A stretch of DNA of 64,000 nucleotides from Combretum micranthum (Eukaryota; Streptophyta; Magnoliopsida; Myrtales; Combretaceae), in the NCBI GenBank assembly GCA_024138025.1, contig JAMXBD010000572.1, positions 496,001 to 560,000 on the forward strand, written 5' to 3'. A model generated the notes under the pieces. It saw only the letters and a list, made by a program, of their open reading frames with translations. It ran no database searches and was not told the origin of the DNA. This document shows, piece by piece, positions 1 through 64,000 of the stretch (its first letter is position 1; every line of letters starts with the position of its first letter). The translations under genes and the position numbers were made by a program.

Positions 1-1634
1 TTTCGTAAAACAATTTGTCTTATAGTATTGAAAACTTGAACTTTAACAATTTCCTTTCTAAATATTTTGAAAGAACATTATAAATTTTTTTGTTATTATA
101 AATGAGTATATTTTTATTTTGTTTTCTAGTTCTTTTTCTAAAATAAATTAATTTTTTTCTTAATTTTGGTCTTCTACAAATTTTACCTTTAGTGATAAAA
201 ATGAAGTTTCTAAAAGTTTTCATAAGTTGTTGATAATTTCTAATAATCTGAGTTGTATATATTTTTCCTTTTTAAATGGTTTTGATTGAAAATTATAAAT
301 AAGTCTTTTCCTCTTATATTTGTTTTTCTTAAATTCTTTAAAAATAAATTTTATTTCCAAAAACTTGGTCTTTTAAGTTCTCTATGAAATTTTTACTTGG
401 AATAATCACTTTCAACATTTTCTTAAGTTGTTAGTAATATATATTGTTTTTCAAGCCTATTATTTTTATATTCTTATATTTCTTTGAAAATGAGTTTATC
501 ATTTAAAAACTTAGCATACTTCTATTTCTCTAAGAGGATTTATCATACTAGTGGTTTGATTCTTATCTTAACTTTGAAAAGTAGTTTAGTTCTTGGTTTT
601 TACTAAGGAGTTAGTGAAAATCTTATAAGTAAGTTTTTATGAAAAATTTTCTTATCAAAGAATTGTTAACACTAAGTTTTAATAAACATAATGTTACTTA
701 TCATAAAAAGATAGTGTTTAAGTTCCTTAAAAATTATCTTTATTGTCATTTAAGAAAATTTATGATAAGTTTATCTAAATTTTTTAAAAGAAAAAAAAAC
801 TTTTTCGATGTTTTCAATGACAGAATCTTTATTTAGGTTCAAAGTTACATAATAAAAGAGTGGTTCCATTTTTCCTTTATTAATGAAAAACTTTATTTTT
901 GTTGAGACAATATCATTATAATGATGCATGCACATGATTATGTAGTATGAAAAAGATGAGAATATAACATAATAATATAGTAAAGATATAAGAAATAATA
1001 AGAAAAGTAATAAGATCAAGTATTGAGAACCTTAACTTCATTAATATATCCCGGTCAAGTATTGGGAGCCTTAGCTTTATCAAGGCTTCCCGGGACTAAG
1101 AATAGACTAGTCCCAAAAAGGAACGAAAAGAAATAAAGGAAAACTCATAATAATAAGATCATGTTAGTGAAAGTTAGTGAGCATTTAGGCTTTATGAAAT
1201 ATCTAGATATACATATAGTTAGTAATACATATATAAAGTTAGGTTAGGAGCATAATAATAATAACAACATAATAACATAACATACAAAATAAAATATTGG
1301 AAATTCTTAGCATGTGGAAGAACAAAACATGAACATGTGGTTGCTTCTACAACTCCCATGAGTTTTAAGAAACAACATCATGGTCATGCTAAGTTACATG
1401 ACATGGGAAATTAATAATAGAAAATTTTTACCTAAAGATGTGTTTATGTTGAAGGAAAAAGATGATAGTTGTAAAATTATGTGGGTAGTAATATGTGGTA
1501 GATGGTTTTTGTTTAGAGAAAAATGTTGGAAAGACTTGGTTAGAGAGGATTTGGGTAGAGAGGATTTGTGGAGAAATTTTGAGAGAGTTTTGGTATGTAA
1601 AATGAGTGTGTGAAAGAAATAAAGGATGATGGGG

Positions 1635-1642
1635 TATTTATA
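1635..1642 (-). promoter_or_regulatory. TATA-like box of the partial LTR
   Basis: On the minus strand this reads TATAAATA within CTCTATAAATACCCC, a good plant TATA context. It lies about 60 bases downstream (in the minus direction) of a GA/CT tract and a single GGCCGGCGC word at 1741-1749. It probably marks the U3/R boundary region. No transcript evidence is available. Confidence 0.5.
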
Positions 1643-1700
1643 GAGTTTTGTGGAGGGAAATTAGATGTGATAAAACAAATTGAAAAAGAAAAATAAATAG

Positions 1701-1704
<4 letters not shown>

Positions 1705-1739
<35 letters not shown>
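1705..1739. repeat. (GA)n microsatellite
   Basis: About 17 uninterrupted GA units lie inside the LTR, just upstream of the TATA-like box in LTR orientation (a CT tract on the minus strand). Further GA-rich sequence continues to about 1770. Confidence 0.95.
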
Positions 1740-1743
<4 letters not shown>

Positions 1744-2266
1744 CGGCGCATATAGAGGGGAGGGAGAGAGAGTGAAATTTATTTTATTTGTTGTTTTGTA
1801 ATGAAAAGTAATTAAGATGTGAAATATGATAGATGTGAAATCGTATTGGAAAAGAAAAAAATAGAAAATAGGTGTGTAAGTAGTAAGAAAAAGTAGAGAT
1901 AGTGAAATAGTAATGAATAGTAAAAATAGTACTATGAATAGTAGACTAGACAATTAAAATACTGGTAGTAAAGAAAATACGCATAAATAGGTTATATCTG
2001 ATATTTTTAGTTACCGAAAAATTATGAAACTGATAGTTTTGAAATCCTTGTACAATTATGAGTCTTTTGGTGTTATTGGAATATTTTTACTATTCCGAGC
2101 ACCGGAGTATGCTTTTTGAGAACTAATTCCATTCGAGTTCAAAATACACTAAAAATTAACGAATATGATATTTTTAAGCTTTCATATATTATTACAAACT
2201 ATTATCCATAATTATCTCAATTCAATTGCTTAGGGTTTAAGAGCGCAGGAATGTCGGATCTAAACA

Positions 2267-3147
2267 CTAGGGTTTGTTGTAGATTTTGTTAACTTTTAAG
2301 ATTCCGGTTTGACTTTTGGCTTTTTGATTTATTCGTAAGATCATAGAATTTTGGGTTTTTTACTATGTTATATTTTTGGTTCAAAATTTATGTTTTATTT
2401 TATTTTATTTATGATTTATTTAATTTTTTCAGTTCCCGGGATTGTTTAACTGAGTTTAGGGTTATGAGTTGACTCTATTTGACTTTTGGTGGCAATTGAA
2501 ATTTTTTATTCTAAAATTCACCGAAGAATTTAAGGTTTTAGTATTTTGTTATCGAGTGTTATTTGGATATATCTTGATTTGCGTGTTAGGGATCAGATAG
2601 CTGATTTGGTTGGCGTACAGATGTTGAATCAAACAATTGTTGGATTTTCTATTTTGTTTTGAGGGTTCTCTTTTCTTAAGGTTAAGAATTTACGTATTTG
2701 ATCTTATTTAGAATTTGATTTTAACTTGGGTCTATTTTCAGGGTCTTGGTTTTGGTATTTGACTTTAAGATTATTTTCTAAGAATTATATTTGGGTTTTA
2801 CAAAGCCAGCAGCATTGAAGTTGTTTTTGCAGGCGTACGTTGAAAAATTGTAAAGGTTGATGAAATTGTGTTGAAAGATGGTGGCTCTTGCTTGTATTGT
2901 TGAAGGCTACCTTAATTCTTTTTAAAGGCTGGTGGCCTACTTTAGGAATTGGCAGGCCTATATTGTTTGTTCTCCAAAATTTACACAAATCTTCTCTCAA
3001 TTGCTTGTATTTATATGATAAGTCCTTAATGATCTGAAATATCAAATTAAGCATACTTGAGTACCATTTTCCTATGCTTTCTATAAAATCAAATAATAGT
3101 TTAGCATGATTTATAAAGTAAAAAGTGAGTGAAATATGACTTTATCA
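2267..3147 (-). mobile_element. Partial 3' LTR of minus-strand Athila-like element
   Basis: The right edge (TTTATCA at 3141-3147) directly follows, on the minus strand, a polypurine tract and the phrase CAAGCAAAAGTTCAAGTGTG. The same phrase precedes the 3' LTR of the 16-kb Athila at 60010-60033. The LTR therefore starts TGATAAAG on the minus strand. It contains a degraded GC word array (2802-2960) and then a TATA-like AAATATAATT (2792-2783 on the minus strand). Its distal end is missing, cut by the chromovirus LTR ending at 2266. No coding sequence; the ORF at 2785-3054 is array sequence. Confidence 0.6.
2802..2960 (-). promoter_or_regulatory. Decayed GC word array in Athila-like U3
   Basis: The words AAAGCCAGCAGC, GCAGGCGTACG, AAGGCTACC, AAAGGCTGGTGGCC and GGCAGGCC stand out from AT-rich surroundings and resemble decayed copies of the GCCGCCGGCGTA array seen elsewhere in the window. 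In minus orientation the array ends about 10 bases before the TATA-like sequence at 2783-2792. Its age makes the individual words approximate. Confidence 0.45.
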
Positions 3148-3459
3148 ACTCTCCCACACTTGAACTTTTGCTTGTCCTGAAGCAAAATAAATAAGAGAAC
3201 AATAAATCTATCATAGAGAGTACAAAATTTTTCACTTTCTTAATTTCAAGCATCTTTATAGATTATGACTTGCATTTTTGGTGCCTACTGTTCTAACCAA
3301 ACTAGGTTCATGTAATTAGATTACTACAATCAAAATTTAGTAGCTAATCTAGACAAAACAAACTCTAATCCCAGTTTTTAGCAAAAGATTCTTCTGTTTA
3401 AAAGAAAATGCACACTCCAATAAGGAAAAACAATCATTTAAACTTCACTGGACATTTAG
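3148..3459 (-). mobile_element. Athila-like 3' untranslated end, left half (with PPT)
   Basis: On the minus strand this carries a purine tract (GTGTGGGAGAGT, 3148-3160) next to the 3' LTR, then the reverse complement of text found at 59800-60020 of the large Athila. It is cut at 3459/3460 by insertion of the Tekay-type element, whose target duplication is TTTAG (3455-3459 and 16890-16894). The other half resumes at 16890. Non-coding. Confidence 0.7.
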
Positions 3460-6400
3460 TATAAACCCTGGAAATTTTCCACATTAGTATATGACCTTAA
3501 AAGAGATCATATGAACTAGTTAATAGATTTAGATTCTAATTAAAATCTAAGAATAGATCAATACCTGGAATTTAGTCAGATAAAGGATTTAGAAAGTGAA
3601 TAAAGAATTTCTTTAACCCTAGTTGATACCAAAAACGAGATTTCGTATCTTGAATTAATAATTCAAGATATGATTAAAAGAAAATCTAAATTTTAAACCC
3701 AAAACCTGATATACAAATAGATTTAAATAAAAAGATATAAATATAGAAATTAAATGATTGTTTTTGAACTTAACAATGATTCGAGATTAGAACAACGAGT
3801 AGTAATGAGCTTAGATTTGAATTTAAACCCTAAATTCGAGATCCCTAGTTAATATTAATAACTACTAATAAAATTTCATGACGGGTATCAAAACTAAAGA
3901 TATGTATATAGTTTAGTTTTTGTGTCAAAAGCGATATTAAGTAATAAATTAGCTACGCTTATAAACAGAAAACGATAATCTAAAGATGAACCGTTAGGAT
4001 TATAAATACACAACGAAAACATAAACTGTTAAATAACTCAAGATCTAAATTTCAAATAAATAATCGAATCACGCTATTGTTCTAATTCGAGTTTTCTTAA
4101 GCTATTGAAGACTAAAATAAAAATTGACCTAATGAGTTCAGGAAACTTTAATCGCGGAAGATAAAATTATACAAATAATTAATCGTGTTTATATAAAACT
4201 CAAATTTGTATTATTTGATAAACTAAGTATTTTGTATAACCCTATAAACATGTTTTTATACAAAACTCTCAAACATTAGCTAATTTGCACCCGTATAACT
4301 TGTGAAATTATCCTAAAACTAAATTAAAATAATTAACTAATATATATATATATATATGTTTTTCGGCTGCAAATTCGGTGGGAAAGCTATGGGAGGAAAA
4401 GAGAGCCGGATTGATCAAATAATTCACCAAATTTGTTAACAAAAGCAACCTAATGACCAATTAAACAATGCCAACTCAACCTATCATTAAATAACATGAA
4501 AACAATAGCCAAATGGGAACAAATTCGGAGGACAATCGGAAGGGAAATGCAGCCCCAACTTCATCCTTCATTCTTCTATATATATATGTTCAAAGCTCAT
4601 AATGAGGAAACAAACAATTTTTATTTCCCATATTTTCCAGAACGAATCCACTCCTCCATAGCAAAAAATGAAAACAAAAAAAAACAAACAAACATTCAAA
4701 TACAATTCAAGAGAAAAACAATACCGAAAACCCTTAGATACGAGTTCAAATAAGTTGATGAAGTTCAAATGATTTTCTTTCAAATCTAAGCATTATAACT
4801 GACTTCTAATAATTATAGGAACATAATAAACACAACTTCGAGCTTCGAGTTTCATCGGACAAGCTCAACCGAAGTAAAAATTCAAAACCTTAGTTTTGGT
4901 TCCATAAGATCGAGATCTAAGATTATATGTATGTAGAAGTGTTAAGAGTTGTTGTCTGACTATGTATAAGATATGGGAACACTTACAAACGGTTTAGTAA
5001 TGCTTTAATGTGGAAAATTTAACAAAAGTGAATCGGATCATCGAGGAAGATGATGAACAGTGCTAACATTGCGTCAAAGCCGGTAGTGTAATCGTTAAAC
5101 GCTGGCGGCTTACATGGATAGGCCGCCGGTGTAGGGATGGCTTACACTAAACAGAAGCTACGTAAAATTTATTTTTACGTAAAAGATGAGTGTAGGCCGG
5201 CTGCCTGGAGATATATGCCGATGGCTTAAGACCGGCGTACGTTGAAAGCCGACAGCTTTCGAAGCTGGTGCACCTAATATGAAATGCTTTTCAAAACAAA
5301 GTCTACACCGGCACCTGGGTTTCAAAGCCGGCGGCTTTGAGCCAGCGTACACCTATGAATCTTTTAGAAAAGCTTGTTTGAAACAAACAGAATATATATA
5401 TATATATATACAATAAACCTACTGCATATATATTATATATATATATTGAGTAGAATCTATTAAATAGATAAGTAAATACAAGTATTAAAAGTGTATTTAG
5501 ATTAATATCTAATAATTCTTAAAATCCTTAGAATTAAGAGAAAATATTTAGTGTTGATAAAAGTTATAAATAATCAAATATTTGTGCTAAATAGATAAAA
5601 CAGGTAAGAATGGAAATTGAAATAAGCTAAATTTTTATAATGTGACTTATAAAAAATAACAAAATAATAATACGAGATAAAATAGGAGAACACGACAACA
5701 CTAAGAAATAATAAATAGAGATAATTTTCTATTGAGATCAATTAGAATAACATAGAATTAGTATTAGTCACTACAAAACTTAATAAATATCAAATTTAAG
5801 ACACTAGTCACATATAGAATTTGGTATATAACCTATAATATATTGATGAATACTTTATTCATCTTAATAGGTGATTTTGATATACTAGAGGATCTATCAG
5901 CAGATTATTACGACTGAGTCAGTATGAGCAGTGAGTAATTCAGTCATATTGTACTGTTTGTGCTTGTAAATAGCTGAATATGTAATGCAAAGATAATCAA
6001 ACGATTGTTTGTTGAAAGTATGTGGTGATCTGATTGTAAGATATTGATAAAATATCCTTACAAAAGTGATAATGCAATGATTTGATGTTGTGAAGTAGTA
6101 TGATGATGATTGTGTGTAATGTATGATCACCATAAAATTGAATAAGAATTATGACTTAAAGAAATAATATGATCATGCATTGCACGAATTGCATTGTTGC
6201 ATATATATTGGGATGACAGCCTGCTACGTATTAATATTTCGATTCTCTGTTAGTGCTTGGTTATTCTAATGTGTTGTTCTTCCAAGCTTTCTTTGTTCCG
6301 TCGATTCTACGGGAACTAATGCACAGAAGAACGCCGCCCGTAGTATCGCTTTGAAATGATTAATACTTAGGGAGTTTCTAAGGTGAGTGCAGAAGATGGT

Positions 6401-7041
6401 CAGTGTTTAATTGATTATATTCAAAGTGATAATCCTAAAACGAGAAATCGTTGATTCTCCTATGTACTTAGTCTCTCATGGGCAGGTGGGTCATGGAGTA
6501 ATGGTTCTTCAACCCTTAAAAGAGGGCGTAAATCTTTTTCCTCTTTTGGGTTCTAGATCATCCAAGCTTGTATCTGTGCATATGATTGAGTGTTTACATT
6601 GCATATGATTTGCTAATAACTTGTGTGATGTATGATATGTCTTGTTATTCACTGAGCTGTGGTTTCACTCATGCTCCAACAATCTTTTCAGGTTTACTTT
6701 ACGACCCTGGTTAGTCACTTCCAGGAGTATGGCTCTAGTAAGAGCTTAGGAGCTGGGAGTTTATGGTTATCTTTGGGAATAATGGTTATGTTTTCTTAGA
6801 TTAGTTTAGTTAATGTTATTGTATCAGTTGTAAACTCTAAGAAGATAACTGACTTGTAATAGTTCTATAATATTTTATAGAAGTTATTTACCAGTTTAAT
6901 TCTTACATGTATTTATCATTTCTTATCAAGCAATTAAAAGATCCTGTTGTTTTGAAAACCTGTCATTCTTTGAAGGTAATCTAGTAATAGTATTCAAGTG
7001 TGACTTGTTTACTAATATTAGGGTACCCTCAGGGCGTGACA
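3460..7041 (+). repeat. 5' LTR of Tekay-type element
   Basis: It begins TATAAACCCTGG (the first CA/TG base pair is mutated; the 3' copy begins TGTAAACCTCGG) and ends AGGGCGTGACA, directly before the primer-binding site. It contains a GC word array at 5076-5353 followed by TA-rich sequence at 5392-5410 that may serve as TATA box. That would make U3 about 1.9 kb and R-U5 about 1.6 kb. Several ORFs here are chance reading frames. Confidence 0.93.
5076..5353 (+). promoter_or_regulatory. GC word array upstream of TATA-like sequence (5' LTR)
   Basis: At least ten GC-rich words lie in 278 bases, including AAAGCCGGTAG, GGCCGCCGGTGTAGG, GTAGGCCGGC, GACCGGCGTACG, AAAGCCGACAGC, CTACACCGGCACC, AAAGCCGGCGGCTTT and AGCCAGCGTACACC. 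The words are variants of TACGCCGGC, AAGCCGCCGGCTT and GCCGGCGTA, the first and last being reverse complements. The array ends about 40 bases upstream of a TATATATA run. GCCGCC is the core of the ERF-bound GCC box and RCCGAC that of DRE elements; binding is an inference only. Confidence 0.7.
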
Positions 7042-7050
7042 GAATTTAGT

Positions 7051-7062
7051 TGGTATCAGAGC
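7051..7062 (+). other. Primer-binding site (tRNA-iMet type)
   Basis: TGGTATCAGAGC, the standard complement of the 3' end of plant initiator methionine tRNA, lies nine bases after the end of the 5' LTR. Confidence 0.95.
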
Positions 7063-7269
7063 AAGGTTGCTAGTATAAGAAAGATAAATATGTGAAAGAA
7101 TTTCATTGGTGAATGTAGTAAGTTTAGATTTAATTAGCACCCTGTAAAATAGTTTGGTAGTTATGGGTAGAGTTACTACACAATTAGGAATAAATATGTG
7201 TGATTATTATTAATCAGCAAATTTTTTGTATGCAGACTAATCCGGCTACATGTCATATTATGGGAGATT

Positions 7270-8098
7270 ATGCAGGAAGAGGAGACATTGACAGATTACA
7301 GGCGCAGATTGCTAGTCCTGGTAGAGGACTTGTATTTATGCGGAATTACTAAAACTCTAGAGGAGATTCTTAGCACCTGGAAGAGAGGATTACAGCCTTT
7401 GTTTAGAGGTTGGTTATTTCTGATGGAGCGGGCTTTTCCAGATAATGGATCGGCTATAGAGACGCTCTATAGATTTGAGAGACTGGTAGTTCATAAAGGA
7501 GGTGGCCTGGAGATTGATAATATAGCATTTATAGTCTCATCCAGATCTGTGATTTTAAAGTCTAGGTAGCTATTAGGAGAGGAGCAGTTTATGCTCATGA
7601 TGTTAGACATGATCATACATGGGTAAGAGGTGATGCAGCTTATGATGATGATCAGATGCTTGCACGAGTTAGCAGATGTAGCCACTCCAGACGCATTTTG
7701 ATGAGGAAACCACCTATTATACCTGAGACAGCAGGTAAGTTCCAGCGTCCTACTTCTGTGCAGGATAGACTGGTACAGGAGTCAGTATAGACTACTATTC
7801 ATAAAAGGAGAATAACCACAGAGTTGCTGGATGAAAGAGAGGGAAAGAGATGAAGGATTGAGGTAAAAAAGTATGTCTCAGATTATAATTATGCTAGATG
7901 GATTAAGACAGCACATGGATGGTGGATTGAGAGAGATATACCACCTAGTGCTGAGAGTGAGCTGAGGCCTGCACCCAGAGGTATTCGGATAATGGATACA
8001 GACTTGACTTTGGCATCTCCAGGGGATAGAGACACGATGATTGAGATTGATGATAGCAGTTCAGAGGGAGAGGATGATTACCCTCATTTAGGTCCTTA
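7270..8098 (+). pseudogene. Extra decayed ORF between 5' LTR and gag
   Basis: A broken reading frame lies upstream of gag. The first part (7270-7566, about 99 codons) reads like a gag-type helical segment: ETLTDYRRRLLVLVEDLYLC followed by a WKRGL block. A second piece ends at about 7788 with KPPIIPETAGKFQRPTSVQD. A third (7864-8098) contains DYNYARWIKTAHGWWIERD and ends in an acidic tail (EIDDSSSEGEDDYPHLGP) before TAG. The pieces are separated by stops and frame changes. I do not recognise a family. It could be an additional ORF of this lineage, an older gag remnant, or captured sequence. The region has slightly higher GC and a more coding-like composition than its flanks. Confidence 0.45.
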
Positions 8099-8398
8099 GG
8101 AGAAGGGCAAGGGTCGTCTTTATCCCAATCCTTGAGTGTTATATGAGGATGATGTATTATCTATTTATGATGACATGATAGGACGATATCAGTAGACTTT
8201 TGATGATATGTATATGTATCTTTTGATGACTGTAGTAGAAAAACTAGGTTTAGTGTTAGTGCCATTTTTTGTATGTACATAATGCACTAACAATGAAAGG
8301 CTTATATATATTTTGGTTATGTATATATATGTGTCATATATATATGAATGACTTGGATGTCTTTGGGTAAAGATGAATTATGATCTAACTTAAATAAC

Positions 8399-9671
8399 AT
8401 GTTGAATGTTAATAGAATGCCAAGAGGGAGAAATAAAAGTAGAAATGCCAGGATTGCTGGAGATCCACCAATAAATGCTCCTGCACGATCCCAAAACCGA
8501 ATTGAGGATGTTTTACGAAGTCTCCAACAACAAACTGTCTTGATTTTGCAAGCTTTGCAAAATATGCAAGCAATAAATATAGCACCACCTGCTGGGGCAC
8601 TAGCAATGACTCCACCAACTCCTAGAGGAAATGAAAGACGTACTCCACCGGTTCAATTTTAGGAAAATGGACCAGTGAACCCAAATGAATCTGCTGCCGA
8701 GGTGCAAGGACCGCCTCGATATGAACAAGAATTGCCACCACCACCACCTTTACGTCCTCAGAGGAATTTGTTGCCAGGATTCATTAAATGCAACAGATAC
8801 TTTGAAGGAATACCAGGAAAGCCAAAAGAACCTGAAGATTGGCTGGCTCAAATTGAACGATCCTTTGATGTTTTCCAAGTACCTGAAGCTCTGAAAGTAT
8901 CTTATGGAACATATCTATTAAGATTGAGAGCAAGAATATGGTGGAATTCAAAACAAAGAAGTTTGTCACAATCGGTTACTTGGGAAGTATTCAGACGAAA
9001 AATTCTGAAGGAATATTTCCCAGGCAGTCTAAAAGCAAAATATAGTACTGACCTGATGAATTTGATGCAAGGAACTAAGACGATTGATGAGTACGAACAT
9101 GAGTTTAATCGATTGTTACAGTTTGCTCCAGATGCTTATCGGGACAGTGATGAGCTAAAAAGACAGACTTTCATGGCTGGATTAGAACCTCATTTTCAAA
9201 GAAGACTTGCTGAATTTGAAGTTGATAACTTTGCAGCTATGATAGAAAAAGCTCGAATCATTGAACGAGCAAGGAAGTATGAAATTGAGAGGTATAAGAA
9301 GAAAGGAACTATTTTGGGAAAGAATGTATGATGGTTCTATGGCAAGTTCTGTGCCTAAGCAGGTTAAATTCTTCAAATCTTTCAATGTGAACAAAGGAGG
9401 AGTAATGGGGAAGAATAAGGTTACTTGTTGGAAATGTAAAGGTTTCCATTATCTAAGGGATTGGCCACAATTGCAACACAAATGTTATTATTGTGGAGAA
9501 AGTGGGCACATGGCAAATAATTATCCAAAAAGAAAAATTGCAACTTGTTTTGTATGTAACAAAGTTGGGCACATAGCAACCAACTGTCCACAAAAAGTGA
9601 GTGTAGTAGCTGGATCTTCACAGCCAAAAGGAATGATTGGAGTCAGGATCGAAAAATGGAAATGCCAATAA
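8399..9671 (+). pseudogene. gag: gag of Tekay-type element, broken
   Basis: Encodes the capsid/nucleocapsid precursor. The frame opens at 8399 or the internal ATG at 8417 (MPRGRNKSRNARIAG), has an in-frame TAG at 8660-8662, and continues from about 8663 with the retrotransposon gag core (FIKCNRYFEGIPGKPKEPEDW, then WNSKQRSL, EVFRRKILKEYFP, and DEYEHEFNRLLQFAPDA). It shifts frame near 9300-9331. The nucleocapsid part has three zinc knuckles: CWKCKGFHYLRDW and CYYCGESGHMANNY have each lost the last Cys (to Trp and Tyr), while CFVCNKVGHIATNC is intact. A further one-base loss near 9635 breaks the link to protease. About 420 codons in total, normal for chromovirus gag. Confidence 0.9.
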
Positions 9672-10481
9672 AGCCAGTACGACGGCCAGAGTTTTTGCCA
9701 TGTATGGAAATCTTGTTGAGAACGTGGAAATAGAGGAAGAAGATGAAGGAAATATTTGGGAGGAAGTTGATCCTAAAGAATATGGACTCATTGCAGGTAT
9801 GTAATTTCATAATTGTTTATCTAAAGTTTTTAAGACACAATCACAAGTAAATGAGCAATAGAAGTCTTTATGAATTGAAAATAACATGAACTTAATAATT
9901 GATAAATAGGATCAATTCAAGTAGGGGATCAGACTGCGTATGCTTTGTTTGACACGGGAGCAACACATTCTTTCATAAATACTGGATTAGCAAGGCGTAT
10001 AAGATTACCAATCGAAAGCATAAGTAAAGAACTGAGAGTTGTTACGCCAACTGGAGACTTGGTAGTAACATGGGAGATGATAAAGTGTTGTCCATTAAAG
10101 ATTGGAAATCAAGAATCAATTGTTGATTTAATCATGATAGAGATACAAAAATATGATATTATTCTGGGTATGGTTTGGTTAACCGCTGTAAAAGCAAAAG
10201 TTAATTGCCATCTCAAAATGGTATCTTTTGCCAATAACCAAGGAGAAAGAAAGGAGTATAGGGGTGAGATACTCAAAGGAGTCGGAACTAAGATAACAAC
10301 AATTGAGGTGGAAAATGAAGAGGATATGGAGTTAAACGGGTGTATTCTTGGAACAACTGAGGGTGAATCCAAAGTATTGGATATTCATACCATTCGAACA
10401 GTGTGTGAATACCTGGATGTATTTCCAGACGAATTACCGGGATTACCCCACACAAAGAAGTGGAATTCTCAATTGATTTGA
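9640..10481 (+). pseudogene. Protease region of Tekay-type element
   Basis: The retropepsin-type aspartic protease that cleaves the polyprotein. After an acidic linker (VEIEEEDEGNIWEEVD) the frame reads KEYGLIAG, is interrupted by an intron-like segment (9797-9909), and resumes as SIQVGDQTAYALFDTGATHS, with the catalytic D-T-G at 9951-9959. Downstream the YDIILGMVWL block is the conserved ILG motif of the family. A one-base deletion near 10450 shifts the frame into reverse transcriptase. No stop lies in the protease core itself, so this is the best preserved domain of the element apart from RT. Confidence 0.85.
9797..9909 (+). other. Candidate GT-AG intron inside gag-pro
   Basis: The coding sequence on the left ends ATTGCAG and is followed by GTATGTAATTTC, a textbook plant donor. 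The segment is AT-rich with stops in all frames, has a possible branch site (ACTTAAT at about 9890), and ends ATAAATAG. Removing the 113 bases joins GCA-G to GA-TCA and restores the protease frame without any shift, giving an uninterrupted IAG-SIQ junction. A simple insertion would not be expected to have these boundaries. RNA evidence is needed to confirm splicing. Confidence 0.6.
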
Positions 10482-11740
10482 TACCTGGAACAGAACCAAT
10501 ATCAAAAGCTCCGTACCGCATGGCACCTGTGGAATTAAAAGAATTAAAGGTGCAATTAGAAGAATTGTTGGACAAAGGATTTATCAGACCTAGTGTTTCA
10601 CCTTGGGGAGCACCAGTATTGTTTGTGAAGAAGAAAGATGGATCAATGAGACTCTGTATTGATTATAGAGAATTAAACAGAGTGACTATCAAGAACAAAT
10701 ATCCTTTACCCAGAATTGATGATCTCTTTGATCAGTTGAGAGGAGCAAAGGTATTTTCTCGAATTGATTTAAAGTCAGGATATCATCAAATCCGAATTAA
10801 AGTAGAGGATGTACCAAAGACTGCATTCCGAACTAGGTATGGTCATTATGAATTTTTGGTCATGCCATTTGGATTAACTAATGCACCTGCAGTTTTCATG
10901 GATCTGATGAATCGTATCTTTAGACCTTTGCTGGATATCTGTGTGATTGTTTTCATAGATGATATACTTGTATATTCGTCTACTGAAGAACAACATGATG
11001 AGAACTTGAGAAGTGTGTTACAAATAAGAGATAATAAGCTGTATGCCAAATTGTCTAAGTGTGAATTTTGGCTTAGAAGTATATCATTCCTTGGACATAT
11101 TATTTCTGGAGAAGGAATATCGGTTGATCCTGCAAAAGTTAAAGCTATTGTGGAATGGAAAAGACCTGAAACTGTTACGGAAGTTAGGAGTTTCTTGGGA
11201 TTGGCAGGATATTATCGGAAATTTGTGAAAGATTTCTCAAAGATTGCAACCTGACTCAATTGACCAGGAAGAATGAGAAATTTGAGTGGAATGATCAACG
11301 TGAACAAAGTTTCCAAGAATGAAGAAAGGTTAATATCAACACCAATCTTGGTTTTACCCAATGACAAGGATCTATATACTGTCTACAGTGATGCATCCAG
11401 AAATGGTTTAGGATGTGTGTTAATGCAAAATGGAAAAGTAATAGCATATGCTTCTAGACAATTAAAACCATGAGATGAATTACCCCACTCATGATCTAGA
11501 ATTAGCTGCTATTGTTTTTGCACTCAAGATTTGGCGTCACTACTTATATGGACAGAAATGTGAAATATATACGGATCACAAAAGTTTGAAGTATATATTT
11601 ACACAAAAAGAGTTGAACATGAGACAAAGAATGGTTGGAATTGATTAAAGATTATGATCTTACCATTAATTACCATCCTGGTAAAGTGAATGCCGTGGCT
11701 GATGCATTGAGTCGAAAAGTTATGGAGAAGTAGCCTCAAT
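10460..11740 (+). pseudogene. Reverse transcriptase and RNase H of Tekay-type element
   Basis: Copies the element RNA into DNA. An open stretch from 10460 to 11251 holds the whole RT core: the [20 protein letters not shown] entry, [19 protein letters not shown], the MPFGLTNAP block and the catalytic FIDD at 10952-10963, then FLGHIIS and the thumb segment [12 protein letters not shown] one-base deletion near 11250 ends the frame. RNase H follows in pieces: YSDASRNGLGCVLMQ (catalytic Asp), YASRQLKP, then [11 protein letters not shown] at about 11572-11604, with at least two further frame changes and stops before the connection segment at 11690-11740. The RT core appears intact at the residue level. 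Confidence 0.92.
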
Positions 11741-12000
11741 ATTGACGGAACAGAAAGAACTTATCAAGGAATTTGAAAGATTAAACTTGGAATTTTCAAT
11801 GCAAGGTTTGGAAGCTGAATTGGGAAACTAATTTTGGAACCTACTTTCAACGATTAAGGAAGCTCAGAAAGAAATGTTGAAATCAAGAGATTAAACAAGG
11901 AATATCCCAAGGAAAATACAAGGATTTTCATGTGGATGAAGAAGAGGTTAAGAATGAATAAAAGATTGTGTGTGCCACATGATGAAAACTTAAGGAAGGA

Positions 12001-13024
12001 ATTAATGCATGAAGCACATTATTCTGGATATTCTATACACCCAGGAAAACAAAGACATACCAAGAGCTAAAAGTGCATATTGGTGGAATGGATGAAAAAG
12101 GATATTGCAGAATTTGTTGCTAAATGTGATGTATGTCAAAGGATAAAAGCTGAACATCAAAAACCAGGTGGGTTGTTGAAACCATTACCAATACCTGAAT
12201 GGAAATGGGATCAGATTTCTATGGACTTTGTATGCTCATTACCTAGAACAAATACGGGTCATGATGCTGTTTGGGTTATTGTGGATAGACTCACAAAATC
12301 AGCTCATTTCTTGCCAATTAATATGACATATCCATTAGAAAAATTGGCACGAATATATTTGAAGGAGATTGCGAGATTGCATGGTGTACCTGTTAGCATA
12401 GTATCAGATCGAGATCCACGGTTTGTTTCCAGATTTTGGCAAGGATTACAAAAAGCTTTAGGAACCAAATTGAAATTTAGTACAGCTTATCATCCTCAAA
12501 CTGATGGAAAAACAGAAAGGACTATTTAGACACTGGAGGATATGTTGAGAGCATGTATTATGGAGCTCAAAGGAAATTGGGACCAACATTTACCACTAGT
12601 GGAATTTGCATACAATAACAGTTATCATTCAAGCATTGGGATGCTACCGTATGAAGCCTTATATGGCAGAAAATGTCGGTCATCATTATTCTAGGATAAC
12701 TTGGGGAAAATATTGGTTAGACTTGAATTGGTTCAGGAAACAATTGAGAAGGTTTCGATAATAAAGCAAAGAATGAAAGCAGCACAAGATAGACAAAAGA
12801 TTTAGGCAGACTTCAAAAGAAGAGAATTGGAGTTTAATGAAGGAGAACACGTATACTTAAAGATAAGTCCAATTAAAAGTCTTCATGGTAGACAAACAAA
12901 AGGAAAGTTAAGTCCTAGATATATTGGACCATTTGAAATATTGGAACGAGTTGGGAACCTGGCATATCGTCTTGCATTGCCATCCAATTTGTCTGGTATA
13001 CATAATGTTTTCCATGTATCGGTT
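12001..13024 (+). pseudogene. Integrase of Tekay-type element
   Basis: Inserts the cDNA into the host chromosome. The HHCC zinc domain begins LMHEAHYSGYSIHPG at 12004 and ends at [12 protein letters not shown] after a frameshift near 12060. The catalytic core is in one frame from 12080, with the Asp of SMDFVCSLP, the Asp of SDRDPRF and the Glu of DGKTERT, so the D-D-E triad is present. TAG stops interrupt the same frame at about 12527, 12691 and 12803. The C-terminal part has the GPF/Y-type block YIGPFEILERVG and the LPSNLSGIHNVFHVS sequence typical of chromoviruses. A deletion at 13023 breaks the link to the chromodomain. Confidence 0.9.
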
Positions 13025-13025
13025 T

Positions 13026-13255
13026 AAGGAAATATGTACCGGATCCAGATAAGATAGTTGAATTGAACCAATTGATTTGAAGGAAAATTTGACATATGAA
13101 AAGCATCCAGTTCGAATATTAGACTGGAAAGTGCAAGTTCTCAAGAATAAAGAAATTCATTATGTCAAAGTATTGTGAGATCTTCAAACAGAAGAGATTA
13201 CATGGGAATTAGAAGAGGAGATCAAGAAAAACTACCCACATTTGTTTGAGAATTC
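13026..13255 (+). pseudogene. C-terminal chromodomain remnant
   Basis: After the shift the text reads LRKYVPDPDKIVELN, then PVRILDWKVQVLK, HYVKVL, a TGA in place of the expected Trp codon, DLQTEEITWELEEEIKK and NYPHLF. This is the Tekay-type integrase tail with a chromodomain-like fold, which in chromoviruses is thought to direct insertion to particular chromatin. Two in-frame stops are present. The tail ends about 45 bases before the polypurine tract. Confidence 0.8.
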
Positions 13256-13290
13256 AGGTATGTATTCAAGCTTTGAGGACAAAGCTTATT

Positions 13291-13305
13291 TTAAGGGGGT
13301 GAGAA
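13291..13305 (+). other. Polypurine tract
   Basis: TTAAGGGGGTGAGAA lies directly before the 3' LTR and would prime plus-strand synthesis. Confidence 0.9.
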
Positions 13306-16300
13306 TGTAAACCTCGGAAATTTTCCATATTAGTATACGATCTTAAAAGAGATCATATGAACTAATTAATAGATTTAGATTCTAATGAAAATCTAAGAAT
13401 AGATCAATACCTGGAATTTAGTCAGATAAAGGATTTAGAAAGTGAATAAAGAATTTCTTTAACCCTAGTTGATACCAAAAACGAGATTTCGTATCTTGAA
13501 TGAATAATTCAAGATATGATTAAAAGAAAATCTAAATTTTAAACCCAAAACCTGATATACAAATAGATTTAAATAGAAAGATATAAATATAGAAATTAAA
13601 TGATTGTTTTTGAACTTAACAATGATTCGAGATTAGAACAACGAGTAGTAATGAGCTTAGATTTGAATTTAAACCCTAAATTCGAGATCCTAGTTAATAT
13701 TAATAACTACTAATAAGATTTCAACGGGTATCAAAACTAAAGATATGTATATAGTTTAGCTTTTGTGTCAAAAGCGATATTAAGTAATAAATTAGCTACA
13801 CCTACAGACAGAAAACGATAATCTAAAGATGAACCGTTAGGATTATAAATACACAACGAAAACATAAACTGATGAATAACTCAAGATCTAAATTTCAAAT
13901 AAATAATCGAATCACGCTATTGTTCTAATTCAAGTTTTCTTAAGCTATTGAAGCCTAAAATAAAAATTGACCTAATGAGTTCAGGAATCTTTAATCGCGG
14001 GAGATAAAATTATACGAATAATTAATCGCGTTTATATAAAACTCAAATTTGTATTATTTGATAAACTAAGTGTTTTGTATAACCCTATAAACATGTTTTT
14101 ATACAAAAACTCTCAAACATTAGCTAATTTGCACCCGTATAACTTGTGAAATTATCCTAAAAATAAATTAAAATAATTAACTAATATATAAAATATATGT
14201 TTTTCGGCTGCAAATTCGGTGGGAAAGCTACGGGAGGAAGAGAGTCGGATCGATCAAATATTTCACCAAATTTGTCAACAAAAGCAACCTAATGACCGAT
14301 TAATCAATGCCAACTCAACCTAGCATTAAATAACATGAAAACAATAGCCACATGGGAACAAATTCGGAGGACAATCGGAAGGGAAATGCAGCCGTAACTT
14401 CATCCTTCATTCTTCTATATGTATATGTTCAAAGCTCATAATGAGGAAACAAACAATCCTCTTTATTTCCCAAATTTTCCAAAATGAATCCACTCCTCCA
14501 TAGCCACCAAAACGAACTGAAAACTGAAAACAGAAAACAAACAAACCAAAACATTCAAATACGATTCAAGAGAAAAACAATACTGAAAACCCTTGGATAC
14601 GAGTTCAAAGGTAAGTTGATGAAGTTCAAATGATTTTCTTTCAAATCTAAGCATTATAACTGACTTCTAATAATCATAGGAACGTAATAAACACAACTTC
14701 AAGCTTCGAGTTTCATCGGACAAGCTCAACCGAGGTAAAAATCCGAAACCCTAGTTTTGCTTCCATAAGATCGAGAACTAAGATTATATGTATGTAGAAG
14801 TGTTAAGAGTTGTTGTATGACTATATATAAGATATAGGAACACTTACAAATGGTTTAGTAATGTTTTTAACGTGGAAAATTTAACAAAATTGAATCGAAT
14901 CATCGAGAAAGGATGAACAGTGCGTTAAAGCTGGCAGTGTAATCGTTAAATGCCGACAGCTTACATGGATAGGCCAGTGGTGTAGGGACGGCTTACACTG
15001 AACAGAGGCTACATAAAATTTATTTTCACGTAAAAGATGAGCGTAGGCCAGCTACTTGGAGATATACGCCGACGGCTTAAGACCGGCGTACTTTGAAAGC
15101 CGACAGCTTTCGAAGCCGGTGCACCTAATATGAAATGCTTTTCAAAACAAAGTCTACACCGACACCTGGGTTTCAAAGCCAGCGGCTTTGAGCCGACATA
15201 CACCTATGAATCTTCTATGATAGCTTGTTTTGAAACAAATAGAATATATATATATACACACACAATAAACCTACTGCATATTATATATATATATATATTG
15301 ATATAGAATCTATTAAATAGATAAGTAAATACAAGTATTCAAGCATATTTAGATTAATATCTAATAATTCTTAAAATCTTTAGAATTAAGAGAAAATATT
15401 AGTGTTAATAAAAGTTATAAATAATCAAATATTTGTTCTAAATAGATAAAACAAGTAAGAATGGAAATTGAAATAAGCTAAATTTTTTATTAATGTGACT
15501 TCTAAAAAATAACAAAATAATGATACGAGATAAAATAGGAGAAAATAGACAACACTAAGAAATAATAAATAGAGATAATTTTCTATTGAGATCAATATAG
15601 AATAACATAGAATTAGTATTAGTCACTACAAAACTTAATAAATATCAAATTTAAGACACTAGTCACATATAGAATTTGGTTATATAACCTATAATATATT
15701 GATGAATACTTTATTCATCTTAATAGGTGATTTTGATATACTAGAGGATCTATCAGCAGATTATTACGACTGAGTCAGTATGAGCAGGTGAGTAATTCAG
15801 TCATATTGTACTGTTTGTGCTTGTAAATAGCTGAATATGTAATGCAAAGATAATCAAACGATTGTTTGCTGAAAGTATGTGGTGATCTGATTGTAAGATT
15901 GATAAAATATCCTTACAAAAGTGATAATGCAATGATTTGATGTTGTGAAGTAGTATGATGATGATTGTGTGTAATGTATGATCACCATAAAATTGAATAA
16001 GAATTATTGACTTAAAGAAATAATATGATCATGCATTGCACGAATTGCATTGTTGCATATATATTGGGATGACAGCCTGCTACGTATTAATATTTCGATT
16101 CTCTGTTAGTGCTTGGTTATTCTAATGTGTTAGTTCTTCCAAGGCTTTCTTGTTCTACTGGAACTAAGTGGCACCGAAGAACGCCACCCGTAGTATCGCT
16201 TTGAAATGATTAATACTTAGGGAGTTTCTAAGGTGAATGCAGGAGATGGTCAGTTTAATTGATTATATTCAAAGTGATAATCCTAAAACGAGAAATCGTA

Positions 16301-16889
16301 GATTCTCCTATGTACTTAGTCTTTCCTGGGCAGGTGGGTCATGGAGTAATGGTTCTTCAACCCTTAAAAAGAGGGTGTAAATCTTTTTCCTGTTTGGGTT
16401 CTAGATCGTCCAAGCTTGTATCTATGCATATGATTGAGTGTTTACATTGCATATGATTTGCTAATAACTTGTGTGATGTATGATATGTCTTGTTATTCAC
16501 TGAGCTGTGTTTTCGCTCATACTCCAACAATCGTTTCAGGTTTACTTTACGACTCTGGTTAGTCACTTCCAAGAGTATGGCTCTGGTAAGAGCTTAGGAG
16601 CTGGAAGTTTATGGTTATCTTTGGGAATAATGGTTATGTTTTCTTAGATTAGTTTAGTTAATGTTATTGTATCAGTTGTAAACTCTAGGAAGATAACTGA
16701 TTTGTAATAGTTCTGTAATATTTTATAGAAGTTATTTACCAGTTTAATTCTTACATGTATTTATCATTTCTTATCAAGCAACTAAAAGATCCTGTTGTTT
16801 TGAAAACCTATCATTCTTTGAAGGTCATCTAGTAATAGTACTCAAGTGTGATTTGTTTACTACTACTAGGGTACCCTTAAGGCGTGACA
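13306..16889 (+). repeat. 3' LTR of Tekay-type element
   Basis: It begins TGTAAACCTCGG and ends AAGGCGTGACA, followed by the target duplication TTTAG. It matches 3460-7041 along its whole length with scattered substitutions and small indels; for example the TA run at about 5394 is longer in the 5' copy. Its GC word array lies at 14928-15203. Confidence 0.93.
14928..15203 (+). promoter_or_regulatory. GC word array in 3' LTR
   Basis: The counterpart of 5076-5353. Several words have decayed relative to the 5' copy: AAAGCCAGCGGCTTT here for AAAGCCGGCGGCTTT there, GGCCAGTGGTGTAGG for GGCCGCCGGTGTAGG, and AGCCGACATACACC for AGCCAGCGTACACC. Most changes are at CpG or C/T positions. Confidence 0.65.
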
Positions 16890-18170
16890 TTTAGCAAGCA
16901 TATAATCTTTGCAACACAGAGTGAAAGCATATGGTATCTACTATTCCCCTAGAGTTTCTCCATTTTTATTATAAGTCTTATTTAATTTGGTGCTTTTGCA
17001 TTCATTTTCTTTTTGTTCATACAAGCACTTATTCTCTCTCTTTTTTTTCTTAAAGTTCAAGCATTGAACTTTTGCCTTTCCTTTCTTCTAGTTATAGTGA
17101 GTTCATTTAGTCGGTACATGCCAAGCTTATCATCCAAGCGACTAGGTTTTAAAGGGCCCCTACGAACTTTTTCTCACTCTAAAATTCAAGTTTAGATGCT
17201 CTTGACTCAATTACCCGAGTCAGTGATGTAAAGGTCATGCTTGTTTCTTTCTTTTCTTTTGAATGCTATAATAAAATTAAGATTTTCTTTTATAGAGGAT
17301 CACTAAGTAAAGAGTTTCTTCTACCTCTTTCAATAAGTGTTGAAAAGTTATCAAAATAACTCAAAAGATTATGTACAAGTTAAATTTTTCCTAGAAGTAG
17401 ACTTGCTTATTTTTCACTTAAGGACTGGACCTACTCTCAAACTTCCAATTCTAAAGCTAAATACAAGGTAAGTTTATTCCTTAAACATTTCACTACTAAA
17501 TTTCAATTAAGTATTCTAATCACAACAATAGGTATGTAAGGCATCTAAGCAAGTCAATTTCATATTTTTATAGATTTACAGATTCTATCAACAATTTTTT
17601 GCACAATCTCCAGATTTCATAAAAAATGAAAAAAAAACTTTGCCTAAAATTGCCATATAATGATTTAGGCCAAATAGTTCAAAGTATGGGTATAACACAA
17701 TTGAAGTTCAGATGTCATAGATAAAAATTCATATCAACAATTTAAACATCAACAGTCATACTCAACTCCACCCTCCACATCTCATTATCCCTTCCCCATG
17801 CTTAAATTGAACAGTGAGATACTGTTCCTAATTTAGCTCAAAACAGGAAAGAATAAAAATAAAAGAAAAAATGAATAACAATACTTCATCGGTTTTGAAA
17901 AATTGATGCACTTTGAGTTCCAATCAGTATAGCAATAGAGAAGCTATCAATGGTGTCCACCTTGAAAGTTTATCCTTTTGTTGTATACAATTATGCTCTT
18001 TAGTTCCTGATTTTCTCTTATCTGCACAAATAGGGAAAAAACATATCAAGGAAGCATAAAAGACAAAATAATATATATATATATATATTTACAAGGGAAA
18101 AGAAAATGGTGGGTTGTCTCCCACTCAGTGATTATTTTATAGTCTCAACCTGACTTTTTGACTTTCTTCT
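16890..18170 (-). mobile_element. Athila-like 3' untranslated region, right half
   Basis: Continues the segment cut at 3459. On the minus strand it carries, from right to left, the phrase GGGTTGTCTCCCAC in inverse (minus GTGGGAGACAACCC, 18110-18125), a CAGTGAG...CTGTTC phrase near 17815-17835, and the block near 17040-17170 that matches 59460-59560 in inverse. The large Athila has the same landmarks after its integrase (55950), after its 3' ORF (58856) and in its tail. The 3' ORF itself is absent here. A (TA)n run sits at about 18070-18088. No coding sequence recognised. Confidence 0.7.
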
Positions 18171-18662
18171 TCAAGGAGAATCAAAATCACTAAGCTTCTT
18201 ATCCTCATCCTTCCTTTTCTTATAATGTTTTACTCTTGAATTTTCATGTGATGTGTCAGCCTTGGTGGATTTAGGGTTCTTTTTCCATGTCTTCATGATA
18301 TTGACATTTAATTCTCTATTTCCAACCCTTAACACCATTTTGCTATTCTTAACATCAGTCACAGCTCCAACAGTGGCCATGAATGGGCACCCAAGGATAA
18401 AAGGAATTTATGGATCTTTTTCCATATCTAGTATAACAAAGTTCACTAGAAATATGAAGTTGTCCACTTTAAATAGCACCTCCTCATTCATCCCTCTAGG
18501 TCTTTTAATAGAGCGATTAGCCAATTGTATTGTCGTCTCAATTTTCTTAATCGCATCCCTTAATTTTAATTTCTTAGCCATAGAGAAAGGTATCAAATTA
18601 ATACTTTCACCTAGATCACAAAATGCATTCTTCCATTGACTATCTCCTATGATGCAATCCAA
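18171..18662 (-). pseudogene. Athila-like protease, last coding domain of a reduced element
   Basis: Reads leftwards. The frame has AFCDLGESINLIPFSMAKKL at the active-site position. The usual Asp-Ser-Gly is Asp-Leu-Gly here. It continues with TTIQLANRSIKRPRG, KVDNFIFLVNFVILDMEKDP, a TAA at 18408-18410, and in the same frame PFILGCPFMATVGAV and KMVLRVGNRELNVNIM. It matches the protease of the 16-kb Athila (48916-49563) block by block. After a Lys-rich tail (HYKKRKDEDKKLSDFDSP) the frame ends and 3' untranslated text follows, with no reverse transcriptase or integrase. The altered active site suggests the protease is inactive. Confidence 0.8.
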
Positions 18663-18798
18663 AGTGAATTTCTAGATCATTCAATTTAAGGGGAAGTGTA
18701 TCCTTTAATGCTTCTGTTCATGCTTGAGTCAACATGACTGTCTCTCTCCGATTCATCTTTCTTTTCTTGCTCATTACTTCTTTTAAAGAGCGCCTATA

Positions 18799-19245
18799 TT
18801 AAGGTGATTCTTCTAAGATATCATCTAAGGTAATATTGAGTTCCACCTTCATAAACACATCTAGAAATTTCTCATATGTCTTATCATCTTTCTTCTTTCT
18901 TGATCGACTTAGAGAAGGAATTGATGGCACATTTGATCTAACAATAGGCTCAGTGACTATAGGAGTGTGCTTCTGTTGTACCATATCTTCCAATTGCTGT
19001 GATATAGAAGTTAAAGTTACTTCTTTCTCAACCTGCTTGTTTGTATCTGCATTAGTCACATCTACTGGCTCAATTGGGGTAGAAGGTTTCATAAAACTTT
19101 CAATCTGCTTTCTTAACTTCTCAAGCCCTTCTATGGTCAGGTCTGCAAGCTTTTCTATAGCTAATTCCCAAACTGGCTTTTCTCCATTTCCTTTAACCTC
19201 ATTTGCCACTAAAGAAGTGCTCTCCAAACTTTCTTCCTTGGACAC
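18799..19245 (-). pseudogene. Athila-like gag C-terminal / linker segment
   Basis: About 148 codons upstream of the protease, in a different frame. The C-terminal part (KTYEKFLDVFMKVELNITLDDILEESP) aligns with FSKFLDVFKKLHINIPFLEV of the large Athila, which links gag to protease. The N-terminal part is acidic and low in complexity, with a basic SRSRKKKDD patch. No catalytic function; it is part of the gag-pro polyprotein. Its antisense frame is open by chance. Confidence 0.7.
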
Positions 19246-19563
19246 AACTTTTTCTCCTTTCTCTTCTTCTTGCCTTTGATTGACAATTGGGGTGTCTTTT
19301 TGGTTTCCATCACTAGAGTGCTCCTAATCTTCACTTGAATTAACAAGTTTAAATATAGATGAAACAAATTTAGTCAAACCGGTTACCTAAGTCTCCAACT
19401 TGTCAATAATAGCTTGTTTCTTCTCAAATTTTTCTTTCCATTTATGTTCTAAACCCTTCACAATCTCTTCAATACTTTCCTCTTTACCTGGATCTAAGAT
19501 TGTAGGGATAGGAGAAGAATTAATAACAATCTATTGTCTTGGAGTCTCACAAGTGTGGTGATA

Positions 19564-19925
19564 TTATTGAGTTGCCATACTAAAATCAAATTTTGACCTA
19601 CCACCTTGACATTGAGAGCTTTCATGTAATCCGTTACACCACATACAAACTACTGGAGAAGAAATATATGAATCGGTGTTCTGGCTTTCTATCAATTCTT
19701 CAATCAATCCAATTGTCATTTCTACTGACATTTCTGTAAACTGCACTCTGGCAACTGACTCTATCATCATATTATCATGGGCTTCCAATCCCCTAATGAA
19801 TATAAACAATTGAGTCCAAGAAATTGACTCGTGATAAGGGCATTGTCACATCAAATTATGGTATCTTCCCCAAGCACTTGATAAAGGCTCTCCATTATAC
19901 TACTTAAATGATAATAACTGTGATT
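19564..19925 (-). pseudogene. gag: Athila-like gag, C-terminal half with zinc knuckle
   Basis: Minus-strand text reads GEPLSSAWGRYHNLM, a stop, then LFIFIRGLEAHDNMMIESVA and a knuckle CMWCNGLHESSQC (C-X2-C-X4-H-X4-C) before a stop near 19564. The 'amount of WERY plus HH' block matches the gag core of the large Athila (LYDAWERFKEAVRKCPHHGL). Upstream (19926-20157) gag cannot be followed, so the N-terminal half is missing or too decayed. The ORF at 19932-20213 on the other strand is not supported. Confidence 0.75.
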
Positions 19926-20157
19926 TGAGCTATGGAGTACAACAAAATGGAAGACTGGTGCTTTTTGATCACTCATATCCTTCATGCACTTGCAAAGAGA
20001 AAAAGAAAAGCAAGCAGACATGTACAAATATATAAAAGACTAGAATTTACAGATAAAAAAGAAAGAAATTTTTTTTATATTCTGCATTTTTTAAAAGATT
20101 ATTTTAATGAAAGGCCTAATCTACAAAAGTCCCAAAAATTGAGGGTAACACCATTTA

Positions 20158-20175
20158 GTCTCTGGCAACAACGCA
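20158..20175 (-). other. Degenerate tRNA-Asp-type primer-binding site
   Basis: Minus strand reads TGCGTTGTTGCCAGAGAC, a decayed version of TGGCGCCGTTGCCGGGGA found at 47140-47157 of the large Athila. The LTR-proximal text matches too: AGCACAATAAGTTTTTT here versus AGCACATCAAGTTTTCT there. Confidence 0.7.
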
Positions 20176-20183
20176 AAAAAACT

Positions 20184-20308
20184 TATTGTGCTTTTTCTAT
20201 ATATGCTTTTTAAAACTCTTTTTAGTCTCTATATAAATTCCTTTAAATGCGCAGACATTTACCGGCTAGTGTACCCGGTACGTGTGCAGTAATAAAATTT
20301 CGGTGAAT
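20184..20308 (-). repeat. 5' LTR remnant of the Athila-like element
   Basis: The U5-side end of the 5' LTR, read on the minus strand. It ends ...AGCACAATA next to the primer site and is cut at 20308/20309 by the start of a chromovirus LTR. The phrase ACACGTACCGGGTACACTAG near 20270 may be a remnant of a further word array. The distal LTR is not in the window. Confidence 0.55.
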
Positions 20309-22642
20309 GTCACACCTCTAAGGGTACCCTAGACATGACAGTCTGCCATATATGGTATTAAAACTTAAGAATGACTTCCCGAAGTCATACAAAAGCTTTA
20401 ACACCATATGTAAGGCATCTATCACAATAATAGAAGACTCTGGTGGGATGTGTAGTTCGAGATAGTAAATATAGCATATAAGAAATATAGATGACTATCT
20501 AACTTCAATATTATAGAAATATAGTTCTTACATTATCTTAGGGACATTCTCCCGATAAATCTCCAAAGAGCAAAATATCACTTAGTCTTGCACATAAAGA
20601 AACATTACTAGAACTAAAAAAATATTAAAGGAAATCTATCCTAAGATCTTCAAAAAGATTCTCAAAAGCTTCCTAAAACATAATTCCACTTGGGTTTATG
20701 AAGTCCTCAGGCAAAAAGGACATTGATCCTGTGTCAATAAAAGTCTATTGGGGTATAAACACAACTAGCTTAGTGAGAATATTCGGTGGTTAGGTGTTTT
20801 AGGCTTTTTAAAACCATTCTTTGAAATCTAACTTATATAGTTTATTTTAGGCTCTTACTCGGCCATCTGAAAATAGTTCTTTCCGACTCTTATTCGCCCA
20901 TCCTTAAATAGTTCTTTCATGCTCCTATTCGCCCATCTTGCAAACTCACAGTTTCTTACAAACCCCACTACTATGCTCTTATCCCGTCGAGTATAGTAGC
21001 TAATGAAATGAGACTAACTACATGTTATGCATGAATCACTTAATATAACTCAAAATATGTAGTTAAGGTAATTTAAAAGTGATCATAGAATTGCAGACAC
21101 TCTAGCATAATAATAATAAAATGCAATTTAATTAACAACAATTCATGTCTTGGTATGATTAGTATTCTTTCAACCAATGTTATCATGCATAATTTATTTT
21201 CATCTTTTCCTACTTCTAGTGCCTCTAGCTACAAGTACAAACAAGTATGTAAAAGTAGGAGATAAACTCACTCGGTCATCCTTGTTAAAATCCTTACTCG
21301 TAATAGTCTTCTAATATGGATCCTCCTAAGCTTCGTTACCTAAACAAAAAAAATATCCAAAATGAGTATTTCGTGGAATTTCTACTTGAACTTTCTAACT
21401 CTATTCTAGTATTTGCGTCGAAATTCAGATAGAAGGAAATTCCAACTTAAAATGGCCATAACTTGCTCATTTTAACTCGAAATTTCGCATATTACATACC
21501 ATTTTCCACCTACTAGAAAAGATCTATCTATTTCTAAGGTTATTTTTGTCATAAAAATCCATTTGGGTTGCAAAACACCATGGCACAAATTAATTACGAA
21601 TTTTCTAGCTTAAAAAAATGATTTTCCAAACTTTTCTTTACTAAAAAATCCTTAAACAAATACATGGATATTTGTATAGTTGAAAAATCTTTTCAATATA
21701 TATATATACTTATATTGACTGCATGATTTTTGTAGTATTGTCTCAACATTGATTCTTCACAAAACAATTTGTCCTTAAGAGTTTTTAAAAGATGAAAACT
21801 TTGAAAATCTTTCCTTTTTAAATTGTTAAAAGGAAAATTAAAAAAAATCCTAGGGTAGTTATAAGTGAATGTTTTTCTATTGTAATTTCATTTCCTAACT
21901 TTTTCAAAAGTAAATTAATTTTAAAAATTTGGTTCTTTAAGTTATCTATCAACTTCATTTCTAGTGATTGAAAAATAAGTTTTTCAAAATTTTCCTTACG
22001 TTGTTGGTATGGTTTAATATTTGGAGTTGTATTAAATATATGTTTTCCTTTCATTTTTTTTTTTATACTCTTCCACTTCTTTAGAAAATAAGTTTATCCT
22101 TTTAAAACTTCACTTTTCTTGGCAAATTTTATTTCTTTAAGTTGGTTCCTAAAATAGCAAATTGATTTACCTTGATTTGAAAAGCTTGTTTTATTCTTAA
22201 TATTTGTCAAGTGGTGGCATAATCCTTTTAAAGAAGAGCTTTCATAATAAAGAATTATCAACATTAGAACTTAGGAAAAACTTCATTCTAACTTTGGAAA
22301 GAGAATGACAATATTAGGAATTGAGTTTTGTAGAAACTTACTTAGTATGTGATTTTCAAAGTCTATGGTGACATATTTAAGTTTTATAAAAGATGTGGTT
22401 GGATTAAATCTTAAGTTTAATGCGAAAATGTATATTTTTATAGAGTATTTATTTTTTATTTATAAAAGAACTGAGTTCCTTTTATTATTTGAAGAAATCT
22501 TTATTACTAATTCTTTTAAAATTTATGATTAGCTTATCTATGCTTTTGAAAAGAATTTATTAAAAATAATACTTAGATCTCTTGTTGAAAAATCCTTTGT
22601 TAAGAAATTTAGCTTACCATTCTTTATTTAAGAAAGAATCCA
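20309..22642 (-). mobile_element. Truncated long LTR of a Tekay-type chromovirus
   Basis: Left end TGTCACACCTCTAAGGG is the inverse of a chromovirus LTR 3' end. Blocks in the same order as in the solo LTR at 50746-54160 include TCTTAGGGACATTCTCCCG (compare TCTAAGGGGCATTCCCCCG), AAACTCACTCGGTCAT and GGCCATAACTTGCTCATTT. The later part resembles 1-800. It stops at a T14 run at 22643-22656, so about 1.1 kb is missing on the right. It interrupts the 5' LTR of the Athila-like element. Non-coding. Confidence 0.75.
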
Positions 22643-22672
22643 TTTTTTTTTTTTTTAAGACAACAACATCAA

Positions 22673-23400
22673 GACGTTAGAAGACCTGTTGAGGGCATGC
22701 ATGTTGGATTTCAAAAGAAGTTGGGATAAGCATTTGCCATTAATAGAATTTGCTTACAACAACAATTATTAAGCGTCGATTGGCATGCCTCCGTATGAAG
22801 CGCTTTATGGCAAGAAATGTAGATCACCTATTCATTGGGATAAAGTGGGGTAAAGACAGTTATTGGGACCAGAATTGGTTCAGGATGCAGTTGACAAGGT
22901 CAATTTGACTAGACAAAGACTACAAGCTACTCAAAGTCGACAAAAGAGCTATGCAGATAAACAAAGAAGACCCTTGGAATTTCAAGTGGGTGAGCATGTT
23001 TTGCTAAGATATCACCAACAAAGAGAAGATTTGGATTGAAAGGGAAGTTGAATCTTCGATATATGGGACCATAAGAGATCCTAGAGAGAATAAGTGACAT
23101 GGCTTACAGATTGGCTTTACCGCTTGATTTGGAGGGGGTGCATAATGTGTTCCACGTATCCATGCTCAGGAAGTATGTTAGAGAATCGGATGAGATAGTA
23201 GCTCTGGAACCGCTTGAAGTACAGTCGAATCTTACAACAGTTGAAAAGTCAATAAAGATTGTAGATACTAAAGAGAAGACTTTGAGAAGCAAAGTGATCA
23301 GATATGAGAGTACAATGGACGAATCAGACAAAGCGTGAAGCAACTTGAGAGTTGGAGGAGGACATGAGATCTAGATATCCCGAGCTTTTCCTATAATCCA
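22673..23400 (+). pseudogene. Integrase C-terminus and chromodomain of a second chromovirus
   Basis: The text starts abruptly after the T-run with [17 protein letters not shown], then [61 protein letters not shown], and from 23099 MAYRLALPLDLEGVHNVFHV and SMLRKYV. The tail KIVDTKEKTLRSKVI, then TWELEEDMRS-type text in a shifted frame ending RYPELF, is a chromodomain-type tail. Several stops and shifts are present. The catalytic triad is upstream and missing. It is followed by a polypurine tract and LTR, so this is the 3' end of an element distinct from the 13.4-kb one. Confidence 0.85.
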
Positions 23401-23430
23401 AGTGAACTTTTGAGGATGAAAGTTCTTTTA

Positions 23431-23443
23431 AGGAGGGAAGAGA
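23431..23443 (+). other. Polypurine tract of second chromovirus
   Basis: AGGAGGGAAGAGA lies immediately before the LTR that starts TGTAACACAC. Confidence 0.85.
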
Positions 23444-23610
23444 TGTAACACACAGAAAAATAAGATAAAATGAATATAAATTGGTCATGATATATATATA
23501 TATATATATATAAGCCTATACCAAAGCCACAAAACAAGCTAAGTTTGGTTAATTTTGTTTTGGAAAAGAATTGTGAAAATTTGGAACTTCTGCAATTTTC
23601 TACAGATGCA

Positions 23611-23893
23611 ACACCGCCTTTTGGTGGGAATACGCCGCCGGCATATATACCGGCATAGGATGTCCATAGTGACAAATTTTCTTATGCTGGAGTCAAATGC
23701 TGGAGAGTGTGTGTGTGTGTGTTTGTCAACGTTGAATTAGATCATAAGCATTATTATCTAACACAGTTGACGTTGCCTTGGCTTTTACCGGCGTATGACA
23801 TTTTGAACGACGCGAAGGATTTTTGTTGCATGACGAACGCCACCTCCTGGGATTCTACACTGCTGGCGTAGATATCAGATTTGCCGGCGTAGG
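23611..23893 (+). promoter_or_regulatory. GC word array 5' of TATA box (second chromovirus)
   Basis: Words include ACACCGCCTTTTGG, AATACGCCGCCGGCATATATA, ACCGGCATAGG, TTACCGGCGTATG, GAACGCCACC, CTGCTGGCGTAG and TTGCCGGCGTAGG. The last word ends about 10 bases before TATAAAT. The surrounding LTR is AT-rich and its sequence is otherwise unlike the Tekay-type or Athila LTRs. Confidence 0.75.
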
Positions 23894-23903
23894 AATGAAA
23901 TTC

Positions 23904-23910
23904 TATAAAT
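23904..23910 (+). promoter_or_regulatory. TATA box of second chromovirus LTR
   Basis: TATAAAT in the context TTCTATAAATACACAG, a strong plant TATA match. It is directly preceded by the GC word array and so defines the probable U3 end. Confidence 0.7.
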
Positions 23911-25640
23911 ACACAGCATGAATAGCGGTTTTTGACAGACATTCCTCCTTTGCTTTATTTCTTCCTTTGAGCCTGTAGGGTCTGTTCTTGATATCCAAGT
24001 GTTAAGGCTTTATCTTAAGGAGAGTTTGATCAAAGGTAAGTGATCCTAATCCATCTACAACATGTTTTCTACCGATTTATGCATGATTTCTTAGGGTTTT
24101 GTTGATGTTCTTGAAGGATTTGTGGGAGAAAAACCCTAGCTTTGGTTAGAATCCGAGTTTGTGAATGCGAATCAAGTTTTAGTGATCCAAATCAGTAAGT
24201 TTCGTCTTTTCGTTGATGGATTTTAATCAATGTATGATTAGATGATCATTATACGTTCATGTTAATATACAAATCTAGGGTTTTGGTGAAAATTCCGGTA
24301 TTTGTGGAGTTTCATGCCGTTCATTGTTGTTTTTTAGGGTTTTTGTGGAGTTTAATTGGAGTAAACGGTGCGGATATCAAGATTCCTTGTCAGGTTAGGG
24401 TTTTTAGAGAATTTATGTCTGTTAGGATATATTGATAATGTGTTTATATCTGTTGATGTATATATATATGTGTGTGCTGTAACATGATATTTGGAGTTTG
24501 TGGAATTATTGTTGGTGTTGATATAGGAGTTTGTGGAGTTCGGATTGTCTTTGTTGTTGTTGATATCAAATTTGAGGATTTGAGTTATATTCCTAAAATT
24601 GAGAAAGGTATGACCAATCCTTGTTTGTTGTTTTCGCTTGTAAGTTTAGCATTGCTTAATTGGTTGTAGGAACATAATTTCATAATAAACCTAATACTAT
24701 TCGTCTTAATAATTGTCTGCTTGGTTGTGCTTGGATTTGACCAGTAAAACCTAGCAAACAGTGATACTGGTGAGGCACTTTGATGATCTTAGTGTGAGAT
24801 TGTCCCTAGTAGACCGTGCTTTGATATGATTCCGATAGAATTCGGGGAAAACAAGGATGTTTGAGGAATACCCACTCATCCATATATGTATATAATTACC
24901 TTATTTTCAAAGAGTTGGTTGTTTTTCAAGAGTAGTCCGAGTTATTTTGAGTTCGGGACTAAGAGTATACATGGTTCTGAACTGCGTTGATTTGCTAACC
25001 ATAAAAAGATAACAAATTGATTGCTTGCATTAAACTAGGTGCATTTGATATATCTCTGTTGTGTGTGCATTTGCATTTGTTTTTAAGGATTGGAGTTATT
25101 GTATTGGGCTTCGCAGCTCACTTTTTAAAATTTTAGGTACAAGTGATGAAAACATTATATATGATCTTTCAGATTATAATCTGATCTTTGATCGAGAGGA
25201 TGGCGATAGTGGACCTGGCTACCTAGCTAAGAGTTAGAATTTTTTATTATAGGATTATGGGAGAAAAGAAGTGCCTAGATATGTTGAAGACTTGATTTTA
25301 TTGTGTTTTGCTTATTATTATGTTTTATGAATAGTTATTAGATCATTTGTCGTTGGAATACTAAGTTGTAAATGAAGGTTTTCTCTTGTAGACAAATTTC
25401 AGTTGTTATATTTGATAGTTAGCTTGTGGATATGCCAACTAGGATCTTTGTTTGTTAAACAGGAATGTTATGAAGTTTTCTTGTGTTTCCAAGTTATTTA
25501 GGTTATGTTGAGTATCTTATGAGATACCCTATGTGTGTTTACAAATGATATTTGTATATTTGTGGATATTAGAGCCTTAGCATTTCCTAATCAAGAAAGG
25601 ACATGTGGCGGGTTATAATGCTTTATTTTAGGGTGTTACA

Positions 25641-26318
25641 CAAGTAATGCATGAAGATAACAAACATTGCAACTTGTTTTCTTGGTGGAACTCTTCTCTT
25701 TTATGTCTAAAAATGAGCTACAAAACACTTATATAAATAACACCTTACAAAGAAAAACAACAAAGTAGATAAACTTCAACTTTAGCAGCCATTAAGCGTT
25801 CTAAACCCCAACCAAAATTTGTCCCAAACCAACCACAAAAACATTAACAAACTTAAGCACAAATACAACCTCCATTAAAATACAAACTCAAGCCTGTAGA
25901 GGAAAAACAATGTAAGATAAATTCATTTTAAGTAGTTTAAAGTAATAAAACATAGTCTTAAATGATATTTCTATACTTATAGGGTCGAAACAAGCTTTGG
26001 AAGAAGGATTATCATCTTTAAATTCATCCCAAAATGGTAAGTTGCATAAAAATCTAGCTATACACCTATATTTCTATAAGAATGATTATATTACATGTTG
26101 ATGTATTATAAGATGATATATGTATATATATATAACACGTATAAACACTTAGGAACACATTAGAAACAACTTGGATGTGAAGAATCATGCAAAACAGATA
26201 AGAAGTTACGAGGAAGATGAACTGCAAAAGAGCACGGCATGTACATGGGGCCATGTACACCCCGTGTACCTCTCGGCTTCGATTTTGGGTTTGAAACCCA
26301 GAAGACCACGGCTGGTAT
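25641..26318 (+). mobile_element. Long LTR (Tekay type), left part, before copia insertion
   Basis: Order and local similarity match the U3 of the 13.4-kb element. For example GAGGAAGATGAACTGCAAAAG (here near 26211) compares with GAGGAAGATGATGAACAGTG at 5043, and the preceding TATATG/AAGATATG/AACAC phrases also correspond. Its own left end is missing at the junction with the second chromovirus LTR. It continues after the copia element at 33570-36655. No gene; the minus ORF at 26066-26389 runs across the LTR/copia boundary. Confidence 0.6.
26241..26299 (+). promoter_or_regulatory. Palindromic word module at the GC-array position
   Basis: Where the 13.4-kb element has its GC array, this LTR has perfect palindromes: GTACATGGGGCCATGTAC (26241-26258), overlapping GTACACCCCGTGTAC (26255-26269), and GGGTTTGAAACCC (26287-26299). 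A fourth, GGTACACGATTGTGTACC, is at 33570-33587, on the other side of the copia insertion and originally about 15 bases further on. The words differ from GCCGCCGGCGTA, but layout and palindromic nature are alike. Confidence 0.6.
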
Positions 26319-26904
26319 TGTAGGGTTTTTATACGAATTGTCATAAAAATTTGTAGAGGAAAATTAAAAACCCTAAAACCGGAATCCATGTGCTTTGATT
26401 AAATTTGATAACAAGAGGAATAAATTCTTGATTTACCTTGCAATTTCGTATCCAGATATTTGAAAATCAAACTCTTGCGATCTGGATCTACAAGACACCA
26501 CGATTTCGTTGTGCCCTCTACGTAGTCCACACGAACAAGCCACCCAAAAAGGATTCAATTCTTGCGTGCTAGCACAATCTATAACCTTTCTAGATTGATG
26601 AGGAAGATCTAAGTTTTTCTCTCTCTTTTAAGGTTATAGAGTTTCTCTGTCGTCTAATGTGACAGTGAAACTCTTAACCCTAATGAGACACTATCACACC
26701 TATTTATATTATGTCAGTATTTTGCACTGACAATAATGTCCCTATTCTTATTAGGGTTGGTAGTGATAGTAATTATTATTCAAAATAATAATTTATTTAT
26801 TCTTCCCATTGGATTTTTTTAAAAATAAATCACTAACTGGTGATTGGCCTCTAGAACATGAAATAACAATACTTAGTAATTGGCCTAGGGCACAATCACT
26901 AATA
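26319..26904 (-). repeat. 3' LTR of copia element
   Basis: Matches 32985-33569 almost base for base. It is bounded on the inside by the polypurine tract. The last CA is mutated to TA on the plus strand at 26903-26904. Confidence 0.93.
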
Positions 26905-26917
26905 ATCTCCCACTTGC
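26905..26917 (-). other. Polypurine tract of copia element
   Basis: Minus strand reads GCAAGTGGGAGAT, the usual copia-type tract, directly beside the LTR. The region to 27772 is 3' untranslated sequence with no frame. Confidence 0.85.
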
Positions 26918-27772
26918 ACTAGGCTAAATCACACATATATCTAAAATCCATAATCCCTTTTTGCTTATTCTTTTGTGTGTGACCCTGTAGGTTCATTTGA
27001 TATTGGCAGTTAACTTAAAAACCATTTTTCAGTAAACAAAACATAAGCGGCCTCTAGCAAGACATTATGTTTACCCAAATCAAATGAAGATCGGTGATCC
27101 GATTTTACCTATTCTATAACTTATGTCATCATCCTTTTATCTCGTGATATCTAGATCGAATATAAGACATAGACAGTGTCATTCTTATATCATTCAATCT
27201 TGTTATTTCTCGATCTCTAAGTGATCTGATAATATAAATGAAATTGATCACACTATCAATTCATTTGAGCATAGCCATGCATTTCTCAATATCACTTATC
27301 GAGGGACCCAAAGATATCTCTCTCATAACGAGGTACAAATCCCATCTTAATCACTCAACTTCCTCTACATGATATACATTATGCCCAAACCTAACCTTTA
27401 TAATTATCTGATTAAAGATAACATTTGATTGAGTTGAAACATAACGTTTCTCATGTTGGAACCTATGGTGATTTCAGGTCTAAGGATACATTGACATAAT
27501 TATTATGAAAATCACTTATGACAATATTCCATGTAATGATCTCATAGTGGGTCAGTTCAGCACATAGTCATCTAATATGTGCTTATGAGTTTCATTTGTA
27601 TCAACATACAAATAGACATCCCATGTTTACCAAATAAAAACTCACACTAGATTTAATTCATTATCATTCCCATAATAATGAGTATCTAGGAACATTTAGA
27701 ATAATAAATTATTCATGGATTTCTATTATAAAGTAAATATGCAAACAATACAAAAGAAATGCCTCTGTTTAT

Positions 27773-28687
27773 TTATATATATATAAATATCAAATGACAA
27801 TATCCAGATTGCGATCTAAAATCATCCTTGTTAAATTGGAAACTTGCATCTATATAACCATTTACAACTAGCTCGTCTTCCAATCCTCCATATATCAAGA
27901 ATACATCTTTAGCTCTTCTTAAGTACTTAAGAATATTCTTGACTACTGTCCAGTGAGGTTCACTGGGATTTGATTGGTATCTATTGGTTATGCTCAATGC
28001 ATATGACACATCTGGTCGAGTGCACAACATGGCATACATGATTGATCCAATAGCTGAAGCATAAGGAATCTTACTCATGCGATCTTGCTCATCTTTTGTC
28101 ATAGGACATTGAGTCTTGCTGAGATTTATACCATGCGACATTGGCAAGAATCCTCTTTTTCAATCTTGCATATTGAACATATTCAGTACTTTGTCTATAT
28201 ATGCACTCTGACTTAGGCCAATGATTTTTCTAGATCTATCCCTATAGATCTTAATGCCTAAAATAGAGGCAGCCTCACCTAAGTCTTTCATTGAAAAGCA
28301 CTTTCCAAACCAAGACTTGACCTTCTGCAAGGTAGGAATGTCGTTTCCAATAAGTAATATGTCATCTACATATAGTACTAGAAAGATAATTGTACTCCTA
28401 CTAATTTTCTTGTAAACACAAGGTTCATCTTCGTTTTTAATGAATCCAAACTCTTTGATTACTTCATCAAAATGAAGATTCAACTCCGAGATGCTTGCTT
28501 CAATCCATAAATGGATCTTTGAAGCTTGCAAACCTTTCAGAATTTTAGGATGAACAAAACCTTCAGGTTGTGTCATATACATCCTCAAGTAGGTTTCCTT
28601 AAGAAACGTTGTTTTGACATCCATCTGCCATATCTCGTAATCATAATATGCAGCAATGGCAATGAGAATCCTGATGGATTTGAGCAT
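27773..28687 (-). pseudogene. Copia reverse transcriptase with truncated RNase H
   Basis: Minus-strand text from 28687: RILIAIAAYYDYEIWQMDVK, TTFLKETYLRMYMTQPEGF, then LVLYVDDILLIGND with the catalytic YVDD at 28372-28361, SWFGKCFSMKDLGEAASILG and GLSQSAYIDKVL. A frame break near 28150 leads to MPMSHGINLSKTQCPMT, YASAIGSIMYAMLCTRPDVS, and the start of RNase H (VNGYIDASFQ, SQSGY). The frame then runs into AT-rich sequence at 27773, so the C-terminal RNase H residues are missing. The RT active site is intact, yet the protein could not be complete. Confidence 0.9.
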
Positions 28688-29798
28688 AGCAACTGGTGAA
28701 AAGGTTTCATCATAGTTCTATACCATGAGTTTGCTTAAAGCCCTTTGCCACTAGTCGTGCTTTAAAGGTATGCACTTTGCCATCCATATCAGTCTTCTTT
28801 TTGAAAACCCACTTACACCCAATGGTCTTAGTACCTTCAGGTGGATCAATCAAAGTCCATATTGATTGTCGTGCATGGATTGCAATTCAGATTTCATGGC
28901 ATCCAACCATTTCTCGGAATCTGGACCATTAGGCGTCTTGATAGGTAGTGGGCTCATCTTGATCTATGAGCAACACATAACGACTATCTGTTATGAGAAA
29001 TCCATATCTCTCAGGTTGATGTCGTACCCTATCGGACTGCGTGGGTCTTGTGTTACTTGTGAGGGTCAACGGTAACTGTGTGCCTTGTTGACTTTCCAGT
29101 GATGGTATTACACTATTTTGTGGATCTTGAACTTCTTCAAGATTTACTTTACTCCACTGGTTCTTCACAGATAAACTCTTTTTCTAAGAAAATACCATTC
29201 GAGCAACAAACGCTTTGTTTTCAAAGGGATTATAAAAGTAGTATCCTTTGGTTTCTTTTGGATATCCCATAAAAAGGCATTTATCTGATTTAGGTCCTAA
29301 TTTGTTTGAGGCTTGACGTCTCACATAAGCCCACAGTCCCAAATCTTGAGGAAAGACAGACTAGGCCTTTTCCCAGTTCATATCTCATATGGTGTCTTTT
29401 CTACCACCTTAGAAGGAACACGATTTAATGTGAATGCAGCTGTTTCTAGGGCATGGCCCCTAAAGGATGGAGAAAGATCTGTTTGACTCATCATAGATCG
29501 AACCACTATCTAGTAAGGTTCTATTTCTCCTTTCTGATACACCATTGCACTGTGGTGTTCCAGGTGGAGTTAATTGTGAAACTATTCCACAATTTCTAAG
29601 ATGGTCATTAAATTCTTGGCTTAGATATTTGCTACCTCGATCTGATCGAAGTACATTAATGGTCTTACCAAGCTGATTTTGTACTTCATTTTAAAAAGCT
29701 TTAAACATTTCAAATGATTCAGACTTATGCCTTAGCAAAAAGACATATCCATATCTACTGAAATAATCAGTAAATGTGATGAAATACAAATAACCTCC
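28688..29798 (-). pseudogene. Copia integrase core and linker, heavily broken
   Basis: Between the pre-integrase domain and RT, short pieces can be recognised on the minus strand in several frames: SRYGYVFLL-type text near 29740, a GIPQ/ECQ-type block near 29550, and the linker TRPTQSDRVRHQPERYGF at about 29080-29000. Stops and frame changes are frequent, so catalytic residues cannot all be assigned. The length of about 370 codons is normal for this interval. Confidence 0.7.
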
Positions 29799-30524
29799 TC
29801 ATGCAGCAACGCTTAATGGACCACATACACCGGTATGTATCAAACCCAATAAATCAGTTGCCCTTTCACTATGTCCAGTAAAAGGATCTTTCGTCATCTT
29901 GCCTAATAAACAAGATTTGCATATTTCAAATGATTCAAAATCAAATGAATCTAAAATTCCATCTTTATGGAGTTTTGATATACGTTTCTCGTTTATATGA
30001 CCAAGACGACAATGCCATAGGTAGGTCATATTTGAATCATTGGATTTGAGTTTCTTAGTATTTATGTTATAGATAGTTTTGTTATCAGGTTTTAGATTCA
30101 AAACATAAAGACCGTCATGTAAATCAGCATTTGCATAGAACATGTCTTTATTATAAATAGAACATTTATTATTCTTAATAATAAAAGAGAAACCTTCATT
30201 GTCTAAACAAGAAACAGAAATAATATTCCTACTCAAAGTAAGAAAATAAAAGCTATTGTTCAACACTAACAAAAGCCCACTGGGCAAAATCAATTCATAA
30301 GTCCCAACAGTTAGAGCAGTAACTTTTGCTCCATTTCCAACTCGTAGGTCGACTTCACCCTTCTTCAGATCTCTACTCCTACTGAGACCCTGCACATTTG
30401 TACAAATGTGAGATCCACATCCGATATCTAATACCCAAGAAGTAGAAGTAGATAAATTTATTTCTATAACATAAATACCTAAAGCAGTAGTCTCGCTACT
30501 CTTCTTCTTCTTTAAATCTTCCAA
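29799..30524 (-). pseudogene. Copia protease and pre-integrase zinc region
   Basis: An open stretch of 241 codons. Near the N-terminus, SWVLDIGCGSHIC carries the aspartic protease site with Asp-Ile-Gly in place of the usual Asp-Ser/Thr-Gly. VDLRVGNGAKVTALTVGTYE and NIISVSCLDNEGF follow. The pre-integrase part has YLWHCRLGHINEKRISKLHK and CKSCLLGKMTKDPF, i.e. the H-H-C-C zinc residues, then the start of the integrase core (DLLGLIHTGVCGPL). The Ile at the active site should disable the protease. Confidence 0.88.
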
Positions 30525-30533
30525 ATAGAGTTT

Positions 30534-31313
30534 GCAGTTTCTCTTCCAATGACCTGGTTCATTGCAGTGAAAGCAAACTCCTTCCTTAAGAGGCTTTGCC
30601 TATGGTTTAGGCTTGGGCTTTGGCTTTGAACTTTTCTTAGCCTTAGCATTGCCTCTACCTTTCTTCTTCATGCCTTTTCCTTTCTAAATCATCAAGACAT
30701 TGCTAGGTTTCTTCCTTTTGATATTGACCTCAGCAGTCTTGAGCATCGAATGCAATTCAGAGATTGTTTTGTCCATATTATTCATTGTATAGTTCATGAC
30801 AAACTGGTCATAACTATCTTTAGTGAATTTAGGATCAAATCAAGCAAATTCCTGACTTATTGGAAAACCAAGCCTATCAAGATGATCAATATAGCCTTTC
30901 ATCTTTAGGACATAGGCACTCACTGAACCTCCTCCACCATCTTACAAGAATATAAGGCTTAGGTAGTCTCATACCTCTCATGCCTAGCTGCTGAACATTT
31001 CCTTAAGATGGAGTATCATCTCATAAGCCTCCATGTTTTCCAGACCCTTCTGAAGTTATGGACTCATGGTTACAAGCATTAAGCATCCTACTTCCAAAGA
31101 GTGATCAGAATGCTTCATATAAGCATCCTTTTCAGCTCTCGGAGCATTACCGAGAGGTTCTTCAGGAATGGGCTCATCAAGGACATAAAGTTTCTTTTCG
31201 TGCTTGAGAAAAATTCTCAAGTTTCTGAACCAATCAAGAAAATTGGTTCCAACCAGCTTGTCCTTCTCAAGAACAGATCGCAATGATATATTTGATGTGT
31301 TGTTTGTAGCCAT
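30534..31313 (-). pseudogene. gag: Copia gag
   Basis: Starts at the ATG at 31313-31311: MATNNTSNISLRSVLEKDK, then GTNFLDWFRNLRIFLKHEKK and LDEPIPEEP, the characteristic N-terminal domain of plant copia gag. The frame breaks near 31056. The far end carries an intact nucleocapsid knuckle CFHCNEPGHWKRNC (30575-30534). A Lys-rich low-complexity stretch precedes it (about 30610-30700). The upstream ATG at 31358 adds residues that do not look like gag, so I prefer 31313. Confidence 0.85.
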
Positions 31314-32971
31314 TGATCTACAATTGAGGCATAAAATTAAAACTCCCATTAAAATCAATAACCCTCTTTATTAATGTACTTCATATTTAATTATTGCATT
31401 TTAGTGGGCTAAGATCCATATTTCACTTAACTCTAAGTCAGCTTTGGCATGACACTTAAAATTAAGTTGTTTGGGTAGGTAAGTCTTTACCAATTACATC
31501 ACATGTAATTCTTAGATTGTTTATTGAATTTTTGACATCATGCTACTGCATATTTAAATTCCATCTAATGCCTTAGGCCCAAAACCATTTTGATAGCCTA
31601 ATTAAGTCTAACCATATTAAACTTATGAGTAGCACTATTACTCATCCTGCCTTACTATGATAACCTAATGCACTCTACTTTGGCAGACCTACATTATGGT
31701 GATCGAAGTCTTGGCAGGTGTTTAGTTATGGGTGGCATTCAACTTAAAATTATTGAGGGATTTTAATTATTTAATATTTCATTTTATCATCATGTATGAT
31801 GGATATTAAACATACAAAGTAGTAAATATAGTATCACATACATATACAAATATCATCTCATATGATACATTATGCTTATATAAAAGAAAATGTGTCATAG
31901 CATGGCCCTTTAATCTATATTGATCTTCACAAGCCAATATGAAGATCAATGGTCCAATCCTAAGGTGAAAACCATCTTTTATGGTCATGAGTTGAAAACT
32001 TTCTTGTATCTTCATCTTGATCCTTGCTTCTCCATCATCATGGATTAAGGAAGGTCTTCATTACATCTTCATGTATTTTTATTACAATAATAAAAAGATA
32101 CAAAAAGTCCTACAACTATTTATAATAAAACAAAAACGACACGCAGGCCGTATTTATGAAATCATAACCCATAAAAATAAAGGAATAGAACCTACCAATT
32201 ACATAGGTCTTAGGGCCATGCTATGCACCATATACATAACATAAGCACATATAATAGTAATACACATGATACATAACATTTCATAAGTACATATTATGTT
32301 AACTATTATTTTATTATGGAAGGTTGTCATACACCTTGCAGGGGTCAAGGGGGCAACACCCCCTTGAACAATATTTTTTTTTTATTTTTTTTTTATAAAT
32401 AACCCAGATCTATTCAACAATTGAACCATATCATATATGTAAAAGACCCCAAGAATAATTGCATTTATGGATGGATATCCGCAGATCCAATCCGATTTAA
32501 AAAACTGCTGTTCGATTTTTTTTTTAAATCAGACTTCCGTCCAATTCATGATCGGCATGTTATAATTTTATTTTTCCGAAAAAATCCAATTCAGAACAAC
32601 ATGTTACATGTCAAATCTGATTCCGATTCGAGTTAAATTAAACACTGCATATAGATCCGAATCAAAAAACTGTTTTTCGAAATTTTTTACATCAGATCTG
32701 ATATTATATAACGCTGCGCTGGGAATTTCTTTATACCAGATTCGAAAATTTTGAGGAGCACAGTGCGTGGAATTTTCAATCGTCTAATTCTCAACCTTAT
32801 ATTGAAAATCATATCCGATTCTAGATGCTTATATTGAAATTACAAATTTGTATTTGTATTAATTTAGTTCTTCATGAAATCAAATTGATAAAAACGAATA
32901 TCAAAATTCGAATTTCATGGCATCACATGCAAATCATAAACCAGATTTTAATCTAATAAAAAACACAAGCG
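31314..32971 (-). other. Copia 5' leader, non-coding
   Basis: About 1.65 kb between the primer site and gag without a supported frame. It contains a perfect 9-bp stem-loop at 32345-32367 next to a long T-rich run (A-rich on the element strand) at 32370-32395. No gene is visible on either strand; the small ORFs here are chance. Confidence 0.6.
32345..32367. other. Perfect GC hairpin in copia leader
   Basis: TCAAGGGGG (32345-32353), loop CAACA, CCCCCTTGA (32359-32367). It is strikingly GC-rich in AT-rich DNA. In element orientation it lies about 600 bases after the PBS, downstream of an A-rich tract. A role in RNA dimerisation or packaging is possible but unproven. Confidence 0.7.
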
Positions 32972-32983
32972 GCTCTGATACCA
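32972..32983 (-). other. Primer-binding site of copia element (tRNA-iMet)
   Basis: Minus strand reads TGGTATCAGAGC, one base from the inner end of the 5' LTR. Confidence 0.95.
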
Positions 32984-32984
32984 C

Positions 32985-33569
32985 TGTAGGGTTTTTATAT
33001 GAATTTTCATAAAAATTTGTAGCGAAAAATTAAAAACCCTAAAACCGGAATCCATGTGTTTTGATTAAATTTGATAACAAGAGGAATAAATTATTGATTT
33101 ACCTTGCAATTTCGTATCCAGAAATTTCAAAATCAAACTCTTGCGATTCGGATCTACAAGACACCACGATTTCGTTGTGCCCTCTACGTGGTCCACATGA
33201 ACAAGCCACCTAAAAAGGAATCAATTCTTGCTTGCTAGCGCAATCTAGAACCTTTCTAGATTGATGAGGAAGATCTGAGTTTTTCTCTCTCTTTTAGGGT
33301 TACAGAGTTTCTCTGCCGTCTAATGTGACAGTGAAAGTCTTAACCCTAATGAGACACTATCACACCTATTTATATTACGTCAGCATTTTGCACTGGCAAT
33401 AATGCCCTACTCTTACTAGGGTTGGTAGTGATAGTAAATTATTATTCATAATAATAATTTATTTATTCTTCCCATTGGATTTTTTTTAAATAAATCACTA
33501 ACTGGTGATTGGCCTCTAGTACATGAAATAACAATACTTAGTAATTGGCCTAGCGCACAATCACTAACA
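32985..33569 (-). repeat. 5' LTR of copia element
   Basis: Plus-strand ends TGTAGGG and CTAACA. It pairs with 26319-26904 at high identity, with scattered single-base differences. It is adjacent to the primer site, so it is the 5' LTR for an element read on the minus strand. Confidence 0.93.
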
Positions 33570-36500
33570 GGTACACGATTGTGTACCCAACTGTGTTCCT
33601 TTCAGAAATCCGAAAAATATTAAAAAAATTTAAATTAAATTAGATCAAATTTGATTTAGTTCTAGAATTATTATTATTAGTATTATTATTATCATTATCA
33701 TTATTAAAAGTATTGTGTTATAATTATTAAACTCATTATTAGTATGGTTATTGCTAATCTTATTACTTTATGATGAATCTTATAATTATTTTTATACTAG
33801 TAATATGAGTATTATATATTATTATTATTATTATATTATATTATTACTGCTACTACTACTACTATAAAAACTTATTATTTATATTGATATCATCATCATC
33901 ATCATTATTATTATATTGTTTTTAATGTTGTTAATGTTATTATCATTAATAATATTATACTACTGCCATTATTATCAATAATGATATGATTATTATTGCT
34001 ATTATTATTATTAGTGACATTACTATTACTATTAATCAGATTATCATCATCATCATCATTACCAATGTTAGTATTAGTAATATTGTTAAAGATACTATTA
34101 TTATGGTAATTATTATTATTATTATCATTCTAATGATTTTTATTATTATCATTATAATCCATAATATTATTATAAGCATTACTCTTGATGATGATGTGAT
34201 AATAATAATAATAATAATATATAATTATTATTATTATTATTATTGTGATATGTGATATTATTATTGTCATTAAAATTATTACTGTTTTAATAAATTTATT
34301 ATGAAAAATAATATTAGTGTTACTAATAAATTACTTTATAATTATCATTATTAATATTACTAATATTTTTATCTTTATTGTTAATAATAGTATACTTTAT
34401 GAAAATAAAATATAATAATTGTAAAATACTTATTTTATACAAAAGAATGGAAATTTAAATAAGCTAAATTTTTTAGTAATATGATACCTATACATAACAA
34501 GAAAATTATATGAAGTATATGAAAAAAAACACGACGACACTAAATAATAGCAAATAAATACGAGTTACTATAAAATGTCAGATAAGGAACAATATAAAGA
34601 TAGCGATGATAATAACTATAAAAATATAAGCCTACTAAATACAAATTTTTGAATACCTGGTAGAAATATATAAATACCTAACAAGATCAAGACAAGCAAA
34701 ATAGAAATAAATATTAAATAATCATAAATTATCAGACGATCATTAAAGGACCAATACAAGTAATTGAAATTAAATTAAATATCAAGATAGGACACTTAGA
34801 CAATTGTAGAAGTTTTAGTGCGTTATTTACATTATATTAATAAGTATTTTGTCTTAGTAAGTGACAATGAATTGTAAATAATATAAATAGAACTAATATA
34901 TCTTAAATGAATTATTATTCTAAGTAAAAATCATATTAGATTGAGTAAGCTAATTAAAATAGATTTAGTGATTAAACTAGGTGATTAGTTTCAATCAACT
35001 CGACTTAGATTAATATACTAGATAAAACCATAAAAAGAAAGGAGTACGTAATTTCTAGAGTACGTCTAATTTAGAATTAGTGTAAAATATAAGTACAAGT
35101 TATACCATAATTAATATGGTGAATATATTGTTTCGAATATCCTATTTTTGAAACTAATAAAAAGATAGATTGGTTAAATAATAACATCGGATAACAATTA
35201 CAAATAGGAAGACTTCTCTTATAAATTCCATAACTTTAATCATAAGAAAAAAAATATGTTAAAAAAAATCATAAGAAAATAATATATATATCTATATAAA
35301 GATAAAATTCCTAGTTAAATAAGTAGAAAATATACCAAATTTAATAACTATGGCCCGAAAGAATACCATCAAAATCATTATATAAATAATAATAAATATC
35401 TCTTATTTCATTTTCATAGGAAAAATAGATCAGTTCTTGGATTTCCAGTAGCATATTCCAATAGATTAGCGAGGAGCACAAGTGAGTAACTTTGTCCTTA
35501 TCATACTATTTGTGCTTGTAGAATAGCTGCACCTATAATAATATATTTAAATGATATGCATGCGGGATTGGGTGTATTGCATGATGTATGGTATGTGCTT
35601 GATTGCCAAACTATCTTATTTTAAGTGATAAATCTATTGTATGATAATTATTGTATGAAACATGTTGTTGATGTCTGTGAATTGTATGACCATCTTAAAC
35701 TTGACTAAAAGCTACTGGTACCATAACGGAAATGGCCATGCATCACATAAATTGCATATATTGCATAAAGCGTGGCCACCTACTCGTGTAAGTATTTCGG
35801 ACGTTTGATAATGCTTCGTAAGCCTAAGCCTATAAGGCTAATAGATATACGCGGGGTTATCTTAGATTTGTTGGTACATAGGAACTAAAAGGTAAACAAA
35901 GGAACACCGCTTATGGTATTACTTAGAATGACTAACACCTAGTGGAGGAGTTTGAGGCTGAAAACAGGAAATGAGTGTTAAAGAAATGATAAATTAAAGT
36001 GATAAATAAAGTGATGACTGTTTTTTTCCTAATCTTAGTCTTCCCTAGGTAGATGAACCACATAGTAATGTGATTCCTTCAACCCCCAAGAGAGGGCGTA
36101 AATCTCCATTGGTTTGGATTCCGAATCCAAACTGCGTGTGCCTCATATGGTTTCTTGTTGCATTCATATGATTGGTAATTATACTTATTTGTTATTGTTT
36201 GATGTGTGGTATGGTCAGGTTATCTCACTAAGCCCGTGGTTCACTCACCCCCAAACAATGTTTGTGCAGGATTAATGCTAGCTGGGATTGGGTTAAGAAT
36301 GTGTGAAGCGAGCTTCTCCAACAGACCTTATTGAAGATAGAAATAAAGGATTTGGTAAAATTAGAATGAAAATTAGATAAATTGTATAATAATTGAAATT
36401 TGTAAGTTCTAAGTTTGAAACTTCATTTTTATTATTTGGTAGGGGATACCGATTCTCTGCTATCTTGGTAGAAAGTGGAAAATCGGATTCTATAGTTGAA

Positions 36501-36655
36501 ATCTAGTAATATAATTTATCATTTATATGACAGATATTGATAAATAAATAGAGTCTTGTACACTCTGACTTACAAGACAGCTCTCATACAATGGGTGGAT
36601 ACGTGGTATGATAGCTTTAGATAAATCCTACTAGGCCTCCTTTTGAGGCGTGACA
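33570..36655 (+). mobile_element. Long LTR (Tekay type), right part
   Basis: Continues the LTR interrupted by copia. From about 35470 it follows the U5 of the 13.4-kb element: CTATTTGTGCTTGTAGAATA versus CTGTTTGTGCTTGTAAATAG, AGAGGGCGTAAATC in both, and an end TTTTGAGGCGTGACA versus TCAGGGCGTGACA. No primer site follows 36655, so this is a 3' or solo LTR. The interior is enlarged by the microsatellite at 33667-34400. Together with 25641-26318 it totals about 3.76 kb. Confidence 0.7.
33667..34400. repeat. Compound ATT/ATC microsatellite
   Basis: Over 700 bases made almost only of ATT, ATC, ACT and GTT-like trinucleotides on one strand, with short pure runs such as (ATC)n near 33890 and (AAT)n near 34200. 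The frame 33986-34255 translates to an isoleucine run and is an artefact of the repeat. Confidence 0.9.
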
Positions 36656-38760
36656 GCTTGATTAGGGGAGGGGAAGGGAGAGAGAGAGGAGCCATGTCGA
36701 TAAAAATGGGACCGTACCTCACAGAGGAGTGTCCTTCTTACCTTCATAAATAGGCGTATCTTTGAAAAAAATTTCTCACTATAATAGCAACATTGTATGC
36801 CTCCCACTTCACCCTTCCATTTCCTGTCCAACATCCTCAACCCTCCAGCACCATATGGCATTAGTTTAGGAGGTTTCTTTACTTCAAATAGGCTTGCACC
36901 AATCCACTCAGAAGTAAAATTGATTGCACACCCTCCTCTAACATAATTACCCATAACTCACTCTTCTACTCATGGCCATTCAAGCTAATGATGCCAGTAA
37001 AAAGTTGTGGACTCATAGGCTGCTTGGCAAGATGCCACCATCCTACCTATGACCTTTTATACGAAAAGTACTGGTGAAACAATGTCGGGGTAGGCCTTAC
37101 CATCATAATAAGGAGGATAAACCTTGAAGGCCACCAAAATCTGCTAGGCATTGGTTAGTAGTTAAGCTGGACACAATCGATGGTATTTGAAGAACCCCTT
37201 TTGGAATGGGAAAAGAGCACCTTCAAGCTAAACTAAAATGCCTTGCTGTATAGAGCAAACTTCTAGCCGTCAAGAAGACAGACCTGATCTAAACTTGAAG
37301 GCATCACGACTTTCCATGCCTGAGGAGCTCCATGCATCTCCTTTCGACAGATTGACCAAAGGATCTTTTCTTTGAGAGTGCAAAAAATCCCATTGGGACA
37401 ACAGCCTATTGTTGCTTTGGTATGTAGGGGAACGACCGCCACCTTGTCTAGGTCATTGAGGGGATACTTGTTAATAGGGCATAGATAAAGCCTATCGGCC
37501 ATTTCTACAAGTGAGGTTGTCTCTAAAATTGCTTGTTTCCCTACTGACGACATCGAAATCTCATTGGACCTCTCATCACGACTGCTTACGGAGGCCAAAC
37601 CATTGTCCTCCGACCTATCACCTCCTCTAGGACTTGAGCTTCCTAAATTCAAGCTAGCTTCTCCCTCACTTCTTCCCTACCTCATCTATGATCCTTTGTA
37701 TCCTGCCTATAGAATCATGGGAAAAACATTGAGTATCAGAGTTACCTGAGCTCAACATCTCCTCCAATGACAAAACAAAAGAAAACACTTGAGAAGAGAA
37801 AAGGTTTTTGTACAGGGACTGAGAACTTGTAAAAGGGAGAGACATGTACTAGCTTGCTCAGACTCCAGCTCCAAAAGTACCCACATCCACCTTGGGACCC
37901 GGAGGGGACATAACTAGCCCAACCATACTGCTTATGGTAGCTACTCCTCAGTTCGAGTACCCCCATTACCTTGGGTACCAAGTCAACTACCAGCTAGAGA
38001 CTCACACTAGTCTAAAGAGGTTCAGTGGACCCATCTTGGTATGACCCTAAATAATATAAACACTCCCTTTCCCATCTGGGAGAGGGGAAACTCAATAAGC
38101 TTCTCTATATGTACAATTACTATATGGAAGAAGAATGATCTACGGATTAGCTTAAGCATTAAAGTAGTCGTACCGAATAACCCCCAAACATGCCCCGCCC
38201 TCCCTCACCCCTGCGATTGCTTTCTCTATGTTTGCAGAAGCCCATCTCTATCAACATTTTCAACTCATACAACACATCCCATTTACTCCTTCATATATAA
38301 CAGTTTTCAAGAACTACTAAAGACATAATTTTATATGATTTCTCAGCATACAATTTATATGTCGACTATGGAGATGACAATGATGTGTATATTGGAGACA
38401 TATGAGATGTGATAGTTGCGCTCTTTATAGAGGGTCGTAGACATATGCATGTTATTGTTTTTTGGATTAGCAGTTAGAGTTAGGCTTGAAACTTGTTATT
38501 ATGTATTTGTTATATTAGTTGTACTAGTGGACTCTATGATCCACGCTGTTGTATCGGTCATTTGGAGTTTAAACTATGAGAGACTAGTGTGGTTATCATT
38601 AATGTAGATTGGATGTTTATGTTCAATTTGTAGATTTACGAAGTTTTGAACCTTTACATGTAGATAATCACTGTAGACACATGACAAGTTACTAGACCAT
38701 GTGATTGGGGCATTCCTTATAGTTTGATTGGTTTAGTGATATGCCTAAAAGGCCAAGAAC
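36656..38760 (-). mobile_element. Internal region of a truncated minus-strand LTR element
   Basis: This lies downstream (leftwards) of a primer site and LTR, so it should be the leader and first coding region of an element cut at 36655. It is richer in GC than its surroundings. Minus-strand frames at 37652-37263 (ADRLYLCPINKYPLNDLDKV, then EKILWSICRKEMHGAPQAWK) and 36954-36631 (CAINFTSEWIGASLFEVKKP, YGAGGLRML) look coding-like and probably belong to one broken protein. I do not recognise the family. A gag-like or plant-transposon ORF is possible, and a captured host fragment cannot be excluded. A third open stretch at 37981-37742 is weaker. Confidence 0.4.
37263..37652 (-). pseudogene. Unrecognised coding-like ORF in truncated element
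   Basis: About 130 codons. The N-terminal half is rich in Ser, Gly, Arg and Glu, as in a disordered region. The second half has a mixed hydrophobic/polar composition with several Cys and Trp. No catalytic motif is visible. Its position, about 1.1 kb after a tRNA-iMet primer site on the same strand, suggests the first ORF of an LTR element. The frame continues in broken form to the left. Function unknown. Confidence 0.35.
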
Positions 38761-38772
38761 GCTCTGATACCA
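38761..38772 (-). other. Primer-binding site (tRNA-iMet) of truncated element
   Basis: Minus strand reads TGGTATCAGAGC, separated by five bases (minus TATTT) from the LTR end at 38778. Confidence 0.85.
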
Positions 38773-39111
38773 AAATATGATGTGCCAAGTACACAAGATG
38801 TCTTGAATAGCCAATTAGAACAATTGTGTATTTTGGGATTTTTGTATTATATGGAATTACAGTAAAATAAAAGGATATGAACGGCTTGACAACGTGTATT
38901 ACGCACCATAATCAAACTGAACTACGCTAACCCTAATTCGATATGACACATGAAATAAGGATGACGTTTGTTTGCCACAATTCTAATACGAATTGATAAG
39001 ATCATAAACTTACTACAATCAAGACAATGATTGATAAGAGTAAGATTTGAGAGAATTCTCAACACAAGTTTTCAAATATCAAAAGACTACCCTAAACTCA
39101 TTATAATGGAG

Positions 39112-39121
39112 TTTATATATA
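39112..39121 (-). promoter_or_regulatory. TATA-like box of truncated element LTR
   Basis: Minus strand reads TATATATAAA in the context CTTCTATATATAAACTCC. It lies about 60 bases downstream of the GC word array. Confidence 0.6.
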
Positions 39122-39180
39122 GAAGCAAAAAGTAGTAAAAGAAAAATACAAAATAAAAAAAACAACTGTGTTTTTGAATG

Positions 39181-39440
39181 AAGGCCGGCTAAGTACGCCA
39201 TTGGCCTAGGATGTAAACGCTGCCAGCCTTGAGCCAGTGTACTTGCAGAAACAAACACCTGAGGCTATCACGCTGTCTTCCATGCCCATGATGTCGCAGT
39301 CTTTAATGAGTATGCTGCCAGCATTTAAAGAAAGCCACCGGTGTTGTGAACCATTCTCAACAATAATGAAGGCTGTTGAAGAAAGCCGCTTGTATTGGTT
39401 TGAAAGCCGTCGACATTGCATGTATGAGCTACCAGCCTTG
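39181..39440 (-). promoter_or_regulatory. GC word array in truncated element LTR
   Basis: Plus-strand words AAGGCCGGCTAAGTACGCC, AACGCTGCCAGCCTTGAGCC, TATGCTGCCAGC, AAAGCCACCGGTG, AAAGCCGCTTG, AAAGCCGTCGACATTG and CTACCAGCC. Same vocabulary as the other arrays, and again on the upstream side of the TATA box. Confidence 0.65.
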
Positions 39441-39564
39441 ATGAGTAAATTGATGCACATGTTACCTGATTCCTTCCCAACTTGAACTCGTGTCTCGTGT
39501 CCTTCTCACTTGATCTTTGTTCACTCCTAGACCAATAGACGAAGCCGTGAAATGATTCCCATCA

Positions 39565-39949
39565 TTTAGGGTAGAAAATCAAATTAAACCACAGGAATGA
39601 TCATTTTTTAATCTCTTATAGAGTGTTTAGGATAAATGATTCACTTAACAGTTTTAAGAAATTTTTAAAGGTTAAAATAAAAATTATTTTTTACAAACAA
39701 TCCTTATATATATATAAATGTGTATTTATTATTGAAAATGTACTATTTTTGTTTTGATGTTTAAACTCTCACAAGTCATAAAGTTTCCATTAACATTATG
39801 GCAAAATTATATGGTCTTGTAGTGACTATAATGGACATGGTCTCACTACATAATTTAACTGTTTGGATCTATTCCAACAATAATCCAAACCCTTAAATTT
39901 TTTAATTGATTTTTTATAATCCAATTAATTATGGTATTCAATTTGGTAT
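39565..39949. other. No feature recognised
   Basis: AT-rich sequence without a supported frame. A short inverted pair (CTTGTAGTGA near 39827 and TCACTACATAA near 39841) is present but has no element structure. Confidence 0.6.
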
Positions 39950-40260
39950 CACTACAAGAAATTTTGGCTTTAGAGATAAAAAATTTTGTCTTTGAAAGTG
40001 AAAAATCTAGCTCTTAAGACTTTCAGAGATAGAATTTTCATTGTAAATTTCTATCTCAAAAATCATCGTTACTAATTCTTTCAAAGATAAATTTATTAAT
40101 CGTCGCAAATTTGCAACGAAATTTCTGTCGCAAATCTATCTCTATTTTAGAATTAGTTATTATTAAATACTCAATTAGTAAATAATCAATTAAATTATTC
40201 TGTTGCAAATCTGTCTCTAATTCTTAGATAAGTTTTACAAGCACTAAACCGATGAACCAA
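39950..40260 (+). mobile_element. Terminal region of a CACTA (En/Spm) DNA transposon
   Basis: Begins CACTACAAGAAATTTTGGC, the canonical plant CACTA terminus. Subterminal sequence-like repeats follow: GAGATAGAATTTTC, GTCGCAAATCTATCTCT, GTTGCAAATCTGTCTCT and the inverse GTCGCAAATTTGCAACG. The opposite terminus (TTTCTTGTAGTG) was not found downstream, so this is a fragment or its other end has decayed. No transposase-like frame is seen. Confidence 0.8.
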
Positions 40261-41090
40261 TTTTTATCTTTTCGAATAAAGTTCCACCACTGTTTATTTA
40301 AGAGATATTACAATTAAAAATTATGACTATAAAATATATTTTATATATTTTATATTATTTTATTTTATAATTGCACTTTACCTATTTATTAATGTTTATA
40401 ATGTTTTTTTTTTTCACTTTCCTCCCTTTTAGGTTTTTTTTTTTTTTTCCTCCCAAGACACATTGTAAAGGTGCCTTGTCTCAAACCCCCCCGCATATTT
40501 CGCTAGTTGATTTAGTGCTCCGCTTCTTTTGTGGCTGGACTGACTATTTATTTATATATTCCGGGACGGACTTGGGTCCCGTACGGAGTTCACGTGGCTT
40601 CAGCCAATCAGAAGAGAGGATCCAGACTCAATTAGTATAGTCTATAACATATAATATTTTTAAAAAGGTAGCCCATCGAGCTATATCCTTAATGTAGATA
40701 AGAATATTATTAATACATTTTAAACAATTAATTTTGCTGGAGGAATATATCGGTACCATGTTACTAACGCTTATAATTATTATCGGATGGATGGAGGCGC
40801 TACGAGCATCCAAAAGCAGAAAAAGAAAACTTAGTCAAATCCCAAAAGACCTTTAAGGCTTAAGAGCGAATCATTTTTCCCTTAAGGCTGTTCTTAAACA
40901 TATATTAATTGAAACTTGTTATTAGAATAAGTTTTTATTATGTAGAACTGCATAATCATGGTACTTATGTTTTCATTTTCCTATTAGCCAAGTCATTGTA
41001 ATTTTGCTCATTTCTCTCGGTTTATCCTTATTCCAACAATTCCAATGAAATTTAGGATGGTAAACCAACTTGGATCATTTAAAAATTATT
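40261..41090. other. Unassigned; T-tracts and a small GC island
   Basis: Long T-runs at about 40404-40450 are followed by a GC-rich block at 40559-40620 that holds GGGAC...GTCCC, CACGTGG (G-box core) and AGCCAATCAG (CCAAT box). It could be a promoter fragment or the inner end of the CACTA element. No frame of convincing composition follows in either direction. Confidence 0.35.
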
Positions 41091-41590
41091 AAACTCAAGT
41101 TAAACTTGAAGTTTTCATCGAGCTTAAAATTCAAGTTCAAACTCAAGCTATTTGACTAAATGGGCTTTGTTTCACGCTCAACTCGTTTGTCAATTGACTT
41201 GAGATAAATCGATCTTTTTATTGAAGTTGAATCAAGTTTAAGCTTGTTTCATTTAAATAAATAAGTTTTATTTTGAGCTCAAGTTTGGTTTATTTTTTAT
41301 TGAAATTTATCACATTTTGATTTTTTAACCAAAAATTAATAAATAAGAACTACAATATATATACATATATATTACATAAAAAATATTTTTTTTAGTTATA
41401 CATTTATGTATAGTATATTTTAAATATAAAACTCATAAATCTAATGATCCAATCTATGAGCTTGATAGTAGTCTTGTTAACGAGCTTTCTTGCAAGCTTA
41501 AACGAACTTGTTTACAATCGACTCACGAATTTAAATAGAGCTTGGGCTTGACTTGTTTATTAATTGAGCTTAAGTAGCTCGAACACCAAG
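41091..41590. repeat. CAAGCTC/GAGCTTG-rich repeated segment
   Basis: About 500 bases dominated by variants of AAACTCAAG, GAGCTTAA, CAAGCTTAAACGA, GAGCTCAAG and their complements. This type of self-complementary text is common in plant repeats. Class not determined; no terminal repeats or target duplications identified. Confidence 0.5.
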
Positions 41591-43910
41591 GTATTTTTCA
41601 CTTTAACATTAAAGAGACCTCTCCTCCCAAGAATACCCTCTATTGTTTACATTTAATCTTGGAATTCTAATGAATTTCAAGAAATTACATGAATGTATCC
41701 TTAAAATTTCATCATCACTCTTTATTTGATAATATTATGCTTATAACGAAGAAGTTCGGTTCTTACTTTTAAGAATAGACAAGGAAAGAATATTTTTTTT
41801 GGACACTTATTTTATTCTTTATTTTTTATAATATTGAAATAAAAAGGCAAAAAATGCTTATTTATTATAAATATATGATTTCATGTGGATGTCCATTTAA
41901 TTTTCTCATCACTTTGATTGTTTGATATCCCTTTTTTTCTTATGTGCATTTATGTACCATATTAAGTATCGTAATATTTTATCTACTTGTAAGTTATAAT
42001 ATATAAGTACCCTATAAATATGGATTTCCCTATATGTACAATAGAATAAGAAAATATGATAATACAATATTCCTTCCTACATCTTCTTATTTTCTTTTAT
42101 GTTTTTTCTTTATTTTTATATGATATTGTTTAAATTTTGACGAGTGGAAAAGGGACCCATGTTATTTATATCTACTTACTTTTTCAAAATATATTCTTTG
42201 CTATTCCCATAAAGAAGGCATATATTATCCTTATTACTTGATGGCTTATGGTGTAATCCACATTGAGTATCTTTTGCTTTGTGTTCATCAATCATAGAAT
42301 ACTATTATTGGTTCAATAATAAAATCCATGAAAGTGGATCCAACACTAGTTTGTTTTATGTTATAATATGTAATATATGAAAACAGCTACGAATATCGAA
42401 TATAGCTTGAAAGTTTCACCTCTTGTACCCATCAGTTATGGCTTTAAAAAAAAAAAATCGATGGTGATCACTACATAAATTTTAGATTATTTATTTATTT
42501 ATTTTTAATTATACTCCAGGATATTGCCAAAGCACACGTTAGGGGATTGCAGAACCTTACTTTCAGTATCTTATTTGAGCAACGGGAGCCTATTGAAACT
42601 TAATTGGTTTCTTCCATTTATTTGCATGATAATCATGAATTCAATATTGTAAATCTACTGAACATATTATGAGGAAGATGTAATAGATAAGAAATTTCCA
42701 CAAGTACTTGTAACTAGACAAGAGAAACAGCAAATACCAACTCACTGGTACCAACATGAACCAACTCGCCGGTACTCTTCAATCAGAGAATAGGAATGCT
42801 CCCTCGTACTAGCAACAAATGGCTTGCCACTGCTACTCAACAGTGCAACATATATAAGTGACACTTAATAGTGGCTCCCTGGTATCCTGCTAAATTGTCA
42901 CTTTTTTTATAATTTTTGTTAAATTATTTATTAAAACACCATTTTAAGAGGTCAATATAAACACTTCAGTTATAATAAATGGCTTCATCACCTTTTGTAT
43001 TATAAAATACTATTTTAGAGTATTATTTTCTCTACTTCCATACTGTTATCAATCTTATGGTTGTGGCAAGTGTTTACTTCAATCTTTTGTGAGTAATATG
43101 AATAGATTGCAAGTACTTGGAGCCTCCATGTAGGTGCATAATATCTAATAAGTACAGTTCCTTACTATATTAATCCAAAACCCTAGTATACTTTAAAATT
43201 ATGGATTTTAGTAATTAGTTGTTGAATATTTAATACTCTAGTGATTAGCCCTCCTAAGCATGTAATATATGAAGTTATTAATGTTATAGTCAATAAAATT
43301 TTTTCTTGCTAAAATTTATCATCTTCATTCTCTTTTGGAAAGATATCATAGCAGATGTGCATTGATCAAAGACTACAGGTACACATTTTAAAAGCAGAGA
43401 TACTAAATTCGATAGCAAAAGAGTTCACCATATATGATATTTGATCACTTGAACATTAAGTTTAAAGTTCAAAAACGCCCAAGATTTTTTAATGATTTTG
43501 ATATTATATAGAATGAAAATAAAAGAAAAATTATATATTGACATACTATTTCCATATAAAGTAATTTTTCTAATACTTAAAATGAATCTTTCTTTTTTCT
43601 AATAAAGACGAATTTTATTTAATATAAAAAGATTACACCAACTGAATCATTTGATATAAAAGACTCAGACGAAGATTAGAGGTGTTTTAAAACCCAATCA
43701 AATAAACCAAGAAATTTCTTCAAAAGACAAATTGATGCAAACTAGATAGCATCAAGTGCAGAGCTGACCAACTCCAAGTTCGACAATGTATTTCAAGGAA
43801 TTGAAGCCTCAATAACTGGAATTTCAAAGATAAAAACATAAGTTAAGCAAACGAAGGATGCATAAAGTAGTTTAGGATATGAAAGATTGAAGCTTGGAGC
43901 TATTGCATAA
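41591..43910. other. AT-rich intergenic DNA, one promoter-like spot
   Basis: No supported coding frame on either strand. The only organised signal is a four-copy word set with a TATA-like box at 42741-42885, listed separately. The rest is AT-rich unique or very old repeat sequence. Confidence 0.6.
42741..42885 (+). promoter_or_regulatory. Four-copy CTCNCYGGTAC word array around a TATA-like box
   Basis: CTCACTGGTAC (42741-42751), CTCGCCGGTAC (42765-42775), CTCCCTCGTAC (42799-42809) and, after the TATATAAG at 42851-42858, CTCCCTGGTAT (42875-42885). The layout resembles the GC arrays of LTRs, but the words differ and no LTR ends were found around it. Confidence 0.4.
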
Positions 43911-44148
43911 TACACACCGGCCTTGATAGAAAGCCACCGGCCTTTGTCAAACACAGCTAGCGTTTAAAACGTCATTATCAGATAACCTTTGTCCTATACC
44001 GACCAAACGCTGCCGACCTTTATGGCCTATGCCAACGGTGTAGGGTTTAAGCCATCGGACCTTCCTTCTAGCATACAGTTTCCTCATATTTGTATTTTAT
44101 TTCGTTCTTGTGAAGGCTACAGCTTATAATTAATGGCCGCCAGTGTAG
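43911..44148 (+). promoter_or_regulatory. GC word array in an unassigned LTR-like remnant
   Basis: Words include ACACCGGCCTTGATAG, AAAGCCACCGGCC, CTATACCGACC, AACGCTGCCGACC, ATGCCAACGGTGTAGG, AAGCCATCGG and TGGCCGCCAGTGTAG. The text that follows (44150-44500) resembles an LTR leader. LTR ends could not be fixed, and no good TATA box directly follows. Confidence 0.55.
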
Positions 44149-45180
44149 ATGATCCAACATTTGGTTTTCTTGTTTTGTCTTTTAGGTTTCTTTTGTATAG
44201 TTATAAGCAATCCTTTGGCTTTGCATTTGAACATATCACATGATGAATGGAAAATTGAGAGAGTTTTCTCTTTGAGTTCTTGTTACAACTTGTTCTTGAA
44301 CTTATTGGAATTTGCCTGTGGCATTCAACCCTTGACTTATCAATCGATTTGCCATCATTGATTGTGGCATTTTCTACTATACCAAGGCTTTTTGCTTCGT
44401 TATAAGCAACGGGTCGATTTTTACCAAAATTCTTGGACGATCCTTAGGTTTGAATTCCATCGTCGATTGTTGATTCTTAGTTTCATATACCTAGGTTCTC
44501 TTTTTACATCACAAATTATTGATCTAGAGAATAATATGATATGATTTCTTCCATATGAACAAAAGTCACATAATTGTTGAGTACAAAAAATCCATAAAAT
44601 GGATGACATAATCCACATAGGATGCCATAAAAAGATAATGAAAAACTAAAAAATTTGAAATTAAAATTAAACCAATTATTCAAAAAGCTATTGAGAATCT
44701 AATATCTTGATTGACATAATGTTCTCATATTCACTGGATCTGTTGAAGTAATGATACGAAATGGAGACTTTGCGTGTTTTACGGATCTAGCGTTATATCA
44801 TAATCTAAGGATTTGTAATATGTTTTTGGGTCTTTATGATTTATGAAAAACTGAAAATAATATATATGAATAATCAATCCTTGGATATGACACACCAAAA
44901 AAAGAATGAACTAGTTGTTTCAATCAATCGCTATTATGCACAATTTAAAAAAAAACAATAAAAATTAATCTTAAGAAGAAAACTCAATATTACTTAATAA
45001 ACAATTGTTCTTAAAGGACAATACAATGTCAAAGATGACAAAACTTTCTCTAACATAACCTTAATGACCCTTATATTCGCACAAGTCAGGTAAGGGCAAG
45101 TATGGAACATAAAATCAAAACATATAAAATAGGAAATAAAAAATAAACTTAAAAAATAGGGTGTGAAATCACATTGTCAA
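44149..45180. other. LTR-like leader remnant and unassigned AT-rich DNA
   Basis: Downstream of the array at 43911-44148. Short open frames at 44149-44361 and 44362-44544 begin with hydrophobic text but have no homologue I recognise and lie where a retroelement leader would be. No gene supported. Confidence 0.5.
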
Positions 45181-45357
45181 TCACAACATGATTTGCATCG
45201 TGATCTCCTGATCACATAAAGAAATCTTCAAATAATGCTTATCATGGGATTTTTGATATAGATCACAGGTTAAGTCATAAGCGTGACGTGGACCATGATC
45301 TTGTGGAGTCTCAATTCACTCAATAGACAACGTGATCGTGGGCATGATCATGACTGT
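45181..45357 (+). promoter_or_regulatory. GTGATC/CATGATC word array interrupted by Athila
   Basis: Words such as CATCGTGATCTCCTGATCAC, ACGTGGACCATGATCTTG, ACGTGATCGTGGGC and GGGCATGATCATGACTG recur in under 200 bases and continue after the Athila insertion as GATGGCCATGATGTGGC and CATGTGATCTCC (61831-61860). The words are largely self-complementary. The host element is unknown. Confidence 0.4.
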
Positions 45358-45508
45358 GTTTATGATAAGATCATATTATATACAATTTGTTGATGTTTAA
45401 AAGAGCTAGAATGGATATTTGTTTTGATTAAATTTTATGTTTCAGGACTAATTTGGACAAAGAAATCAAAACAAGAGACTTTGAATCGAAAATAGGAAAA
45501 ATTAAGTC

Positions 45509-46058
45509 AAGGCCGGCATTTCAACATTCAAAACCGCCGGCGTTTAGATGGCTTACACCCAAGGCCGTTGCTAGCACTGCCAGCTTTGTCGAGCATAAGT
45601 TCCAGCCACACTAAAAGCCGCCTCAAAGCTGTCGGCGTAGAAGATGAAGAAGCCAGCGTACTTGAAGGCCGGCAGCTCAGAATTGGAAAGTCACCAGCGC
45701 ACAAGGAGTTACAGCATACACCGGCCCCTAAGCCGCCGGCGTTGAGGCAGTGTACATCATAGATCTGAAGCGACATGAAGATATCAAACGCTTGGAGGAA
45801 ATTGAAGAGACAAATCTGTTGGAGTGTCTATGCCGGTGTCAAAGCCGCCGGCTTTGGGACAACGTTCGTTATAAATTGGCCCAACGCTTTATTTCTGATC
45901 ATATACATCGGCTAGATCTACATCTAAGCCGCCGACGTAGAAGCAGCCTACATGTGTAACCGATATTGAAGGCTGCCAGTGCACTGCCTGCGCAAAGGAG
46001 AAATTGAAGATACGCCCTGTAAGCGCCGGCGTAGGATCCATAACTGCCGGCGTACGAA
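45509..46058 (+). promoter_or_regulatory. GC word array 5' of Athila TATA box (5' LTR)
   Basis: The richest array in the window: over a dozen words in 550 bases, e.g. AAACCGCCGGCGTTTAG, AAGCCGCCGGCGTTGAGG, AAAGCCGCCGGCTTTGGG, CTAAGCCGCCGACGTAG, GCGCCGGCGTAGG and CTGCCGGCGTACG. The first halves of units tend to read TACGCCGG and the last parts CCGGCGTA, which are reverse complements, so units can fold back. It ends about 45 bases before TATAAATA. Open frames on both strands inside it are by-products of GC content. Confidence 0.8.
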
Positions 46059-46102
46059 GTGAAACAGCAAATTTCAATTAATGTCTTGCGCGAAATTTTT
46101 CC

Positions 46103-46110
46103 TATAAATA
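46103..46110 (+). promoter_or_regulatory. TATA box of Athila 5' LTR
   Basis: TATAAATA in the context TTTCCTATAAATAGGGG, a near-perfect plant TATA box. A CAAC-rich leader follows about 30 bases later, consistent with an R region start there. Confidence 0.8.
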
Positions 46111-47139
46111 GGGGTTCCACCCCCCTCCAACAATCATCCAAGAAAATCCAACAACACATCCAAGTAGCTCTAAATCATACTACAATACATAGATTAGAAC
46201 TAGCATTCCATAGAGATTTTTGAAGAGATATTGAAGTTTTTCAAGAATTTGCAAGTGAAGCTTTGATATATTGAATTGGTGATATCTGATCTTTTCCTTT
46301 TATGCAATTCCTATATCTGAATATTTTGATCATAATGAAATCATTTGCAATTTCTTATCTGATTTTTGAATCATCATCCATGAGTAGCTAAATTCTTTTT
46401 GTGGGAAGTTGATGAAGCTTTAAACATGCTAAAATGATCTTTGAAACCATGTTATAAGATAGTTAGAATCATGAAATATTCATATTGAGTTCTGATTATT
46501 CATCATATTTGGTGTATAAGAATTCTGATAACTCGGAAGGGAAATTAGGGTTCATATGAATTCATAAATTGAGATTAAATTACAATTGCGGAAGCGGCGG
46601 AGTTTAATCTAATTTAGAAATTGTCCATGAATATTAATGCAATTTTATATTGATTTCTCACTAAGGAATTAGGGGATGTTAATATAAAGTATTAGTCAAT
46701 TATAGAATCGGAAGGTTTATAATTGTAATTTTGATTCCACTAATAATTTATTTAGCGGAAGCTATTGAATTGTTTTGTGGTTTAAAAGGTTTTTAAACTC
46801 TGTTTTTAAATCTTGACAATTTCTTATGAATATCCATGAATCTAATTATCATTATAACATGACTTCAAGTTGATTGGCAATAGTTTAAAGTGAATTCTGC
46901 TCCTTCCCACATTTTTCTAATATATCACTCTCTTCAAAAGCTCATTGCATTCATATAGATACTTAATTAGATAATTTAGTTTAATCTTAATCTAATCATT
47001 TGAAAAGATCAATTGCCTAGATATTAGTATTAGTTGATAGATCGACACTTGACTTATGCTATATTACAAGATAAGGCCCAGTACGCTTGCTGGATAAGAT
47101 GCTTTAAAATTCAATACTAATATAGCACATCAAGTTTTC

Positions 47140-47157
47140 TGGCGCCGTTGCCGGGGA
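47140..47157 (+). other. Primer-binding site (tRNA-Asp type)
   Basis: TGGCGCCGTTGCCGGGGA, eight bases after the LTR, the site typical of the Athila/Tat group. Confidence 0.93.
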
Positions 47158-47244
47158 TCTTATTAATATTAGACTACCTTCAGCTTTGCTAGTAGTTTAG
47201 GTTTAATTTAGTTTGAAATTTTTCCTTTTCTCTTTGCAGGTTTT

Positions 47245-48900
47245 ATGCGAAGAAGTAGAAGTTCTGAAATTCTACCTTTAGACCCTGAAATTGAAAGAAC
47301 CTTGCATCAACAGAGAAGAAGGAACCAAAGAAGAGGAGCAATGGCAGAAAATCAAGAAGGAAACAATGACAACAACAAAAGTTGCAACCAGCTGCTCCCG
47401 CTCCAAGGGCAATTCGAGACTATACAGTACCTACATTCAGATCCGCCATAAGAATGCCCACTGTGGAGGCTAACAACTTTGAGCTTAAACCGTCCCTGAT
47501 TCAAATGGTTGAGTCACATCAATTTGGAGGATATCCGAATGAGACGCCAGATGAACACCTTGCCAAATTTCTCCAGTACACCAACACTGTCAAACTTAAT
47601 GGTGTAAGAAACGAAGTCATCCGACTACAGCTTTTCCCTTTTTCTCTTAGGGATAAAGCCTTGGCATGGTACAATTCCCAACCTCCAGATTCAATCACTA
47701 CATGGGATGATCTGACAAAGAAGTTTCTGAAGAGATTCTTCCCTCCAGCAAGGACCGCCAGATTAAGAAATGAGATCTCCAACTTCACCAAATTCCCTGG
47801 TGAATCATTATATGATGCTTGGGAAAGATTCAAAGAGGCGGTCAGAAAATGTCCACACCACGGTTTACCCGATAATCTACTAATCGAAAATTTCTACCTC
47901 AGTCTTGATGAAGCTTTGAGGTCCTTAGTAGATGCTACATCGAGGATCACTGATGGGAAAAACATATGAGGAAGCTAGTGAGATTATTGAAGAATTAGCT
48001 TCCGCTGCTCATAATTGGAGTTGTGAAAGAACAAGATCTAAAGTAGCATCTTGGAAGACAAAGAAGATATATCACAACTCAAGGCTCAAATGGCAACCCT
48101 CATCACTCAAGTAAGTAAACTCACAACTACAAATTCTTCCAATAAAAAACAAGTGTTTTGTTGTGAGATTTGCTCAGGTCCACACTCTTCTTTCGAGTGT
48201 CCGCATGGATCATCATCAAATGATGAGCAGCTCAATTATGTGGGAAATTTCCAAAAGGGTAATTTTGGAAACACATATCATCCGAATATGCGAATCATCC
48301 CAATTGTCATATCGGAATGATGCCAATGTTCTAAAGCCACCACCTGGTTTCCAAGGACAAGGATATGCAAGAAATGCCCCACCTCAACAGCAAATTCAAT
48401 CTCCACTGACGCATTACAGGGATTTCATTGTCACTACAACAAACTCACTCAATAATCAGAATGCAATCATTCAAGATTTGCAAGGGAAGCTCCATCAACT
48501 TGCACAACAAGTGAGTAATAGACCATCTGGGTCTTTACCAAGCAACACGGAGGAGAATCCCAAGTCTGTAAATGCAATCACCCTGAGAAGTGGTAAGGAG
48601 ATTGCTCCAGTTGAGGAAACTATCAAGGATCAAGAGGAAATTCCACCACAAAACAACAAAGGAAACGAAAGGTGGAGGACACTATTCAAAAACCACCTGA
48701 GGTGAAATCATATGTTCCTCCCGTCCCTTTTCCAGGAAGATTAAAGCAACAAAGACTTGATGAGCAATTTTCAAAATTCCTGGATGTTTTCAAGAAGCTG
48801 CACATCAACATTCCATTCTTAGAAGTGATTCAAGGAATGCCTTCCTATGCAAATTCATCAAAGAATTGCTATCCAACAAGAGGAAGATTGATGGAAATGT
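47245..48900 (+). pseudogene. gag: Athila gag
   Basis: The likely start is the ATG at 47245 (MRRSRSSEILPLDPEIERTL), 88 bases after the primer site. After a frame change near 47380 the gag core follows: FELKPSLIQMVESHQFGGYP, DEHLAKFLQYTNTVKLNGV, LFPFSLRDKALAWYNSQPP, WDDLTKKFLKRFFPP, ARLRNEISNF, SLYDAWERFKEAVRKCPHHG. Shifts occur near 47960, 48050, 48300 and 48670. A zinc knuckle-like CEICSGPHSSFEC (C-X2-C-X3-H-X4-C) is at about 48166. The C-terminal part (VNAITLRSGKEI, then FSKFLDVFKKLHINIP) is the usual Athila link to protease. Confidence 0.9.
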
Positions 48901-48915
48901 GATACTCACTGGAGA

Positions 48916-49563
48916 ATGTTCCATGATCCTACAGAAACAACACCCAGTCTGCCCACTAAACTTCGAGATCAGGGAAGTTTTACTGTTCCTTGCACCATTG
49001 GTGATTGTCATTTTGATAAAGTTTTAATTGATTCTGGTGCAAGTATCAACTTAATGCCTTTATCGGTATTTAAAAAACTAGGACTTGGAGATTGCAAGGA
49101 TACACATGTAACCTTGCAACTTGCTGATAGAAGTGTAAAATACCCTAGGGGTATTGTGGAAAATGTCCTAGTTAAAGTTGACAAATTCTTTTTCCCTGTG
49201 GATTTTGTAGTCTTAGACATGGATGAAGATAGGGAAGTTCCCATGATCTTGGGCAGACCGTTCCTTGCAACAGGTAAAGCACTAATTGATGTGGAACAAG
49301 GGCAGCTTACATTACGGGTGATGGATGAACAGGTTACTTTCAATGTCTATGAGGCAATGAAGAAATTTGATGATACTGATGCCTGTTACACCATCAATAC
49401 CATTGATGAGCTGGTTTCTGAGTCGCTTGAGGAACAAACTGGTGTGGAGACTATGGAATCCGTCTTGAGAGACTTGGACAATTGGAGTGATGAAGAGGAT
49501 GAAGAAATACTGGAAGATGTACCAATGATCAAAACCAGTATTATGAATCTTGGGTACAAATGA
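48916..49563 (+). pseudogene. Athila protease
   Basis: One open frame of 215 codons. VLIDSGASINLMPLSVFKKL contains the Asp-Ser-Gly active site of an aspartic protease. VTLQLADRSVKYPRG, VDFVVLDMDED and MILGRPFLATGKALIDV follow, all typical for Athila. The frame ends with an acidic segment (NWSDEEDEEILED) and TGA at 49561. It is probably part of a gag-pol polyprotein whose continuation is shifted, so the domain itself is intact but not the polyprotein. Confidence 0.9.
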
Positions 49564-49649
49564 GCAGAAGCAAGTTCCATCTTTGATGCAACCACCGACC
49601 TTGGAACTTAAACCCTTCCTGATCATCTGAAGTATGCTTTTCTCGGAAT

Positions 49650-50745
49650 TGGCGATACTTTGCCAATCATCATTTCATCTGCATTGACAAATGAACAAGA
49701 ACAACAGTTGATTGAAGTGTTGAAAAAGCACAAAGAAGCAATCGGATGGACCATTGCAGACATTAAGGGTATTAGCCCTATGATTTGCACTCACAAAATT
49801 CTTATGGAAGCTGAGTGTAAACCTACAGTTCAACCACAAAGGAGACTTAACCCAACACTTAAAGATGTTGTCAAGAAAGAAGTTCTGAAGCTGCTTGACG
49901 CAGGTATTATCTATCCTATCTCTGATAGTAAATGGGTTAGTCCAGTTCAGGTAGTGCCAAAGAAAGGTGGTATGACTGTAGTGAAAAATGAGCACAATGA
50001 ATTGATTCCTATACGTAGTGACTGGGTGGAGAGTTTGTATTGATTACAGGAAATTGAATGATGCCACCCGAAAGGATCACTTTCCCTTCCCTTCATTGAT
50101 CAAATGTTGGAGAAACTTGCAGGGCATGACTATTATTGTTTTCTTGATGGATATTCTGGATACAATCAAATTTCTATTGCACCCGATGATCAAGAGAAAA
50201 CAACATTCACTTGTCCCTATGGCACTTTTGCCTTTAGGAGGATGCCCTTTGGACTTTGCAATGCACCTGCTACATTTCAGAGGTGTATGATGGCTATATT
50301 CTCTGATATGCTTGAGAATTTCATTGAAATCTTTATGGATGATTTTTCAGTCTTTGGAAAGTCATTTGATCTTTGTTGAGAATTTAGCCTCGGTTTTACA
50401 AAGATGCAAAGATACCAATCAGATCTTGAACTAGGAAAAATGCCACTTCTTGGTAAGAGAAGGGATAGTATTGGATCACAAAATCTCTGTGAGAGGAATT
50501 GAAGTGGATAAAGCCAAAGTGGAGATCATTGAGAAGTTACCACCACCCACGACTGTTAAAGGGGTCAGAAGTTTTCTTGGACATGCTGGCTTCTATAGAC
50601 GATTTATCAAGGACTTCTCTAAGATTTCCAAACCTCTTTGCAACCTTCTGGAAAAAGATGCGGTGTTCAATTTTAATGACAAATGTTTGCAGGCATTCAA
50701 TTCATTAAAGGAAAAGCTCATTTCTACACCAGTAATCATTGCACC
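49650..50745 (+). pseudogene. Athila reverse transcriptase, cut by solo LTR
   Basis: From 49660: PIIISSALTNEQEQQLIEVL, IGWTIADIKGISPMICTHKI, WVSPVQVVPKKGGMTVV; a shift near 50040, then RVCIDYRKLNDATRKDHFP, another shift, then YCFLDGYSGYNQI, MPFGLCNAPATFQR and the catalytic FMDD at 50332-50343. After a further shift, RGIEVDKAKVEIIEKLPPP and FLGHAGFYRRFIKDFSKISK lead to KLISTPVIIAP, where the frame is broken at 50745 by the inserted LTR. The frame resumes at 54161. Confidence 0.92.
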
Positions 50746-53700
50746 TGTCATGCCCCGTAGGGTGTCCTCAACGTAACAGCCCGCCACATACTAAGTAGGA
50801 CTCTCGAGTTCCCTACCCGAGTCCTTCGGGAGTCTTAAGTAGATGTAAAATATTCCTTTACGACAATAGAATACTTCAACAAATGGAGTTAAACAGTTTA
50901 ATGTGGCATTCATTAGCCATAGGTAATAAATCAAAACGCATAATTACAGTTTACAAAATCTAAGGGGCATTCCCCCGCAAAATAATAACAAGTCCATTAC
51001 AGTCATCCAGAGTCCTTAGTTTCCAACGGAAGTCTATACAAAAAGAATGGATTAAACTTCTATGGGAAACTCCTATCTCCGGTACCTATGCTGTGGCTTG
51101 CCTCGGCCTAAGCCATATAAACTCGTGCTACAATAGATAAAAACTATGGGGGCGTAAGCTAGCTAGCTTAGTGAGTAATAACTTCCATAACACAATTAAA
51201 TACAAATCATTCAAACAAGTGATTATTCAAGCAAGTGGATGCATCAAACAAATGTGATCAACAAACATATGACCAACCGGAAATCATATGTGCATGGACT
51301 TGCGCCCTCCATCCCGGGTTAGCAGATTAACGAATCCTGCGGTACGACGCCATTTAAGCTCACGGTCAACTAACAATATTTCGTTTTATGGATCACGATT
51401 AACCAACACATTCGTTTTATGGATCACGAAAAACCAACCAATGCGAATGCTCCAACCCCATCGTGATATGAATGAATCCAAGTTACCATTGAAGTCAAAT
51501 ATTCATTAATTCAATTCTTTTAGGTGACCAATAAGTATTCGCAGACATTCATCATAAGATACTAGCTAATCAGTTAATAGCCTAACACCCGGTTTCGATA
51601 TTCCTTAAGTTCCATTTCACATATCAACAGTAGACAACATATACAATTCCCACATACCCCATCATGCATATACAATTCCTTTTTATCTTTGCCTATACCA
51701 CTAGTGCCACTACATTACAATCACATTCATTAATTGAGAGTGGAAGTAAAACTCACTCGGCCATTGGACGCCGGTCTTTCTAATAGTAGTAGTCAGGAGG
51801 TAGGGTGTCGTCCTGCTCGGGATCACCTACCAAGCAAGAATAATCCTAATGAGACTCTCATTATGTAACTAAATCAAGCTACACATCTAAACTAAATGAA
51901 TTCGGAATCTCGCTATTTGCGGAAGTTCCGACTTAAAACGGCCATAACTTGGTCATTTCAACTCAGAATTTCGCAAATTTTATATCGATCTCTATCCACT
52001 TAGAAAGATCTATATATTTCTAATATTAAATCCAAGTTTTGAAAATAGTAAAGTCACGGAACAGTAGGATCAGATCTGTTCCACACTTTCTCCAATTCCG
52101 ACAATTTGTTTTGCTTTTGATAAGAAATGTTCCTAGTTGATGATTCATGCATGAATGGTATAGGAATGAATTACTAACATGAATTCCATGTAATGAACTC
52201 AATATATGCATAGTCATGATGATTTTGTGATAATAAACTCTTATGAACTCCTAAGTGTTAGAAAATTTCATAAAGGTTATTTCTAAGAAGCTATTCTTCC
52301 ACTTTATACTCCTTAGGGTTTCTTTGACTTTTAATCTTGTAATCCACTTGTTATCTAACTAAAAATAAGTTCTCAAAGTCTATATTGATCATGGCCTTCA
52401 TTCATGCATAAAAACTCCCATTTTTCATTTGTTAAACATGTCTTTAAACAAGCTCTTTGTAAAAATCCGAATTTTTGAAATTCCATTTTCTTGCATTCTT
52501 CTTATGGAAAAACTTGTCTAATGAATTAAAAATTGAAGCTCCAATATCTATATTATCTAAGGACTCCTTTTAGCTTATAAAACATCCAATTTAGACTTAG
52601 ATACTAAGTGTTCTTGTGGGCATGAACCTAAATTACGAATTTAACTATTGATCAACATATCAATATTTTTCATTCTAACTCCACCACTTGTTTTACATTC
52701 CTATCATGTCTAAACTCATCTAAGTTTGTGAAAATCATTCTTTCAAGATATCTACTACACATACCCTTCATTTTTCCTATAAAATATGAGTTTAAAAATG
52801 ATTTTGGGGGTTTTTAAAGTAGGGTTTCCATTTCATCCGAATTTTCAACATTGCATATTCAACAAAACCTTTCCTTTTTCAATGTTCTTGCTTCCTACAT
52901 GTAAAGATCTACTATCTAACACCTCTATACATATACAAGACTACATTTTTATGATCATCAATGCATGGAAATAAAAGTAGCTATATGATCATACATGTTC
53001 ATGAAGTTGTGGATGTCTAAACTTTAGATCTACTATATATAATGCATGAATCATGGATCTCATGGCATGAACAACAATATATATGCAAGATCTCTACTTT
53101 ACATGCATGAACAAGTTGATATTTCAAACAAAACTCATTCAAAGACCAGATCCACTTCTTGTGATGGCTTGAGATTCTTGTAGTAGTGTTTTCATGTCCC
53201 TTGCTCATGCTCATTGTAATCTAAATGAGAAAACACACAAGAATGATCTTGCCATTACAAGATTTGGGATGAACAAAGCCTAAAATCAACCTACCAATGG
53301 AGTCTTGAAGTGAAAAAGAGAAGAAAACAAGTTGAAGTTGTGAGAGAGGGAGGGGGACAAACTCACGGCACTCTAAGGAAAAAAGAGAGAGAGTTTTTCT
53401 CTTTGTGACAATTTGAAACAAGAAGAAAATGAAGAGTGAGAGAGAACATTTAGTATATATATTAAGTGAATTAGGGTTTAGTTAAATAAAATAAAGTAAA
53501 AATAATTTAATTGAGAGGGAAACTAAGGGGGGGGGGGGGGGGGGGGGAGGCACCGGCCACACTTCATGTGTGTGTGTGTGTGTGTTTTAAAATTTGATTT
53601 TTGTAATTTAGAAATTAAAATGTAATAAATGTGATAATTATTTAAGAGACAAATTTCTTGGAAAAGAAAATTGAAATGAGTAGTTGTAAGGATGTAAGAA

Positions 53701-54160
53701 TAGGGTATGGGTAGTGTGTAGTGTAGGTTGTACTTGTAAATAGTAGACAAGACATCTACTTTACCGGTTGTTCAGAAAACACGAGAAAAGCTATAACTGT
53801 AATTTTATAGCTCGAAAATTACGAAATTGATATTTTTGGAATCCTTATAAAATTACGGTTCTAATGAATATTCCAGAATATTTTTCTGAATCCGTGGTCC
53901 GGGGCACGCCTTTCCGTAATTGAGCTCGGGAAGGCTCGGAATTGAAAAATTCCCGAATTTAAAACTTTCAAAGGTTTGAAATATACTTTAAAACAATAGT
54001 TCAACTTCATTTACTTTATAAAATTTCTTTTATTATAAAACCGAAGGAAAGCCGAATTTAGGGTTCCTAGGCTTCTCTCATTGAACTCAACCAGGATCGG
54101 ATTAGGGTTTCGCTTCTAACTCCCAAGGTTTCCTAACTACTGAGAATGCCGGGGTTTATA
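50746..54160 (-). mobile_element. Solo LTR (Tekay type) inserted in Athila RT/RNase H
   Basis: A single 3415-base LTR with no internal region. On the minus strand it starts TATAAACCCCGGCAT (TG mutated to TA) and ends GGGGCATGACA. The flanking 5-mers GCACC (50741-50745) and GCGCC (54161-54165) are the target duplication with one change. Removing the LTR and one duplicate copy rejoins the Athila frame at IIAP/DWELPF. It is related to the LTRs at 1-2266 and 20309-22642. A TATA-like AATATATATACTA lies on the minus strand near 53452-53464, with a CACCGGCC word and a G21 run upstream. Confidence 0.92.
53527..53584. repeat. G21 homopolymer and (TG)n tract in solo LTR
   Basis: G-run at 53527-53547, then AGGCACCGGCCACAC, then (TG)n at 53567-53584. 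The homopolymer length may be an assembly or read artefact. The tract lies on the U3 side of the LTR's TATA-like sequence. Confidence 0.8.
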
Positions 54161-55906
54161 GCGCCAGACTGGGAGCTTCCTTTTGAACTCATGTGTGATG
54201 CCAGCGACTTTGCGGTCGGAGCGGTACTCGGTCAGAGACGAGGTAAGATCTTTCATGTTATATACTAAGCAAGTAGAACACTAAATAAGGCCCAAAGAAA
54301 TTATGCTACTACTGAGAAAGAGCTTTTAGCTGTTATCTTTGCATGTGATAAATTTAGGCCTTATCTGATAGGTTCTAAAGTGGTAGTATACACAGACCAT
54401 GCAGCTCTCAAATACTTGTTTGCTAAAGCTGATGCAAAACCTAGGTTGATTAGATGGGTATTACTACTGCAAGAATTTGATCTTGAAATTAAAGATAAAA
54501 AGGGAACCGAGAATGTAATTGCTGATCATTTGTCTATACTTGAATCTGATAGTTTAAACATTCCCATTAATGAAAAGTTCCCTGATGAACAATTGCATGC
54601 AGTAGAAATCCTAGATTTGCCATGGTATGCTGATATTGTGAATTATTTGGTGAGTAAGATTATCCCACATGGTTTGTTTTATCCTCAAAAGAAAAAGTTT
54701 TTGCATGATGTAAAACAATATTTTTGGGATGAACCATATCTATTTAGAAAATGTGCTGACCAAATAATTAGAAGATGTATACCTGAATCTGATCAGCTGA
54801 GCATTTTAGAACACTGTCATTCAAGAGAAGCAGAGGGACACTTTGGTGTTCAAAGGACTGCAACTAAAGTGTTATCATCTGGATTTTATTGGCTTAACTT
54901 ATTTCGTGACTGCAGGAACTTCATTATGTCATGTGCTCAATATCAAAAGACAGGTAACATTTCTAAATGGCATGAATTACCACAAAACAATATTCTGGTA
55001 ATTGAGCTTTTTGATGTTTGGGGGATTGACTTTATGGGTCCTTTTCCCTCATCTTTTTCAAATAAATATATACTTGTGGCAGTTGATTACGTTTCAAAAT
55101 GGGTTGAAGCTGTTTCTTTATAAACAAACGATGCTCGAGTAGTTTTAAAATTTTTGAAAAAGAATATTTTTACCAGATTTAGGGTGTCCAGAACTATAAT
55201 TAGTGATAGGGGGTCTCATTTTTGTAACAAGCAATTTGAAAAACTTTTAGCAAAATATGGTGTTACACATAAAGTGGCTACCCCCTATCATCCACAAACT
55301 AGTGGGCAAGTTGAAGTTTCCAATAGGGAGATAAAAAGGATTTTGGAAAAAACTGTTAATGCATCAAGAAAAGATTAGTCTTCAAAATTAGATGATGCAT
55401 TATGGGCTTACAGGACTGCTTTTAAAACCCCTATTGGAATGTCCCCATATATGATTGTTTTTGGTAAATCATGTCATCTTCCTGTAGAACTTGAGCACAA
55501 GGCATATTGGGCCATAAAATTTCTTAACTTTGATGAAAAAGCTGCAGGTAAAAACAGATTGCTTCAATTGAATCCGCTAGAAGAATGGAGGAATGAGGCA
55601 TTTGAAAGTGCTCGTATCTATAAGGAGCGAGCAAATAAATGGCATGATAGAAACATCATCAAACGAGAATTTTTGCCTAGACAAAAAGTTTTACTTTACA
55701 ATTCTCGTTTGAAGTTGTTTCCTGGAAAATTACGATCAAGATGGTCAGGACCGTTTGAGATTGCGAAAGTTTTTCCATATGGAACGGTGGAATTAAAAAC
55801 TGCAGATGATCGGACTTTTAAAGTGAATAGGCAACTGCTCAAACATTATTTTGAGGGGGAAAATCTTGACAGTACTACTACTATCATGAATCTCAAGGAA
55901 CCATAA
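54161..55906 (+). pseudogene. Athila RNase H and integrase
   Basis: One frame throughout, with only three stops (about 54267, 55121 and 55376). RNase [41 protein letters not shown] and [14 protein letters not shown]. Integrase: zinc region with [11 protein letters not shown] and SCAQYQ, where the usual second Cys of the CXXC pair is Tyr. The catalytic core has Asp in [10 protein letters not shown], Asp in ISDRGSHF and Glu in [12 protein letters not shown], so the D-D-E triad is present. The C-terminus [20 protein letters not shown] is of the Athila kind and there is no chromodomain. Apart from the stops, the domain is well preserved. Confidence 0.92.
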
Positions 55907-56070
55907 TCAGATCAGGAAAGTTGGGCTAAGCGACTTTAAACTAAGCGCTTCTTGGGAGGCAACCCATGTCTAATTTTAGAATAGTTTTATTTGTTTTGTT
56001 TTTACTAACTTAGTTATTAGTGTGGCAGGTGATATGGTTTGAAAAAAAAAAAAAAAAGAGGAAAACAATG

Positions 56071-56497
56071 AAGGCCGGCTCAAGGCTACCAGCCTTGAGC
56101 AAGCTCTGAAAAGACAAGGAAAGCCGGTTCAACGCCGCCAGCTTTAGGCTGGCGTAAAGGTCAGTAGAGAAGTAGGTGAGCACCGCAAAAGAAGCCGGCA
56201 AGGGAATGGTCAAGGCCGCCGGCTTATATGCCGGCGTTTGAGTACAATATTTACACCGGCAGGGGAAGGTGAATGCCGTCGGCTTAGTGCCATCGTATGT
56301 GCAAGATTTCTTAGTTTCTGAAAATTCCCGATTAAAGCCGGCACCTGGGATTAAAAGCCGCCAGCTTTAAGCCTGCGTATCCACATAAGCCGGCTGTGTA
56401 AATGGATAAGCTGCCAGCTTTATGCTCTCGGTATGTAATTTTTCTGGTTACACTGGCTGTAAGCCGCCGGCGTACATCGCAGAAATGTCGGTGTAGG
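56071..56497 (+). promoter_or_regulatory. Internal GC word array between integrase and 3' ORF
   Basis: Words include AAGGCCGGCTCAAGGC, AACGCCGCCAGC, AAGGCCGCCGGCTTATATGCC, GCCGGCGTTTGAG, TTTACACCGGCAGGGG, AAGCCGGCACCTGGG, AAAGCCGCCAGC, AAGCCGCCGGCGTACATCG and TGTCGGTGTAGG. Same vocabulary as the LTR arrays, but inside the element. A CT-rich leader (56525-56580) follows. The phrase AAGCCGGCACCTGGG is close to CACCGGCACCTGGG in the Tekay-type LTR at about 5306. Confidence 0.75.
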
Positions 56498-56632
56498 TTC
56501 TGCAGATGCTTTTAACAGGTACGAATCCTCTCTCTCTTTCTCATTCTTACTCACTCTCACTCTCTATTACTCTCACCCGAAGAATTCATCTCTTCATTGG
56601 CCTCATTCATTGAGTAAAATCCAGCTGTCCAA

Positions 56633-57310
56633 GTAAGATTCTTACTCTTAGCTCTTTGTTTTAATCTATTACATTGCTTAATCTTGTCAATTCGCTCATA
56701 GACTAAACTGAGATTGATTTTTTCGTAAATGGGATATGAACTTCAGCTATTGATACATTTGATTGTGATGATGATGTTCTGTTCAAGCTACATTTCATTC
56801 CATATATTGTTATTGCAAGCTATGATGTGTCGATTCATGATTACTGCTAGATTGGAAAATTAGGGTTTATGAGCTTATGAAAATTCGAAATTGGGGTTTG
56901 TTGGAATTGATGTTACAACTGCTGGATTTGAAAGTTTTCATATTAGTTAGTAGCTCCAATTCTTGCATTGTGCTCAAATTCGCTCGAATTGAAATTGGAA
57001 TTTGAAATTGTGCTCGAATTTTATGAAAATTTCAGTATAAAAGTGATTTTGGGACAAAAGGAAAAATTTTTTAAAATCATTTTTGTTTGAAAATTTTGAA
57101 ATTCCAACGTTCAATTCTGAGCTGGCAAGCCTAAGCTGCCAGCTTTCATATTGTTTTGCAAGTGTAAATGCTCCATTTAATTTCATGATCAATAGCTCCA
57201 CTAGTTATATGCCTTGATATCAAAATTGTTCAAAATCATGTTTTAGGTATAAACTAGAATTTCATTGAAATTGTGCATTCCTTATTTCTAATTGTTCAAA
57301 TTATTTGCAG
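56633..57310 (+). other. Candidate leader intron before the Athila 3' ORF
   Basis: Donor-like CCAA/GTAAGATTC at 56633 and acceptor TTCAAATTATTTGCAG ending at 57310, two bases before the ATG of the 3' ORF. The segment is AT-rich, with T-rich text before the acceptor. Splicing from the upstream leader (or from the element's genomic RNA) would give a 3' ORF message. The acceptor is stronger evidence than the donor, for which alternatives exist. Confidence 0.45.
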
Positions 57311-57312
57311 GA

Positions 57313-58579
57313 ATGGCTCCAAGACAAAAGCGACCAAGGACCACTGACGCCTCTACATCGGGTTTACAGAACTGAGATTTGCTGTCTAGTAAGCAGTATG
57401 CGAAAGATAGAAAGAAGAGGCTTGTCAAGATGGATTTCTTAAATACCCAGTATTTAGACTGGTGCCTGCTGGATGAATTTGGGATCATTGACCAGATAGG
57501 GAGATTGTTCAAGATCCAACATGGATTCGACTGTTTGATTTTCGGGAGCCGGCATACAAGAACTTGACGATAGAGTTCTTGTCCACACTGAAGAACATTC
57601 CAGATAGAGAGGAATCTACTTTTCAGTTCCAGGCCTTTGGGCAGATTAGGAGGTGAAATTGAAGGAGATGGGCCACATAATGGGACTGTATGATAATGAA
57701 GCAGACAATAGGAATCTGCCCAACAGTTGGCCGGAGGACATGACACAGGAGGCATACTGGTTCCAGTTAGTTGCTCCTGAGAGAGCAAATGAGCACTTTG
57801 TCCCCTCCAAGTCACTGGCCACATCTTTTCGTGCCGTTGAGCACAAGCTGCTCCACCATATTCTTGCACACACCCTGAGTTGCAAGAAGACCAGTCACAG
57901 CAAGGTGACTACGTTCGACATGTTCTATTTGTTTAGCCTTATTAGAGGCTACAGGATTGACCTTGGGGTGGAGATAGCGAACTTTATATACCGGCAGGCA
58001 GATGACACAGGACTCGAGGCCTGTGTTGTGGAGGCTACATCACTAGACTGCTGAAAGGGATGGACATTTTTGAGCCTCCACAGGACGATGAGGTATTTGA
58101 GTGCAAGAAGATCACATCTGCACCATTCCGAGGCTGGGGATTGCTGAAAAACCCCAGGGAGCACAGCCACCGGTACTGGAGGAGGTCGAGCTCCAGGATA
58201 TCTTTCCTGGAGATGCTCCATTTGAGATTCCATCCACATCGCTCCTCCTCCTCCTGCAGGCACTTCATCAGCGTATGGTATGGACCAGCTTAGGCTGGAT
58301 GTTGAGGAGCTGAAGCGCCAGAGCCAGGAGCTCAGGGATAGTCAAGAGAAGGAAAGGAAGAAGAACAAGAAATTTAGGAAGACTATCTTTGAGGCGTTGA
58401 AGACGGCCATTTGCTGCATTAGCCCAGAGACAGGGGCTGGCATGACATATCAGACTTCATCTGAGTCACATCACTCAGATAGGCTCAGTTCAGAGCACAC
58501 ACGGACAGCCAGCCCAGGAGACACACAGAGACATACTCCTGAGGGTAGCAGCAGACAGAGTCCAGGGCCAGAGAGCTAG
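57313..58579 (+). pseudogene. Athila 3' ORF (env-like position), broken
   Basis: Starts MAPRQKRPRTTDASTSG at 57313, has an in-frame TGA after 20 codons, then DLLSSKQYAKDRKKRLVKMD. After a shift near 57535, FREPAYKNLTIEFLSTLKNI and FQFQAFGQIRR follow. From 57653 a clean block has MGHIMGLYDNEADNRNLPN, FRAVEHKLLHHILAHTL and SLIRGYRIDLGVEIANFIYR. A last piece (58280-58576) is a charged helix, likely a coiled coil (LRLDVEELKRQSQELRDSQ), ending in a Ser/Thr-rich tail. The pattern fits the ATHILA ORF family of plant retroelements. I see no signal peptide or membrane segment, so an envelope function is not supported here. Confidence 0.75.
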
Positions 58580-60019
58580 AGATCCTGCTAGCTCTCAATT
58601 TGATCTTTATTGTTTTTATTTTATATTGGCCTGTATATTTATCGAGTACCCAAGTTCCTGTGGGTGAACTCCTTTATTATTTTTCTGTTTTTATTTTTTT
58701 TTTTTTTTGTTTTTTTTTGTAGTGATTATAGGAAACAAGCAAAGCAAATTCTCTTGCAATGTAAATTTTGATGACTATGAAACAAACGACTGACTTCAGG
58801 GAAGTATCCAATTCATTTCTTATTCCTTTCCTATGTTTTATTTGTTGCAAAACAGTGAGGACACTGTTTGGTTGAAGTGTGGGGGAAGGGATAGAATTGC
58901 ATGAAGTGTTGAAGTGATGAATATGATCTGTTGACTGTTGCTGTTATTTATATTGGAAAATCTCCACCTTGTATTTTTGGTTTGAAAGCAAATTATGAGG
59001 AAATTCTGCCAAATTTTTTCAAAAATCTCTTGAAATTGGAGATAGTACAAAGCAAAGACTGAAAATCAATGAAATTGACTTGTGAAAGTATCTTACTCAC
59101 CTGCTGTTGTGATTGGTTTACTAAGTTAAAATTAAGTTGTAAAATCCTTAAGGAACAAGTTTACTTTATTTTTAACTTTGGAATTGGAAATTTAAGAGCT
59201 GGTCGAGTCCTTTTGTGAAAAATAAACAGGTCTACTTCTTGGAAATTTTAGTTTGTATATATTCTTTGAATTTTAACACTTAGTGAAAGAGGTAGAAGAA
59301 ACTTTTAAACTTAGTGATCCTTCATAAAAATAAGTCTTTGATATTGTTATTGCATTCAAAAAGAAAGAAACAAGCATAGCCACTACTCCTCTGACTTGAA
59401 ATTTTGAGTTATGAGTATCTGAACTTGAATGTTAAAGTGAGGAAGAGTTCTTAGGGGTATTTTGAAACCTGGTCACTTAGGTGATGAGCCTGGGATGTGC
59501 CGACTCAATGAACTCACTGTAACGAGAAGGGAAGAATGGCAAAAGTTCAATTCATGAGCTTTGAAAAGCAAAAAGATGGAGGCAAAAACCTCCCAAAAAG
59601 AAAATAAATGCTTGAGAAAGAAAAAGAAAAATGAATGCAAATATGCAAAGGAAGGAGACTTATAATAAAGAAGGAGAAATTCTAAGGAAAAAGTAGATAC
59701 CACATGCTTTCATTTTGTGTTACTTAGAATATAATAAGCTAGAAATCCAATGAAGTTTAAATGAGTATTTTTCCTTAGTGGATTGAGTATTTGCTTTTGA
59801 ATAGAATGTTCTTTGTTAAAAGTTGAGATTAAAACTTGTTTTGTTTGGATTAACTCTAAATTTTGATTATAGTACTCTAATTACAAGAAATTGGTATGGT
59901 TAGAGCAATAGATACAAGAAAAACAAGTTAAAGAAATTGTGATTAAATTGGGAAAATTGTACTATCTATAAAGAGATTTCATTTTGTTCTTCATTTTGCT
60001 TGAGGACAAGCAAAAGTTC
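58580..60019 (+). other. Athila 3' untranslated region
   Basis: 1.44 kb without supported frames. It holds landmark phrases shared with the minus-strand Athila-like element: CAGTGAGGACACTGTTTGG (58853) and the block at 59460-59700. The conserved tail GAGGACAAGCAAAAGTTCAAG precedes the polypurine tract. Confidence 0.75.
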
Positions 60020-60033
60020 AAGTGTGGGGGAAT
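60020..60033 (+). other. Polypurine tract of Athila
   Basis: AAGTGTGGGGGAAT directly before the 3' LTR start TGATAAGATC. Confidence 0.88.
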
Positions 60034-60180
60034 TGATAAGATCATATTTTATACAATTTGTTGATGTTTAAAAGAGCTAGAATGGATATTTGTTTTGATT
60101 AAATTTTATGTTTCAGGACTAATTTGGACAAAGAAATCAAAACAAGAGACTTTGAATCGAAAATAGGAAAAATTGAAGTC

Positions 60181-60722
60181 AAGGCCGGCATTTCAACATT
60201 CAAAGCCGGCGTTTAGACGGCTTACACCAAGGCCGTTGCCAGCACTGCCAGCTTTGCCGAGCATAAGTTCCAACCACACTGAAAGCCGCCTCAAAGCTGC
60301 CGGCGTAGAAGATGAAGAAGCCAGCGTACTTGAAGGCCGGCAGCTCAGAATTGGAAAGTCACCAGCGCACAAGGAGTTACAGCATACGCCGGCTCCTAAG
60401 CCGCCGGCGTTGAGGCAGTGTACATCATAGATCTGAAGCGACATGAAGATATCAAACGCTTGAGGAAATTGAAGAGACAAATCTGTTGGAATGCCTACGC
60501 CGGTGTGAAAGCCGCCGGCTTTGGGACGGCGTTCGTTATAAATCAGCCCAACGCTTCATTTCTGATCACATACGCCGGCTAGATCTACATCTAAGCCGCC
60601 GGCGTAGAAGCGGCCTACATGTGTAACCGATATTGAAGGCTGCCAGTGCACTGCCTGCGAAGGAAATTGAAGATACGCCGCCTGTAAGCCGCCGGCGTAG
60701 GATCCATAACTGCCGGCGTACG
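60181..60722 (+). promoter_or_regulatory. GC word array in Athila 3' LTR
   Basis: The same array as at 45509-46058, with better preserved words in places: TACGCCGGTGTGAAAGCC, AAAGCCGCCGGCTTTGGG, GGACGGCGTTCG, CTAAGCCGCCGGCGTAG and GTAAGCCGCCGGCGTAGG. Comparing the copies shows loss mainly by C/T or G/A change at CpG (for example GCCGACGTAG in the 5' copy for GCCGGCGTAG here). Confidence 0.8.
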
Positions 60723-60768
60723 AAGTGAAACAGCAAATTTCATTTAATGTCTTGCACGAAATTTTTCC

Positions 60769-60776
60769 TATAAATA
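60769..60776 (+). promoter_or_regulatory. TATA box of Athila 3' LTR
   Basis: TATAAATA in TTTCCTATAAATAGGGG, as in the 5' LTR. It could drive read-out transcription into 61809 and beyond. Confidence 0.75.
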
Positions 60777-61813
60777 GGGGTCTTCTCCTCACTTCATCAG
60801 AATACATCCAAGTAGCTCTAAATCATACTACAATACATAGATTAGAACTAGCATTCCATAGAGATTTTTGAAGAGAATTGAAGTTGTTCAAGAATTTGCA
60901 AGTGAAGCTTTGATATTTTGAATTGGTGATATCTGATCTTTTTCCTTTTATGCAATTCATATATCTGAATATTTTGATCATAATGAAATCATTTGCAATT
61001 TCTTATCTGATTTTTGAATCATCATCCATGAGTAGCTAAATTTTTGTGGGAAGTTGATGAAGCTTTAAACATGCTAAAATGATCTTTGAAACCATGTTAT
61101 AAGATAGTTAGAATCATGAAATATTCATATTGAGTTCTGATTATTCATCATATCTTTGGTGTATAAGAATTCTGATAACTCGGAAGGGAAATTAGGGTTC
61201 ATATGAATTCATAAATTGAGATTAAATTGCAATTGCGGAAGCGGCGGAGTTTAATCTATTTAGAAATTGTCCATGAATATTAATGCAATTTTATATTGAT
61301 TTCTCACTAAGGAATTAGGGGATGTTAATATAAAGTATTAGTCAATTATAGAATCGGAAGGTTTATAATTGTAATTTTGATTCCACTAATAATTTATTTA
61401 GCGGAAGCTATTGAATTGTTTTTGTGGTTTAAAAGGTTTTTAAACTCTGTTTTTAAATCTTGACAATTTCTTATGAATATCCATGAATCTAATTATCATT
61501 ATAACATGACTTCAAGTTGATTGGCAATAGTTTAAAGTGGATTCTGCTCCTTCCCACATTTTTCTAATATATCACTCTCTTCAAAAGCTCATTGCATTCA
61601 TATAGATACTTAATTAGATAATTTAGTTTAATCTTAATCTAATCATTTGAAAAGATCAATTGCCTAGATATTAGTATTAGTTGATAACTGTCTGGTAGTT
61701 AATAGATCTCGTCGGGATCGACACTTGACTATGCTATATTACAAGATAAGACCCAGTACGCTTGCTGGATAAGATGCTTTAAAAATTTACTACTATATAA
61801 GCACGCTAGTTTA

Positions 61814-62247
61814 CTATCATAGGCTCAATGATGGCCATGATGTGGCATGTGATCTCCACTATGGTTTGATTTTCTTACTCTACTTCAATCATTATCTTGG
61901 GCATGGGTGTGATATACAATATTGACAAATTTCCCTTAAGATTGTGCCTTTCTCTACACTTAAACACACTAAATCATGCCTATTATCAAAGTGTGTCAAA
62001 TATCTCTGTGAATACCCTATCTCATCTTCATTCAGTTCATCCATAAAGATCCGATGAGCTAAGTTCACCAGGTCTCTAGCTCTAGCTTGAGTTATTGGTC
62101 CAAACGAACCATGATTTCTATCAAGTAATATATGGTGGTGGAGGATTTATGATGGTGAAACTACCAAAAAAGCTAGATTTGAGAACTTTCTATTCATTAA
62201 GAGATTTGTGTGACTGAGAGGAGAGAGGTTTTAAATAATACTCAAAA
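61814..62247. other. Unassigned sequence continuing the Athila target
   Basis: Continues the text left of 45363. It holds the rest of the GTGATC/CATGATC word array up to about 61860, and then no supported frame. Confidence 0.5.
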
Positions 62248-62638
62248 GGGTTAACGTCGCATTTGCTATCTAAATTTTTTTCAAATGTATAATTAACTAC
62301 CTAAATTTAAAGTAGTCATTATAATACCTTATCAAAATTTTTGTATTTATTAATAGTTCTTAATTAACAGAGTTAACTTTATTTATTAAACTAACAACCC
62401 CAGCAAATCGACACACATTAAAGTTATTGCAAGTTAATGTGCCTAACTGATTGTCTAGTTAGACAATGTGTTCATTAATCCACTTACTTAATGTGTAATT
62501 TTATAGCTTTTTATTCACCATATGATACAAATAAAGTTAACTCTATTGGTTGATATAATAAAAATGAACATAAAAAATTTGAATGGGATTAAATTGTAAA
62601 TTTGGTGAAGGTTCAGGTACCAAATATGGCATTAGCCC
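62248..62638. mobile_element. MITE with about 28-bp terminal inverted repeats
   Basis: The left end GGGTTAACGTCGCATTTGCT and the inverse of the right end GGGCTAATGCCATATTTGGT match with several mismatches. The element is 391 bases, non-coding and AT-rich. The 9-base flanks TACTCAAAA (62239-62247) and TACTTAAGT (62639-62647) are an imperfect duplication, which would suit a Mutator-type origin. Class assignment is tentative. Confidence 0.65.
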
Positions 62639-62647
62639 TACTTAAGT

Positions 62648-64000
62648 TGTTGCATATACTATTCTTGAAGTTCACTCATCCATAACCGCTCTTGTAAACT
62701 TCAAAAATCACATTGACACCCTAACATTTTTTGTTGTACATTTATATTTATGGTTCTTGCATTATGCTTATATTTATAGAACTTATTAAGAGGTAATTGT
62801 GTATTTTTTAATCTTTTTAGTAGGTCTAGCAGTACATATACAAATAAAAAGTGGGAGTCTTGGTATAATTTCTAAAGTTTTTATGGGTGATTTATGTAAT
62901 TTACTCATACAAGCACATATTTGTATGTACATATATATATGAACTACAATAAAGTTAAAATAAAAACTATTTGGATAAGAACATCAATTTAGCCTAGCTA
63001 ATGTAAGCATGAGAAATATTGAAATTTGCAAGCAATAGCCAAAAATAGAAAAGAAAGAAGAGATAACACAAATATTTAATGGGAAAACTCTAATGCTACA
63101 AGAAACTAAGGGAGAAAGATGACCAAGTTACTATCATAATAGAGGAAGAGAGTATCCGGGAATTATGGGATTCTTTTAGCAACTCATAAATCCTTACACA
63201 CATGGTACAAGAATAATCATGAATGGTATCATACTATACTAAGTGAAATGTGATAAAATAATCAAGTGATCCACAAAGTAATGTCCGAAAACCCTATTTA
63301 TCCTACATTGAACTAGGAAGTCAAAAGCCATATATGAGGAAACTTTTAAAACAAAGTACGAAAGTAAGCAACATATGAGTGAGAGGACTAAGTAACATTC
63401 CAAGGGATCCAATTGATCACCTAAAATGTATGGTTGATTACCCTTCTTCTATAGAGCCACAATCTTCATTTAATGTATGGTGGTTACCATTAATCCATCT
63501 TGTTGAAGCATAGTAGCCTAAAATGACTCCTCAACTTCAATTGGCCTTCGATTGATCGATAAATGAACTCCACATTTGCCATATTAACCAAACTTGTTTT
63601 AGAACTACCAAAATTTAATATGTTATTATATTTTATCATCAATTCCAAATAATTATATAGAGAAAAAAAAGTTGAGCCAAAACCAACAATTATCCACCAT
63701 GCAATTTCTAGTGAAAAGCCTATATTGTATGAAATTGAGCAACCTACCTCTACCATGGACCTTAAATGTCTCTAAACATGATACAAACTCAAATGACCAA
63801 TCGCCATCAACAATAGTAAGTGCATTAATGTCAAGTCAATCTAAAGGAGATTAAAATGTATCTTCAGCAAGTAGGGCAATAAGACATCCTATGACTCCAA
63901 CATAGAGGATCTACCAAGCTATTTTTGAAAATATACTAACACTAATTAATGAATGGGGGGGAGGGGGGGTACGCTGGGGCATGAATTTAGTATTTGCATA
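62648..64000. other. AT-rich intergenic DNA, no gene recognised
   Basis: Open frames at 63490-63756 (minus) and 63672-63854 (plus) overlap each other and have no recognisable motif. G-runs near 63955-63969 are the only unusual composition. Confidence 0.55.

Follow-up and report, generated by a model that had tools for sequence, protein, structure and literature searches.

LTR retrotransposons of the window and their arrays

The stretch of DNA analysed here, 64 kb long and referred to as the window, contains several LTR retrotransposons that carry arrays of a short GC-rich motif (Table 1). The LTR pairs of the Athila-type element (family A) and the Tekay-type element (family D) are real, each with a 5-bp target-site duplication. 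The pol of element A gave profile matches to RT_RNaseH and Integrase_H2C2 and is of gypsy type, not copia, and an ORF after pol matched PF20167 with an E value of 1.8e-4, under the curated cut-off. Element A has the gypsy-type pol, the Asp-type primer site and the post-pol ORF that we take to define Athila, and the best protein match of the Athila gag of the window was found in Punica granatum (75% identical over 89%). The retrotransposons mark the genome as that of a plant, and the gag match makes a member or relative of the Myrtales likely. Element D, also not copia, combines an RVT_1 match with a chromodomain-like end, its C-terminal EITWELEEEIKKNYPHLF looking, by reading, like the end of a chromodomain. 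The C-terminal EAT*ELEEDMRSRYPELF of element B, which has a stop inside, looks by the same reading like such an end as well; a profile search of element B found no chromodomain match, only SH3_Tf2-1.

The class assignments of families C, E, F, H and I are based on partial evidence. The sequence of array F is 70% identical over 181 bp to an LTR-like stretch of a randomly chosen locus, L026. Family C LTRs are represented by two copies of about 2.8 kb, bounded by TGAAATGACC and GGGTCTTTACA. Their flanks are TTTTT/TTTTT and TTTAT/TCTAT, and both copies resemble solo LTRs. The Tekay-type element is inserted into an older, minus-strand Athila; its flanks at 3132-3452 and 16901-17568 match, inverted, adjoining Athila 3' parts. 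A further stretch of the window, 33660-34420, is very AT-rich (14-21% GC in 500-bp steps) and holds many diverged direct and inverted repeats.

Table 1. Array-bearing elements of the window, their arrays and associated signals
Feature	Position	Strand	Details
Family A, Athila-type 5' LTR	45363..47132	+	array 45508-46055, 16 dyads; TATAAATA 46103-46110
Family A, Athila-type 3' LTR	60034..61808	+	array 60180-60721, 19 dyads; TATAAATA 60769-60776
Family A target-site duplication	45358-45362/61809-61813		GTTTA, 5 bp
Family A Asp primer site	47140-47156		TGGCGCCGTTGCCGGGG at 47140
Internal array G	56074..56500	+	11 dyads, between pol end and env-like ORF
Putative CT-rich leader exon after array G	56520..56632	+	97.8% mean identity, 4 copies
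Putative leader intron	56633-57310	+	GTAAG at 56633, TTTGCAG ahead of 57311
Env-like ORF ATG	57313	+	ATG in 2 of 4 copies aligned
Family D, Tekay-type putative chromovirus 5' LTR	3460..7041	+	array 5075-5350; iMet primer site 7051-7062
Family D, Tekay-type 3' LTR	13306..16889	+	array 14927-15189; chromodomain-like end encoded 13194-13247
Family D target-site duplication			TTTAG, 5 bp
Family B, second putative chromovirus 3' LTR (TGTAACAC...GTGTTACA)	23446..25648	+	dyads 23609-23892; TATAAATA 23904-23911
Element E 5' LTR region, upper limit approximate	38776..39560	-	array 39180-39440, 9 dyads
Element E signals	39121-39112; 38772	-	TATATATAAA at 39121-39112; iMet primer site at 38772
Array F	43890..44170	+	5 dyads; LTR limits not found, no clear TATA
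Family I, old Athila-type LTR	2802..3147, starts 3147	-	weak array, 2 dyads (2801, 2925); other limit not found

A sequence-only reading of the window had listed arrays at eight places. At up to two mismatches, the 12-mer GCCGCCGGCGTA matched the window 31 times, compared with 0.14 matches expected from 100 shuffles. A profile of the repeated unit found 93 dyads, against a mean of 4.6 in shuffles, and a scan for clusters of profile sites found seven, against none in five shuffles. Chance and base composition are excluded as the origin of the arrays by these shuffles and by the permuted motifs described below. Five of the clusters are the arrays of families A, D and E; the others lie at 43930-44148, in array F, and at 56070-56475, a place absent from the earlier list. 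Six of the eight places listed passed the cluster threshold; the array at 23611-23893 fell below it, with five dyads in two groups, and the one at 2802-2960 has just two dyads. Since the arrays at 45509 and 60181, and likewise those at 5076 and 14928, belong to the LTR pairs of one insertion each, the eight places amount to six independent arrays.

The 93 dyads divide into 77 in LTR or LTR-like arrays (A, 16 + 19; D, 10 + 11; E, 9; B, 5; F, whose LTR limits were not found, 5; I, 2), 11 in one internal array, and 5 elsewhere, namely at four other spots inside element A and at 1736 in another repeat (1173-2227). The profile scan found no dyads in the interior of element D, across the whole copia element at 26319-33567, or in the 21,646 bp of the window assigned to no element. 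Arrays are therefore not universal among LTRs, as the copia element lacks them.

A degenerate dyad and its spread through the genome

Profile and core counts define the repeated unit as a degenerate dyad, WANGCC-GCC-GGCNTW, with the core GCCGGC and the half-site GGCNTW. GCC and GGC face each other across a preferred spacer of 3 bp, mostly GCC, and are flanked by WAN and NTW. Counts of GCC-Nx-GGC for spacers of one to ten bases were 1, 1, 44, 3, 1, 0, 5, 9, 3 and 5, and GCC was directly followed by GGC 72 times, many of them within GCCGCCGGC. In 17 arrays (6,967 bp), GCCGGC occurred 72 times, compared with none in the flanking stretches compared. GCCGCC is the core of the ERF GCC-box, through which the sequence-only reading had suggested shared regulation. 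The core counts led us to reject the GCC-box as the repeated unit: the GCC-box word AGCCGCC occurred only 17 times in the same 17 arrays (about 7.0 kb), and 32 of the 48 GCCGCC occurrences in arrays belong to GCCGCCGGC. The DREB word RCCGAC was present 19 times in the 7.0 kb.

When the pairing of the two arms was examined over 44 sites, 11 of 12 positions showed no covariation beyond shuffling; the exception was position 2, where the bases are nearly always A and T (p = 0.009). A structural hairpin with paired arms is ruled out by this result, and arms that do not covary fit degenerate protein sites. Seven of the nine window arrays had CpG observed/expected ratios of 0.93-1.15, compared with 0.47 in the remainder of the window; the ratio was low in array E (0.60) and the old array I (0.35).

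Across the 1.865 Gb of genome searched, the exact 12-mer GCCGCCGGCGTA occurred 12,233 times (6,101 + 6,132), whereas its reversed-letter control occurred four times (0 + 4). The 16 distinct arrays picked by the exact word comprised 7 of family B, 6 of family C, 2 of family A and 1 of family I, so that the word favours families B and C. We also give counts for 20 random 10-kb regions, an unbiased sample in which a cluster required at least four profile sites; training of the profile drew in part on window arrays and on loci picked by the exact word, and L020, L026, L028 and L047-L054 lie outside it. The word at up to two mismatches was found in 2 of the 20 regions (L016 and L027), and clusters in four (L020, L026, L027 and L028); L016 had too few sites to form one. 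In 200 column-permuted profiles, clusters averaged 0.01 with a maximum of 1, against the 4 observed, and sites averaged 14.8 with a maximum of 31, against 48.

Three of the four clustered random regions have LTR context. The L020 cluster lies within a Tekay-like LTR, 75% identical to family D over 1,259 bp, and the other two are each followed on their own strand by an iMet primer site, about 400 bp further on in L026 and about 270 bp in L028. Among the five random regions with visible sequence upstream of an iMet-like site (L009, L016, L022, L026 and L028), two have a cluster. In L027, an ORF matching RVP_2 follows the array by about 2.3 kb, the array being on its coding strand. Window positions 324-2227 and L027:3825-7368 are collinear, except that L027 has about 1.7 kb extra, array H included, in place of 24 bp in the window; this could be either an insertion in L027 or a deletion in the window, and no clear target-site duplication was seen at the extra 1.7 kb. 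As the window relatives of the L027 flanks lack the array stretch, we did not count this array as having LTR context. The motif is thus concentrated in LTRs in both the window and the random sample, which speaks against its being equally frequent elsewhere, the outcome that the earlier reading had named as contrary to its claim.

Two exact words on one strand of contig C2, at 3128516 and 3135571, are about 7.06 kb apart; the first falls within L039, which is related to the Athila LTR. The two Athila LTRs of the window start 14.7 kb apart, and the C2 pair may mark a shortened derivative that is non-autonomous.

Past the L028 primer site, an ORF encodes a copia-type gag (Pfam Retrotran_gag_2, E 3.3e-15), and 30 of its 32 protein matches carry the Retrotran_gag_2 domain. 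We therefore assign this family, K, to the Ty1/copia superfamily from its gag. The L028 LTR stretch gave 40 scored places among 1,956 candidates, L028 itself included, and on six contigs two such places lie 4-8 kb from each other on one strand. L028 and eight other copies, taken from 41 other listed matches, hold 33 dyads (6 + 27), with one to seven per copy, while permuted profiles gave a mean of 0.6 and a maximum of 7 over the same nine copies. TTTATACATG follows close behind the last dyads in six of the nine. With a copia-type gag behind it and dyads in its LTR copies, this family places the motif in Ty1/copia as well as in Ty3/gypsy. Six L028-type LTRs, all on one strand, lie within about 137 kb at C193:376167-512898, either as a local cluster or through a segmental duplication.

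Array position, the env-side array and relatedness of the arrays

Arrays had been proposed to end 10-60 bases before a TATA-like box. This holds for families A, B and E, where the gap between array and box is 47 bases in both LTRs of A (TATAAATA), 11 in B (TATAAATA) and 58 in E (TATATATAAA, minus strand), and does not clearly hold for Tekay-type family D. There, just an AT microsatellite stands behind the array, and a likelier TATA with a leader is at about 4577, roughly 500 bp upstream of it. In family C, a TATA-like site with a CT-rich leader likewise precedes the array by about 500 bp. All of these promoter positions are read from the sequence and are not mapped starts. GTATGT and ttacag signals in family C LTRs suggest spliced leaders, as does a donor-like GTAAGT at 24036 in the family B LTR.

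Genome-wide, GCCGGCGTA was found 10-40 bp before TATAAATA 1,085 times (571 + 514; control 0 + 1), and at the same distance after it twice (2 + 0; control 2 + 0). The flipped word preceded TATAAATA at this distance 92 times (45 + 47; control 0 + 1). By reading, 92 of the first 100 listed occurrences of the word before TATAAATA belong to family B. Because this family dominates the count, the polarity is strong in B and no more than suggestive outside it.

Array G lies inside the Athila-type element, and the stretch 56060-56720, which spans it, gave 40 scored matches among 925 candidates. These are the window and 39 other copies, 84-93% identical, all 39 of which cover the array; since the query itself includes the array, copies that lack it may be missed. 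A one-off nested insertion was rejected as the origin of array G on account of these 39 other places and of flanks common to the four aligned copies. Identity in the four copies was highest in the putative leader, followed by the pol end (96.5%), the ORF start (94.2%), the array (91.1%), most of the intron-like part (91.0%) and the 30 bp around the acceptor and ATG (88.3%). The GTAAG and TTTGCAG signals delimit a possible leader intron before the env-like ORF. The strongest single argument for a promoter role is the presence of dyads at a second, non-homologous Athila site before an ORF.

The proposal that the array-bearing LTRs are otherwise unrelated is borne out for families A, B, C, D, E and F, which had no cross-family DNA match outside the arrays at the threshold used. 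Families B and I were grouped together by an alignment of 363 bp at 67% identity (L040 to window 1937-2295), which we read as outside the B LTR. Within the arrays, 4 of 129 cross-family pairs scored above the largest of 40 null scores obtained with spacers shuffled and motifs kept, where about three would be expected; the pairs above the null include L039-L020 and B-I, and L020 was scored as its own family though related to D. At this sensitivity, arrays of different families share little or nothing beyond the motif.

Conservation of the dyads within families was uneven, in a comparison that scored as dyad every alignment column with a site in at least one sequence. In family A, dyads were kept better than array spacers in three of six pairs, those with L039 (86-89 versus 76-79%), and had little or no advantage in the other three. 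In family C, dyads were kept better in five of six pairs, with little or no advantage in one, and the six pairs of family B showed no consistent difference. In neither A nor C were dyads conserved above the LTR outside the array (e.g. 86.7 versus 88.2% and 74.4 versus 81.6%). Between the two D LTRs, for which the array limits used were too wide, dyads were less conserved than the remainder (88.0 versus 95.6%), the pattern expected from CpG decay. These values at most hint at selection on the dyads.

Interpretation and comparison with known systems

Any explanation has to account for a clustered motif that is associated with LTRs and spread over both copia and gypsy, with near-absence of other common sequence. 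We favour, with a probability of roughly 55%, the reading that the arrays are convergent clusters of dyad sites for one host DNA-binding factor, next to LTR promoters. Clusters would adjoin promoters by lying just upstream of the LTR TATA in several families and, in Athila, also upstream of the env-like ORF; the clusters of Tekay family D and of LTR family C would follow the likelier TATA at a distance of about 500 bp. The dyads would most likely be bound by a DNA-binding protein of the host, presumably dimeric, with transcription being raised or timed as a result. Each family would independently have gained and multiplied the identical site, as all of them need transcription in one host, and such convergence would explain arrays that have a common motif and little else. 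We infer promoter positions, binding, activation and convergence from the DNA itself; the case for convergence rests on the absence of other similarity between arrays that turn over fast. The downstream position of the array in C and D and the LTRs without arrays count against this reading, as do the uneven conservation of the dyads and the weight of family B in the polarity count. A bolder extension, which we hold tentatively and at somewhat less than even odds, is that one host factor is a common switch for a large share of the plant's LTR retrotransposons, copia, chromovirus and Athila lineages each having evolved clusters of its site, the last at both promoters. If so, retrotransposon families would rise together when that factor is active.

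Transfer of an array-bearing U3 segment between families, through template switching or a nested insertion, with later divergence of everything but the motif, would also account for a motif common to both superfamilies, and nesting is real here, a Tekay-type element sitting inside an old Athila. The few array pairs above the null hardly exceed chance expectation, and families A-F lack cross-family matches outside arrays; the horizontal exchange raised by the sequence-only reading has no clear positive evidence, and we consider it unlikely. We judge it equally unlikely that the arrays matter as CpG islands, palindromes or small-RNA regions, with a role in DNA methylation or siRNA production and not in activator binding. 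The raised CpG ratios of most window arrays favour such a role, as do Sirevirus palindromes, described as sRNA mapping hotspots (PMC5311732); a role of this kind has been argued for those of maize. Weighing the other way are the arms without covariation and the low ratios of arrays E and I; moreover, a CpG role alone would leave one word in many families, and its polarity towards TATA, unexplained.

Still less probable are clusters of ERF GCC-box or DREB sites serving stress regulation. GCCGCC does occur within the dyad and both consensus words are present in the arrays, but the enriched core is GCCGGC, most GCCGCC occurrences are accounted for by GCCGCCGGC, and the GGCNTW half, the most conserved here, is no part of the GCC-box. 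An ancestral LTR predating the copia-gypsy split, from which all arrays descend, would put the same motif in both superfamilies, yet the LTRs of these families have little else in common and the copia element of the window lacks the motif, which makes such descent very improbable.

Comparisons of retrotransposon promoters usually take one family at a time. Among open-licence papers we found no report of one LTR motif common to copia and gypsy lineages of one genome. An ORF translated from the array had no match among public proteins, which is weak as a test of whether the motif occurs in other plants. A dyad common to copia and gypsy lineages of one genome allows the convergence of unrelated selfish elements on a single host regulator to be tested in a natural setting, and could itself serve as DNA bait for finding the host factor.

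The closest known system is that of the Sirevirus repeated motifs (RM), GC-rich LTR palindromes present in many copies and forming a CpG island (Bousios et al. 2010, PMC2829016). In the sections of that paper drawn on here, RM lie on average 37 bp before a conserved TATA, with extra copies 5' of ENV, and all but one have the core CGG-CCG, with a consensus that differs by element; they are reported only in Sireviruses (Ty1/copia), being absent from the classic Ty1/copia elements compared. The present arrays are similar in having 5-19 dyads each in A, B, D, E and F, with a preferred 3-bp spacer, and extra copies 5' of an env-like ORF in Athila (array G). Set against the RM layout they give a mixed picture, with a CpG ratio of about 1 in seven of nine arrays and a TATA just downstream in A, B and E, not in C and D and not clearly in F and I. 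Unlike RM, their core is GCC-(GCC)-GGC, so that the half-sites face the other way than in CGG-CCG, one motif is common to gypsy and copia families of one genome, and the hosts A and D are not copia. The arrays would thus work like those of the RM kind and differ in two of its defining features, the core and the Sirevirus host.

A looser parallel is provided by Del chromovirus LTRs, which have plastic 5' CpG islands, none of them in the eudicot Del group of that paper (PMC4029996, as far as its text was available). Here, too, putative chromovirus LTRs contain a variable GC-rich island; in contrast to Del, for which that part of the text describes no defined word, the islands are built of a dyad and occur in a likely eudicot. 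Arabidopsis Athila6A is reported to have an ENV ORF promoter and an annotated intron (PMC4977677, in the portion available). The array G region resembles it in its candidate env-side promoter and putative intron, and differs in the dyad array before the env-like ORF, no repeated motif being described in that portion for Athila6A. One motif would in this way link Athila's LTR promoter with its env-side region, and a Sirevirus-type layout would extend to Athila and chromoviruses.
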